In this document: piece after piece, positions 1-64,000 of the stretch
Layout of the letters: each line of letters starts with the position of its first letter
Numbering within the stretch: the stretch's first letter is position 1
Source of the DNA: Linyphia triangularis
Taxonomy: Eukaryota > Arthropoda > Arachnida > Araneae > Linyphiidae
Direction: 5' to 3'
NCBI GenBank assembly: GCA_963978545.1
Contig: OZ021723.1
Coordinates: forward strand, 11,806,593-11,870,592
Length of the DNA: 64,000 nt
Position numbers and translations under genes: made by a program
Notes under the pieces: generated by a model
What the model saw: only the letters and a program-made list of their open reading frames with translations
What the model was told of the DNA's origin: nothing
Database searches by the model: none

Positions 1-820
1 GAAAGAAATTCCTCATAAATATGAACTAATTTAACTCGTTTTTTTAGAAATGTGGGAATTGTCCATTGCGAATTTGATGGCTTAAATGTTTATTTAAATA
101 TAAATTTTTAGATTAAAAGTTTGAAAAAAAAATAGTCTTTGTTTTAAATTAAGAATAAAAGTTATTTAAAAAAAAATGTGTTCATAACAATCTGATTTTG
201 AATGATATGGAAACATACTAACAACTATTCTCTAAAGAACATAACTATAATTTTACACATATCGGACCACATATAATGAAGTTATGGCCGTTGGAGTAAA
301 GTCATACACAACACCAAAAAGTAATTCTTCTGAAAACTCATTTTAAAGTTTACTACACTAACTAATGTGGTACTAAATAAATATATGATTTGAACACATC
401 GATAAACAACTGGATAGACTGCTCCATAGTCAATGCAATGAGAAAAACTAGCCGGGGATTGCGAAGCTGGTGGGAAGATTAACCAATCACAGTTCACTTT
501 TATAGTTCGATGAGAATGCGAAAAACCTTGTAAAGTGTTAGAGTAGATATTTTTTTGCACATTATTACTAATTAAGGTCTACTATTGACATTTCTGCTGT
601 GTACAACCCAAAATTTTACTTTCAATCCTCGGCAATCCGTATTTTTTATCCCACCAATTGCATCTGGCAACGGCTTCATTTTCCCACCGTTAAGCAGTCT
701 ATCCAGTTGTTTATCTATATCGATGTTTGAACATACTCTTTTATTTGGAATTTAATAAAAATGCGAACATGCCCTTTAGGTATTAGTGTTTTCTTCTCAT
801 CTGAATATAACTGTTTGTAG

Positions 821-953
821 GTCGTCAAACCTTTTCGGGTTTCGTCCCTTACTGCATGAGCAAGCACGCCGTCACATCCTTTTGCGACGGTCTTCGCCTT
901 GAAATGAAGAAATTCGGAGTAAAAGTCATCACAGTGGAGCCCTTTTCTTACCA
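821..953 (+). CDS. Penultimate exon of plus-strand SDR gene (active-site Tyr/Lys)
   Basis: This 133-nt exon lies between acceptor ttgtag (815-820) and donor gtgagta (954-960), entering with 2 nt of a split codon and leaving with 2 nt. It encodes a stretch ending EPFSYQ and contains YCMSK, the Tyr-x-x-x-Lys pair of SDR catalysis. An LTR-like element begins at 962, only 8 bp into the following intron. Confidence 0.9.
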
Positions 954-3900
954 GTGAGTATTGTTGCACAAATTGTCTGTATATAGTGTAAATAGTGACG
1001 TATTATTTTAAAATTCTATTGTAATTTATTTTTATCCTATTTTATTTAGTAATTAATAGCGATTATACAAGTTAGAAAAAGGTGGCAACACCTAAAGTAA
1101 TCGAGAAGTTTCGAGATATTTCTTTTCTATGAATTGGCTGTAAATTTCGAGAATGTCTCACGCGCTTGTATATAAAAGACTGGAGAACGGGAAAGTTTTC
1201 AGATTGACTTCGGATTTCGTTGAAAGCTGATCGCTTTGTTTACCTATTGGAGTGAGCTTGTATAATCGCTGAATTCGAAGTTATTTTTGCTGAAGCTTGA
1301 GAGTAATTAAACTGTTGCCTGTGAATAAATTTTGTGAGTTTCCTGAAGAGAGAATAAATATTTTTATACCGTGAAAACTGTACCATCATTGCCTCAGCGG
1401 AAAAATTCGTAACAGTATATAGTGTAAAGAGTGACGTGTTATTTTAAAATTCTATTGTAATTTATTTTATCTTATTTTATTTATTAATAGCGATTATACA
1501 AGTTAGAGAAAGGTGGCAACACCTAAAGCAATCGAGAAATTTCGAGATATTTCTTTTTAGATGAAATGGCTGGAAATTTCTGGAATGTTCTCTCGCGCCA
1601 TGTATAAATAAGACTGGAGATCGGGAAAGTTTTCAGATTGACTTCGGACTTCGATGAAAACTGACCGCTTTGTTTACTGGAAAGAGCTTGTATAATCGCT
1701 GTATTCGAAGTTGTTTTTGTTGAAGCTTGTGTTAAAGCTTGAGAGTGCTTACATTGTTGCCTTTGAATAAATTTTGTGAGTTTTCTGAAGAGAGAATAAA
1801 TATTTTTATACCGTAAAAACTGTGCCATCATTGCCTCAGTGGAAAAATTCATAACAGTATTATACCCAATGTCTGAGGTTATAAAACGTTTGGAAATCGG
1901 GACATAATTTTTAGATCAATCATTCACGTTCCTCTAACTACCTTGTTCGTTGAGCCGACCAAACGGTATAGTGGTTAGCATGCTAGCTTCTAGACCGCGA
2001 GGTTGCGGGTTCGAGTCCCGTGTTAGGCATGGGTGTTTGTAAATGTATGTTGGCTTGTCTAATGACGAATGTTTCGGCGCATTATAGCCCTCGTGTTGCT
2101 GACGGCGCCAGATAATCTGAATACAACCAACCAACCTTGTTCGTTGAGGTTCTTTTTAAATCTTTTATATTAGCTTCGATTTTGTGTGTGGGTGGTTGAT
2201 TGGCTGTGTATGTCGATGTCGGGCAAACCTGCGGAGGCCTAATTAACCCCCTTGCAGTCATCCAATCGGGCTGAAACTTAGAAAATTGAATCGATGTCGA
2301 TGATAGTGCATTCTTTTCAAATTCTAGGGGCTATCACTAAAAGGTTGCTTTTTACGGAATACTTATAAATCAACTTGCCTGATTCAATTGTGCTGAAATG
2401 GCTTTGAACAGATCACTGAAGAAACTCTTTCCTGTTGCCAAAACGGTTTTAAAAAAAAAAATTGCTTTAATAAGAATAAATAAAAGATATTTGAATGTGA
2501 ATGAATAAATTCGCATGCATCTTTAATGAATGAATTTTGAAAAGTAGTTTACCGCATATTTTACTGATGGGAGATGTTTTTAATATTTAAAATTAGTTGC
2601 AAACACACGCTGACAACAGAACTGGTGTTTTATTAATGGATATAAAATTATCAATGCGTATAAAGGATTTATATTAAAAACTTTCTTTTTTATGGGTTAT
2701 ATTTTTGATAAATAAATAAAAAATTAGCGTCTGGGAACTCATGTAAAAGAAATAAGCATGACATACTTATCTTAAGATTGGTTGGTTGTTGGTTGTTTTC
2801 AGATTATCTGGCGCCGTCTGCAACACGAGGGCTATAATGCGCCGAAACATTCATCATTAGACAAGCCAACATACATTTACAAACACCCATGCCTAACACT
2901 GGACTCGAACCCGCAACCTCGCGGTCTAGAATCTAGAACGCCGACCAAACGGTATAGTGGTTAGCGTGCTAGCTTCTAGACCGCGAGGTTGCGGGTTCGA
3001 GTCCCGTGTAAGGCATGGGTGTTTGTAAATAAATGTATGTTGGCTTGTCTAATGACGAATGTTTCGGCGCATTATAGCCCTCGTGTTGCTGACGGCGCCA
3101 GATAATCTGAAAACAACCAACCAACTAGAATCTAGCACGCTCGTAAGATTGGCATGTCATGTTATGGAAGAAAAAACGAAATGTGCTGACTAACAAATAA
3201 AAGCCGACACTTGGAAGACTTAAAATTTTATTACTGCTTTTTTGATAGTTTCTTTGCGCCATGCATTTTAAATAAGTATTCCTTAAAATCCTTGAATCTT
3301 TCTGGTGAGAACTCGTTCGTCTGACAACGTCGGCAAGATCAGCCCTATTGTCTACCTTATCTCCATTGTGACGAAAATGCAACGTCTAATTTCATTTCTA
3401 GCCATTGTGATGAAAATAAGTAGTGTCCCGTTTCCATACGTAAGCTTCTCATTGATGTATAGATACAGATCATAATAGTTGTATCTTTACTATAACCTCC
3501 TTCGAAAACAACTTAAGGGCCATCCTTAAATTACCTTATGCACAGCTTATTGCATTGGAACTGTCTCGCTACATCATTGTGTAAATTAGAGCTCATATTA
3601 ATAAATTACAACTCTGCATTTGGATACCAATTTTAATATAATATAGGAGCGTGGAACTTCGCGCAAGTTTCAAGTATACTCTAAAACTAGTCACTGCGTT
3701 TAAGTTCGACGTGATTTGATGTTATTTACCGTTTTTGTTTTTCATATTTTCACTAATATATAAAAAAAATTACTAGTTCGGAGATATTTTTGGCGATACT
3801 TATTTAATTACTACATTAGCAAAAATACCCTTATCAAAATAACGAAATTTGCGGTATGAATATGCTTTATGATAATTATTACGTAATCCTTACCGGGGAA

Positions 3901-5969
3901 AAACAGAAGAGTGATAATTGTTGATGAGCAATGCTCTAGGGAAGAGAAACTTGTTAAACTTTTTTTCGCCTTTATCGGATTTTTACAGTAATTTCTGAGC
4001 TGGGGATGTTTATAGCACCTTAAAAGCACTTTCACAGCGATTTCGAACAAAGTCGTTGTAGCCGTTTTTTGGCAATTGCTGAAAAACATAATTTTTTTTG
4101 AATGGCCGCTATCTTATGTGTATATGGGCAATTTTGACGAAAACCTGAATGGAAAGTCCCATGGTCACCACTAAGCAATATACAAAATTTGAACATGGTA
4201 GGTGAATTCCTTCGGAGTTTGGCCACAAGTTGACTCAGACACTTATTACTTTCAGTTACCCATATATATATATATAGGATAATGAAAGTATAGCATTGAT
4301 TTAAAAAAAAAAAATGTTTTTTTTTTTTTTTTTTGCATTTTTTCACGTTTTGGAGCGTTTTGATTTCAAAAAAGTGATCTAGAGAAAATGTATGTGTGTC
4401 TGTGGTCAGTATAACTCCCGAAAAAATTGATCTGCGATGTTCAAATTTGGTATTCGGGTTGCTGGTGGCCGTAGGACCTACCATTAAGGTTTTCGTCGTA
4501 ATCGCTCATGCGCATAAGATAGCTGCCATTGAAAAAATCGTGTTTTTCAATTATTGCTAAAAAACGGCTCTAACGATTTTGATCAAAATCGCTGTGCTGA
4601 TGTCTCTTAAGGTATTCTAAACATCCCCACCTCCGAAATTCCCGTAAAAGTCCTTTAATGGCGTAAAAAGTTGAAAAACGAATGCCTTCTACACAGTCCT
4701 CTGCTTGAACATAGCTCATAAACGACCGTTTTTTCTCCTTCCTTCAATTTCTCTTATAATAAAGGATAATATAAGGAAGATCGAAATCGCCAAAATCACC
4801 ACTTTAACTTTTTTTTTTTAAAAAGACCGATACGAGAATTATCACAAAAATATCGCCAAACTGGCCATTTATTCTAAATGAAGGATGAAAATATACAAAC
4901 GACACAAATCCACGCCAGTATTATCGTGCAATTGAAAATTGTGCGATGTTCCACACCCCTAGTTTTTAGACGAATGATTGAAATATAAAAATGATAAATG
5001 ACACAAATCCACATCAGTAATATAGTGTAATTGAAAGTTGTGCGATGTTCCACACCCCTAGTTTTTGTAAGTGGTAACCCACTTTTTTTTTTAATGAACC
5101 CACCTTTAATTTTTAATTAAGAAAAGACTGCAGACGATATTTATTCCTTCGCGAAAAATACTTCCATCTTTTAAAAGCAAGCCAAGTTGGGGATAAATAT
5201 TACGTCACTGATGACGTAACATTTATTGCCAACTTGGCTGACTTTTAAAAAGTTAAAAGATCTTGGCGTCAAGAAAGACAAATCGTCTGCAACCTTCTAA
5301 ATTGAAAATTAAAAGAGTGGTGGGCTTACCAAACAAAAAAAGGATGTTCATTTTTTGGCAAGCTAAGACATGTATTTGGTAATCGGATTTAGTTTAGCTC
5401 ATTCAAAGTCAGGTTTTGAATATTTTCGGCCATTTTTGCTGCATAAAAACTGTGGATTCATGATCTACTAATATTTCTCTAGTCTGTAAAAAATTCAGAA
5501 TGATGTTCGATTATGTACCTGAACTTGCAGTCGCTCCTCAGTGTAAAATGTGTGTTTGTATGCCATGCACTTGACTATCTCCCCATTCCTTCTAAACCAC
5601 AGGACCGGCATGACAGAAATGACCACAGTCCTCCAGAGCATCCAGTCCACCTACCTCAAGTCCGCCTCCGATCCAGCCACCTACGACGACGAGTACGTGT
5701 CCGCCTTCTCCGAGAGCGTGAAGCGCTTCAATTTGGCCACCGCCATTCCAGACACGGGTCGCGTGCTGGACTCGCTCGTGGAGGCGGTCTGCGCCACGAG
5801 TCCCCACTACTCGTACGTGGCCGGAGACGGGTACTCTCTGCTCAACCTGTGGCTGTCGAGGAGGGCGCCGAAGACGATCGTGGACGAGTTCGTGAGGAGG
5901 TTCGTCACTTTCGATTGCGACGTGGAACGGTATTTGGAGGAGAAGGCTGCGAGGAAAAAGGAGGAGTAG
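821..5969 (+). CDS. SDR-family dehydrogenase, 3' part of gene (last two exons)
   Basis: The joined exons 821-953 and 5603-5969 encode the C-terminal ~165 residues of a classical short-chain dehydrogenase/reductase; earlier exons lie left of the window. Exon 821-953 carries the active-site motif YCMSK and the following strand VKVITVEPF. The second exon begins TGMT and ends KKEE before TAG at 5967-5969. The family (SDR9C-like: retinol, 17-beta-hydroxysteroid and 3-hydroxybutyrate dehydrogenases) oxidises or reduces small alcohols and ketones with NAD(P); the substrate cannot be told from sequence. A convergent paralogue on the minus strand (7652-26252) has the same exon length and phase here. 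The intron (954-5602) starts gtgagt and ends ccacag. GC-rich codon use in the last exon contrasts with the AT-rich surroundings. I am confident of family and splice sites, less so of the biochemical role. Confidence 0.88.
962..1856 (+). mobile_element. LTR-like dimer element, TSD gtat
   Basis: Two head-to-tail copies (962-1414 and about 1416-1856) of a ~440-bp unit begin TGTTGCACAA and end CGTAACA/CATAACA, a TG...CA terminus as in LTRs. Each unit has a TATA-like box (tgtatataaaagac near 1167), AATAAA signals near 1324 and 1351, and no internal coding region. The second unit lacks the first ~18 nt of the first. The 4-bp TSD gtat flanks the dimer at 958-961 and 1857-1860. The same dimer lies inverted at 46382-47477. 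It may be two LTRs of a TRIM-like element that has lost its interior; a true retrotransposon parent is not visible. Confidence 0.7.
1955..2133 (+). mobile_element. tRNA-derived SINE, copy 1
   Basis: The tRNA-like head has an A box resembling tRNA-Glu (ggtatagtggttagca) and B box ggttcgagtcc. The body ends gataatctgaatacaacc. The 15-bp TSD accttgttcgttgag is at 1940-1954 and 2134-2148. Confidence 0.9.
2149..2772. other. Intronic AT-rich DNA, nothing recognised
   Basis: This part of the plus-strand SDR intron has poly-A runs and no coding, RNA or repeat structure that I recognise. Confidence 0.5.
2782..3143 (-). mobile_element. tRNA-derived SINE, copy 2 (antisense), interrupted by copy 3
   Basis: An antisense SINE occupies 2782-2940 plus 3125-3143 and its tRNA-like head is truncated. 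Its outer TSD taagattgg is at 2773-2781 and 3144-3152. A second SINE sits inside it. Confidence 0.8.
2941..3124 (+). mobile_element. tRNA-derived SINE, copy 3, nested in copy 2
   Basis: A full-length sense SINE is flanked by a 15-bp TSD, ctagaatctagaacg (2926-2940) and ctagaatctagcacg (3125-3139), with one mismatch. The target is SINE copy 2, so this insertion is younger. Confidence 0.88.
3960..4690. repeat. Imperfect ~0.7-kb palindrome (foldback-like)
   Basis: Sequence at 3960-4200 recurs inverted at 4430-4690; examples are ggggatgttta against taaacatcccc and the shared block around gttttcgtc. The centre has a TATA tract and poly-A/T. This fits a diverged foldback or MITE; ends and TSD were not resolved. 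Confidence 0.55.
4886..5067. repeat. Two tandem ~99-bp units
   Basis: The block from gacacaaatccac to gatgttccacacccctag occurs at 4900-4962 and again at 5000-5061, with a period of about 99 bp. The second unit abuts the foldback copy that starts near 5068. Confidence 0.7.
5068..5541. mobile_element. Truncated copy of foldback element (see 8041-8693)
   Basis: The right arm and centre match the foldback at 8041-8693, sharing taatttttaattaagaa, attacgtcactgatgac, ttcagaatgatgttcga and the terminal gcagtcgc motif. The left arm is shortened. It ends about 60 bp upstream of the last exon of the plus-strand SDR gene. Confidence 0.7.
5603..5969 (+). CDS. Last exon of plus-strand SDR gene
   Basis: Acceptor ccacag ends at 5602. 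The single first base completes the Gln codon begun in the previous exon, and the frame runs 121 codons to TAG. This is the substrate-binding and C-terminal region, variable in the family. The antisense open frames over this exon are shadows of its GC-rich codons. Confidence 0.88.
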
Positions 5970-6184
5970 AAGTCTGGGATGTTGCGTACATGTACTGTAC
6001 ATTTATCGTTTGCTCTCTTGAAGTATATGTACATTTTGTGTCACTTGTATTTATGTGAGTATCTGAATTCAGTGATAGTTGTTTTGGCACCTTGAGGGTA
6101 GCCATGTGTATGAAAAACAATGATTCTCTTTTAAGTTTAAATTGTTGTTTTTGTATCCATAGTAAAATATTACAGAAGTAAATA

Positions 6185-6722
6185 CAGTTGAATCCCTTTC
6201 ACGCGAAATTCCGTTTAACGTGAAGTATAATGTACGATGAAGCTTAAACTTAATGTTAATTATGTTAATTTATTCGCTTATTACGAAATTACACGTAATG
6301 AAAACTCGCTTAAGACGAAAAAAAATTGCTCTTTAAACAACTTTTTTTTTTCTCGATGAAACCTTACAACGTTTCATTTATGCAGCAGGATAATGGTCTC
6401 ATGCGCTTTAAATAATTTAGAAGAGAGATAAATTTATTTTAAATGTTTTATTAAAAATATAAAGCAAAAATCAACAGCAGACTTCTTTAAATAATAAGTT
6501 ACTGTAATAAATACATTTTTTTTTGTTTTGTTCCCAATGTATATTCCTAAACTATTGTATTAAATATAAGCTTTTCAATGTAAGTGTTCTAAAAAATGGC
6601 AGCACTAAATACACATATAACTAGTAGTTTAAATCTGCATTAATTAGATGAAAAAGTTTTTAGACGGTTAATGCGAAAAATTTCGGCGGCTCTATCGACT
6701 TCGCGTTAACAAGGTTTGACTG
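6185..6722. mobile_element. pogo/Tigger-like MITE, TA target site
   Basis: Terminal repeats CAGTTGAATCCC and CAGTCAAACC (reverse strand at the right end) are flanked by TA at 6183-6184 and 6723-6724. No transposase is present. It lies just 3' of the plus-strand SDR stop codon, probably at or beyond the 3' UTR; AATAAA motifs follow near 6724, 6886 and 6906. Confidence 0.65.
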
Positions 6723-7035
6723 TAATAAACATGTTCCTAATGATTGACGAATCTGTTCTACGTGTGGAATACATCTCTTTTATTTAAAGTTGAAAGAAAA
6801 TTTCTGTTGGTGTGTGAAAATTAAAGAATTAAATTTAATGTATATGATTAGATAAATTCATTAATGTTCCTGTTTCGTGTTGTTTAATAAAAAGAAATGT
6901 GTATATTTGTAAATAAATAAACAAAATTCTTAAATACTTGATTGTTTCAAGTTTGATTGAATGGCATATGGTGCTAATAATCCAAATTCGCTAACAATAC
7001 TTCTACTAATATGAAATCAGAGTATGATAATAGCT

Positions 7036-7276
7036 ATACTAAACTCCAACTTAACTTGACATCACTAGACAATAGATCTTCACGTGTTCATAGGCAATTA
7101 ATCCATTTTAGAGGAGTGAAGACATAATTATCGCCAAACCTTATAGCCTTTTGTTCTCTACATGGTTGTGGTTTGGCGAACATTATGCTTTCACGCCGCC
7201 AAAATGGATTAAATACCTATGAGCACTGTGACGATCTACCTTCTAGTGATGTTAAGTTGAAGTTTAGTATATTTTA
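7036..7276. mobile_element. Palindromic MITE, copy 1 of the TACTAAAC family
   Basis: The element reads tactaaactccaactt at the left and aagttgaagtttagta at the right, with long imperfect inverted arms sharing the atggattaa/ttaatccat core. It is related to 9269-9509 and lies between the two convergent SDR genes. Confidence 0.75.
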
Positions 7277-7651
7277 GGAACTTCGGGTTGAATTTTGTTA
7301 TGGAAGCTTATCTCCGCGAAACCTTTTATTTGTCATATGATCTGTAGCATTTGTAGATTTATCTGAAATGTCGACCTTACACAAACTTACGAACACAGTC
7401 TTTGTTTAAGATTCTTTCAAATAGCAGAATTTAAAGGGCATTCAAATTTTAATATCCCGATGACGTACATTTTACACCAAGTGGAGTTTCCCAACATGGA
7501 AATTATGGACTGATATTCTTTAGCCCATGATTTTACCATGTCCATTTCATTTGACTTTGTGATTTACTCTAACTTCTTAACTCGCCATTGCATACTTCGA
7601 CACTTAATAACCAGATTAACCAAGTTGATATTCTGAAGTCAAATTGCTGAA

Positions 7652-8000
7652 TCAAGATTCCCTTATGACGTGAGAGTCAAGTTTGCAGTCCCGCTCCAAT
7701 TGGAGCCTCAGGTAGGTTTCTTCGAGTACTTTGGGTAGCGACTGCAGAACCTTGATCCCTATTTTGTCTGGCAGGTAGGCTGGAAAGTAGGTGGATAGCG
7801 GGTCTTTGGCGGTGATGGCGTCCACGAAGCATTCGATGACTTGGTCCACCCGCGCGCTGGATCGACTTAGCAGCCTGCGGGAGGACTTCTTGAAGTTCTC
7901 CAGGTAGCCGTCACCGTAGTCACTACGGGTGGAGGCGTCTGCCTGACGCCATGTCCGCTCTATTGTCTCGTCTGCGGACTCTGATCGAGTCAGTGGGGTT
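7652..8000 (-). CDS. SDR gene exon 5 (C-terminus, stop)
   Basis: Acceptor gttccag precedes 8000. The frame continues from the Lys codon split across the intron through 115 further codons to TGA (7654-7652). It encodes the C-terminal substrate-loop region, ending HVIRES. A foldback element begins 40 bp upstream, at 8041. Confidence 0.9.
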
Positions 8001-11000
8001 CTGGAACAGTACTCAACTATAATGTTGCTGTATATAGACTGAGAGGCGACTGCAATTTTTGGACCTCGTCGAACATCATTCTGAATTTTTTTTATAGAAA
8101 TTGGAGAAAAATGAGTAGATTACGATTCCGCTGGTCTGCCGTGGCAAAAATGGCCGAAACTGGTCAAAAATCGACTTTTAATAAGTTGAACTAAATCCAA
8201 TTGCCAAATGCGCCATAACTTGCCAAATAATGAGCATTTTTTTTTTATTTGGTAACCCTCACTCTTTAATTTTTAATTAAGAAGGATGCAGACGATTCCG
8301 ATACCTGGCGACGGCTTTCTTGCATCTTTTAAAAATGAGCCAAGTTGGCAATAAACATTACGTCACTGATGACATAACTGATGTCGCCAATTTGGCTTAC
8401 TTTTAAAAGATACAAGTTTTCCGAGCCAGAGATCGGAAATCATTTGCGCTTTTTCTCATTGAAAATCAAAATGCAGTGGGTTGCCAGACGAAAAAGTTTG
8501 TTATCTTTTTGGCAAGTTATGGCATATTTGGCAATCGGGTTTTAATTCAACTCATTCTAAGTTGATTTTTGATCAGTTTCGGCCATTTTTGCCACGGCAG
8601 ACCAGTGAATTTATAATCTACTCACTTTTCTCCAATTTCTATAAAAAATTCAGAATGATGTTCGATGGGGTCCAAAAATTGCAGTCGCCTCTCGGACTAA
8701 TAGTAATATATATAGTACTGCTATATAGTACCATATACAGTGGTAGAAGTGGGAGAGAAAAAGTCATTGGGTGCTGAAAGATTAGTGACAAGTTCATCCC
8801 CGCATCCCCCCCCCCCCCCCCACTACGATAAATTTTATAATTTCGTATCTTATAATAAAAATATTAAATAGCTAGGAAATAATTCCTAACGCTAACATTG
8901 ATCAAGGGTCCAAAATTTATTGTTATTTTAATGAATATTCTGCGATTTAGCTTTTTTTACTTGGAAGTAAGAGATAAAGCTAAGTAATAATTCCACATTA
9001 TATACATAACTGTTTATTTAGATTCAAATAGTCTTCTAAATGTATATACTTTCGTGAAATTAAAGTAATAGAGAACTCTAAAATGTCCTTTTTTTTATAG
9101 CTTGTCTTACAAGGAGACCTTACGGTCTCGGAAATTCAGATCGGGATGAAATTTGGCAGATTGATAGTATACCTTAATGGTGTATCCACACTGTAAAGTA
9201 ATAAAGCGCACTAGCCAGAAGATTCCGAGAAAATAGGCTTTAAAGTGTTATGCGTAGCTTACATACTATACTAAACTTCAACTTAACTAGACATCACTTA
9301 GACGGTAGATCGTCACAGTGCTCATAGGTATTTAATCCATTTTGGCGGCGTGAAAGCATAATGTTCGCCAAACCACAACCCTGTACAGAACAAAAGACTA
9401 TAAGGTTTGGCGAGAATTATGTCTTCACTCCGCCAAAATGGATTAAATACCTATGAGCACTGTCACGATCTATCTTCTAAGTGATGTCTAGTTAAGTTGA
9501 AGTTTAGTATAGTAGAGATTTTTGATCCGCAACTCCCCGGTGGCTAAGTGGTCAGCGTGATGGATTCCAGTACGGGCGATCCGGGTTCGATACCTCGTGA
9601 GGGTATTTTTTTTTTTTTCAATTTATAAAATTACTGTTACAGTTAATTGAAATTTGAATTAAAGATAATACTTTATTTTTAAATACGTAATGTATTTTTA
9701 ATGAGATAATTTTTAATTTTTATTTTTTCAATTTATAAAGTGACTGTTCCAGCTAATTGAAATTTAAATGAAAGATAATACTTTATTTTTAAATGCGTAA
9801 TGTATTTTTAATGAAGGTACATTAAAACTCTATTTACTATTTTGACAAACAAGCGATTATAAATTTTTAGATATTATAAAATGTAGAGAAGTAAATAATT
9901 TTCCCAAAAAACATGAAGAACCAGTTTCTATATGGAAGAGTAAGAATGTTGTCCTATTGTACTCAAGCAGGTAGTCAGAAATTTTCAAAACCCTAACGGC
10001 ACTTTGCCACGTCTATTAAGAATCTACTAAAGCGTATGCAAAATTGCGCGTATCTGGTTGAAAATAATAGAGAAATTAATACCCGTGAAGACTGCATAAA
10101 AATACAATCAATAGTCCATCATCAATTTTTAATAAAATGATCCGGTATGCCTGGTATGCTTCCAAGTTTTCTGACGAAATATATATTTTCATGAATGTTA
10201 ATGAAGTATGTTTTCCAACGAATCTTTTACAAAAAGGTTGTTCCTGTAAACAATCTTCCTTTATAAATTGTGCAAGATGTCAAAACAGTTTTTGTTTTCC
10301 ATGTTTTTATGATAAGTGTCATTCTGGTGTATGTATATAAATAAATAATTGACAAATAAAAACTATATGTCAAAATCCATAGATAAATTAAGTCCTACCC
10401 TAATTTTGTTGCCGTGGTAATTAGAATTTTAATTTATATCTATTTAATTTATCTCTATTTTCTCTATTAAAAATACATTAGGTATTTAAAAATAAAGTAT
10501 TATCTTTAATTCAAATTTAAATTAGCTGTAACAGTCACTTTATAAATTGAAGAAAGAAAAAATTCCCTCACGAGGTATCGAACCCGGATCGCCCGTACGG
10601 GAACCCATCACGCTGACCACTTAGCCACCGGGGAGCTGCGGATCAAAAATCTCTACTAGTATCTAAGCTACGCATAACACTTTAAAGCCTATTTTCTCGG
10701 AATCTTCTGGCTAGTGCGCTTTATTACTTTACAGTGTGGATACCCTTAAGGTATACTATCAATCTGCCAAATTTCATCCCGATCTGAATTTCCGAGACCG
10801 TAAGGGCTCCTTGTTAATGTGAAACAAAAATAGAAATTGAACTTAAAAGAAAGTTCCTCCAAAGTTAAAAAAGTGTAACAGTATTTGTTAATAAAAATAC
10901 TTGCATCTTTTTATAAAATAGTATAATACATTTTTATACTAGTATGATATATATGCCATAAATAGTTTTTTTTTTTTTTTAACATTTGAAATCTTTAAAT

Positions 11001-14000
11001 CACTTTTTCTCAGTGTCACTACATTGAAAGGTAAATGTAATTTTTCTCTAGTAGTTTTCAGATGGATTATGTGTTTTGAAAAGTGGAGAGGATGGATATT
11101 TCAGAGATTTAGGAAGTGGGGAGACACATTGGTGGAAGCTTCACCCCTCTTCTATCCACACTTCTAGCACTGACTATGTATATAGTACTGCTGTATAGTT
11201 GAATACTCAACTATACAGCGGTGGTTCTGAAGATTTTATTCTACAAAATAGTGACACAAATCCAATGGGGGGAAAAAATCCTGAATTGTTCCCTGATTTT
11301 GCAGCTCAATTGCGATCCAGAAAGTAGAGGCATTGAAGCTCCACAATTATTTTAACAACGTTAATTGAAGTTATTAGTATGGTAATCAAAAAGCTACATT
11401 TTCCCACATTTTTTGCATGAAAATCTCAATTACCCTAAATTTCAGCCGACCAAACGGTATAGTGATTAGCATGGTAGCTTCTAGACCGCGAGGTTGCATG
11501 TTCGAGTCCCGTGTTAGGCATGGGTGTTTGTAAATGTATGTTGGCTTGTCTAATGACGAATATTTCGGCACATTACAACCCTCGTGCTGCTGACGGTGCC
11601 AGATAATCTGAAAACAACCAACACTAAATTTCAATTCTAAGAGTTCTTGACTGATTTCCGGGGTTCGTTTACCACTCTTTGGTGCAGACTTACAACTGAC
11701 CACGGGACCATTTCAATAGTTATACTATATAAATTTAGAGTGGATTTTTCTAAAGACTCCCTAAAGTGCATAAAAGCATCGATTTTATGCACAATCATTG
11801 CGTATTATGAGTTGGTTGTTTTCAGATTATCTGGCGCCGTCAGCAACACGAGGATTGTAATGCGCCGAAACATTCGTCATTAGACAAGCCAACATACATT
11901 TACAAACACCCATGCCTAACACGGGACTCGAACCCGCAACCTCGCGGTCTAGAAGCTAGCACGCTAACCACTATACCGTTTGGTCAGCTGCGTATTATGA
12001 GCTACCCATGAATAGTCTTAATAACCACCAGAGTGGACATTATAAAATAAATACTGAGTCGGCGATCAGGTTCTAAAAAGTGCCAAACTTCAAAATCAGA
12101 CGGAAATCACTTGAAGAGAACTGCCACCTTTTGACCCTCCCCTTCTCTAATCGTAACCATCACTGAAAGAGGGAATTTTTTGTCCTCCTTCGGAATATCT
12201 CCATGTTGCGCTTCTTTCTGCTACTACCTGCTGGCTCTAATGAAAGGTTCCTCAAGGCCTTAGAGCAAATAGTTTGTTTTTTTTAATACAAAAGAAAGGA
12301 TACATAATAAATTTGTGCTTATTTGCTTTTCCTGAACATCAACTTTGACAGGTTAGCTTTTCGTTTGTGATTGCTCAATTTTTTTCAAAATCACGACAAT
12401 CACGTGAAAACCTCATAATAAGTAAAGCACCCGACAAGGTTGATGTATTTTGATAAAGCATGTATGTATTAGTATCTACAGGCGTTTCCCGTATAACGTG
12501 GCCGACCTTTATTTTCGACACAATTGGTGCTAGATGCATAGTCCTAATTGAAGAAATACTTTAAATCGTTAAAATATTTTAACTGAATAGTTTTTACATT
12601 AGCAAAGGGATTGGTATAAAAATAACGGATTATAAATTTTTATACGGTCCCCAGTTTCCCCAACTCATTTTTAGAAAAATGTTACCCATGAAAAAACATT
12701 TCAAATAAAAAAAAATTGAAATTTTTTCGACCAATAGCAACGGTGTTATTAGAGTTTAAAGTTTTAACGCTATTTGGGGGGCCAGTACATAAATTGAAAT
12801 GAGAAAATATTGTCTTATCGGAATAAGAGCAAGCTTCTAGACTAGGTTTGATTACGGTAAACAAGTTGTTGTTCATCGCCTAAATGCTCGAAATGTTTTC
12901 CTTCGACTAAAATACCTAAGCGCCCACGTGATTCAAATTCATCTGCAAAAATTTTCAGCATTACAGGCGTAATATACCTGGCAGCGGATAAAGTTCGAAT
13001 AGGCAAATCTAATAGACTCGTCGATTTTTTTTCATAGACCTTGCTTTTCAATAATCCCCAAAGAAAGAAATCTAAAGGACTTAGATCTGAAGATCTAGGA
13101 GGCCATTGGCCATTCTACCGGACATCCATAGCCTATTATGTTGTCTTGAAACATGTTGTGTAGTATTGTTCGGCAGGAAGCTGCTTGTGGGGTGGTGCAT
13201 CATCCTGTTGAAACCACATCTTTATAAAGTCTGAAGGTCTGCTTACACGACATGGTCATCCAGAAAGTCAGATAATGATCCTTGTAACAGGTTCGCATAC
13301 TTTTTACCTGTTAATGTATCAGCAAAAAAGAAAGGTCCTACTAACGCTTCCTTCCATATGCTACACCAAACATTAACAGACCATCGCAGTTGACGCTTGT
13401 TTGGACGGATTACATGGGGATTTTGCAGGAACCAAAAGTGTGTGTTTTGAATATTTACTACCTCAGTTCTTAAAAACGTGCACTCATCAGAAACTAGAAT
13501 GTTATTCACAAATAATGAATCCAATTCTAGCTTGTTCATGAGGAAATTGCAGAAATCAAACCATCTATTTTCATCCCCGGGCAAAAACTCTTGTACCAAT
13601 CGCGGGCGATGAGGATGTGCACCATGTCGATTTAAGACTCCACACATGGGTTTTTGAGTATCCACATGCTTCACTAATGTCCTTGACACTGAATAAGGGA
13701 AAGCAACAGCATAGCCTAAAATACCACTCTTGAATTTTCGGATCACGGACGTCTTATGCTACCCGTTTCTCGCAAACTCTTTACAACATTTAAAAATTTG
13801 GATTTAGAAATTTTCCAATGGAAATTAAGCATTTGGAAATTTAATTGCATATTGTCTTGCAGCCACTCGCCTATTTAGATTACATAGTAATATTAGAGAA
13901 TAATTTTCCAAACGCAATTGCTCTTTCCCTGTATTTCATTTTGTGTACATGCCCTTAAAATATGTTAATGACCACGGGTGTAAAGTGGTATAAGTCCCTA

Positions 14001-17000
14001 AATTCAATTTTTCGTATCTCTATGAATATAGGTCGTACAAATTTCGATTCTTTTTTGTTTGAAATGTTTTTTCATGGGCAACATTTTTCTAAATATGAGT
14101 TGAGGGAACTGGGGACCATATAAAAATTTACAATCCGTAATTTTTATACCAACCCCTTTCCGAACTTAAAAACTATTCAGTAAAAATATTTTAATGATTT
14201 AAAACATTTCTTCAATTGGAACTATGCACCCAGGACCAACAGTATCGAAAATAAAGATCGGCTAGGTTATACGGGGACACGCTGTATAATAATAAAACAA
14301 GCTGTGTGTCTGTCTGTGGCTCTGTGGATCTATAGAAACCTACTTAAAATTGGAGTAGAGCTCTGAAATGTTCAACATAAGAAGTTTTAGCTTTCTAATT
14401 TTATGTATGTCAAACAGAATGTTAAAATTTAAATTAGCTCTTTTTTAATTAATTTATTTTTTACAAAGTAACTTCAAATAGGGATTCAGCTCTGAAATTC
14501 TCAACATATGTAGTTTTAGCCTTCTAATTCGACTTTTGAAAAACAGAATGTTAAAATTTTAGTTATTTTTTTAATTAATTTTCTTGATTAACAATTTTTT
14601 TTTGCAAAATGACTCCTAATGGGGTTATATCTCTGAAATTTTCAACATATGTAATTTTGGCCTTCTTACTGAACAAATGAAAAACAGAATTTTAAATTTG
14701 GTGTTAGTTTTTTTTTTTAATTAATTAATAAATATTTTACAAAACGGTTTCTAATAAGGCTACAGCTCTGAAATTTTCAACATAAGTAGTTCTACCCTTC
14801 TAATTGGACTTATGCCGATCAAACGGTATAGTGGTTAGCGTGCTAGCTTCTAGACCGCGAGGTTGCGGGTTCGAGTCCCGTGTAAGGCATGGGTGTTCGT
14901 AAATGTATGTTGGCTTGTCTAATGACGAATGTTTCGGCGTATTATAGCCCTCGTGTTGCTCACGGCGCCAGATAATCTGAAAACAACCAACTAATTGGAC
15001 TTTTAAAAACAAAATTCCAAATTTTATTTAGTTCTTTTTAATTAATTAATAACTATTTTACAAAACGATTTCCAGTAGGGCTACAACTCTGAAATTTTCA
15101 ACATAAGTAGTTGTGGCCTCCTAATTGGACTTTTGAAAAACAGAATTTTAAAATTTTATTTAGTTCTTTTGTAATTTTTTTTTTTTTTTTTAATTAACAA
15201 ATATCAAATATTTTACAAAAAGATTTCTACTTGGGCTACAGTTCTGAAATTTTCAACACAAGTAGTTTTGGCATTCTAATTGGACCATTAACAAAAAGAA
15301 TGTTACAATTTTAATTTGATTTTTTATTAATTTTTTTAATTAATATTTTCACAAAAAGCGACTTCCAATAGGCATAGAGCTCTGAAAGTTTCAACATAAG
15401 TAGTTCTGGCCTTCTAGTTTTGCTTTCCAGAAACACGTGTTAAAATAATCTTATTGTATTGACGTGGGGATTTTTCGTGTGTCTCGACAGGGGAGAGGCT
15501 TCTAATATTAAGGCTTTAACGTAGCAATTATAGAATTTAGTGAGTGAAGCGAGCTTATGCTTACGCAACGATGAACCTTTCAGCGAGAGAAGCGAGCCCG
15601 TTCTTGCATAGTAATGAACCTTTCAACGAGTGAAGTAAGCCTGTACTTATGTGTCAATGAACTTTTTAGCGAACGAAGAGAGCTCAATTTTGCGTAGCAG
15701 TGAACTTTCCTGCGAGCGAAGCGCCAAAAACTGGGATCTATACACCAATGACGGATTTCCGCAACGCGTTTGCTAAAATATTGAACAAGTTAAAATTTCG
15801 CAGCGAAGCACGGGTATTCAGCTAGTATAATATAAAACACGAAGTTAAATTGTTGCAGTAACTGTCACAAACAGTCCGGTTCTAAACACGTACCTATTAT
15901 GTAAGGACACATCAGGTACAGTTTGATACTATTTAGAATATATAAACACACCAGGAGTCTTACTTGTAAAAGAATGGCTCGACGCTGATCACTTTGACTC
16001 CCCACTTCATCATTTCAATGCGCAGACCAACGGTAAAAGCTATTGCTGCGCTCTTGCTCATGCAGTAGCCCACAAACCCAGGGCAGATAAATTTTCCTGC
16101 AGACAAATAAGACACATTTTGTACCACACTTGTCATGGGCGCCCCCAGGAGGGTGCAAGGAGGTGTACTTGCACCCCCCTGGTTCTTGAAATTTTTTTAA
16201 AAATGAGAAAAGATGTAAATTCCAAGATAAAAAAAGCACATATGCCAATTATACTTTTATGTTACAATGAGCATTTTTTTCTTCGATTAATTTGTTTCTT
16301 TCCTGTGTCGTTTTTTGTAACTACTTGCGTGAAGATTATCTGGCGCTTGTCCTCTATGATTATTAGAGGCTTATTAATAGAAGTATTAATTCCTTTTATA
16401 CTCAGTTCCTGCGTAGTTCTCAAAATTCTAGGAAAACTTTTTGTTTTTTAAGTCATCAAATATACTATCTTGAAATCTATTATTTTTAGAATTCAATTGA
16501 ACATGTTCCAATACTGCCTTCGTGTTTCATTTTTTTTTATATATATATATACATCCGAAACTTGAAAGAAATTAAAAAATTTTACTCTTCTGTATTTTTG
16601 CATCTTTGAGTTCCTCTATTCTAAACACTGTCTCTTGAATGCCGTGAGATCTAGTTGGATGATAAAAAAATCGCTAAAAATATAGATTTTAATATTTTTA
16701 TTATTATTTTTTTTCTTTATCAGGGTTGCGCTTTCAAAAATATATACCATGAATTTTAACTATTCTCAAAAAGTATAATTTATAATGCTTAATTATTAAT
16801 TAACCTTTCTAAAACAATTTATGATTTTGATAAAAATCTAGTCTTGCACCCCCTTACAAATATTCCTGGAGCGCCCATGACACTTGTCCATTGAATAAAA
16901 TTTAAGACTGCAAAAAAAAAAAGTCCAGCACAACTGGCCCGTAAGTTTACAACGGTATGAGATAATTTTTTTTTAATACAATTTGACGTCCTATATCGTT

Positions 17001-20000
17001 CTTTGTACAATGGAAAAGGTTACCTCATTTTCCTAAGATGACTAGTTATGAAAGATTTGGTTTTGCGGTTTACATTTAATATATTAGTCAGGTATTCGAT
17101 GTGTATGGTAGTTGGTATTCAATTGCGAGCATACGAAATATGAGAGAGCCTCAAATAACTACTCCATATCAGAGCCTTATTTCCCAAACGGCACTTAAAG
17201 ATAATGCCTTGGGCCCTAAAATAACCTGAAATATCTCTGAATTATTGTGTAACAACAGAGAGCCAGGAAAATCAGGGAAATGTCGGGGAGCATTTGGTTT
17301 CTGGAAAAAATCAGGGATATTTCAGGGAATTTTTTTTTTAAATTTCATGAAAATCAAGGAAATTTTCTATCATTGTTTTGAAGCTAAGTTTCTTCGTTTT
17401 TCCGTATTTTAGAGCCATTTGTCGGTACTGAAAATTTAAAAAAAAAAAAAAAGAAGAAATGATTTGACACGAAACGAGAACAAACGTAAAAAAAAAATTC
17501 TAAAATGCAAGCTTTTCTTATAAAATAATGAAAGATCTCTTTCATAAAATTCATTGAAAATATTAATCAACTTGATTGCAAATCATTAAAAAAAAAAATT
17601 CCAAAAAAAATCGAGAAACCTGCTTAATCTTAAGTATTCGTAAATATCCACTCTCCATGGCAACCGCTTGTTTGGGCTCGCATAGCAACCATGACCTTAA
17701 TACTTGTAAGTTCTACAGGATGGACCATTTTACCGTGAACTTACGTTTGAACTGGTGGTAGGATGGATGACTTACCACAGGCACTCGTGTTGTTGACCAG
17801 GCGTCCTTTGGATTTCCTGAGAAGAGGAAGGAATGCCTTGGTCACCCTCACCGTTCCCAATGTGTTCACTTTGTGCACCATCTCGATTTCGTTCAAGGAG
17901 GTCCACTCCATCTCACCACTTTGCACCACACCTGCGTTGTTCACCACCGACCAAAGAACTGTAAAAGGAACCCGCCATTAGACTCACAAAACTGGTGCCG
18001 GTCACTTCTTCAATTCTGAAGATATGGATCTCTCCTTGACTAAACCATGCGTCAATTTAAAAATTGGTTTTGTCAAACCTTAGAAAAATCGGCCTCTGGA
18101 GTTGATAATGGTGTTATTTGTCAGAAGCCTGATATAAATGGCGATGCCATTCTATATAATTAAATATTATGTCCCCCCGGCCCGTGGACAAGGGGGGAGG
18201 GGGGGGAAGGTATCGACTGAACCTCCTCCCTCCACCTCCCCGAAATTGTGTGATATCTTGTTCACCACTTCCTCTTCCTTTTTTTTTTGTGTAACTTGCT
18301 ATATGCATTTACATTAAAAGTTATTCAGGTAATAGATGTAATATGAGTTTAAGTCTCTTGATTCTGAAAAAATTACAAATGAAATTAATTAAATCTCCTA
18401 ACATACCCCCTTCCCGCCCCGAAAAAAAGAATTTCCAGCTACGGACTTGATGACCCTCTCCCCTGATTATTTTATTAGTGGAGCACAAAAGCTCGGCTGC
18501 GACATGAAAGTTTCGTCTAACTTAATGTAGGTCACGGTATAGAACCTATTAAACTTCAGTTATTGGATTTTTAACATCATCACCTGGAGATGCTAACCAA
18601 TAGACGTAAAGTCGTCCCTTAACCTTTTAGCTGTTCAGTTATTTAGATGATTTGGGTACCTAAATTGTTCACTTTTTTTATTGCAAAAAACAAATGTTTA
18701 ATACAAAATAAAATATACTTAGCAGTTAAAAATTAATATTTTTAATTATATACATAAAAATTTTAAGGTTTTGTGGCGGCTGCCACTCAGCGTGGCAGTG
18801 GTAAAGTTCGCATCCAGTGGAGCATTATTTTCTAAAAATTAAAAAAAAAAATCAATTTAATTATTATCTAAATAAATAAATAAATAAAAATGAATACCTA
18901 TTAGTAGTTCAGTTTTGTATATAACTATAATATCTATATATAATTTTGTAATATCTATATAACGTTTACGGGATGCCATTTTGCAACAAAAAAATGCCGC
19001 GCACTTTGACTTTGACCTTTGGCCTCTACCCTTTGGCATCTAACCTTTGAAACTTGCAGTATAGTGCTGCCATCTATTGCATTGAGCGTAAATAAATTCC
19101 TCCCGAGATATATTCGGGTATAACAACACGATGCAATCAAAAAAAAAAAAATTACCCCGAGTAATACTCGGGCGTGACATTTTGGAGCACCAGTGCTGTG
19201 CCCGAGATTACCTCGGGCAGAACAGTTAAAAGGTTAATGATGCAACTTCTGTCATTTTCAAACGATTGGGGAACCTTAGATTGTGACGTATCATTCGCAT
19301 TGCAAAAGAATGTTTGCGTGTTTCAAAAACGTTTTGCTTTATTTGGCAACGGAAGTTAGCATCGCCGTATTCCCGTCACCATTCCATTTGTGTCTCTTGC
19401 ATCCCACATATAATGCATGTATCATGAGTTTTAAGTTTTTATTTGCATCTTTTGAGCTTATGAACTAAGCAACATTGCATTGTTTTAGGTTAAAACCAGT
19501 GATCTTTGTAACCTCTAAAGAGGAAAAAACCCTTCTCTATTTCCTATGCAGAATTTTTTTTTTTTATTTTATGTTTTGCTTTTCTTCAACATCAATCGTA
19601 TTTTGAGGCAAATAACTTTAAGGTCTAAAAATAAATTAAATTTTCTTACTAAATATAGCATTGGAATTTTTGGAAGGTCGAATTCAGAGGGGTAAGCCTT
19701 TCTACACGACTTTTTAAGATAAACTATATTCCGAGTTCCTTTTTGCAAACAAGGAAGTCTAAATCGGGTTGTGTCAGAAGTCAAGCAAATTTTGTTATTG
19801 GGAGCGCAGTGCCACCCAATACAAATATGTCGCCTATGCATGTAAAATACTTTTCTAATGAAGAATTGAACTTGTCGCTAAGTAACTGGATTTTTACACA
19901 ACAATGCGGCTTATGTGTCGAGAAGTTTTTGTTTAAAAAAAAACTCATTTAAAACTATCCAAATGGTAAGTTAGTATACATGGTCAATTTTTTACTTTTT

Positions 20001-20111
20001 CGGATAAATTATACTCCAAATACGTAAAAAAAAAACACAAAAAAAAAATACTTTGCACGATCCTGCATGCGGCATATACGGTCGGATGTACAATTTGGCT
20101 AAACGTAAGCA

Positions 20112-20151
<40 letters not shown>

Positions 20152-23100
20152 AACACTTCATATTAAAATCTACTGAAACAAAACTTCGTAGGTGTAGCTT
20201 CGAAAATATATTATTTTCAGAGGCACATCACATTTGGCTCTTTTGAATTCTTGGAAATGATGGAAAGGACAGATGAGGTTTTGTGCTACTTCCATTATCC
20301 AAATCCAGGGTTCCCACTCAAATTACAGAAAGAAAATCAATGACTTTTCAATGACTTTCAAGGACCAAACTAATGTTTTTAAGGACCTTTGAAAATTTGT
20401 TTTTAGGCATCATGTCCATATATAAATTTTTAATAAAGTATATTCTGTCAAAAAAGTTACAAGTTGGTGGATGCGTAGTACAAATATGTCAGAGAATTCC
20501 AATACGATGCAGATAAGTGGCGGTCACGTGGGGATAGCAAGTCCGAGTTGTATTTTTATAACTTTTGCAGTTGTTACAACATTCGCAAAAATTAAGGACT
20601 TTTAAGGATCTCTAAGCATTTTCAAGGACTTTTAAGGATCTCCAAGAATTTTCAAGGACTTTTAAGCACCTCTATGCATTTTCAAGCACTTTCAAGGCCT
20701 TGAAAACAAGTTCAAAAATATTAAGCACTTTTAATGACTTTCAATGACCGTGGGAACCCTGAAATCATATGGACACAGTAATATTACGTTCATACCATCA
20801 GTTCCTAGGTTCCTCTCGACGCAGTCCCTCGCGGATTGGACACTCTGGTCGCTGGTGACGTCCAAAGGCACGACGAGGAGTCTAGAGGAACAAGCACTTG
20901 TCAGGTTGGTGGCGCCATCTGCAGTTGCGTTGAGGCAGCAAGCGAACACTCTGTATCCCAGAGTGTCCATGCGTTGAGCTAGAGCATGGCCGAATCCTGA
21001 GTCGCATCCTGAAATCGATTAGAAAGTGTATGGTCAATTGGCTGTTATGAAACACCATCAAACAGGCCCCATTAACGTCTGGTCGGTGGATTGTAAGAAA
21101 AGTGCTGTTGCTTTAGTAGTTTGCAATCAATTGCATATCTATGGAGTAGAAGAACACAGTGCTTGCCACTCCAAAAACGCGATGTTGGAACTTTAAATGC
21201 AGTGCTAACAGAAGTCAAGTGTTGTAGATCAAATAAGAATGAAAGATCAGTGAGAACTAGATCAGAGTGGCCACAGAACCGGGAAAACCTGGAAATCAGG
21301 GAAATGTCGGGGAATTTTTTTAAATTTCACAGAAATCAGGGAAATTTTCTTTGTTCTGAAGGTACGTTTCCCCGTTCATCCACATTTTGGCGCCATTTAC
21401 CCACAGAATTGTGGTGGCAATCGTTGAAAATTTAATGTTTCGGAACAGTTATAACTTTTCATTACCGCCAAAACTATTTTTTAAAAAATGACACATCATC
21501 TCTTTAGCATACGTGTTCTATTTGATCAGAATGTCTACACTTCTGGAAAAGTTGGGAAAATTAAAAAAAAAAAGTTTGCCGTAAAAACAGGGAGTTTTTT
21601 AGAAATCTATCATGGAAATCAGGGAATTATCAGAGAACTTTTTCTCGTAAATTTTGTGGCCACCCTGTAGATTGTACATACACCACGATACGAAAGGGGA
21701 GCGCATTGAATTTTGACATAAGAAGTTGATTTTCATAAAATCCGGCACATCTTTCTAACCGCTTTGTATTTCTAGGATAATCACATAGCTTATTGAATGC
21801 ATATCAGAGTAGATAGTGAAAATTTTCCGTTTCAACATCTGTGATTTTTCGCGGATTACCACCATCACTTTGGACCATACGAAGTGAGAAGATCTGCGCA
21901 GAAATTCCATTCCACCCCCAGTATGAAAATTTGATGAGGAAAATTGTGAATTTAAGAAAGGTTGGACTAAATTGTACACGTTACTTCTAAACAAAAATGG
22001 ACCACCGAATTGTACCTGCCATAATTTTTATACCATAAAAATGGTTTAAAAGTGTTGGCAGTTAAAACTTATATGGTACTGGGAGGCAGGGCCGTTGACA
22101 TGATTTTCGGGCCCCTATGCAATTGTTCCTCGGGCCCCATTACCCCCTCGCATATCGGTGGAGATAAAACTTAAGAATAAGCTGAAGCAATAAATAATAA
22201 AAAAAATTTCATTGTTTGGGTAAACAAATAATAAACTTACTACGTAATCTCAAATCAGAAAAATAGAGAAAACGTGAAAAAACAAAGAAATAAGATAAAC
22301 TGACAACACTGTTCTAATATACCAACTTAAAGTTAGTGCTCCCTTGGTACCTTCCCATTCAAAATACAGAACAATCAGAAAGCGCTAAATGAGTGCGCCC
22401 ACAATGCGTTAAAGTTGCATCGAGCTTTTGTTGGCGTTCGTTGTTCTCTTGTCTCCGACTGAGGTAGACGGCAACTTTTGCTGTGAACTTTTTCCCGTTT
22501 ATGTGTGCTGTTAAAACGACCTTTGATACACTTGATTGGAAAAACATGAGTTCGATTTCATCCACAACGAAGAAAAAAAATTGATGAGAAAAATCGAGAA
22601 TTTAAGAAAGAATGGACTGAATCGTATGTGTCAATTAAAACCAAATTTGGTCAACTGACTTGTCTCATCTGCCATGATTTTTATACTATAAAAATTGTAG
22701 TAGTGTCGTTGTTAAAAACTCGTATTTCTGCTCTTTAAATGTATTCCGATTCCGATTATTGAATGTTTGGCACTTTGCGCAGAAACGTCTGCAGTACCCT
22801 GGTAAATGTAACAAAGGTTTTGGTAATATAAATAGGACACCACCGTTAATTGGGTAATCTCATGATATGTTTTGGCTTTATAAAAAACTGTAATACAGCC
22901 TCTAAAAATTTTATTTCAAAAATAAAAGTTAAGGTGTCCCTATGTGTACTGATTTTTAAGAAAATAGTTTGTTAAAACATCTTGTGAAATGCATATCGGC
23001 TGTCATTTATTCTTAGTAAGAGGTTACATTTTTCGAAAGCTATTTTATTGGCTTATTTAGGTAGAAAAATAAAGAGGCAAACTCCCATAAGCCAAAAAAT

Positions 23101-26100
23101 ATTTCCAACGGGTAGTTTGTTGTAAGAAAAAAAAAAAAAGCAACGACCAGACATTTTGGAAACTTTTGAAAACAATATTTTAGAATATGTGACCTTTATT
23201 TAGACAGTTTAAAGTCTCAATTAAATTCATTTCATGGTGTTCGAGGTAATTGCATATTTAACGTAATAGCCCAAGAAATGCACACAAATATATAAATCAG
23301 CATACTAAAATATCGTATTTTCCCGACAAACTAGAAAGAATCAGACAAAAAACTATATAAAGATTTTTTTTTTTTTTTTTTAAATAAAAATTCAATTCTA
23401 AATGTTTGCTGTCGATTATTCGAGTATTACAATTTTACAGAATTTTCTGATATTTTAGAAAACTTATTAAATAACTAATGATTATTAGATATTTTTTATT
23501 TCAAACAAATCAATGTATTGGATTTCAAAATAATTACGTATTTAATATTTTAACAATTTTACGGACATTAAAAAAAAGCAGTATAAAAAAAAAAAGCTTT
23601 TTCTTTTTTTAACAGTATTTCTGAAGGGTAAAATAATCAAAGGGACCTAACATTTTGCAAAACGTTGCCTGTAAATTGAACTTGGTAGTTCTCAAACATT
23701 AAAAAATCTCTACATAAATTACAAACATAATGAATTGATAATCATTTTAGATATGCAATATTTCATATGCATATATTTCTGGACATACGTACTTACATAA
23801 GTAATGAATTTATCATTTCCTTTTAAAATCGATGAAAAATATAAATACCATTTACCCAAATAACAAATGCTTTTCAGAATGTAAACTTGGCATTTAGAAA
23901 AATAATTATTTAAAATAAATAAATCTTTAAAGATTTTACTTTTATTGGTATCGATAGCTAGTTTTTGAAATTAGTTTTAAAAAAATTCAATTTTAACTGT
24001 ATAAATTCTGAATCTTGACCCTCATACTAAAATTAAATGTTACTCCAAACTCATAAACGTCCTTTGAAACACAAGAGCATATCGTGCAAATGAATTGAAC
24101 GATGTACTCACGTGAGCTTTTGTAGTGGACACTGGACACTCCTATTAACGCAATGTTTATGGCGATTTCTGTCTGGAAACTGGAAAAAGTGGAAAGCCTT
24201 TTTCGCAATTCTTTTAAAAAAAGGGTAGGAGGCAGGCGCGGATTTAGGGGGGTGCGACCGCAACCCCCATGAAGTATCTCGTTTAAATTATTTTTAAATG
24301 GCAGTTTCTACCGAGTTCAAAGGCAAAAAAAAAAAAAAAAAAATTGAAATTTCTTTAATATTTGGAAGATATATTTTTTACTTAATATCAATATTGGATG
24401 GAAATCGGCAAACAAAATTAAGCTTTTTCTGACATTTTTCATGCCTTATTAATATAGACTTTTAAGCCACCTAACCGAGCTCCTTATTTCATTACCCGTA
24501 GAAGGAATGGGCTTGAGACTTGACGAGTAGATCGGAATTGTGATGACCTGCAATGTACCCGTCAACGAATATTTACTACTAGTGTGATTCTCAAATTAAA
24601 AAATTTATCACAATACCATTAAAAAAATTTCTTAATTTCAGGACGATTTTCTCATTTGGGAGTTTAGAGTATGAGATGGGACCAAAGACTGACAAGTTTT
24701 TGATTCCAATTAGCATTCTGCAGGTCTACTTCTTGATCAGAGGTCAATTAATTAAAAAGGTTTAATATCTTGGTGCCATTGCACCCCCTAAACTTCATTC
24801 TATGTACAAAAAATCATGCACTAAAACAACTTTTGAAAAAACCTTGAATTATAATTGGAAAATAAAATGCCTAATTCAAAATTAAGAAAAAGCTTTGATC
24901 AAATCGGCATATAGCATTATTGCAATTCTACAGAATATTGTAAGAACTTACAGTTCCGATCAAGACGCTATCGCTAAATTAGGACCAGGAAGTTTCCCTT
25001 CGTTCTCTCCAAAAAATCTTAAAACAGCTCAGGGAAGGTAACAAAAATGACCCCTTCTTTGGGTGACCTTGAAACTAAGGACACAGACAAAGCAATAAAA
25101 CTTGAAGGCTCATACTATTCCCTCCTTTGCACGTGACATTGCACCATATCACATGTGCGTTGAAAATTACTAAAATGCCTCTACTCTGGGGTGGAAGTGA
25201 TGGAATGGTCATTCTTGCTTGAGTTGGAGTGTGCGTACGATGTCAAGACTTAGATTGTTTCTTCAATTGGTATGGCAGTGTAAGATAATTGACAGTAATA
25301 TACAACCATGATAAGATTTTCTTAATGTTACTATTTATTTTACAAAATGTGATATATCATTAACAATTTGTTTTAGTTTAGACATTTGCTTTTTTTTTCT
25401 AAATATGTTTGAATATTTTGTTTTTGACTGAATGATCAGAAATAGTGATTTATCCCACATACTCATATTTGGTATTTTATACAATCATCGACGTAACTCT
25501 CAATTCAATACCATCAGTATATGAATAGATCATAATAAAATATTTAATTCTTATAAAAATAAACTGATTTTACTGGATTAATCCATTGTATATGCACCTT
25601 TTCATATGCAAAATCATAAATGACCTTTGATAATGTCAAACAAAATTACTTTCTTAAATTATAAAAGTGTAATTTATCCTTAACAGTTTAAAGTGAGTTC
25701 CATATAGTTTTTATCTTTTTTTCAAAATATTGAGGATCAAAGCCAAAGTTTCTTTTGTAGGTTTTGGAGGGAAAATTGTAGAATTTTCGGGGTTTTTAGT
25801 TTTTTCTTAGGAATTATTGAAAAATTTAAGTACAATTTTAGGAATTTTAAGGAGAAACAAAAATTTAAGGAAAGTTAGGAATTGTAGGGTGAATGCGACC
25901 ACTGTACTGCTTATATTTATTTTGCGGTTCTTTAAAGATTTTGTAATTTTGATATTGAATGCTTGGCGCTTAGCACAGAAAAGTCTGCCTACCCCCTGAA
26001 ATAGCAGTAACACGCAACACAAAAGATCTAACCAACAAACTTACCTGTAATGAGCACAGCCTTGCCTTCTGATGACACTGTCTTGAAGAACACGTGTTTC

Positions 26101-26252
26101 CTGGTTGAAGTCATCAACCACTCGGCCATCCAGACCATAGCCATGAATGACGAACAACTGACGAACACATCGTAAGCCACCGGAACAGCAACGAACACCA
26201 GACAGATAATGACCAAAGCGAGCACGAAATGAAAGAAGTTCCTCCCTCCCAT
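7652..26252 (-). CDS. SDR-family dehydrogenase, complete five-exon gene, 361 aa
   Basis: Exons on the minus strand are 26252-26045, 21008-20796, 17958-17776, 16096-15964 and 8000-7652 (208, 213, 183, 133 and 349 nt; total 1086 = 361 codons plus TGA). All junctions are GT-AG with matching phases. Residues 6-28 form a hydrophobic segment and 33-47 are partly hydrophobic, suggesting an ER or other membrane anchor. The cofactor loop TGCDSGFG is at 69-76, LDVT at 118-121, NNAG at 147-150, Asn172, Ser199, Tyr212 and Lys216 (YCMSK), with the usual Asn-Ser-Tyr-Lys spacing. The family (SDR9C-like retinol, hydroxysteroid or hydroxybutyrate dehydrogenases) uses NAD(P) on small alcohols or ketones; substrate unknown. 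All catalytic residues are intact, so it is probably functional. It is convergent with a paralogue ending at 5969. Start chosen: the ATG at 26252 opens the frame that runs through the membrane segment into TGCDSGFG. Confidence 0.93.
8041..8693. mobile_element. Foldback element with ~320-bp inverted arms
   Basis: The ends are GAGAGGCGACTGCAA and its reverse complement. Nearly the whole element is a palindrome centred near 8365 (attacgtcactgatgac at the apex). There is no coding sequence. It lies in the last intron of the minus-strand SDR gene, 40 bp upstream of exon 5. A related truncated copy is at 5068-5541. Confidence 0.85.
9269..9509. mobile_element. Palindromic MITE, copy 2 of the TACTAAAC family, TA target
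   Basis: It begins TACTAAACTTCAACTT and ends with the reverse complement, flanked by TA (9267-9268, 9510-9511). The opposite palindrome arm near 10660 preserves the empty site (tactagtagag), proving the boundaries and the TA duplication. A Tc1/mariner or pogo relative is likely. Confidence 0.88.
9533..9603 (+). tRNA. tRNA-like sequence (pseudo-tRNA or SINE head)
   Basis: The segment has an A-box-like tggctaagtggtcagcg and a B box ggttcgatacc with correct spacing, like Pol III internal promoters. It lacks a convincing acceptor stem and is duplicated inverted at 10565-10635, so it is part of the repeat rather than a working tRNA gene. Confidence 0.4.
10137..10340 (+). pseudogene. Short cysteine-rich frame, possible piggyBac-type C-terminus
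   Basis: The 67-residue frame ends in a cluster CSC...C..C....CFPCF...C. This resembles the cysteine-rich C-terminal finger of piggyBac-family transposases by pattern only. No catalytic domain is nearby, so it would be a relic. It could also be chance in an AT-rich palindrome centre. Confidence 0.3.
10565..10635 (-). tRNA. tRNA-like sequence, inverted partner
   Basis: The reverse strand repeats the A and B boxes of 9533-9603 with a few substitutions. Same interpretation: a mobile-element module. Confidence 0.4.
11445..11623 (+). mobile_element. tRNA-derived SINE, copy 4
   Basis: Sense copy with TSD ctaaatttca at 11435-11444 and 11624-11633. The B box is mutated (catgttcgagtcc). Confidence 0.88.
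11812..11988 (-). mobile_element. tRNA-derived SINE, copy 5
   Basis: Antisense copy with perfect 13-bp TSD tgcgtattatgag at 11799-11811 and 11989-12001. Confidence 0.92.
12479..14284 (-). mobile_element. Tc1/mariner-type transposon inside the Helitron
   Basis: Terminal inverted repeats of ~220 bp start CAGGCGTTTCCCGTATAAC at the left and CAGCGTGTCCCCGTATAAC at the right (minus strand). TA is duplicated at 12477-12478 and 14285-14286. It carries a broken transposase (12842-13746) and inserted 4 bp from the Helitron 5' end. Confidence 0.9.
12842..13746 (-). pseudogene. Tc1/mariner-superfamily transposase, broken
   Basis: The frame 13746-13243 encodes the middle of an IS630/Tc1/mariner-type transposase: HPHRPRLVQEFL, the first catalytic Asp in VSDECTF, and WSVNVWCSIWKEALVGPFFF. 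Further 3' (13230-13060) the remnants FQQDDAPP and the region around SPLDFF are recognisable but broken by stop codons and frame changes. The C-terminal frame is open again at 13051-12842. The N-terminal helix-turn-helix region before about 13750 is decayed. The element therefore cannot encode active transposase. Family assignment is from remembered motif patterns. Confidence 0.8.
14812..14990 (+). mobile_element. tRNA-derived SINE, copy 6, in a Helitron repeat
   Basis: TSD ctaattggactt at 14800-14811 and 14991-15002, and the target is one of the Helitron tandem units. Head and body match the other copies. Confidence 0.9.
15964..16096 (-). CDS. SDR gene exon 4 (active-site Tyr/Lys)
   Basis: This 133-nt exon has acceptor tctgcag and donor gtaagact. 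It encodes GKFICPGFVGYCMSK, then VKVISVEPF. It has the same length and phase as the plus-strand paralogue exon at 821-953. Confidence 0.93.
16134..16879. mobile_element. hAT-type non-autonomous element
   Basis: Ends CATGGGCGCCCCCAGG and CCTGGAGCGCCCATG with 8-bp TSD acacttgt (16126-16133 and 16880-16887). It lies in SDR intron 3, 38 bp upstream of exon 4, leaving a short acceptor region. Confidence 0.88.
17255..17400. repeat. Fragment of the aaatcagggaaatgtcgggg repeat
   Basis: A short diverged piece resembling the element at 21263-21667 (shared caggaaaatcagggaaatg-like text). Ends are not resolved. Confidence 0.45.
17776..17958 (-). CDS. SDR gene exon 3 (NNAG motif)
   Basis: Acceptor ttttacag, donor gtaagtca. 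It encodes VLWSVVNNAG at its start and RLVNNTSACG at its end, covering the structural NNAG motif, catalytic Asn172 and Ser199. Confidence 0.93.
18623..19233. mobile_element. piggyBac-like MITE, TTAA target
   Basis: TTAA flanks both ends (18619-18622, 19234-19237) with inverted termini CCTTTTAGCTGTTC and CCTTTTAACTGTTC. Internal cccgag/ctcggg palindromes occur near 19100-19220. No coding sequence. Confidence 0.85.
19234..20300. other. SDR intron 2 DNA, nothing recognised
   Basis: Contains homopolymer A runs (notably near 20119-20148) and no supported feature. Confidence 0.5.
20306..20761. mobile_element. CAGGGTTCCC MITE, copy A, 5-bp TSD
   Basis: Termini CAGGGTTCCCACTC and the inverted GTGGGAACCCTG are flanked by aaatc on both sides (20301-20305, 20762-20766). 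The interior has ~30-bp tandem units with aaggacttttaagga. It ends 29 bp inside SDR intron 2. Copy B is at 51990-52414. Confidence 0.85.
20796..21008 (-). CDS. SDR gene exon 2 (Rossmann cofactor loop)
   Basis: Acceptor atttcag, donor gtatgaac. It completes TGCDSGFG across the exon 1 boundary and encodes the LDVTSD motif of the Rossmann fold. Confidence 0.92.
21263..21667. mobile_element. CAGAGTGGCCAC MITE, 5-bp TSD
   Basis: Ends CAGAGTGGCCACAGAA and inverted CAGGGTGGCCACAAAA, with TSD tagat at 21258-21262 and 21668-21672. It sits in SDR intron 1. Confidence 0.82.
21673..26040. other. SDR intron 1, mostly unannotated
   Basis: AT-rich intron DNA. At 22088-22150 there is a cagggccgttgac/gggcccc segment like one end of a non-autonomous element (compare 50244), and at 24235-24275 a gcggatttaggggggtgc segment of the same type; partner ends were not found. 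No coding exon is supported. Confidence 0.5.
26045..26252 (-). CDS. SDR gene exon 1 (start, membrane anchor)
   Basis: ATG at 26252-26250; donor gtaagttt follows 26045. It encodes a hydrophobic N-terminus (FVLALVIICLVFVAV) and ends GKAVLIT plus the first base of Gly70. The overlapping frame starting at 26259 lacks SDR features. Confidence 0.9.
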
Positions 26253-27759
26253 GGCTCATTCCAACAAACTGAATATGATCACAGGCGGTTTGTTTCGGTT
26301 ATGACCAGTTCTCAATTGTGGGAATTTTGTTGTTCGTGGGAAGAAGGAAATAATGAAATTCAGTGAAGTGCGCATTTTTCTCTGAGTTGAAGGAAAACAT
26401 TTTTAATTCTTTTTTTAGTTTTGTAATGTGAGCTACTTTAGGTCATGAAACTGGTACTTCCATTTAAGTTTTTGTTTTGTTTATTTTGTCTGTGGATGGT
26501 ATCAAAATGTAGATTTAAGTTAAGAGGGGGAGAAGGGGACTGGGGGAGGGGGGGGGGTGATCTCGCCTCATTAAAATTTAATACTAACTTATTTCTCTCT
26601 GCCCCAATAGTTTCTTTTATAAAAAGATTCGTTTACAAAAATTAAAAGTCTAGATAATATGATGCTAGGGAAACAAACGATAAACAATTGTGGGAAACAG
26701 AGTTACAGTGGTGACTTATTTCTGAAATCTCGCTTTATATATAGCTTTAATTCGATACAAAATAATATTGGAGGCAATGGCGATAGGTGCCATAAGCCAG
26801 TGGTCATGAAATCGGCCTGGTGATTTTAGATTTGTGCCGGTCCAAATTTTCAATATCAGCAATAGTAAAATTTTAATAAAATAATTCAAAAAATTAAATA
26901 ATTCATTTTTAATGATTAAATAGTTTTAATAATTAATAAATTACATTATTTAATGATTGATTTCGATAATTCATTACTTTATTATATATTTTAAAAATTG
27001 AATTGTTATAATAATTAATAAAATAAAATTACTACTTATTAAATAAAATTTTCTCTGTCTCTAGTATTTATATGTCTTTTGATTGAACTTAATTTCCATA
27101 AGCCATAGATATTTTGTGGCAAAAATAAAGAAATATAAATTGTAAAATAAAGAAAGTTCAAGAATTTGTGGCGACCTGGCATCAAGGCGATATGGCTCCT
27201 TAGAGAACTTTCAGAACTTTATCGACTCCGTGGAGAACTTTTAATAAACCCACAGAATTTTATTTATTTTTATTTCATGATTGTTCAACTTTAAAATATT
27301 ATGTAAATTTAATTTAAAAGCATTTCTATATATATCTCGGAAACCTGTTCTTCAATTGTCTAGTGTTCCATCCCGCTCTTCGGGATTGTAAGGTTAATCA
27401 ACAAATCTTGTTTTTTATATCCTAAACTATGCGTAGTGATTCTTCAAAACCTTCTGATGTTATTCTGAATGATCATGTGGTAAAACTAGGCCCCACAAAT
27501 TTAACTATAGTAGGTTTATTAAAAAATGACATCCGAACTGATAATAAATATTTAAAATAAGTAATCTATAAAATAAGTAAAAAGTAAAAGGCTTTATCTG
27601 GGTGGTAGAAGAGGGAGGAGATGATTGGGATTTGAATGCATTAGGTTTTAGGAAACACGTAAAGGAAAGCAACTATTTGTATTGAAGAAAGATTTTAAAA
27701 TATAACTTTGTATCGGACCGGCCCATTTTTTACCGACACTGACCAGCAAGGTGATTGCA
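26253..27759. other. Upstream of SDR start; probable promoter side, no element recognised
   Basis: The ~1.5 kb 5' of the minus-strand SDR start includes a G-rich run near 26543-26557 and very AT-rich DNA (26860-27050). I see no unambiguous TATA box or initiator. Confidence 0.35.
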
Positions 27760-27767
27760 CCAGACAA

Positions 27768-29458
27768 CAGGGGCGTAGCCAGGATTTTTTTTCGGGGGGG
27801 GCTGAGAAATTGTAAATGTCAACTTCGGAAACAATAATTATCATTCAATAATTTACAAATCAAAATTAATCAAACTAAAAAACAAATAAACACTTTTTGG
27901 GATTGTAATACTTTTAGCACATATAGCATTCACTGGAAAGAAAATGTATTTGTTAAATGTAGTAATAATCAAATGACCCTTTCTTTTCACAATCGTGACA
28001 TTAAGTATTAATATGCATAAATAATATTTGATTAAGAATGCTTTAATGAAACACAATAAAAATGCTTTTTAAAATAAGGAAATGAGAAGAAATATCACAT
28101 TTAAAATAAAGTTTAATAATGGGACAATTGTATTTAATTAAGAGGCATTACAAAGTTAAATTGAATTTTCTAACAGTTCCACTGCTGACAAATTTGTTGA
28201 GGACCATCTCGTCTGAAACTGAGCATTGCCTATGGATATTCAGCTAAGCCAGTCCAGTTAAGCAATTTTGGCTTGTCGTACTTCTAAGATAAGTTTTCAA
28301 TCTCCGAAGAGTAAAAAAACTTCTCTCAGCTGTGGCTGCTGACACTGGCAGAATGGATAGGATTTTGAGCAAAGCGTATATGCTGGGGAAGATGTTTTGG
28401 TTGCATTCATACAGCGACCCAATCGCTGAGTTTGGTAACATTTCGACCGACATCCACTTTCTTTTCCACAGCTCCCATTCGCCTTCAATCACATCTTTGT
28501 AAGTAGGAAGATCATCTTCATAAAAGGAGATGCATGGTTCAATATCTTGAAAACTCTTCCCAACAGCGTGTTGCGGAATAAGGTTTTGCAAGGAAGAAAT
28601 TGTTTCTTTATGAGGCAAAAAGGGCTCATTTAATGAAGATATCATATCATCTAAGTAGGGAGTAAAAATTTTTATTCTATAGTATTCTTCAGTTGTTTTG
28701 TAGGCTATATTTGGGCGATTCTTTTGGATTTTACACACTCTTGATGTTTTGACTTCTATATTATGTTTTTCAGCTAAGGTTTCAGCTTCATTATATATAG
28801 AATTAAACTTATCCACATGGTTGTTTCTCATTTCTTGCAACATTGTCGTTATGTTGCTGACTTCACCCAAAGCACTGGACAAGTCAATGTTAGTACTTTG
28901 CAGATACTCGAATAGGTTGTATGTGCAACCGAGCAGTTTACTGACGATGCACAAACATACTAGAAAAGAAAACTGGCATGTGCTTTGCAACAAAATGTGT
29001 GCCTTTTTGGACGAATCGTCTGTTGCGAGGCCCTCGATTTCCTGTAACGAAGCGATGATTGGCTCTAAAAACTCCTTGAACATTAATATAGCTTCATGAC
29101 GTAAAATCCAACGAGTTTCACATAACGTCTTAAGTTTCGTCTGTTTTGTGTTAGGTTTCAAGTCTTTAATATTCTTTTTCAGAATATATGTTCGTTTTGC
29201 AGATTTATGAAAGAAACAGCAAATTTCTGAAATTACACCAAAGGCGTTTCGGATGCCCTGAACTTTCGTTACGTCAGATATGCAGAGATTGAGAGAGTGA
29301 GATACGCAATGGGTATATACAGCTTTCGGGTATTTTTTTCTCACCGTAGCTTATTACAACCATTATCCAAGCATAAATAGATCTATTTCTGACTTTCGAG
29401 GTTTGAAAATTTCGGAGGGGGCTGCAGCCCCATCAGCCACCCCCTGGCTACGCGCCTG
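27768..29458 (-). mobile_element. hAT transposon, internally deleted
   Basis: Ends CAGGGGCGTAGCCAGG and (minus strand) CAGGCGCGTAGCCAGG with perfect 8-bp TSD ccagacaa (27760-27767, 29459-29466). It contains the C-terminal two-thirds of a transposase, but only ~110 bp separate that frame from the right end, so the N-terminus and promoter are deleted. Confidence 0.92.
28244..29344 (-). pseudogene. hAT-family transposase, N-terminally truncated
   Basis: A 366-codon open frame shows hAT hallmarks: CVSHSLNLC near residue 13, CETRW near residue 75, and the C-terminal dimerisation block VSAATAERSFFTLRRLK that includes the conserved Glu. It resembles ZMYM1/52-kDa-repressor-like hAT proteins of animals. 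There is no in-frame ATG before the first homologous residues and the BED finger and first catalytic Asp region are absent. Near 28250 the frame should continue LNIHRQ, but a one-base shift places that tail in another frame (to about 28150). The copy is therefore dead. The long open frame suggests fairly recent decay. Confidence 0.88.
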
Positions 29459-29836
29459 CCAGACAACCTATGGCCAGTACGCCCCTTCCCTAAGGGAATG
29501 AGCAAACCGCGAAATTAACACGATTTTGCTGTCAAAATCATTAACAGTTTGGAATGTGATGGAACAACATCCCTCGTCTAATCACTGCCCCTACCAGACA
29601 ACGTAAAGGAAGTTTCTAAAATTGGGGGGGGGGGGGGAATATTCGCAGAACCTTAATTATAATTTTATGACATTCTTTTTCTCTTTCTGTATATTATTTA
29701 TCAACTAAGCAATTTTATTGAATCGTGAAAAGGTTACCACGATATACAATTTTCAATGCTTCCTCAGTACGACATTAAAATGATTCTAAGTGTTCCGATT
29801 TTGACATTTAAAGAATGGGTCACGAACTATTAGGGG

Positions 29837-30397
29837 CAGAGGTGTAGTGTAAAATAAAAAGGTGTGGGAACGCTATGTCGCGTCGTTACAAACGTTTATT
29901 ATTTTTATTCTGTGAAGATGCGGGAGGGGAGGGGGGGGGAAGGAAAAAGGACAACTAAGAATTAAATAACTTTATTAATACTACTTTAGTAATTTCAAAA
30001 CAAACTACATACACCTGAAAAATACGTACGTCAGTTCATTTCTAATGAAGTAGCATTAAAACATCGAAAGACTGCGAGAGGGGAGGGGGAGTCTACTTCA
30101 TCAATCGAATTGTTCATGGAATGGCCATGTGCGGGTTGCCGCGCCTCTTTCAAGTGTTTTGCAAATACTTGAACTTGCCTGCTCAACTCATCTATATCGA
30201 TGGCTCAGCTCTGAAGTTGTGGATCGAAAACGAAGGCATAGTTCTCACAAAAGAACTTTATAATTTTCTTACTTGACTTTCCGTTAAGTGTCACGTAAAG
30301 AAAAGAACAAAAAAATTCAGGTGAGGGAACGCCGTTCCTCCTTCAAAAAAGGTAACGGATCGACGTTCCCAGGCGTTCCCGCTCCACTACACCCCTG
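29837..30397. mobile_element. hAT-type deletion derivative
   Basis: Ends CAGAGGTGTAGTG and (inverted) CAGGGGTGTAGTGGAGCG, with perfect 8-bp TSD attagggg at 29829-29836 and 30398-30405. No transposase frame. Confidence 0.9.
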
Positions 30398-30693
30398 ATT
30401 AGGGGTCGAAAATTCTGGTTTCCTAGTATATCCCGAGGGAAGCTGATTTTTAAAAGGGCTACTTAGGCAAAAATTTCAGTTGTCCAATGGGCAACCAAAA
30501 ATTTATATTCTTAAATACATGTTTTGTTTTGGTAATTCGGATAAAACTAATCGATTAGATTTCGAGAACTTATTTTATTTGCTCGTTGACCAATTTAACT
30601 TATCTGAGGTGAGAAACAGAAAATGTGTCTGTCAGTCACGAGTTTTTATATTCTGTAACATTGAAAACTTTAAGGGGGTATATACACCCAGAA

Positions 30694-30724
<31 letters not shown>

Positions 30725-30930
30725 TCGATTTTTTTAATGGATTATTATTTTCTATAGTTTTAGGCTTGTTTCTCTGAAAATCGATTGCAAAAATTCCCCA
30801 TAGATCCAAAGTTATGATCGAAAATGTGAACCCCCCGACGAGTTAGTCGCGCACAGGTAGCTGTCCGTTGAGCAATGGAGGATCCAGCCATGGGGTGCGG
30901 TGTGCAAACGCCCTTCCCTCAGCTTGAGTT

Positions 30931-31094
<164 letters not shown>

Positions 31095-31317
31095 TTTCAA
31101 TTAATAAAAAAAAAAATCCACATTTTTTTTTTTTTTTTTTAAATAAGTTCACGCAACAAACATATTTCGAAATTCATCTAATTTCCGAAAAAAGCAACAA
31201 AAAAAAGAGCTTATTTTTGGATCAAGGTTCTTTTTATAGCCTTCTCCCTTCTCATTCAAACAGACGTTGAAAGACTGTACAAGCATTCAAACCTCCATGT
31301 TCTTGAGAATACTGCAC

Positions 31318-31392
31318 ATTCTAGTAATATTTTACGCATGGTCACGTGACATGTTACCCTGTTTGGAGACGACTGCGCGCGCATCTAGTCAC
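31318..31392 (+). repeat. Candidate left terminal inverted repeat of the MULE-type element
   Basis: Matches 45228-45303 in inverted orientation; the best blocks are ttttacg, a ttaccc/tgaccc block and ggagac...gcgcgcgcatctag. Confidence 0.5.
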
Positions 31393-31815
31393 GTGACACG
31401 TTAACTTCCTGCTCCTGGAATCTGAAAGTGCTGGATACGATGGTAACATAAATGACGTAATTAGTGGCTTTTAGACACTTTAGTGGCGCTCGCCTGAGGC
31501 CTGACTATTGTCTGCACTGCTAGTCATCTTTTTGATCACGTCTGTAGAAAAACGTGGTTTTTTTAAAGAGACGTACTTCTTTGTGCTGCCTTTTTATTTG
31601 AGTTAATTCTTTTATTAGCTTTTATATTTGTGTGATTTGCCATTACTTGTTTTAGTATTTTGTGCTTTAATTACTTATTTTGTGGTTTATTGTTAATCCT
31701 ATTTGCATTCATATATCTTTTTGATCAAATATTTACGCTTTTTTTTTCTATTGTTTACCTTTGCTATTAGATTGTGCTTAGCTATATTTTCTTCAGTTTT
31801 TCACATTTCCTTAAG

Positions 31816-33379
31816 ATGAGAATTCTCGTAATCGGCGATTCCATTGTTAAGAATCTGGGGTTATTCTTAACGGAGGAGTTGCTTGATCATGATGTTTTTC
31901 TCAAACCGTATCCAGGTTACAAGATTGAAGGGTTGAAGGATATGAGGTAAATTCCTAGTTCACGTTTATGGGTTGGCGCACTTTTGAAAAGTTGGCGACA
32001 GAGCCAGAATGTCGCCAATTCGGAATTCCAATATGAAAAATTGAGAAACGAACCAGCTTCATGATTTGTGGTTTAGGAAGGTTGAAGCCAAAGCGCGTCA
32101 ATAAAAAAAACGGGGTTGCCAAATTTAGAACTGTATCGCCTACAAAACCGCGCCAAATTGGCTTGGCGATATTTTAACGTCAACTAGGAATAGACCGGAT
32201 ATGATTTCCTCTTTGGACAACCAATACGACTGGGTTTTTGTGCATGTTGGTACAAACAATACCTATCATGATCACACTGAGACCATGTTAGAAAAGTATG
32301 GTTGTCTCTTTGAGGAAATACTGTTTTTTAACCCTGATGTCAGGGTTATCGTTTCAGGTATCCTACCCCGTAAGGAGAACAGTTTTCCAGAAGAGGCTGG
32401 TAAAAGGGATAGGTTTGTGAACCAACTGCCTTCCTTAAATAAAAAAATCGAATACATTAATTCTAGGCTGGAAAAGCTATGCCTAGGCCGTGAGGCATTC
32501 TTTTATTACAGGTTGCACGAGCCTATCTTGGGAAGAGACGGCCTTCATCTCGGACCACGTGGTCATCCACAGATGGGGAAGGATGTCGCAAAGACACTAA
32601 AGACATTGATAGGTAAGGAACTTAAGGTATGTAATATCCCTCGGTTTCTTTCTCCCGAGATTTTCCCTTCTTTATCTTTAGGATATTCTCAACAGTCCTG
32701 TACTACTTCCTTTCCAAAATCTTTTTCTTCATTATTCTCGCCAAATGCTCTTGTCCCTTCTATATCTTTCTCACCTGCTCTCTCTTCTAAGCATTCTGCT
32801 TCCGCTACTTCTTCTAAGCCTTTCACTTCCACTGCTTCTTCTAAGCTTTTCACTTCCGTTACTTCTTCTAAGCCTTTCACTTCCGCTACTTCTTCGAAGC
32901 CTTTCACTTCCACTACTTATTCGAAGCCTTTCACTTCCGCTACTTATTCTAAGCCTTTCACTTCTACTTCTTCTAAGTCTTATGCTTCTGCTCTTGCTCC
33001 TAATTCTAAGCCTTTTGCTTACCAGATTTCTTCTAAATCTTATGCTTCTGCTCCTTCTTCTAAGTCGTATGCTTCTGCACTTACTTTCAAGCCTTCTACT
33101 TCCGCTTCTCCTAAAGGTCAAAATTCGCGGTCGCCAGTCGCCAAATGCGACCAATTCTTACGTTTTGGCGACCATTTTTTCACTAAAGTCGCCAATGTGG
33201 CTACATTTGCTAAACGTTCAACAGCCATCCCGATTCCCGACCTGAAACCTCTCCCCAAACCAATCCCTTTTCCAATAGAAATACGGCTACTGGTCGCAGG
33301 GGTGGGAATTCTGCGCCAATTGCACCAGCGCGCGCCAAAAATGGTATCCTGCGCCAACCTGCTACAAAACCACATTTAA
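31816..33379 (+). CDS. SGNH/GDSL-type hydrolase domain with 8-residue repeat tail
   Basis: Exon 31816-31946 starts MRILVIGDSI, giving the block I Ser in GDS at residue 9. It splices in frame to 32194, where FVHVGTNN supplies block III (GTNN near residues 63-66) and GRDGLHLGPRGH supplies the block V Asp and His (DGLH, about 159-162). These are the catalytic blocks of SGNH esterases/lipases; the usual GxND is GTNN here. From about 32790 the protein becomes an (S/T)SKPFTSA-like 8-residue repeat. After 33112 the frame runs into an inserted hAT element and stops at 33379, so the native C-terminus is missing; the repeat resumes at 36725 in the same phase. The substrate is unknown. SGNH domains of this kind occur in some mobile elements, so a role in the element rather than the host is likely. 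Confidence 0.75.
31946..32196. mobile_element. 251-bp MITE acting as a candidate intron
   Basis: Ends GGTAAATTCCTAGTTCACGTT-like (left, first 20 bp) and GGTCTATTCCTAGTTGACGT (minus strand, right) match at 18 of 21 positions. The 8-bp TSD ggatatga flanks it at 31938-31945 and 32197-32204. The left end supplies donor AG|gtaaat (31947) and the right end acceptor aatag| (32193). Removing the insert and one TSD copy restores KDMISSL in frame; splicing instead gives KDMRPDMISSL. Confidence 0.88.
32790..33111 (+). repeat. Coding 24-bp minisatellite, part 1
   Basis: Tandem units like tcttctaagcctttcacttc encode an 8-residue (S/T)SKPFTSA-like repeat at the C-terminal side of the hydrolase domain. Antisense frames through it are shadows. 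Confidence 0.85.
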
Positions 33380-35491
33380 GTGCAATTCTGCTCCAATTTT
33401 CTTTAAATCTTCTTTTAAACGCTCACGCTAAAGCACCAAACCAGCTCCCGCACGTCAAATCTATGCGGAGACGAAATTACGGCAACTTCAAGGGCCGTTT
33501 TCTCACGAATTTTCAAAACATTCGTTCCCCCCCCCCCCCCCCCCCTCAACGGAATGCAATGTGTGGATTATCTCTCTGAAATCGACATTCACGCATGCGC
33601 ATTCATGTTCAAACACGCTTTGCATCGGTTCAAATTAAAATTGCCGAGACATAGCGAGATAGAATTTAGGGGCCAGCCTCAAAATTTCCAATTTCTAGTT
33701 AGCACGGATGGCCATTTCGTACGTACGTACCTTGATTAAGTGTGTTTCGCCGGATTTTTACCACGCCCTCTTGTTCTAAATAAAGAAGAAAGGAATTGCT
33801 AAAAAGTTAAAGGTGTATAACCATCAAATGTTTTTACTAAGCATTTAAAAAGAATAATTCCGCTCGGACACGTAGTGACGATGCCTTCTATTAAATTTAG
33901 GGATGTTTTTTATAATTAACTTGTTGGCTGTTGGTCATTAACTTTTAAACGTCCGTTTTACATTTGAAATTAAGTATCACAAAAATGTAATCAAAATCCC
34001 GGAATGTTTCCGATTAAAAAAAAAAAAACTAATACTTTTTTATAAGTTTATAGAACGGCATGCAGGGTAAGATCGCCGTTTTGATGCAAAATTTGAACCA
34101 ATTTGGAAAGTAAAAAAAATTCTCGAAATTTTAGAACATTCACAAAAATTTAGAAACAGTCTTATTTTAATTTTACTGTATTGCTATTTTTGCTATAAGA
34201 ATTGCTATTTTTACACAAATGAGTTTTATAATAATACAATTTTTTACATAAGTAGTTTTGGCCTTCTGATAGTACCTTTGGCAAATGGAATGTTAAAATT
34301 TTAATTAGTTCATTTTTAATTTAACTCTTTTTAACAAACTGACTTCAAAGAGAGGTACAGCTCTGAAATTTTCATAAGTGGTTTTGCCTTCGAATTGTAC
34401 ATTTGTGACAAACAGAATGTTAAAATTTAATTAGTGTTTTTTTAAAAAAAAAATTTAATTAAAAAAAATTACAAAACGACTTCTATTAAGGCTGCAGCTC
34501 AAAAATTTTCAACATAAGTAGTTTTGGCCTTCAAATTGTACATTTGTGACAAACAGAATGTCAAAATTTTAATTATTTTTAATTAATTTTTTTTTATATT
34601 GTATAAACCGACTTCAAATAGAGGTACAGCTCTAAAATTTTCAACATAAGTAGTTTTGGCCCCTTTTTTTTTTGTTAAACTTTATAAAAACAGAATTTTA
34701 AAATTTTAATTTGTTTTTTATTTAATATTTTTAAAAAGCGACTTTTAATAGATCTAGAACTCTGAAATTTTCAATGTAAGTAGTTTTGGCCGTCTAATTT
34801 TGCTTTTCATAAACATGTTATAATAATTCAGAGGGGTGAGGGGGGTTGTGTTATTGTATTAGCGGGCACATTTTTTGGATCTCGATGGGGACGGGGTTTT
34901 AATATTAAGGGTTTACGTTGCAATTAATATTTAGCGAGTCAAGCAAATTTGTGCTTGCACTGCAATGAACCTTCTAGTGAGTGAAGCGAGCCTGTCCTTG
35001 CATAGCAATACATTTTCAGCGAGTTTGTGCTTGTGTAGCAATTAAACTTTTCAGAGAGTTAAGCGAGCTGTGTTTGTGTTACAATGAAACTCTTAGTGAG
35101 CAAAAAGAGCTTGGTTTTGCATAGCAAAGCCATTCGCAAAATGTCAAACTAATAAGTATTTTTTTTTTTTTTTTAATTTACAAATTATATTTTTTAAATT
35201 TGCAAATTATATTTTATTTTGTAATTTTATGTACATCTTATAATTTTATATTTAATAACATGTTTTTTATGTAGAAAAATAAAATTATACAAATTCAAAT
35301 TTTAATTATTGTAATTGTTGTTAAATCAGCTACAATTTATTATATTTCTGGTACTAATCTTCGAATTTTGCTGCTACATTTTCTCTTATTCTGCTCCAAA
35401 AATTAAATTTTGCTGCTCCAATTTTTTGCAAATCTGCAGCAAATGTTAAATTTTGCTGCTCCAAACTGGGCTTTAGCACTTCCCACCCCTG
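33297..35491. mobile_element. Inner element with CAGGGGTGGGAA ends
   Basis: Left CAGGGGTGGGAATTC and right (inverted) CAGGGGTGGGAAGTG. Flanks actggtcg and gtaaatgc do not match, so either the TSD is lost or a boundary is wrong. It includes a poly-C run at 33526-33545 and a Helitron-like fragment. Confidence 0.55.
34228..35130. repeat. Helitron-related minisatellite fragment
   Basis: Tandem units with ttttcaacataagtagttttggcc (period ~110-130 bp), followed by gtgaagcgagcctgt units, match the interior of the Helitron at 12475-15825. The canonical CTAG 3' end is absent, so it is truncated. Confidence 0.75.
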
Positions 35492-35700
35492 GTAAATGCC
35501 ACAGAATCAGGGATTTTAAAGAAATTGAAGGATTATAACATTATGTATATGGTCTTTGTTGCTGATTTTATTGGTGTTTTGTCAAAAGTGTCCCAAGCCT
35601 TAAGAGTCCAAAGACATTTTACTAAATATAGCCAATTCTAAGATGAAAAAGGGTGTCAATGACATCAATGCGATGAAAAAGGATGTGAAGGAATGATTGC

Positions 35701-36375
35701 TTGGATTTACTAAAGAGTGTGACGCTATTGACCATGCGAAATATAGATTTTGCGGGCAGGTTTTACTGTTGCCTGCCAAAAAACATAATAATCAGGCGGA
35801 ATGTGGAGCCATGGGAAACTACAGTTAATTTTTATACTAGTTTTTCAGATATTTTTAACAAAAGGGTCACCACTACATCTCCATTGTTGAGAATATTTCA
35901 AACAATGGATGCATTATTTATTCCAAATTGTGAGAAAAGAAAGTTTAATAGTTACGGTAATGAATCGATTGAAGAAGTGGCTGAAATGTTCGAGTTGGAC
36001 AAAAGCAGTTCCCTGCAACAATGGAGAGAACTGAAACCATTAATTAAATCAAACTTTGCAGGCTCAACGAATTTCCTTCGCTTATTTAAAATGCTATGCA
36101 GTGATTCGCTCACTCATTTGAATGAAATGAAAAAATTGGTCAACATCCTACTATGCATACCTGCAAGTAATGCTGAGGTAGAAAGAATATGGAGCGGGAT
36201 GAAAAACACACTTGGAGAGCGAAGTTAATCTATGACCAAAGAAACTTTGCAATCTAGACTGAGAATCCAAAAGAATGGACAAGACATAGCGAGTCAAAAT
36301 TTAACGAATGCCATCAATATGTGGTGGAAGCATTCCCTAGATTCTGGTTCTACTAGGAGACAGGATTTTATTTAA
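35701..36375 (+). pseudogene. hAT-family transposase C-terminus, broken
   Basis: The frame 35701-36228 encodes the C-terminal part of an hAT transposase, ending with the dimerisation signature LCIPASNAEVERIWSGMKNT, which includes the conserved Glu. A TAA at 36226-36228 interrupts it. The same frame then continues MTKETLQSRLRIQ...MWWKHS to a stop near 36375, as expected for the family tail. The N-terminal two-thirds are absent. It probably belongs to the 33112-36724 element. It is not coding for an active enzyme. Confidence 0.8.
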
Positions 36376-36724
36376 AAATTTATGACACATCAGCTCTATA
36401 TAATGTTGTTCACTAAATTTCTTTTTACCCTTTGATTTTGTCTCCTCACTTAATTATATTTATAATTATTCATTTAACATGCAGATTCAAAAATTTTCCT
36501 CTAGCCTGAGCTCATGTGAATTTTTTTAGTGCTTCAAAGTGACATGTTCAACATAATGTTTAAAAATTACAAAAGGCGGATCCAGTTTTCTTTGAAATAT
36601 ACATTGTTTACTCACAAATTTTTTGTTTTTAAAGTTTGGCTACCATGTTTTGAAATTTGGCTACCATTCTGTGGGGTTTTAGTAGCCATTGGCTACCAAT
36701 TAAAAAATTGAGTTTTGAGGTATA

Positions 36725-39700
36725 GCTTCTCCTAAGACTTATGCTTCTGCTCTTACTTCTAATTGTTTGACTTGCCCTACTTTTTCCAAATCGTATGCTT
36801 CTGCACTTACTTCCAAGTCTTTTGCTTCCACTCTTCCTAAGCCTTTTGCTTCTGCTCCTCTTCCTAAGCCTTTTGCTTCTGTTGCTCTTCCTAAGCCTTT
36901 TGCTTCTGTTGCTCTTCCTAAGCCTTTTGCTTCTGTTCCTCTTCCTAAGCCTTTTGCTTCTGTTCCTCTTTCAAAGCCTTTTGCTTATGTTCTTCCTTCT
37001 AAGCCTTTTGCTTCTGTTCCTCCTTCTAGGCCTTTTGCTTCTGTTCCTCTTTCTAAGCCTTTTCCTCATGCTCCTTCTACTAAGCTTTTTCCTCAAGCTC
37101 CTACTAAGCCTTTTCCTCACATTCCTTCTACTAAGCCTTTTCTTCATGCTCCTACTAAGCTTTCCTATTCTAAATCTTCGGTTTGCTCTTACAAACTACC
37201 TTCTTTTTCCTCTAAATCTTTTTCTTTCACTCCCTCTTCAGAGTCTGCCTTTCCTACTCCCTCTTCCAATATGGTTTACACTGTAAAGGTGTGCAATCGA
37301 TTTTCAGTGTTGGAAAATACTCCCTCTCTCTATCATAAATCCCTCTCTTCTCCTTCAACTAAACCCCTTTCTGTTTTAAATCATTCCCAATCAAATTTTA
37401 CAAGCGTGTTTTGTGAAAAAATAGATTATAGTCTCTCAACTGTGGAACTATGTGCTTTCAAGCCAACTGTAGAGGGAAAATGTAATTCCAATCAGCACCA
37501 TGTAACTGGAGGTGGAGATGTTAAATGTACTTATCCTAGACAGTGCTCACAATGCAAAGTATATTTTCCCACTCGAAACACTTTTCATAAACATGTTAAA
37601 AGAGCTCAGTGTAAGTCAAACCAAGTAGAGGTATGTACAGTTTCGTATCCTAGAGAGTGCCCCAATTGCTTGAAATCGTATCGTTCTAAAGCATCGTTCT
37701 TCAATCATAAAAAAAAGTGTAACAATCAACAAATGCCTGCAAGCTCCCTGGTTTCTTCAATTAATGTGAAAAATAGTTTAGCACTTTATGACACTGACTC
37801 AATGGAATCCCCTCCTGACAATATCTCATCAACTTTTTACCCAGGTTTAAATTCTGAAGCGGATATGCAATGTCCATCTGGTGCAGAAATAGATTGTGAA
37901 ATTTTCCAAAATAGTTTTAAGTCAACTTATCCCAAGAAATGTGAAACCTGCAGTATTGTTTTTCAATATCGACAGGGATTTTATAGTCATAAAAGTAGGT
38001 GTTCTATTACTAAGTATAAGTTTAACAAATGCCTATATCCCGAGTGTGAAGAATCATTTAGGCAGCTTGGTCGCTTAAATAAACACTTATTGGAGAAACA
38101 CAATTTAGGGAGCATGAAAGTTTTAACCTTTAATTCACTTGATACCTTTTTAGTCTGGTTGGATTCTGAAGGTACTTCAACCTACAGCTCATTTAAAAAG
38201 TTAACTGGAGTTAAAGTTAGTGGATCAAAGAAACTTCACTATTATTCCTGTCAGTTCTATGTGTCCCCTTCTTTGCAAGCTAAGCCTATCAAAGGTCATT
38301 TTCGTAAAAATCAAAAAGGTACTATTCCAATAGATATCAATTGTCCAGTTAGAATGTATGTATGTGAAGAGGTAGATACAGTAACTGTATATTATTTTTC
38401 AGAACATAATCACCACATTGGTTTTGAAAATTGTATATACCAACCCCTAAAACTACATTTCAGGGATTCTATAAAACTACTGTCACAGTTAAAAGTTCCC
38501 ATTCCAGAAATTCAGCGCTTATTAAGAGAAGATGTAGCTCATCGTGGTAATCGTTTCATACATCCCACAAAGGAAACTCTTGCTAACCGCAAATCAATTC
38601 AAGCGTATGCAAGACGAATGCACACTTCTCTGTACCCAGAAAATTATGCCGTTTCTGTTTGTACGATTGTGCAAAATCTAAGTTACGAAACATATAACTC
38701 TGTTTTAATATTTAAACCTTTCAACTCGGAAACATTATTTGGTCCCGACAATCTTGATACGTTACCAAATTCAAAGGGTATTTTTGCATTGGGTATTCAA
38801 ACAGAAGAACAGAAAGAAATGCTGGTTAAAAATTCTCATAAAACACTTTGCATTGATGCCACTTTCAATACTAACCAGTATGATTTTTATCTTATTACTA
38901 TTGTTATTCCTGATGAATTTGATCAAGGTTACCCAGTTGCTCATTTCATTACAAATCGTTTAGATTATTGTTTGATGGTTTGCATGTTTACCAGCTTAAA
39001 ACTTAAAGTACCTGAATTAGAAGTGCATACTCTAATGACTGATGATGATACATTCACATATGAAGCATTTGAGACAGTCTTTGGTCCTGACGTTAGGCAT
39101 TTTTTATGTCAGTGGCATGTTCTACGAGCTTGGTTACAACAAATTAATTTAAAAGGGCTGTCTCAAGAACTTAAAGAAGAGATGAAAATGAAGTTAAAAG
39201 AATTATTGTATGAAAAGAGTATTAACACATTTCATATCCTTCTTAAACAGTTTCACAATTTTACTTCTAAATTCCAGGCATTTCACAATTATTTTTTTAA
39301 TACATATCATCACAGGCATGAATTATGGGCAGGATGTTTCCGCACCTCACCTTTTACCTCAATTACAACAAACAACTATTGTGAGTCATTTCACAATCAA
39401 CTAAAATCTGTCTATTTAGAACGCAAGTACAATAGACGATTAGATGTCTTGTTACTAAAGCTGCTGCAGATGGAAGAAGACCGTTATCTAAGCCATGCTC
39501 AAAAGAAGTTAAATGATTTCCCTATTGCTTCCAAACAAAATAAGATTTCAAAAACAACACTTAATTGTGGGCGAAAGATACCAGATGAACATGTTGCACA
39601 TCAAAATGATTCCTGGTTAGTTAGTTCTCAGTCAACCAAAAACAAACACTACATAATTAAACAAATTTGTACAGAGTGCCCAATAATTGATCACTGTTAT

Positions 39701-40453
39701 TTTAAATGTAATGCAGTGACTTGCAAATCTTTATGCAGCCATTTGTATACTTGTACCTGTCCAGCTGATAGCAATTTATGCAAACATATCCACAAAGTTC
39801 ACTCCATGTACATCCGCAAACATCCAGAAAGCACCACAAATACTTTATTGCCTATGGAACCATCAGAAATAGTTAAACAAAATAATATACCATTGTATTC
39901 TAATAAACATGTTGGTGTATCATCTGCTAGGACAGTTACTAATGAACAAATATCAGGTGAGTTAGACAAACTGTTTGGTGAATTAGCAGGGTATATGAGG
40001 ATTCCACTTGTACGAGATGTTATGCTAAAACCTACAATCACATCATTAAGATCGTTAGTTTCTAGTTGCAGAGGTGTTGCAAATTTAAAAGGTATTGTAA
40101 GTGATATTCCACATTCTAAAGTTGCGCCTAATCAAAGGCTTGCTCGTCAAGTAGATTTCTTCAAAAATAATCCAAAGAAAATGTCAAGAAAAACAAGAAA
40201 ACAATTGCATTCTAAAAGGCACAATTCAAAAAGATGTTTAGATTTAGAAAACATTGATCAGGCTGCTAAGTGTATTGTGCCTCCTATTAAGCGATTTAAA
40301 TGTTCAGCTATTGATGAAATTCAATCACCCACCAAACATACAGAAGAAGAAATTGCTAGATCTTTTTCTATAGAGTTAAAAGAATGTTATTGTCCAAAGA
40401 TTGTAGGTATTTATAACCTGAGTTATGTTTCTCTTAAATCTCTTGATCATTGA
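36725..40453 (+). CDS. Finger-MULE transposase-SWIM protein (1,228 codons from first Met)
   Basis: From the first ATG (36767), residues ~10-135 are 8-residue KPFASV(P/A)L repeats. C2H2-type fingers follow at about 259-281, 298-318, 392-412 and 422-446. Residues ~475-551 hold a C...C...HNHH module like the WRKY/GCM-type DNA-binding zinc fold found before MULE domains. The MULE DDE core has Asp697 (CIDATF), Asp759 (MTDDD), a CQWH motif near 781 and Glu873 (NYCESFHN). A SWIM finger C996-x-C998-x6-C1005-x-H1007 and a basic tail follow. The frame is intact and the likely role is DNA cleavage and strand transfer. The frame is open from 36719, upstream of the ATG, in the phase that would join the hydrolase frame at 33112 after removal of the insertion. 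The start is therefore uncertain and the native protein may begin at 31816. Confidence 0.85.
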   Translation, partial: ASPKTYASALTSNCLTCPTFSKSYASALTSKSFASTLPKPFASAPLPKPFASVALPKPFASVALPKPFASVPLPKPFASVPLSKPFAYVLPSKPFASVPPSRPFASVPLSKPFPHAPSTKLFPQAPTKPFPHIPSTKPFLHAPTKLSYSKSSVCSYKLPSFSSKSFSFTPSSESAFPTPSSNMVYTVKVCNRFSVLENTPSLYHKSLSSPSTKPLSVLNHSQSNFTSVFCEKIDYSLSTVELCAFKPTVEGKCNSNQHHVTGGGDVKCTYPRQCSQCKVYFPTRNTFHKHVKRAQCKSNQVEVCTVSYPRECPNCLKSYRSKASFFNHKKKCNNQQMPASSLVSSINVKNSLALYDTDSMESPPDNISSTFYPGLNSEADMQCPSGAEIDCEIFQNSFKSTYPKKCETCSIVFQYRQGFYSHKSRCSITKYKFNKCLYPECEESFRQLGRLNKHLLEKHNLGSMKVLTFNSLDTFLVWLDSEGTSTYSSFKKLTGVKVSGSKKLHYYSCQFYVSPSLQAKPIKGHFRKNQKGTIPIDINCPVRMYVCEEVDTVTVYYFSEHNHHIGFENCIYQPLKLHFRDSIKLLSQLKVPIPEIQRLLREDVAHRGNRFIHPTKETLANRKSIQAYARRMHTSLYPENYAVSVCTIVQNLSYETYNSVLIFKPFNSETLFGPDNLDTLPNSKGIFALGIQTEEQKEMLVKNSHKTLCIDATFNTNQYDFYLITIVIPDEFDQGYPVAHFITNRLDYCLMVCMFTSLKLKVPELEVHTLMTDDDTFTYEAFETVFGPDVRHFLCQWHVLRAWLQQINLKGLSQELKEEMKMKLKELLYEKSINTFHILLKQFHNFTSKFQAFHNYFFNTYHHRHELWAGCFRTSPFTSITTNNYCESFHNQLKSVYLERKYNRRLDVLLLKLLQMEEDRYLSHAQKKLNDFPIASKQNKISKTTLNCGRKIPDEHVAHQNDSWLVSSQSTKNKHYIIKQICTECPIIDHCYFKCNAVTCKSLCSHLYTCTCPADSNLCKHIHKVHSMYIRKHPESTTNTLLPMEPSEIVKQNNIPLYSNKHVGVSSARTVTNEQISGELDKLFGELAGYMRIPLVRDVMLKPTITSLRSLVSSCRGVANLKGIVSDIPHSKVAPNQRLARQVDFFKNNPKKMSRKTRKQLHSKRHNSKRCLDLENIDQAAKCIVPPIKRFKCSAIDEIQSPTKHTEEEIARSFSIELKECYCPKIVGIYNLSYVSLKSLDH
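36830..37160 (+). repeat. Coding 24-bp minisatellite, part 2
   Basis: Units cttcctaagccttttgcttc plus 4 nt encode LPKPFASV-type octapeptides, continuing the array at 32790-33111. Confidence 0.88.
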
Positions 40454-41070
40454 ATTTATTAAAATTAAAAGATCCTCAGTTTGTTTTAGGATGGTTGTAT
40501 GATGAAATTATTGATTCATTTATATATATGTTATCTAACAACAAAGTTACCTTTTCATCCATGAGCTCAAGTATTTCTTTAATACTTTGCTCAGGTGAAA
40601 GTTCATTTGATTTTGATCTTCCTACAACAGTTATATTTTTTCCCGTTTGCATCAATGATCACTGGATTTTATTAGTTGTGAATAAAATAAATAAAGTAAT
40701 TGAAGTGTATGATCCAAAGCCAGGTACTAATTACCAAAACTATTTGTATAATTTTAAGACTTCTTTGGAAAGAGGCGGCATAAGTAATTTGCATGAATGG
40801 AAAATTACTTTCCCTCCTCATACACTGCAACAGGATTCCATCAGTTGTGGTGTATTTGTTTGTTATTATGTGCATCAAATTATACATGAGCATAATGTTT
40901 CAACAAACTTTAGTCACAGTCAATTTAGGCCATATATGTATCATGCTTTGTTGAGTGCAGCTCCTTTAAAGTTTAGTAATGATGAAAATTACATTTGTTC
41001 TGATGACAATCAACATGAAATTTCTCAACCCAATGGGAATTTAGAAAAAAGCTCAAGTTTTTCAATTTAA
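40447..41070 (+). CDS. Ulp1-like (C48) cysteine protease domain 1
   Basis: The open frame begins at 40447, overlapping the end of the transposase frame in a different phase; no ATG precedes the domain. It shows the Ulp1/SENP order of catalytic residues: His in NDHWILLVV (codon 40660), Asp in VYDPKPG (40711), Gln in LQQDS (40828-40833) and Cys in ISCGVFVCYY (40846). Such proteases remove SUMO-like modifiers or process polyproteins. Homology to domain 2 extends back across the frame junction into the transposase tail (IVGIYNLSY...SLD against TINGIKITQYM...CLD), so it was probably fused to the transposase before a one-base change. Alternatives are frameshifting or an assembly error. Confidence 0.8.
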   Translation, partial: SLNLLKLKDPQFVLGWLYDEIIDSFIYMLSNNKVTFSSMSSSISLILCSGESSFDFDLPTTVIFFPVCINDHWILLVVNKINKVIEVYDPKPGTNYQNYLYNFKTSLERGGISNLHEWKITFPPHTLQQDSISCGVFVCYYVHQIIHEHNVSTNFSHSQFRPYMYHALLSAAPLKFSNDENYICSDDNQHEISQPNGNLEKSSSFSI

Positions 41071-41716
41071 CAAAATTGATGAAGATAATGTTTCGGATCA
41101 TGTAGTCACCATAAATGGCATAAAAATTACTCAGTATATGCTTAAGTGTTTAGATCCTTCTCCTACTTCTAATGAAGAGAGAATTTTAAAGTTAGCTTCC
41201 CCTTGCTTTAAAAAGGGTTGGTTGTATAATTCAGTAATTGATGCATTTATTTATAATATAATTAAGCACAATTCAAGCATTATTTCTATGAATTCTGTAC
41301 TTTCGGTAGAAATGCTAAACAAATTTGCCTATAAAAATCTTAGTCGTTTGGGAAATGATCTTAAAAAAAAAGAGCTTTTATTAATTCCTATTAATATAAA
41401 TTCTCATTGGGTGTTGCTACTTGCTTACATTAAAAAGTGTGAATTTCAATTTTTTGATCCATTGCGTCTAGAGATTACTAGAGATTTCACGAGTATTATA
41501 AGTAAGTGTGTTTTGTTTCTAAATGATTTGTTAGGTATTTCATCTAAGTGGTCAATTAATTGTCCTCAGCATGTTCAACAAACAGATAATTTTAATTGTG
41601 GTCTGTTTATTTGTTATTATGCTGAACAAATAATTAAAAACGCCTCATTAACCAAAGAATTTAACTCTTATCGTTTTAGGGAATATGTTCATAAAAGCAT
41701 AATGGGTTTGTCATGA
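41045..41716 (+). CDS. Ulp1-like (C48) cysteine protease domain 2
   Basis: The frame is open from 41045 (first ATG 41138) to TGA at 41714-41716 and is in the same phase as the transposase frame. Catalytic residues are His in NSHWVLLLAY (41405), Asp in FFDPLR (41456), Gln in QQTDN and Cys in FNCGLFICYY (41597). It is a tandem paralogue of domain 1, each about 190-200 residues, with the shared leader KGWLYNSVIDAFIY against LGWLYDEIIDSFIY. It overlaps domain 1's 3' end by 26 bp. AATAAA occurs near 41760. Confidence 0.82.
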   Translation, partial: KKAQVFQFNKIDEDNVSDHVVTINGIKITQYMLKCLDPSPTSNEERILKLASPCFKKGWLYNSVIDAFIYNIIKHNSSIISMNSVLSVEMLNKFAYKNLSRLGNDLKKKELLLIPININSHWVLLLAYIKKCEFQFFDPLRLEITRDFTSIISKCVLFLNDLLGISSKWSINCPQHVQQTDNFNCGLFICYYAEQIIKNASLTKEFNSYRFREYVHKSIMGLS

Positions 41717-43445
41717 TGAAAATGTTTCATGTATGTGTTAGTAATTTATACCTCTTTTAAATAAATACTGTTAAAGTTGTAAGTAAATTAAGTAGTAATG
41801 GTTATATTGCATAAGTCTTGCAGGGAAGAGGCTGGCACCCGAGTTAAAAACTAAACCCCTGTTCAAATACACTTATGCAATCTGAGAACCCGCAGGTGTC
41901 AGGCAGTAATGCCGTCAAAAGCCTATTAAAAATATTAATATACATAAAAGTTTTTTAGTGTGACTGTTAAATAGATATTTAATTTTTTTAACAGCAATAT
42001 TGTGCTTGTTCCACATTGTGCCATAGTTCTAGGATTGAAAATTAATTTAATTTAATTATTTTTTTAATTTCATTCCATGTTAAAAGCTCTCCTGTAATAT
42101 TTTTTTGTATCAGAATTGGTTCAGTGTTCTCATTTCTCTTAATAGAATCACCACTTGAATTAATTGATAACATCACATAAAAATTGGAAATAAAGTGAGG
42201 CTACTTTATTGTGTCAAATTACTTATGTTTGTTTTATTTATTCAACAGTGTAAAAGAAACTAGATGACCATGACTAACTAGATATCTGGATCACCATTTA
42301 GAAAAAACCTCAATTCTTAATAATGTTACTCAAGCATTCCAAGAGTTTAAATTTTGTGTATATTGGTTTTCTTTTTAAATAATAAAATTCTTAAATGAAA
42401 TATGCTTTGTAATTATATTCTTGGTGTATGTATTAGCACAAATATTATAAATTTCATTATTATTTTTTGTTATATGCAAATGATATAGCTCAATATTATC
42501 AATTGTTGCCTGTTATTTAGTAGGTAACAAATATATTCAGACCACCTATTACTAGTTTATTAAAACTGTCAAATTCAGCATAGTAAATAAACTATTAAAT
42601 AATTATAATATATTTTTGAAAATAATTAAGCTAAATTTTTCACTCTGAAATGCCATAAAAATAATTAAAATATATATATTAAATGATGAATGAAATATTA
42701 AATGATGCCTTACAAATAGAAAGTTAGGTGTAAATAAATTTAAAAAAAAATAAAAAATTTACTTTTATTATTTTGTTACAAACTTATTGCATTGATTAAG
42801 GTTAACAAAAATGCATAATCTCCTTAAATTGTTGGGAAAATTTCCAAAAGAAAGCAATGCATTTATTGATATATGCATGTCTTTTCCTGTTGGATTTTAA
42901 TTTGTGGGTACTAGTTTTTATGAACTTAATTTAGGTGCGTTTATACAAGAAATTCCTGCATTGGATAAAAAATCAGTTTTAACTCTACCTTTATAACATT
43001 CATTCCAATAAGAAAACTTTTATTTGGATGTACTTTCTAATCATCAATAGTTGAAAGACTTACTAATTTAATGGGATATAAGACACATTTTTAAAAGAAT
43101 TCTATTAAATTTGCTGGGTGTGTAATGAAATATTGCATATCGAAAAACAACTTGAATGATGATGGCAAACAATGAATTTTGTATTTGATTAAACACTATC
43201 ACGCTTACTTTTAGAATATTCAAATGATAAGGCATACATATTTTGAAAAGTTCTCACCATTTTTTGACAATTTATAAAATGATGGAAACTATTTATAAAA
43301 ATTTCGTGCATTTATAAAAAGTTAGCAATTATTGAATAGTAAGTGTTCTATGCAGGTAGAGTTAAAATTATGATTTCATTGAACTCAAAAACATCAATAT
43401 TTTTGGAAAAGAGATTTTTTTATAATATTTCGTTACCCAATGCAG
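41717..43445. other. AT-rich DNA downstream of the protease frames
   Basis: Contains AATAAA-like motifs (near 41760 and 42190) and no recognisable coding sequence. It may include the 3' UTR or an intron of the element. Confidence 0.5.
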
Positions 43446-43585
43446 GGTGGTGGGGGCAATTTGCTCAGGATCTACAGAAATCTAAAGGAAGGTCCTCTCT
43501 GCCTCTTAAGGAGCTAACCTGGGGTAAAATTCTACAATTAACAAAAGAGAAAGAACAGGCGATTGATCCCGCAGATTTTCAATGA
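43446..43585 (+). CDS. Possible small terminal exon, product unknown
   Basis: After a good acceptor (cccaatgcag) the sequence becomes GC-richer and codes for 45 residues including GRSSLPLKELTWGKILQL and ending IDPADFQ, then TGA. Coding character is better than in the surrounding AT-rich DNA, but I recognise no domain and no partner exon. It could be the last exon of a transcript of the MULE-type element or of an unseen host gene. Confidence 0.35.
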
Positions 43586-45227
43586 ATTCAGCTTTGACTA
43601 TTTTACATTTTTAAAAGCATATGAAAGCGATCGCATTTACTAGTATTTTAGTTTTAAATTTGCAGTTCATATAAGCATATATTTTCCTTTTATACACACC
43701 GACTAAACTAATGTACGTTATTTTGCTAGCATAATACTCGAGCTTCGTTTCAAAACTGTTCCTAGTTTTAGGGTTATGGAAAGTAGACATAAGAATATTC
43801 CATATTTGAAACGTTTTTATCCCTTTATTAACTCTTATAGATCGGGGTAGCTTAGTTTTCCAATGTACAGCTATTGAAATGAGTGCAAATATTTTCATCT
43901 CATTGCTGATTATTAGGTTTGAAGAACGGTTTCGGTTTCCCTTAATTGAGATTAGTTCAAATTGTAATTGTTTAGTGTTGCTTATGGCTTTAAGAATATG
44001 TGTACCAGTTTTCAGAGTCAATAGGTGTTTTCTGCATTTGGAACCCTTTAAAGTAAGTTAATCGAGATTCGAATGGCTGTGTAAGATTATCTATATTAGC
44101 CATGGTTATCATTTGTATTAAATTGTAAAGTTTTGGCTGTTTGAGGATTTGGGACCAGCACTGACACTGCGTACTGCTCTAAAAAAAGGAACTATGACAG
44201 TGATTGTAGCAGATAGATTACACGATAAAAGAACGGCAACTTGGTTTGAATTTCCAATATCTTATTATTAAAGAAGCAAATATGGACAGATCTACATAGA
44301 AGACCTCCTAAAAGGCACACCAGAAGTTATGTTTCATTAGAGCGATATGTCGTCGCGATGCTTCAGTACAGTACAGTCTAATTTATATTAAAGTAAAAAT
44401 AATATACATATTTATAGACCTCCTACTCCTTTTTAAAAGTATTTTAAAGAAAAATTCACGTTTTTAGTTAATAGGGTATTTGACACCATCAACAAATAAT
44501 TACCAAATGCTGCCTATGAATAGTATTTAACGAGGTAATAATAATGCGAGCATTTTTTACTCGAAATAATTGCTCAAATTTTTATAAATCGAATTCTAAA
44601 AAATGGTTTTCTGAGCGCTTCGTCATGTGACCAGAAACGATCGCTTAAGCTCCTCCCAGAATGTGACGTCAGTATTGTGGAGTGGAAGTTTGTGAACAAA
44701 ACAACTTCACACGTTTATTTTTAAGCTTGGTTCGTCTTTCTTCCTACTTTATGATTAATTATGACCATTAAAGGTGAATTTTAGGAAATATTTATTTAAA
44801 GAAGCTTTATTGGATAAATGCGCGATGCTGTTTATGCAATGTTGACGTCACACAATCAGATGGATTTTTGAGCAGCGTTTTAGGGGCGGGGCTTCTGCTT
44901 GCATTTTAAAATGCGTTTTTTGGCGCTTTGCGACATTATTTTGGAAAAAGAAAAAATACGTGTCTTTTATTTTGGGCATATGCTTTATTTAAAACATATT
45001 TTGAAAATTTGTCAAATTCCCTATTGTCGTTTCATAAATATATATCATAAAATTTATTTTAAAGCACACAGGGACAGTTTCTAAACGAAAAATAAAATAA
45101 CGCAGTGAATTCATTAACATGAAATTCCTGAAATTAAAATTGAATAAAAAAATAAATCTCTTAAGATATTGAGTTATTTTCTCAATGTGGGGTCCACCAC
45201 CACTCCACAATTCCTAATCACGTCCAG
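43586..45227. other. Non-coding right part of the MULE-type element
   Basis: Two GC-richer stretches with tgacgtca-like motifs occur at 44610-44670 and 44840-44930 in otherwise AT-rich DNA. No gene is supported. Confidence 0.4.
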
Positions 45228-45303
45228 AAAAAACTAGATGCGCGCGCCGGTGTCTCCTCCGAGGGTCACTTCATACGTCATATCCGTAAAAGATTCCTCG
45301 AGT
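45228..45303 (-). repeat. Candidate right terminal inverted repeat of the MULE-type element
   Basis: Inverted partner of 31318-31392. The innermost 14 bp (gcgcgcgcatctag) are identical. Confidence 0.5.
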
Positions 45304-46381
45304 GGAGGCCGTTCATCCCCTTGATCTTGAAGACATCTTCACTACACTTCAAAACACATCCCTTTCTGTTAAAAGTATCCTGGGATCGAATTATCAATAA
45401 ATAATCTTCCCGTCCTCAGGACCAAATATACCTTTTTCTGTCGAAAAGAAGGAAGAGATTTTGACTTTCACATGCGTAATGTTCAACGCCAACCAGGGGG
45501 GAAAAAGAATAATGAGAGGTTGACTATTTCGGTTACCCTCCTCCTCAGAAATGGCCACCTTCATGGTAATTGGCTAAACTTTAAAGTTTTGTTAGAAAGG
45601 AAAAGGAAGTTTGTTTATAAACTGCATAAGAACTCGTCCAGCTCTAGCTTGTGCTTGTAAATAAGCATCATGTTTGAATTCAGATTAATAATCCTCGTTT
45701 GCAACCCCACAGTGGAGAAATATGCCAATTTTTTACAAGAAATAGACTTACAAACAGTTTTGTAAAAAGTATCTGTGTGTAAAGTAGCACTACTCGGTGG
45801 GTGCCCACGGGAAGCAGGAAGATCTACTTTTTTAAGTTTTAGTGATTATTTCGGGGGGGGGGGGGGGGGAGAGGAGTCTTATTTTACGATATTATATAAT
45901 GTCAAATTCTATCAATGGACTTTTTCATTTAATTTTTTAATTTTATCGTTAGACTTTTTCATGTGTAAGTATAACTATTGGCAATAGAGACTTCGAAACT
46001 GGAATTTGTTTTGTAATAACTGATCAATAATTAAATCGTATTTGTTTATATTGCCTTATTAAAAATATTACTTATAATTATTAGTAAAACATTCTCTTTG
46101 GAAAACAATTTTTCCCTACATACCTTACTTTAGATTACTCGAGTAGCTATGGATTATCCAGTAAAACTACGTATTTTTACTTATTAAGCTCAATGCATTA
46201 ATATTTTATGAATATGTTAAATTTGGATGCACAGTTACTGATTTCCTAGTTTGATGTAAGTATAATGTAAGATTTATACTTAGTTAGTCGCAAATAAAAG
46301 TAGCAAGTTCCCACTTTCATTGGAATTTCTTCAGTATAGTCGATTACCTCCGGAGATGTAACTTGCTAAAATGTTTAATAT
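45304..46381. other. Intergenic, nothing firm
   Basis: Includes a G15 run at 45855-45869. No supported gene or complete element. Confidence 0.45.
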
Positions 46382-47477
46382 TGTTATGAATTTTTCCACT
46401 GAGGCAATGATGGCACAGTTTTCACGGTTTAAAAGTATTTATTCTCTCTTCAGAAAACTCACAAAATTTATTCACAGGCAACAGTTTAATTACTCTCAAG
46501 CTTCAACACAAGCTTCAACAAAAATAACTTCGAATTCAGCGATTATTCAAGCTCACTCCAATAGGTAAACAAAGCGATCAGCTTTCATCGAAGTCCAAAG
46601 TCAATCTGAAAACTTTCCCGTTCTCCAGTCTTTTATATACAAGCGCGTGAGACATTCTCGAAATTTCCAGCCAATTCATCGGAAACGAAATATCTCGAAA
46701 CTTCTCGATTGCTTCAGGTTGGTTGGTTGTATTCAGATTATCTGGCGCCGTCAGCAACACGAGGGCTATAATGCGCCGAAAAATTTCGTCATTTAACAAA
46801 CCAACATACATTTACAAACACCCATGCCTACACGGGACTCGAACCCGCAACCTCGCGGTCTAGAAGCCAGCACGCTAACCACTATACCGTTTGGTCGGCC
46901 GATTGCTTTAGGTGTTGCCACCTTTTTCTAACTTGTATAATCGCTATTAATTAATAAATAAAATAAGATAAAAATAAATTACAATAGAATTTTGAAATAA
47001 TACGTCACTATTTACAATATATTGTTACGAATTTTTTCCACTGAGGCAATGATGGCACAGTTTTCACGGTTTAAAAGTATTTATTCTCTCTTCAGAAAAC
47101 TCACAAAATTTATTCACAGGCAACAGTTTAATTACTCTCAAGCTTCAACAAAAATAACTTCGAATTCAGCGATTATTCAAGCTCACTCCAATAGGTAAAC
47201 AAAGCGATAAGCTTTCATCGAAGTCCAAAGTCAATCTGAAAACTTTCCCGTTCTCCAGTCTTTTATATACAAGCGCGTGAGACATTCTCGAAATTTCCAG
47301 CCAATTCATCGGAAACGAAATATCTCGAAACTTCTCGATTGCTTTAGGTGTTGCCACCTTTTTCTAACTTGTATAATCGCTATTAATTAATAAATAAAAT
47401 AAGATAAAAATAAATTACAATAGAATTTTGAAATAATACGTCACTATTTACAATATATACAGACAATTTGTGCAACA
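46382..47477 (-). mobile_element. LTR-like dimer element, second copy, TSD atat
   Basis: This is the minus-strand counterpart of 962-1856: TGTTGCACAAATTGTCTG begins at 47477 and the element ends ATAACA at 46382. Two direct units repeat with the same shortened junction. TSD atat at 46378-46381 and 47478-47481. A SINE interrupts the second unit. Confidence 0.78.
46719..46899 (-). mobile_element. tRNA-derived SINE, copy 7, in the LTR-like dimer
   Basis: Antisense copy with 13-bp TSD cgattgcttcagg (46706-46718) and cgattgctttagg (46900-46912), with one mismatch. Confidence 0.9.
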
Positions 47478-48051
47478 ATATATACGGTACAATTTTTAAT
47501 ACAATTTTTTTATTAAATAAAATAGTTAATGAAAAAACAAAAGGACAGTGTTAACCACCTTACGCTAAGATAGCAAGTCAGATATGCGACGAAAGAAGGG
47601 GAAGTGGGGGTCAATCAATGGATATGGATTATTTTGAAATATATTTCTTGAACACTGCATAGATTTTTTTTTTAAAGACTTTTTTTAAATATTGAATTTC
47701 GTCCTGACTAAGGCACGGCAAATTGTTGAGCCCCTCCCTCAGGAAAATCCTAAATCCGCCGTTGAGTCAGTTGGATGTTACTTTCTATTTCGCAGACAAT
47801 TGTTTACTGACGTGGAATTTGCACAATATGAAGCTGGAATGGGAGAATAGACGGAAGTTAACAAAATAAATAAACAAATTCATAAAGTTCTTGCTTTAGC
47901 TGCGCGTGACTTCGAGCGAAACGGACTTCAAACTTCAAACGCGTTTTTCTCGAAACTATTTTTCCCAGGACGGTCGACACGATAACTCCTAGAATTTTTA
48001 ATATTTTTAGACGAAATTTTTTTTTTTAAATGTTCGTAATTGATGTCGCTA

Positions 48052-48203
48052 TAGTCTGTCGAACCGAATTTTTAATTTTTTTATTACAAATTTTTTTATA
48101 AGCAATTTAAGTGAGAAATTTTTGACGAAAATTCCATGCTATTTTTCAAACTGGTGTAATTTTGAAAAATTTTCGAAATTCAAAAATCCGGCTCGACAGA
48201 CTA
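48052..48203. mobile_element. 152-bp palindromic MITE, TA target
   Basis: Ends TAGTCTGTCGAACCG and (inverted) TAGTCTGTCGAGCCG flanked by TA (48050-48051, 48204-48205). Confidence 0.82.
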
Positions 48204-48509
48204 TAACTACACCTTCATTTTACAAGAATTTTTTTTCATTTTACAAGAAAATTTTTTCATTTTGCTGATCCATCCACATTTGAAGAAAAAATGATGTTGA
48301 CCAAGGAATTACTTTTTTTTTTCATAGTGCTTCGGGTCACGTGGTTTTTTTTTTTTTGGGGGGGGGGGGGAGGGGAAAACATTTTTATAAAGTTGCAATA
48401 CCAACAAACAATGTGTAATGTTTTATTTTATGAATTTCTATTATTATCCCTTCCAAAAACGGTTTCTTTTTTTAGCGTGTTTTCAGCACCGCTGGGTGTA
48501 GTACCTTCT

Positions 48510-48568
48510 TAAGGGCAACACACTTTACTTGAGGAGAACCAAGATCACTTTAGTGGTTGCCCTTAGGG
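48510..48568. repeat. Short inverted repeat
   Basis: taagggcaacac and its partner gtggttgccctta are separated by ~20 bp and could form a hairpin. No further evidence of function. Confidence 0.4.
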
Positions 48569-48878
48569 CAACTATAGAAAATCACAAGATTCAACCCTTT
48601 CTAACTATATTTCAAGAGAAATTAAAAATAAATAAATAAGACACAAATAAACTATATTGCCCTCATGGTTAAAGAGCTATGTTCTCCCGAGACGCAAGTT
48701 TTCCGATTGTGTCTGTAACCCCAACTGTAGCCTGGGATTTTTTTTTTTAAATTATAGAATGTAAATTTACAATATTTAACAAAGATTACCGTATAAAAAA
48801 GCTAAATACACTTAATTTTCATCATTAATAATGCATGCATAAAGATTTATGAGTTATTATTAATAAAAACTAATACCA

Positions 48879-49275
48879 TGGATGAGAGTGATCAGTGAGC
48901 AAAAACGAGGAAATATAAAAATTCGTTAAAAAAGCAAACGGAAGGAACGATACCCAAAAGTTTCGTCAAAAAAGCTTGCGGGAGAAATACACAAAAATTC
49001 AACAAAAAAAAAGTATGCAGGAAGGATGATTCAATAATTTGAAAGATACAATGAAATTTTTCGTACTATATCATAATTACAGATCTAATATTAAAAGCTT
49101 GTGAAGTAATCTGTGAGGAAAGGGGAGCTAAGAGGGAAAATCTTTTGTTTAGACACGAGGAAAAATACACTTTTTGCAGGGTAAACTGGTTCGGATAACA
49201 AAAATGCGAATCCTCAAAACAGGGACAAAGGGAAGGGTACATAAAAAATAAAAAGGAGGAAAACTCTCATCACTG
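48879..49275. mobile_element. GGATGAGAG repeat, copy A
   Basis: About 400 bp, shared with 54141-54490, including gtatgcaggaaggatgattc and ggaaaggggagctaagag, with weak inverted ends ggatgagag/ctctcatc. Confidence 0.7.
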
Positions 49276-49699
49276 TCATACAAAAATCAATTCACAGAAA
49301 CTATTTCGAAGAAAATTGATAATTTAAAAATTTCCACAGAGGGATTTCATTGACATTTTATGTTTTGTCTCTTTTCTTTGTCCGTGGCTGATCGGTGGAG
49401 TCTTAACCAACTAATTACAATTTCGTTTGGTTTCCACATTTGTACAGGTGGATCATTGATTTTAACAAACATAAGGTTTGCCACGTGTGGAATTATTAGT
49501 CGAGATTTTGATACAATAATATTCATGTTGTTGGGATGCCCCAGTTGGTTGTATATATGAGGTCATAGCCATCGATTTTGAGGTCATAGCCCGGCCAGCT
49601 GCCTCAAAATCGTAGATGTTCCCAAGTGAATCCTGAGAAACATTTCTCTGTCTAGCAGATAAAATGTCCCCCAAAATCAGCCCAGAAACTCTTTGTTAA

Positions 49700-49916
49700 C
49701 CTTTAATTGCTGTGGTTGGGTGGTTTGATAATTTTGGCGCAAGAGCAACACGTGGTCCATACTGCATAAAACAATTTAATGAACATCAATTTAAAATTTA
49801 AGCAACATAGTATCGGAAAAAATAATATAAAAGTCAAACTTGAAATATTTTAAGGAGCTGAATCATTCTACAAAAAATGACTCCCGGTCTGTCAGACCGC
49901 ACACAGCAGTTAAAGG
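49700..49916. mobile_element. piggyBac-like MITE, TTAA target
   Basis: TTAA at 49696-49699 and 49917-49920 flanks inverted ends CCTTTAATTGCTGTG and CCTTTAACTGCTGTG. Confidence 0.85.
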
Positions 49917-50243
49917 TTAAGTTGCATAACAGAAATCCATAAAACCCAAAATTGTATATATAACCGGTGGGAACCAGATGCGCCAAAAAGTATCCTCGTT
50001 TACAAAGATCTTATAAGTTCAAAATTCACATTAATGTCGAACGTCCCTTTTACCCCTCAATTTTACGAGTTGCGTCATCTGAAAATGTAAGGAGCAGCTG
50101 GTCTAGTTGACCAAGCGAGCCTGGGAATAACATGTAAACAATTTGTATCCCAAACTCTCTCCCTCCGCTTAGCAATGTGACTCAAACCGAGCTCGCATTT
50201 GGAAGAGCTTACAGGAACGACTTTAGAGCAGTTCATCAATGGC

Positions 50244-50641
50244 CAGGGCCTGATTTACCATTAGGCCCACTAGGCCCGGGCCTAGGGGCCCCCAAATATG
50301 GGGGCCCCCAAATTTTGAAAGTTTTCTGAAAATTTTAAATATAATGGTCTTTTTATGGGAAGTGCTGAACAAAAATAATAAATTTTTTTTAGTTACACAT
50401 CCTCAAATTCCATATTTCTTATAGTCACAGAGAGTTAAGTTAGATAGAGGAAATCAAGATCAACTAATTATAACAAAAAAATCGCGTGAAAGTAAACTAT
50501 GAGTTTTAATTGTAAAAAGTTAGTCTTAATGAATGTAGCTTGATCTGGTAATATTGTGACGTAAGAAAATAAATATTTGCTATTGGGGGCCCCTCTCTGA
50601 ATGTTGGGCCTACAGTAAAAAAAATTCTAAATCGGGCCCTA
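50244..50641. mobile_element. GGGCCC-rich non-autonomous element
   Basis: Left CAGGGCCTGATTTA and inverted right TAGGGCCCGATTTA, with sub-terminal aggccc motifs on both sides. TSD not clear. Confidence 0.6.
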
Positions 50642-51989
50642 ATTAAATTTTTGGGAACTCTTCGCCCGCCGTTTCCCAGAAAATCTCGATAGATTAGTAA
50701 AAGTCGCAGCAGTTTATAACAGAAATGGATTTTTTTTAATAGTAGTTTATTTATAAAATAACAATTAATAAATCTTAAAAATACCAACGAGAAGACACTT
50801 AAAAAGAGTATCGGCAGACAGTACTGGCTCTCAAATAAGTACCGGTACGTCGTGACGGTGGGCACCGGTCCCTGATTGCTCTGACTTAAAGGCATCCAAG
50901 AGTCAAAAAGTCAAGTTACGTTACGTTTAAAATAATGTAACATATTGTTAGGTCCAACTCGTGTTTTAGCATCCAAGTATTTCTTTGATCCCCTTTTTTT
51001 GTCTTGCTATCTGCAAACAAAATTCAGAGTATATTTCTCAAAACTTCTTTTAAATGTCCTTGCCAAAATAAAAGGACGAGAAAGCATGACGATTTCCGCA
51101 ACTAATTAATAATAAATTTAAAATTGTTGGGAGCAAGAGGGGACAAAAGCAACAGACGATTTCTGCTTTAAAAATGAACTGGTTCAAGCATGAAAAAATA
51201 AAAATAAATATATAATAATCTGCGGATGACGATTAGATAAATGAATTTTTTTTCAATTGATTGTACAATGAGACCTATAAATATTAATTTTAAGAATGCA
51301 GATTTAATGCTACTACAGAAAGCAGTGTCTTGAAGTCTTTTTGAATTTTAGTTACTTATATTCTATTCATAAGCTATTAGGTTGGTTGGCTTGCTTAGCA
51401 CAAAAGCATAAACTATTAGGAGTCATTAATTCCCCACCCAACAAAGCAATATTTTACCAATTGCAAGATTTGCCGAAACATTGCTTCAAAATGCTTGAAA
51501 TTGTTTTTTTGGATTATAACAAAATTATATCGAGATTTAAATGGGAAAACAAATGGTGGCTTGAATAATTATCATTTTCTAAAAGGACAAAATTATGGCT
51601 CCAACTTTTGGATGGTTGTATTTAAATCTTTCTATGCAAGAGCAATACAAGTAAAAAGCTGCATCAACTACTTATTAAAAAAAAATTTAAAAAAAAAAAT
51701 TAATTAATTACTCGAATATGGCCTGTTGAAAAATCAATGTCCTAAAAAAGATGGCTACATGTTGAAATTGACTGTATAAAATTTGACTATGAGGTGTGCA
51801 GTAAAGGACTTCATTGCACTAGTGTGATAAAATATTTTAGTGCATGGCTCGTGTTAAAGTGTTACTTTCACAAAGTTTTTTGATTAAAAAAAAGTTAGTT
51901 TTTTGCATGTTGTTATAAAGACTTATTTTATTTGAGGTCAGTAAATGTTTGACAATACAAATTCTCATACTTCATTGTTCTCTTAAGTA
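50642..51989. other. Intergenic DNA, nothing recognised
   Basis: AT-rich, with only short open frames lacking domain signatures. Confidence 0.45.
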
Positions 51990-52414
51990 CAGGGTTCCCA
52001 CTCAAACCACAGAATGAAAATCAATGACTTTTCAATGACTATTAAGGACCTAATTAATGTGTTTAAGGACCTATGAAAATTCATTTTCAGGCATCATATC
52101 TGTATTTAAATTTTTAATAAAGTATATTCTATCAAAAAAGTTACAAGTTGGTGGATGCGCAATACAAATATGTCGGAAAATTTTGATACGGTGCAGATAA
52201 GTGGCGGTCACGCAGGGATAGCAAGTCCGAGTTGTATTTTTATAAATTTTGCAGCTAGACAACATCTGTAAAAATTAAGGACTTTTAAGGACCTCAAAGC
52301 CTTTTCAAGGACTTTTAAGCACCTCTAAGCATTTTCAAGCACTTTCAAGGCCTTGAAAACAAGTTAAAAAATATTAAGTACTTTTAATGACTTTCAATGA
52401 CGGTGGGAACCCTG
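51990..52414. mobile_element. CAGGGTTCCC MITE, copy B, 5-bp TSD
   Basis: Same ends and internal aaggactttt units as 20306-20761. TSD aagta at 51985-51989 and 52415-52419. Confidence 0.87.
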
Positions 52415-54140
52415 AAGTACTAACCATGAACTCAAGTACATCATAGTAAGTTTTATCACTTGACAACAAATTACACTTTGTCAATAATTCGCAACAGAGG
52501 TCTGCTTTTACACACCTTTCATTGGTGCACATCTTACCCAGATACCAAAGATGTGAAATTTGGTAAAGATGTAGACGGAGAAGGGGTGTGTTCAAAGGTT
52601 TCACACCCCCCCCCCCCCTGCACCAAAAAAATAATAATTTAAAGTCTATAATTTGACGGCATTTAATGACAAAATATTTCCTCTATTAAAGTTGATGAGA
52701 TATCACAAACATGCCAATCTAGATTTTTTTTAAAGTAAAAATTTCACTAAGTTGGCAATAAATTTGGAAAGAAATCTTTTCACCAAATATCCAACTTTTA
52801 ATATCCAATATCTCTATTTCAGCCATGATTTGAAATTCTTGTGGAATAACTATGAAAGTACTTTTACGGTCAAATTTATGAAGCACTTTCGGTGGAAATT
52901 TTCCGATTGAAATACTTATGTAATCTTAATGAGACTCTTAAACTAATATATGACGCATAGGTAATAATTTAGGCTAAAGGAATTGCAAACCGATTTTAGA
53001 TCGCTATTTCCGATTGAACTTTGATATGGGAACTTATCTCAACGACATCGTTTAGCATATAGCACATGTTAGAGGCAGTTGTAATTTTGTCAAGGAATAT
53101 TGACCTCAGGCTAATGGATGGAGAGCATTTTCATAAGCTTCTTACAATACATTCATATGGTATAAAAGTTTAAAATGCTTAAATAATGAAAAAAAAAATT
53201 AAGTGGTAAAATAATTAAATTTTTTTCCCCAAATGCCAAATAATAATTCAACTTTAAAAAAAAAAATAAGCAAAATGACAAGCAAATATTTTTAATTAAC
53301 AGTTAAATGTATTGTTAGTAAAGGAATTGTTAAATTGCAATGCAATGTTAATAATTAAAAACAAAGTATTAAGTATTAAAATTCACTTAAGAAAATTCTC
53401 TGCTAAAATCATCTTGATAAAAAAAATATCATACTATCTAAAAGAAAAGGCCTAATACAACTTTTTAACTTATGAAAGAAATTAATCATTAAAAATATAA
53501 CTGTTTGAACCGTTAGCAAACAACTAAAGAGAAAAAATTAAACAAATATTGCAACAAATTTGACTAGAAAAAACAAACTTTTAAGATATATTGAGGTATT
53601 GATTTTATCCCGCTTAGGTTTTGCATTACCTGAATTTATGGCAATCAATACAAATATTAAAAATGAATGAAAGATATATTTTACACATAATACATACAAT
53701 AAAAGTTTACACAAGAAAAATAGATAAAGGCATTTGAAATTTTCTTTTTATTTGTACTTTTTTTATGGTATAGGCATTTCAAAAAGTATCACTACAAAAT
53801 ATCACTAAATCTACCGAATAAAATATCACACTAGTCTCAAAGTGCTAAATCTAGCTATATATTGGCACTTCAACTATATGTATACATATGCAATATCACC
53901 AAAAATCTATTACATATAATGGCACATTTTATTATTGCAGACTACTTGTAAATGCATTTCAGGTACATATTTTTGCATAGATGTTGAAAATTGCATAGAG
54001 AGTTATAATTGTACTTTTATTGTACTTAATAAAAGACAGTCTCACTATAGAAGCATACACTCAAGCTACACACATTTTATCACTGTAGATAAAAATTACT
54101 AGTTATCACAAACAAATATAAGTCCAAACTTAATATGTGT
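52415..54140. other. Intergenic AT-rich DNA
   Basis: A C12 run lies near 52606-52618. Otherwise no supported feature. Confidence 0.45.
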
Positions 54141-54490
54141 AGGGATGAGAGAGCAAAAAGGAGGAAATTCGAAATTTCGTTAAAAACGCAAAAAAACACA
54201 AATATTCAACAAAAGAGTATGCAGGAAGGATGATTCAATAATTTTAAAGATACAATGAAATTTCTCATACTATATAATTATTGCATTTCAAATATTAGGA
54301 GTTTGTGAAGTAATCTATGAGGAAAGGGGAGCTAAGAGAGAGAAAATCTTTTGTTTAGATATGAGGAAAAGTGTACTTTTTGCAAGAAAAACTGGTTCAG
54401 ATCAGAAAAATGTGGATCCTCGAAACAGGGACAAAGAGAAGGAAAATGCTACATAAAAAAAAAAAAAAGAGAGGGAAACTCTCATCCCTG
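54141..54490. mobile_element. GGATGAGAG repeat, copy B
   Basis: 350 bp with inverted ends agggatgagag and ctctcatccct. The interior aligns to 48879-49275. Confidence 0.75.
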
Positions 54491-57400
54491 TATGTGGTGA
54501 AAAAAGAGCCAGTGGTCACATTATTTTCTACTTAATCAATTAAAAAAATGAATTGACTGTTTGAAAATTAGTTGATGAAAATCAAATGAGACTAAATTCA
54601 TTTTGTACACTGACACTTTTTCGTCCAAAATACAAAATTATTTCTAAAACTGCATCAAATGCTTATTTACAGTAGTAGTAAATTCAAGCATTAAATCTAA
54701 GGCAAAGTTTGTTGAATGGATTCACATAATTTTTTTTTTTTTTTTTTCTTTCACTGACAAACAAAAGTGATTTAAAATTAATTTTTATAAATTGCATAAG
54801 GCTTCAAAAATCAGTCGTTATAAATTGAGCTTCAAATGTAAATGAATGACTATGAAATGTGAATGAAATCTAAAGGCATGTTCCTTAGTAAAAAATACAC
54901 ATTTCATTTAAATTTATAACATGAGAATCTATTTCGCATTAAAAAAAAGTAAAATAGTTTTGAATCGTTAAAATACTTGGAATAGTCTAAGATATGTTTC
55001 TGATTTTTAAAGCCAACTCTAAATCTTCATTCTTTTAAAAAATCAAAATATATTATCACAAGTTTACTTTTTTCAATGTTATATTATGACCCGCAATTAC
55101 TTTTGTGAAATGGAAGGCTGCAAAATCATTAGTGCAGACAAAATTGTATTGCTAAGATCTAGGCATACAAGGAAGCAAGTTGTATTTCATGGTAATTTAA
55201 GGATTACTTATGTCATCAACCTAAACAATAAAAGACTCTGCTTTTCAATTCCATAATACTCAAATTCCAAAGTGTTCAATTTAAGTATAAGTTGGATAAA
55301 TATACTTGGCATTATATTGTACTTGTTTCAGATTATAAACAACCTCACAATCACACATTCCTAAGCTAACATTTATGAAGACCTAATCTATACAAGCACA
55401 ATAATATAATTGGGAAATGCAGTCAGGTCTTGCAGAGTTTAAAACTCTCTCCAGAAGTTAAACTTAATTTGATTTTTGTTGTACTTTTCTCCCAAGATAT
55501 TAGGAAAAACAGATTTACATTAAAAAGCCTGCATACTATATTTAGACTTAGAGTTTCTAATTTTGCCAAACAAAGGTAAGTAGAGAAAATCCATAAGGGT
55601 TGGTTGGTTGATTTTTTATGGCCCAAGAGTCAATATTGGGTATGCTGTGACAAACATTCGTTTCTTACAAATCAAAGACAATCCATAAAGGGAGAAGATC
55701 TAAAAAGCTATTATTGGCATTTATTTACATGTTATTGAACACGACACACAATGATTTGGCATGACTAGATTGAATACAAAAAAATAGTGGCTTTTAAATT
55801 AAAAAGTATTGAACTCTAAAATGTTTGTGAACAGTATGCTGATCTGAAAAATCTGTTTCATCTGACATGATAAATAATTTAAATGTTTACAATTATCCAT
55901 TAAAATGGAAATGGCTAGCATTGCCAGGGATGGTCAAACACTTACACCCCTAAAGTTCGAAACTAAATTGATACAATTTAAAGAAATAAAAAGAAATGCA
56001 ACATGGGTTTTATATTATTCACTTGAACAGAAAATGAATTCAAGCTACAGAAAATTAAATATAAAGAAAATTAAATGTGAAGAAAATTAAATGAAATTAT
56101 TATGAATTAAATGTGAAAATTAAGTGTGAATTAAATGTGAAGAAAAACTAAAAACAGAACTATTAGAAATGAACAAGAAATATTTTTTTAACAAATGCAT
56201 AAAATCTTACCTTTTTCTTCAAAATGAAACCTGAGTAAGTTTACTACCGTAGTAAAGGCTATATGACATATATTTTGTACAAATGTACAGGGACAGCAGA
56301 TCATGACTACCTTAGTTCAAGATAGAGGTAGTTTCATATTGTTTTCTGAGGATCAAATCACAGTATATTACTATTATGTAACTACTTGAACCACATTAAA
56401 AATAAAGCAAGTTTCAAAAATCTAGAGTTAAAGTATTTTGAGGTATAGTAGCATAACACCTAAAATATCATAAATTATACGTCTATGATAATTTCTACTT
56501 CAATCAAATATTTACCTAGATATATTTATGTACATACTGAGCTAAAAACAAAAAATCTTATGAAATAACTATATAAAATCTGATTTTTTCTTTTAGATGT
56601 TGCTCAACATGCATTTTTATGTGTGTTGGCCAAAGTGTTGAAGTAATACAAATCTCAAACATTTTTAAATGATTTTCCTTTCGAATACAAATCAATTTAC
56701 ATACACATTAGACTTGGTGGCACAAAAAATTAACATTTAATGTAATTTTTGTACAGCTAAATTTTTGTATAACTGGCAAAACTACCTCATGCAAAAAGCC
56801 TTAGGTCATGTCTAAAATATGAAAGCATTTTTCAAAATCACCCCCCCCCCCCTTTTTTTTTTATAACATTGTAAAAATAAACAAGAGGAAACCTCTTTGC
56901 TTTGAAATACAAGTAAAATAAATCCACAGTAGTAATGCAAAATTCAATTATACTGTGCTCATTACTTCTAACATGCTAATACATGCTTGTGATTTTACAC
57001 AGCCCACATGGATTTAAAAAATGTTTTTGGGATAATATTTAAACATTAATTTTTAGTAGAACAAAGCAGAAATAAAGTTTCCTAACCACAAAAAAGTGAT
57101 GATTTATCCTGCTTTAATCTGCCGATGATATACATTTCAAACAATATTTGTTGAAAATTTGTTTTAATCTTATTAAATTTTTGTTAGTTACCTATATGAA
57201 ACTTGATTATATGAAGTTCATGCCAGATATAATAGTAATCAATATGCAACTTAAATTTTTGATTAAATTCATAATCCTTTAAAGAGGAATTTCATTGAAG
57301 CAACATTTTATCAAGAGATTTGTTTTTAAATGTTACTTAAAAAATCATACAATTTCCTAACATTTAATTAAATAAGAATCTATTAATAGTACTACTATAC

Positions 57401-57662
57401 TCAACACAAAATTTCCTATATCTGGAAGCAAGATTTCAATAAATATTGTGTTTGGAAGTTTATAGCATTGCTGACAGAACAGGAAAAGTCAAACAAGCAA
57501 CTAATCATTGAAATTGCACACAGTGGATTCTTATAGTTACTAATTTAGACAATTCAAAAATCACAGGCAAGGGCATTTAACATACAGCTAGTGAAGAAAA
57601 GTATTTTTACACAAGAAACATTCAATCACTAATGACATAAGAAATCATTGTGAACTATTTTT

Positions 57663-57697
<35 letters not shown>

Positions 57698-58332
57698 CAT
57701 TAGATTGGAGTCATAAATAGCTAAAAAATATAAAACACTATTACATCTTGGGTACTCTTCAGTTAAGATGGGGAACAGATAAAATCGCTAAACTGCAGTG
57801 ATAACTCGTTTAAACTAACAATTTTCAAATCATTTAAAATTCCCATAACAAACCATTGTAGGGTTATAATAGCAATCCGCTATAACAAAACTTAAACATT
57901 TAGGCTTAGCCATAGATTTACACATCGTTAAATGTGGAAACATTTAGGCTTGGCAATAACTGTGCCAACTGGTACCCATCTAACAGAAGAGTACTTCATC
58001 TTGAAATCAGGCTAATTTTAATATTTATATTTATAAAATAACCAATTGAAGGATAAATTTTATTCTTCAAAAACTTAAATTCGAAATTGATAACTATAAA
58101 CAAATATGCAAGTATGTGTTACAGTCAATAAGGCAAAATTTACCACAATATTAGAAACTTACTATTCTTTACCAAAAATGTGTAGTTTACTAAACTTTAA
58201 TTTTGCAACAAACAATTAAAAGTCACTTGTGTCCCAATACTTTCTTCACAAACTATACATTAAAGCTTTCAAAGAAATAAGAAAAAATAGACAGTTAAAA
58301 AAATTAATTCCAAGAAGAAATCACAAAACAAA
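54491..58332. other. AT-rich region, probably 3' UTR or downstream DNA of the zinc-finger gene
   Basis: There is almost no recognisable transposon here, in contrast to the rest of the window, directly 3' (minus strand) of the finger exon. A long 3' UTR is possible but the polyadenylation site is not determinable. Poly-A runs occur at 57668-57695 and a C10 run near 56841. Confidence 0.4.
57740..58010. repeat. ~250-bp diverged unit, copy A
   Basis: Shares catttaaaattcc.ataacaaa, catttaggcttggc and cta(a/c)cagaagagtac motifs with copies at 61310-61520 and 62205-62440. It lies 3' of the zinc-finger exon. Confidence 0.7.
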
Positions 58333-58751
58333 CTACTGATTCTGTTCGGAGCAATCCGTCTCGTGCTGTCTTAAAACATTCCTATCCTCGAACATCTTAT
58401 TGCAGAATCTGCACGAATGCGTCCTCAGATGCACATTGAGCGTGTGCTTGTGGCGAAAGCTCTTCCCACAAATCTTACATCCGAAGGGCTTCTCACCTGT
58501 ATGCACTCGCATGTGAACAATTGCCTCGTTCTTTGTGACAAAACCTTTGCTGCAGTAATCACAGCTGTACTTGTGATGCCTCAAGTGCCTCGCGCAGTGT
58601 ATGTCGAACTGCTGTTTTCCTTGCGTTGAGTAGCTGCACATCGAGCACTTGAGCAGGTCGCTTGACTGGTCCTTACTGTTGGGCGAGACTACGAGGGATT
58701 TGGCGAAGTGGCGGAAGGTCAGCATCATGGAGTCTTGGAAGAGTTTGGTTT
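58333..58751 (-). CDS. C2H2 zinc-finger protein, terminal coding exon
   Basis: Acceptor tccactag precedes 58751; the exon enters with 2 nt of a split codon and encodes 138 residues to TAG at 58335-58333. A preamble KLFQDSMMLTFRHFAKSL is followed by four fingers: CSMC...H, CDYC...H..H, CKIC...H..H and CRFC...H with a final Cys (HETDC, C2HC type). The canonical TGEKPF linker joins fingers 2 and 3. Such proteins bind DNA in the nucleus as transcription regulators. The partner exons were not found up to 64,000 on the minus strand, so they lie beyond the window. In arthropods this layout (finger cluster in a separate terminal exon) is common in BTB-zinc-finger loci, but BTB membership is only an inference. 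The coding region looks intact. Confidence 0.88.
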
Positions 58752-59039
58752 CTAGTGGAAGACATAGAAAGGTTTTGAGTGGCATTGAGTATGGGAAATT
58801 TACTGTTGCAGTTAACTTAAAATAGCATAATTTAATGGGAGCTTTAGTTGAGCATTACGATAACCCAAATGATTGTTACAATAACTATGAATTTTGTAAT
58901 AGTAAACTTAGATGATTAATATAGTAACCTTAAAATTTTTTAAATATATTAAATTTAAAGGAATTTTTATAGAGTAACTTTCATTAAAGTTTACTACTAA
59001 TAAATTTTAATATAGAAACATCAAAGAGAATTTAAAAAA

Positions 59040-59290
59040 TATAATTAAAAAACATAATTATAGTAACATTTAATTAATATTGTAGTAACATTTAATTAAT
59101 ATTGTAGTGACAATGCATTAATATTTTAGTATCATTCAAGTAATATTATAGTAGCATTTAATTAATATTATAGAAACATTTCATTAATACTATAGTAACA
59201 TTTCATTAATACTATAGTAACACTTTATTAACATAATAATAACACTTAATTAATATAATAGTAACATTTCATTAATCTTAAACTACAATT
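59040..59290. repeat. AT-rich minisatellite, ~23-bp period
   Basis: About ten degenerate units of the form gtaacatttaattaatatta lie between the finger exon and upstream DNA (probable intron). Confidence 0.8.
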
Positions 59291-59639
59291 TAACTAATTT
59301 TATAGTGATATTTAATTAACATTTAACATTAGAATAACCTCTAATGATAATTATTAAACGTTTAATGAATTTATAAAATGAGTACAAGAATAATGTAGCT
59401 AAATAATACATTTTAATCCATTAATTCAAAATAAAACCGTTATAGTCTGTGTGACAAAGCCGGGCACAATGAGTAAACCTCATATTTTTCAAAATCATGT
59501 CACAACTGGAAAACAGCCAACCAGGTGTAGTGTTTTTGATTTAGTCTCTTTCAAAATACTTTTTGTCATTTAGGTGCCTAAGAAAGAAATCACTTTCAAA
59601 ATGTACAGAGGTCCTATAGAGAAAAATAACACATGAAAA

Positions 59640-59661
59640 TTAATAATAATAATAATAATAA
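59640..59661. repeat. (TAA)n microsatellite
   Basis: Short run of aat repeats. Confidence 0.85.
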
Positions 59662-60234
59662 AATTCAATGGGAAAAACATTGTAGAGGTCACAAATTCAT
59701 ATAAACAAGCGATTTTTGTAATCCGAATTACAGAACTACTTAAAAATAAGACTAAAGGTGGTTAAAGCATCTGTCTGTAGGTAAATACAGCACTGATAAA
59801 ATTTTTATGAAATGCTAATATTTTTTTAATAAAAAGAGACAAATTTAACACACCATTACGAGCAATCATTGCTTTGACTAGAAATACAAGATATAAATTT
59901 ATAGAAGTTTCAATTTGCAAAACAACTATGCAAAACAGGCATATAAATCTTGTTAATGATCTTCAATTTGTATCCAATATAGTATGCATTATATATAATT
60001 ATTTCCAAAAATTTTTTTTAACTGATATCCACATTGGGGGGTCACATATTTTAAAATTATAGTTTATATTATAAAGTGAAAAAGTATAACTACTGTGTTA
60101 AATCTATTGCACATGATTTAGAAAACTGTAAAAATTATTTTTAGATTAGGAGAGTCTGGAGTGATTCTTGAATAGAGCTAATGAATTGCTATGCAATCTC
60201 CATTATCCATTTGTATTATGAAAATAATTATTAT

Positions 60235-60305
60235 AACTTTACAAATTTTATATTTTCAATAACAAGATATTTTATATTTTCAATAACAAGATATTTTATA
60301 TTTTT
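60235..60305. repeat. Short tandem repeat, ~26-bp unit
   Basis: Units of ttttatattttcaataaca occur two and a half times. Confidence 0.75.
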
Positions 60306-61309
60306 CATTAGTATGAACAGAAATGTTAACAAATTGGAAGTAAGGATAATCAACAAAAAGTAAATAATGAGTAATTTTTAAAGATTAAGAAGAATACAAT
60401 TCTAGTATGAAATCTTCAAGTAATTAAAAAAAAAATGCCAAAGTGGAATCTTAAGGCAACACTAAATACAAAAATATTTTTCAAAGCAATTTATTTAATA
60501 AAAAGAAATATGTAAAAAAATTATTGTTTAATGACAAAAATTAAAACATAAAAATAAGTTCCAACTATAGTTTCACTAAAAATGTGCAATGCTTAGCATC
60601 TAGGTATTTAATGATTTTTATGGCGATATGCAGACATTACCAACCAAAAAAATTGCAAAAAATATTTCAAATCAATAGAAGTATTTTAAATACCACACAA
60701 TATTGTTCTTTTGTGTAAAAAGATTTTGCTTCTTTTGGGCAACTACTGACTACACTAATATTTTTTTTTACTAACAAGATAAACTAAAAGATTTAAAGAT
60801 GTTCTAGTAAATAAAAAATTATGTAACCAAATAATTAAATACGAAAATGTGATATTATTTATACTTGTCTATAACATCCTGCAAAGAAAAATAACTATAA
60901 TTAAATTTCAAATGAATTAGAGAAAAACAGTCACAAAATTTTTGAAGCTTAAGAGTTAAAAGGGAAATACTAAAAAAGATTTTAAAAGAGAAAATAATAT
61001 AATTTTACAACTAAGATATTAGATATAGTTAAAAATATGTTGATTGTGTTAACATAAACAGGTAAGAATTAGGATTGTCGCTTTCAACGAGCAACTATGT
61101 TAGACATAAAATTTGACTTTAGAAATCCTTTTAAAGTATAGGAAATATTTTATACAATGCCAAAGAAAAAATAAAATAGATAAAATAAATAAAAAATATA
61201 TAAGATATAATACAAGAAAAAAAAATACCATTAAATGGTTACAATGTGGAATCCTGTGCACTTGTAAAAATGGCTTCTAGAAGACTACATTATACCTAGA
61301 GAAAACTAC

Positions 61310-61590
61310 ATTTTGTAAAAGGTACTCTTCTGTTAGAGGGGTACCAATTAAAAACCACCGAATCACAGCAATAACTAATCCAAACTAACAACATTCAAAT
61401 AATTTATAATTCCTATAACTGTGAATATTTAGGCATGGCGATACATTTATGCATCATTTAAACGTGTAAATATTTAAGCTTGGCCACAATCTAACGGAAG
61501 AATACCTTGGAAAATTTGTACATGTTGTGGACAAAATACAATAGTTCATCAAAATTAATTAAAAGAGAATAATTCCAAGAATAAAAATCA
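61310..61590. repeat. ~250-bp diverged unit, copy B
   Basis: Same order of motifs as copy A. Similarity extends to aattccaaga near 61571, which aligns with the sequence just 3' of the zinc-finger stop codon (near 58307). Confidence 0.65.
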
Positions 61591-62204
61591 CCGAAATGAA
61601 TTTGGCTTTAGCCAACATGAATGAGGAACTTGCACAAGTGAGGAAAATTAATATTTTGTAGTGTTATCCAACAAATATTTGAGCAGTGTAATTATTTTTT
61701 ATCTTTATGCTTTCAATTAATAAATAATCGAGTTTGAAATTAGCCGAAATCAAAGCAATAGTCACGGGACCAAAAGCGCATAAAAAAACTGTGACGTGGT
61801 TACACATAGATAAAGTCGAATATCGGAGGAAAAACCTCACTCATTCCTCATCTAAAACAGGTTTTAGACTGGTGCATCATCTGCACGTTGACGTCTCCTG
61901 CAAAAGTGACTTTTTCCCATCAAATTGCAAAGTGAAAAACTAAATATTTTTTTTAACTATCTATCCGAGCTCAAATTTTTGAAAGAATGGTAATGTTTTT
62001 CATGATTTTTTCTCTATTTTTATAAATAAAATAAAACGAAAAAGCGTGAAAGTTCCTCATTGTCTACTTAGCGAAATGACTGGCTAAAATGTACAATTTT
62101 ATATATTACTGCACTTAAGTTCATTGTTTTATTTACAAAGTAACTGGATAATTACAGAATTAGAAGGCCATTTTGCAGAGTAAGAATACTTTAGGTATTA
62201 GCCA

Positions 62205-62440
62205 CCAGCGTATTCTTCCTTTAGACGGGTACTGCCAAATTGCAGCAATAACTCATCCAAAACAAAAACCTACAAATCATTTAAAATTCCTATAACAAAT
62301 TGTTAGAGTTTCTATAGCAATCTTATAACCAAATAAACTGCAAACATTTAGGCTTGGCCATACTTTTATGCGCCATTTAAACGTATAAGCATTTAGGTTT
62401 GACGACAACTGGTAACCGTCTAACAGAAGAGTACAATCAC
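62205..62440. repeat. ~250-bp diverged unit, copy C
   Basis: Third copy, in the same orientation, with tttagg(c/t)ttggc- and gtctaacagaagagtac-like motifs. Confidence 0.7.
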
Positions 62441-63599
62441 CATATATGAAGGGTTGAGAATATAAACAGTCAAGATTTTTCAAAAAACAAATATATTTTT
62501 TGTTTCTTGAGTTATTAATATCCTAGCATGCAGATTGATGAGGTTTATCACAATACACAAAGACTATAAGAAAAGTCTTAACCTAATCATCAAAAAAAGA
62601 AACCCAATAACAGCTCACTATATAACCCTATAGGAACTTAAAACCTTTGCTTGAATAGCAAACACTATAGTCTGTTTATAAACTCAAGTATTTAGCAATT
62701 CATAAGAAATTTAAGCAGCTTTGTTATAAATATGAATAAATTCAGCAACTGTTAACTACTATTTCTCTAAACCGGTTGTAGCTGCTTATATTAACTTTAC
62801 GACTGCTGATAACTTTGCTTTTAGGAGTTTATAGACATATATTGATAAAAATACACAGCATGAGACAGCTTTCAACCCCTTTTATTTGAACATAAATCAC
62901 ATCACCGAACAATTTTTTCGTAAACGCTTTGCAAATTCTCTAAAAATGTAACGAAACTATCACTCAATATCAAAATAACATTTTAAGTGAAAGGGGAATT
63001 TTACAACTTTCAGTTTCGGTCATTGGTAATGAAACTACAAACGAAGCTGGCAAGATAATTAAATTTTCAGAGAACAAAAAGGAAGAAGAATTTTTCAAAA
63101 ACATAAATGTTTTAATCAATCAGATAAATCTATTGAAGAAATTTGGAATTTAGAGCAACGTAGAAGTCTTTTTATAACTTTGAGTTTGACAAGCATATTT
63201 TTTGTTGACATTTGATGTGGGGGAAATTTTTTTTTTATTAGAAACACGGTTACAGCCACATTATTTTTTTCCCTTTAGAAATCAATGAAGTTTCTAAAAA
63301 GTACGTCCATAAACCATTGCTGCATAAAAAAAAAAGAAAATACGCATTCGTGAATGGTACAAAAACTTAAATGTTGACCAAATCAAATGCATTTGTGATT
63401 AGCTTAACAAATAAAAAATTTCATTTAATCACAAGCAGGAATTATAAATTTTTTTCTTATAAAACACAAATTGCTGTCAATATTTATAAGGCCCATATAA
63501 CCACTTTTCACGAAAAACCACTTTTCTGATGAAATGAAACGAATGGAGTTTGAAGTGTTTTAGGATTTGTAAATAAAAATATTGGATATTTGGGGACGA

Positions 63600-64000
63600 A
63601 TGCATGGAGTGGGGTAATCGCCAACTTTCCTCGCCAAACCAGTTCTCTGTTTTCTCCCCTGACTTGCCTCGTCGTTCTCCCTTCCTCCTAGTGATGAATG
63701 TGACTGAGTTTACTGGATGGTGATTGGTTGATATACGAGTGATCTTCTGAAATGAAAAGATCGATTCTTGGTTGCCTTTTAGAATCGAAAAGTGGCCCGG
63801 GCGAAATCAATCTTCAACGGTTGAATCCCTCGGCGTAACAGAGGATGTTCCGTGTACCCCAGTGGCTGCAAATTTAGCAGGATGGGAGAACTGCCGACGG
63901 GAACAGACACTGCTTACCCGGGCTTACAATGCCAACTATCGGCCAAGGGAAAGGAGGAATCTCCGTACATATACCGCTGAGTAGCACATCAGAGCAACAG
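63600..64000. other. GC-richer segment at right edge, possible exon or promoter
   Basis: Base composition rises sharply with several CpGs. A 70-codon plus-strand frame (63772-63984) follows a ttgccttttag acceptor-like motif, but no domain is recognisable. It could equally be the 5' exon or promoter of the minus-strand zinc-finger gene. Confidence 0.3.

Follow-up and report, generated by a model that had tools for sequence, protein, structure and literature searches.

Among the MULE transposons of arthropods, the clades Spectre and Ghost have been described from hosts that include spiders and a scorpion (PMC6446971). Spectre elements carry C2H2 fingers, inverted ends of 74–76 bp and 8-bp duplications, and Ghost is listed with SWIM (PMC6446971). 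MULEs bearing an Ulp1 domain are represented by Mutators of hydra and lancelet and by the plant Kaonashi/VANDAL elements (PMC2836005, PMC13317346), and Ginger1 has a DDE transposase with a C-terminal Ulp1, in one case also with a PHD (PMC2836005). Ulp1 and OTU domains have been proposed to take part in transposition and repair (PMC2836005). VANC genes with an Ulp1 domain are linked to the hypomethylation of the elements that carry them, and the role of Ulp1 there is stated as unknown (PMC13317346). SGNH hydrolases are also known from mobile DNA. Helitrons of fish have captured Texim, a gene for an SGNH hydrolase related to the CR1 esterases (PMC4021074), and such a Helitron is also cited in PMC7599744, PMC6825717 and PMC9025612. 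In retroelements, SGNH/GDSL esterases are known from CR1, RTEX and Penelope (PMC3905857), from ORF1 of L2/CR1 (PMC4120745) and from the Terminons of rotifers (PMC6431247). The LINE ORF1 esterase has been proposed to act on acyl groups or membranes (PMC3905857). What SGNH esterases do for retroelements and Helitrons is an unsolved question. PMC11939994 is no such case: it deals with an insertion-bearing plant gene and not with a transposon domain.

The window analysed here (the whole stretch of DNA, 64,000 nt, from the spider Linyphia triangularis) carries a disrupted copy of what is probably a MULE-type DNA transposon, which likely once coded for one protein of ~2000 residues: an SGNH esterase, a linker of nine-residue repeats, C2HC/C2H2 fingers, a DDE transposase, a SWIM finger and two Ulp1 proteases (Table 1). 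The sequences show directly the domain order, the retained catalytic residues, the inverted ends, two insertions with duplicated words, the agreement of the frames flanking them, and an SGNH-to-MULE fusion in two Argiope predictions. All modules named in a sequence-only reading of this DNA were recovered in the order given there, on the + strand between 31 and 46 kb of the window: SGNH, 27-nt repeats, four fingers, MULE core, SWIM, and two Ulp1 domains reaching to 41716. That reading had put the unit at about 14 kb. Its modules and ends stand, but the length is inflated and the unit is not contiguous, because 31946–32196 and 33112–36724 are insertions between exact duplications. By subtraction, the insert-free length is 10,108 bp, and the protein comes to about 2000 residues. 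In the right end (about 3.5 kb), no gene was recognised in the four scanned of seven ORFs of at least 65 aa, with one weak match at 0.058. The analysed sequence contained no tRNA and gave no Rfam match at the gathering threshold.

Table 1. Features of the MULE-type unit, in window coordinates.
Feature	Position	Strand	Evidence or remarks
Left terminal inverted repeat (imperfect)	31317..31389	+	Aligned to the reverse complement of 45233–45304
SGNH first part; coding start, catalytic Ser block GDSI	31816..31945	+	Alignments to P0002, P0008 and P0009; no stop
251-bp insertion within SGNH	31946..32196		Between exact GGATATGA copies at 31938 and 32197
SGNH remainder; GTNN and DGLH blocks	32197..32630	+	Pfam Lipase_GDSL_2 8.4e-7; alignments to P0008 and P0009
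Repeat linker, first half	32757..33111	+	27-nt (nine-residue) unit; same frame as SGNH
3613-bp insertion within repeat linker	33112..36724		Between GCTTCTCC(TAA) copies at 33104 and 36725
Repeat linker, second half	36725..37166	+	About 69–72% DNA identity to first half; TRF period 27
Three C2HC fingers and one C2H2 finger	37544..38101	+	ORF residues 276, 314, 408, 438
MULE DDE transposase core	38846..39385	+	PF10551 2.5e-11, PF21056 1.2e-9; Asp, Asp, Glu at DAT, TDDD, ESFH
SWIM finger CTCPADSNLCKH	39752..39787	+	Pattern CxCx6CxH
Ulp1 copy 1	40447..41070	+	PF02902 3.1e-11; His-Asp-Gln-Cys kept; frame change at start
Ulp1 copy 2	41045..41716	+	PF02902 9.5e-13; different frame from copy 1
Right terminal inverted repeat	45233..45304	-	Aligned to left end, 31317–31389

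Related proteins, all of them database gene predictions, were collected in three steps. Residues 470–1120 of the large ORF gave seven proteins among 6149 candidates (P0001–P0007), the second SGNH piece gave one among 135 candidates (P0008), and residues 1–125 of P0002 gave two among 109 candidates, P0002 itself and P0009. P0002 of Argiope bruennichi combines SGNH, the repeat linker, the same set of three C2HC fingers and one C2H2 finger, and the MULE domain in one chain that ends within the transposase. It is the only one of the seven transposase relatives with an SGNH domain, a call that rests on alignment to P0009 (E 1.6e-22), P0008 and the window, no Pfam GDSL match being obtained at E 0.1. 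P0009, also from A. bruennichi, has SGNH and repeats, followed by a short stretch in which 17/18 residues are identical to the MULE core of P0002. The spider Argiope thus has two predicted proteins in which SGNH is fused to MULE sequence. These are 54% identical over the matched SGNH stretch, which fits more than one copy per genome. P0008 of Stegodyphus dumicola (192-residue SGNH model) has no transposase. Argiope belongs to the Araneidae and Stegodyphus to the Eresidae; the closest relatives with a name are thus from spiders, which by itself makes a spider or another arachnid a likely host. The sequence-only reading would have been contradicted by a hydrolase and a transposase in unrelated places of other genomes; this is not the case for two of the three proteins found to have an SGNH domain of this type, since MULE sequence is present in both, the third being P0008. 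Its proposal of a multi-module MULE-type system is supported by P0002, where the order SGNH, linker, fingers and transposase is found again, and by P0009 with its SGNH, repeats and MULE core, but the description 'self-mobilising' does not suit the disrupted copy in the window.

The remaining relatives cover other parts of the unit. P0001 (Araneus ventricosus; MULE-SWIM-Ulp1) and P0005 start past the finger region and P0007 starts near it, so their N-termini say little on SGNH; since P0001 and P0005 begin after the fingers, no single protein covers the whole span from SGNH to Ulp1. Longer N-termini without SGNH are found in P0003 (Frankliniella fusca), P0004 (Bemisia tabaci) and P0006. By eye, P0003 has a THAP-like start, for which there was no Pfam match at 0.1. 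P0006 (1941 aa) is a finger-MULE-SWIM protein whose N-terminus is long; to the eye it also shows a region resembling Ulp1 but lacking the Cys, and a PHD-like end. The Ulp1 region was placed there by the aligner only, and the protein is perhaps a domesticated form. No relatives were obtained from the viral contig collection with the protein alignment A1 (51 pattern matches) or from the genome contig collection with P0001 as query (27 pattern matches).

The hydrolase module of the window has the SGNH fold, and the blocks GDSI, GTNN and DGLH reported earlier were found. Its Pfam score (30.1 bits) is slightly below the curated cut-off of 32.9. Identity of the first part is 18/40 to P0002, 18/40 to P0008 and 19/35 to P0009, and of the second part 53/125 to P0008 and 55/136 to P0009; both pieces exceed 500 shuffles against all three proteins. 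By sequence, the nearest solved structure is ZfL2-1, a LINE ORF1 esterase; 4c1b was recovered in the sequence search with SGNH, but is absent among the best 50 matches of the structure searches with the SGNH model. The domain might instead be a non-catalytic binding module, as in Oskar, where catalytic loss of an SGNH domain has been published (PMC2848206), and P0002 lacks the DGLH block. This is unlikely given that the Ser (GDS), Asn (GTN) and Asp/His (DGLH) blocks are all intact in the window, P0008 and P0009.

The SGNH frame runs on into the linker. An octapeptide unit had been suggested for the latter, which is incorrect, as the repeat measures 27 nt, or nine residues. One insertion interrupts SGNH and the other the linker. 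Across the 64 kb, the 8-base word GGATATGA occurs on the + strand only at 31938 and 32197, with two other places on the - strand, and the word GCTTCTCC(TAA), of 8–11 bases, occurs on either strand of the window only at its two sites. The duplicated words keep the same phase on both sides and the three outer pieces are stop-free, which indicates that both inserts arrived later, into one former frame extending from 31816 to about 40446 (SGNH to SWIM). The 251-bp insert has inverted ends of its own, matching at 19/24 positions. It starts AG/GTAAAT and ends near CAACTAG/G, and by eye an intron-like removal would add a few residues to SGNH without closing its frame; a transposon-made intron is possible. 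The 3613-bp insert contains a hAT transposase remnant at 35689–36228, a dimerisation domain scoring 21.2 bits where the cut-off is 21.4 (E 2.4e-4), and a nested piece bounded by inverted ends of 12 bp, CAGGGGTGGGAA. Its internal repeats (34238–34815) occur again at 14336–15635 with about 70–75% identity, which suggests a related insert near 14–15.6 kb.

Beyond the linker, the number of fingers agrees with the four predicted, their types being three C2HC and one C2H2. The PF10551 match reaches 44.3 bits against a cut-off of 27.6, identifying a DDE domain of MULE type, and the catalytic residues previously numbered D697, D759 and E873 correspond to DAT 713, TDDD 774 and ESFH 889 (an offset of 16). 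The predicted SWIM pattern, CxCx6CxH, was likewise found, and is common to P0001 and P0003–P0007.

Two His-Asp-Gln-Cys sets had been reported for the Ulp1 part, and each of the two Peptidase_C48 matches holds one. This part also suffers two frame changes, near 40447 and again at 41045–41070, and single-frame production of the full protein is no longer possible from the present copy. An intron in place of the first frame change was rejected because the preceding LSYVSLKSLD still resembles, by eye, LSFYMLKSLD of P0001; at the second (41045–41070) an intron might be an alternative. Nor are the two Ulp1 domains a recent tandem duplication, as copy 2 resembles P0001 (81/214) more closely than it does copy 1 (55/162). 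Against the end of P0003, copy 2 scores 88 compared to 56 for shuffles, and copy 1 does not pass its shuffles (49 against 57). Among the seven relatives, Pfam C48 matches were found in two, P0001 and P0005.

Proteases of the adenain type, members of the Ulp1 clan, cut protein chains into parts in viruses. The same element could accordingly be imagined to use its tandem Ulp1 domains for cutting the giant protein into parts, instead of removing SUMO from other proteins. The protein would be a giant single chain ending in two proteases, and viral clan members are among the structure matches, at weaker E-values. Self-cutting is nevertheless quite unlikely: the best structure matches are SUMO proteases, with copy 2 (model pLDDT 80) matching yeast Ulp1 at E 2.5e-11 as its best PDB match, and SENPs also matching; P0001 and P0005 show one C48 stretch each; and we know of no cleavage site within the giant protein.

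The unit is bounded, as had been proposed, by imperfect inverted repeats of about 75 bp. In this single copy they align over 73 columns with a score of 63, compared to no more than 33 in any of 2000 mononucleotide shuffles, the outer limit of the repeat not being fixed. Each end was scored at 192 overlapping positions, its true partner among them, and the runners-up reached 44 and 58. The 58 belonged to a possible third copy of the ends around 27.6 kb, which was rejected because the score dropped to 29 once the query was shortened and gaps were penalised more heavily. A MULE would be expected to have a target site duplication of 8–10 bp. No convincing target duplication of 8–9 bp was found for the whole unit; the best candidate, 8/9, is out of register with the repeat ends, and ~0.4 such matches are expected by chance over the scanned positions. 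The ends of the unit are supported by the inverted repeat in the sequence, and not by a target duplication or other copies.

The missing target duplication, together with a frame of 1244 aa that remains open in the unit, would suit a domesticated, MULE-derived host gene that is not a mobile element. We regard this as improbable, since inverted ends enclose the unit, its coding region contains insertions and frame changes, and Argiope has two diverged versions. That a MULE merely adjoins something unrelated, either an esterase gene or an esterase remnant of LINE ORF1 type, would accommodate the affinity of the SGNH domain to ZfL2-1 and the annotation of P0008 as a lone SGNH protein, but is highly improbable, as the linker repeats extend the SGNH frame and, with a like 27-nt unit, resume in phase past the hAT insert into the transposase frame, P0002 and P0009 present the fusion in another genome, and no reverse transcriptase match was found in the six scanned ORFs of the eight of at least 150 aa listed for 25–52 kb.

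Immediately to the left of the unit is a hAT transposase remnant (28244–29350, - strand; Dimer_Tnp_hAT 3.3e-7), and a TA run of about 160 bp (30931–31092), a near-perfect palindrome, adjoins the left end on the outside. Large inverted copies lie at 959–2137 and 46373–47480 (94% over 583 columns), and units of ~180 bp common to both recur near 2.8–3.1, 11.4–12.0 and 14.8–15.0 kb. A 171-aa frame at 13243–13758 (- strand) has the look of a mariner/Tc1-type transposase by eye, with no Pfam match at 0.1. The frame at 58333–58854 (- strand) encodes a C2H2 zinc finger (Pfam 5.5e-11) and is possibly an exon of a host gene.

If the unit is a MULE-type transposon, its intact form may have worked as follows. 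Binding of the terminal repeats would fall to the fingers and the SWIM finger, and cut-and-paste movement to the DDE domain. The Ulp1 domains might free the transposase, or host proteins that act in silencing or repair at the element, from SUMO or a similar modifier. For the SGNH domain, removal of acyl groups or binding to membranes or acylated partners may be envisaged, in line with proposals for the LINE ORF1 esterases. Such MULEs may carry their own tools for handling the host cell. More tentatively, and with the balance somewhat against it, spiders could carry a lineage of giant MULEs whose transposase, LINE-type esterase and paired SUMO proteases form a single chain, as a self-contained machine for anti-silencing and targeting, and as a further independent recruitment of the same type of esterase. 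That SGNH is paired with two SUMO proteases agrees with the notion of transposons that edit host modifiers at the loci they occupy. An SGNH domain joined to a DDE transposase would, if true, mean that the benefit of the esterase is independent of an RNA intermediate, and the esterase question would become narrower and testable in another kind of element.

Comparison with described systems shows both likeness and difference. Like Spectre, the unit has a C2H2 finger (one, plus three C2HC), and it has a SWIM finger as listed for Ghost; the 74–76 bp inverted ends of Spectre compare with the 73-column alignment here, the outer limit of which is not fixed. The words Ulp1, SGNH, hydrolase and protease do not occur in the main text on Spectre and Ghost (PMC6446971). 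The unit shares an Ulp1 (C48) domain in a MULE context with the hydra and lancelet Mutators and with Kaonashi/VANDAL, but differs in its SGNH domain, which the available text on those elements does not mention, and in having two diverged tandem Ulp1 domains after a SWIM-bearing transposase. Ginger1 likewise combines a DDE transposase with Ulp1, although its core is Gypsy-integrase-like and not of MULE type, and SGNH goes unmentioned in the available text of PMC2836005. As with Texim, an SGNH hydrolase is carried by a DNA transposon; Texim, however, is a Helitron-associated gene of fish, and the word 'fused' is absent from the available text of PMC4021074, whereas here SGNH is in line with a MULE-type DDE transposase in an arthropod-type element. 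With CR1, RTEX, Penelope, L2 and the Terminons the unit shares an SGNH/GDSL esterase on a mobile element, ZfL2-1 being the nearest solved structure by sequence, but the esterases of retroelements sit in ORF1 or an accessory frame, and here the domain is joined to a DDE transposase. Among the literature matches listed, subscription papers and Repbase apart, none reports SGNH fused to a DDE transposase. Ulp1 in MULEs and an SGNH gene in fish Helitrons are already known, and the fusion of SGNH with a DDE transposase is apparently new.
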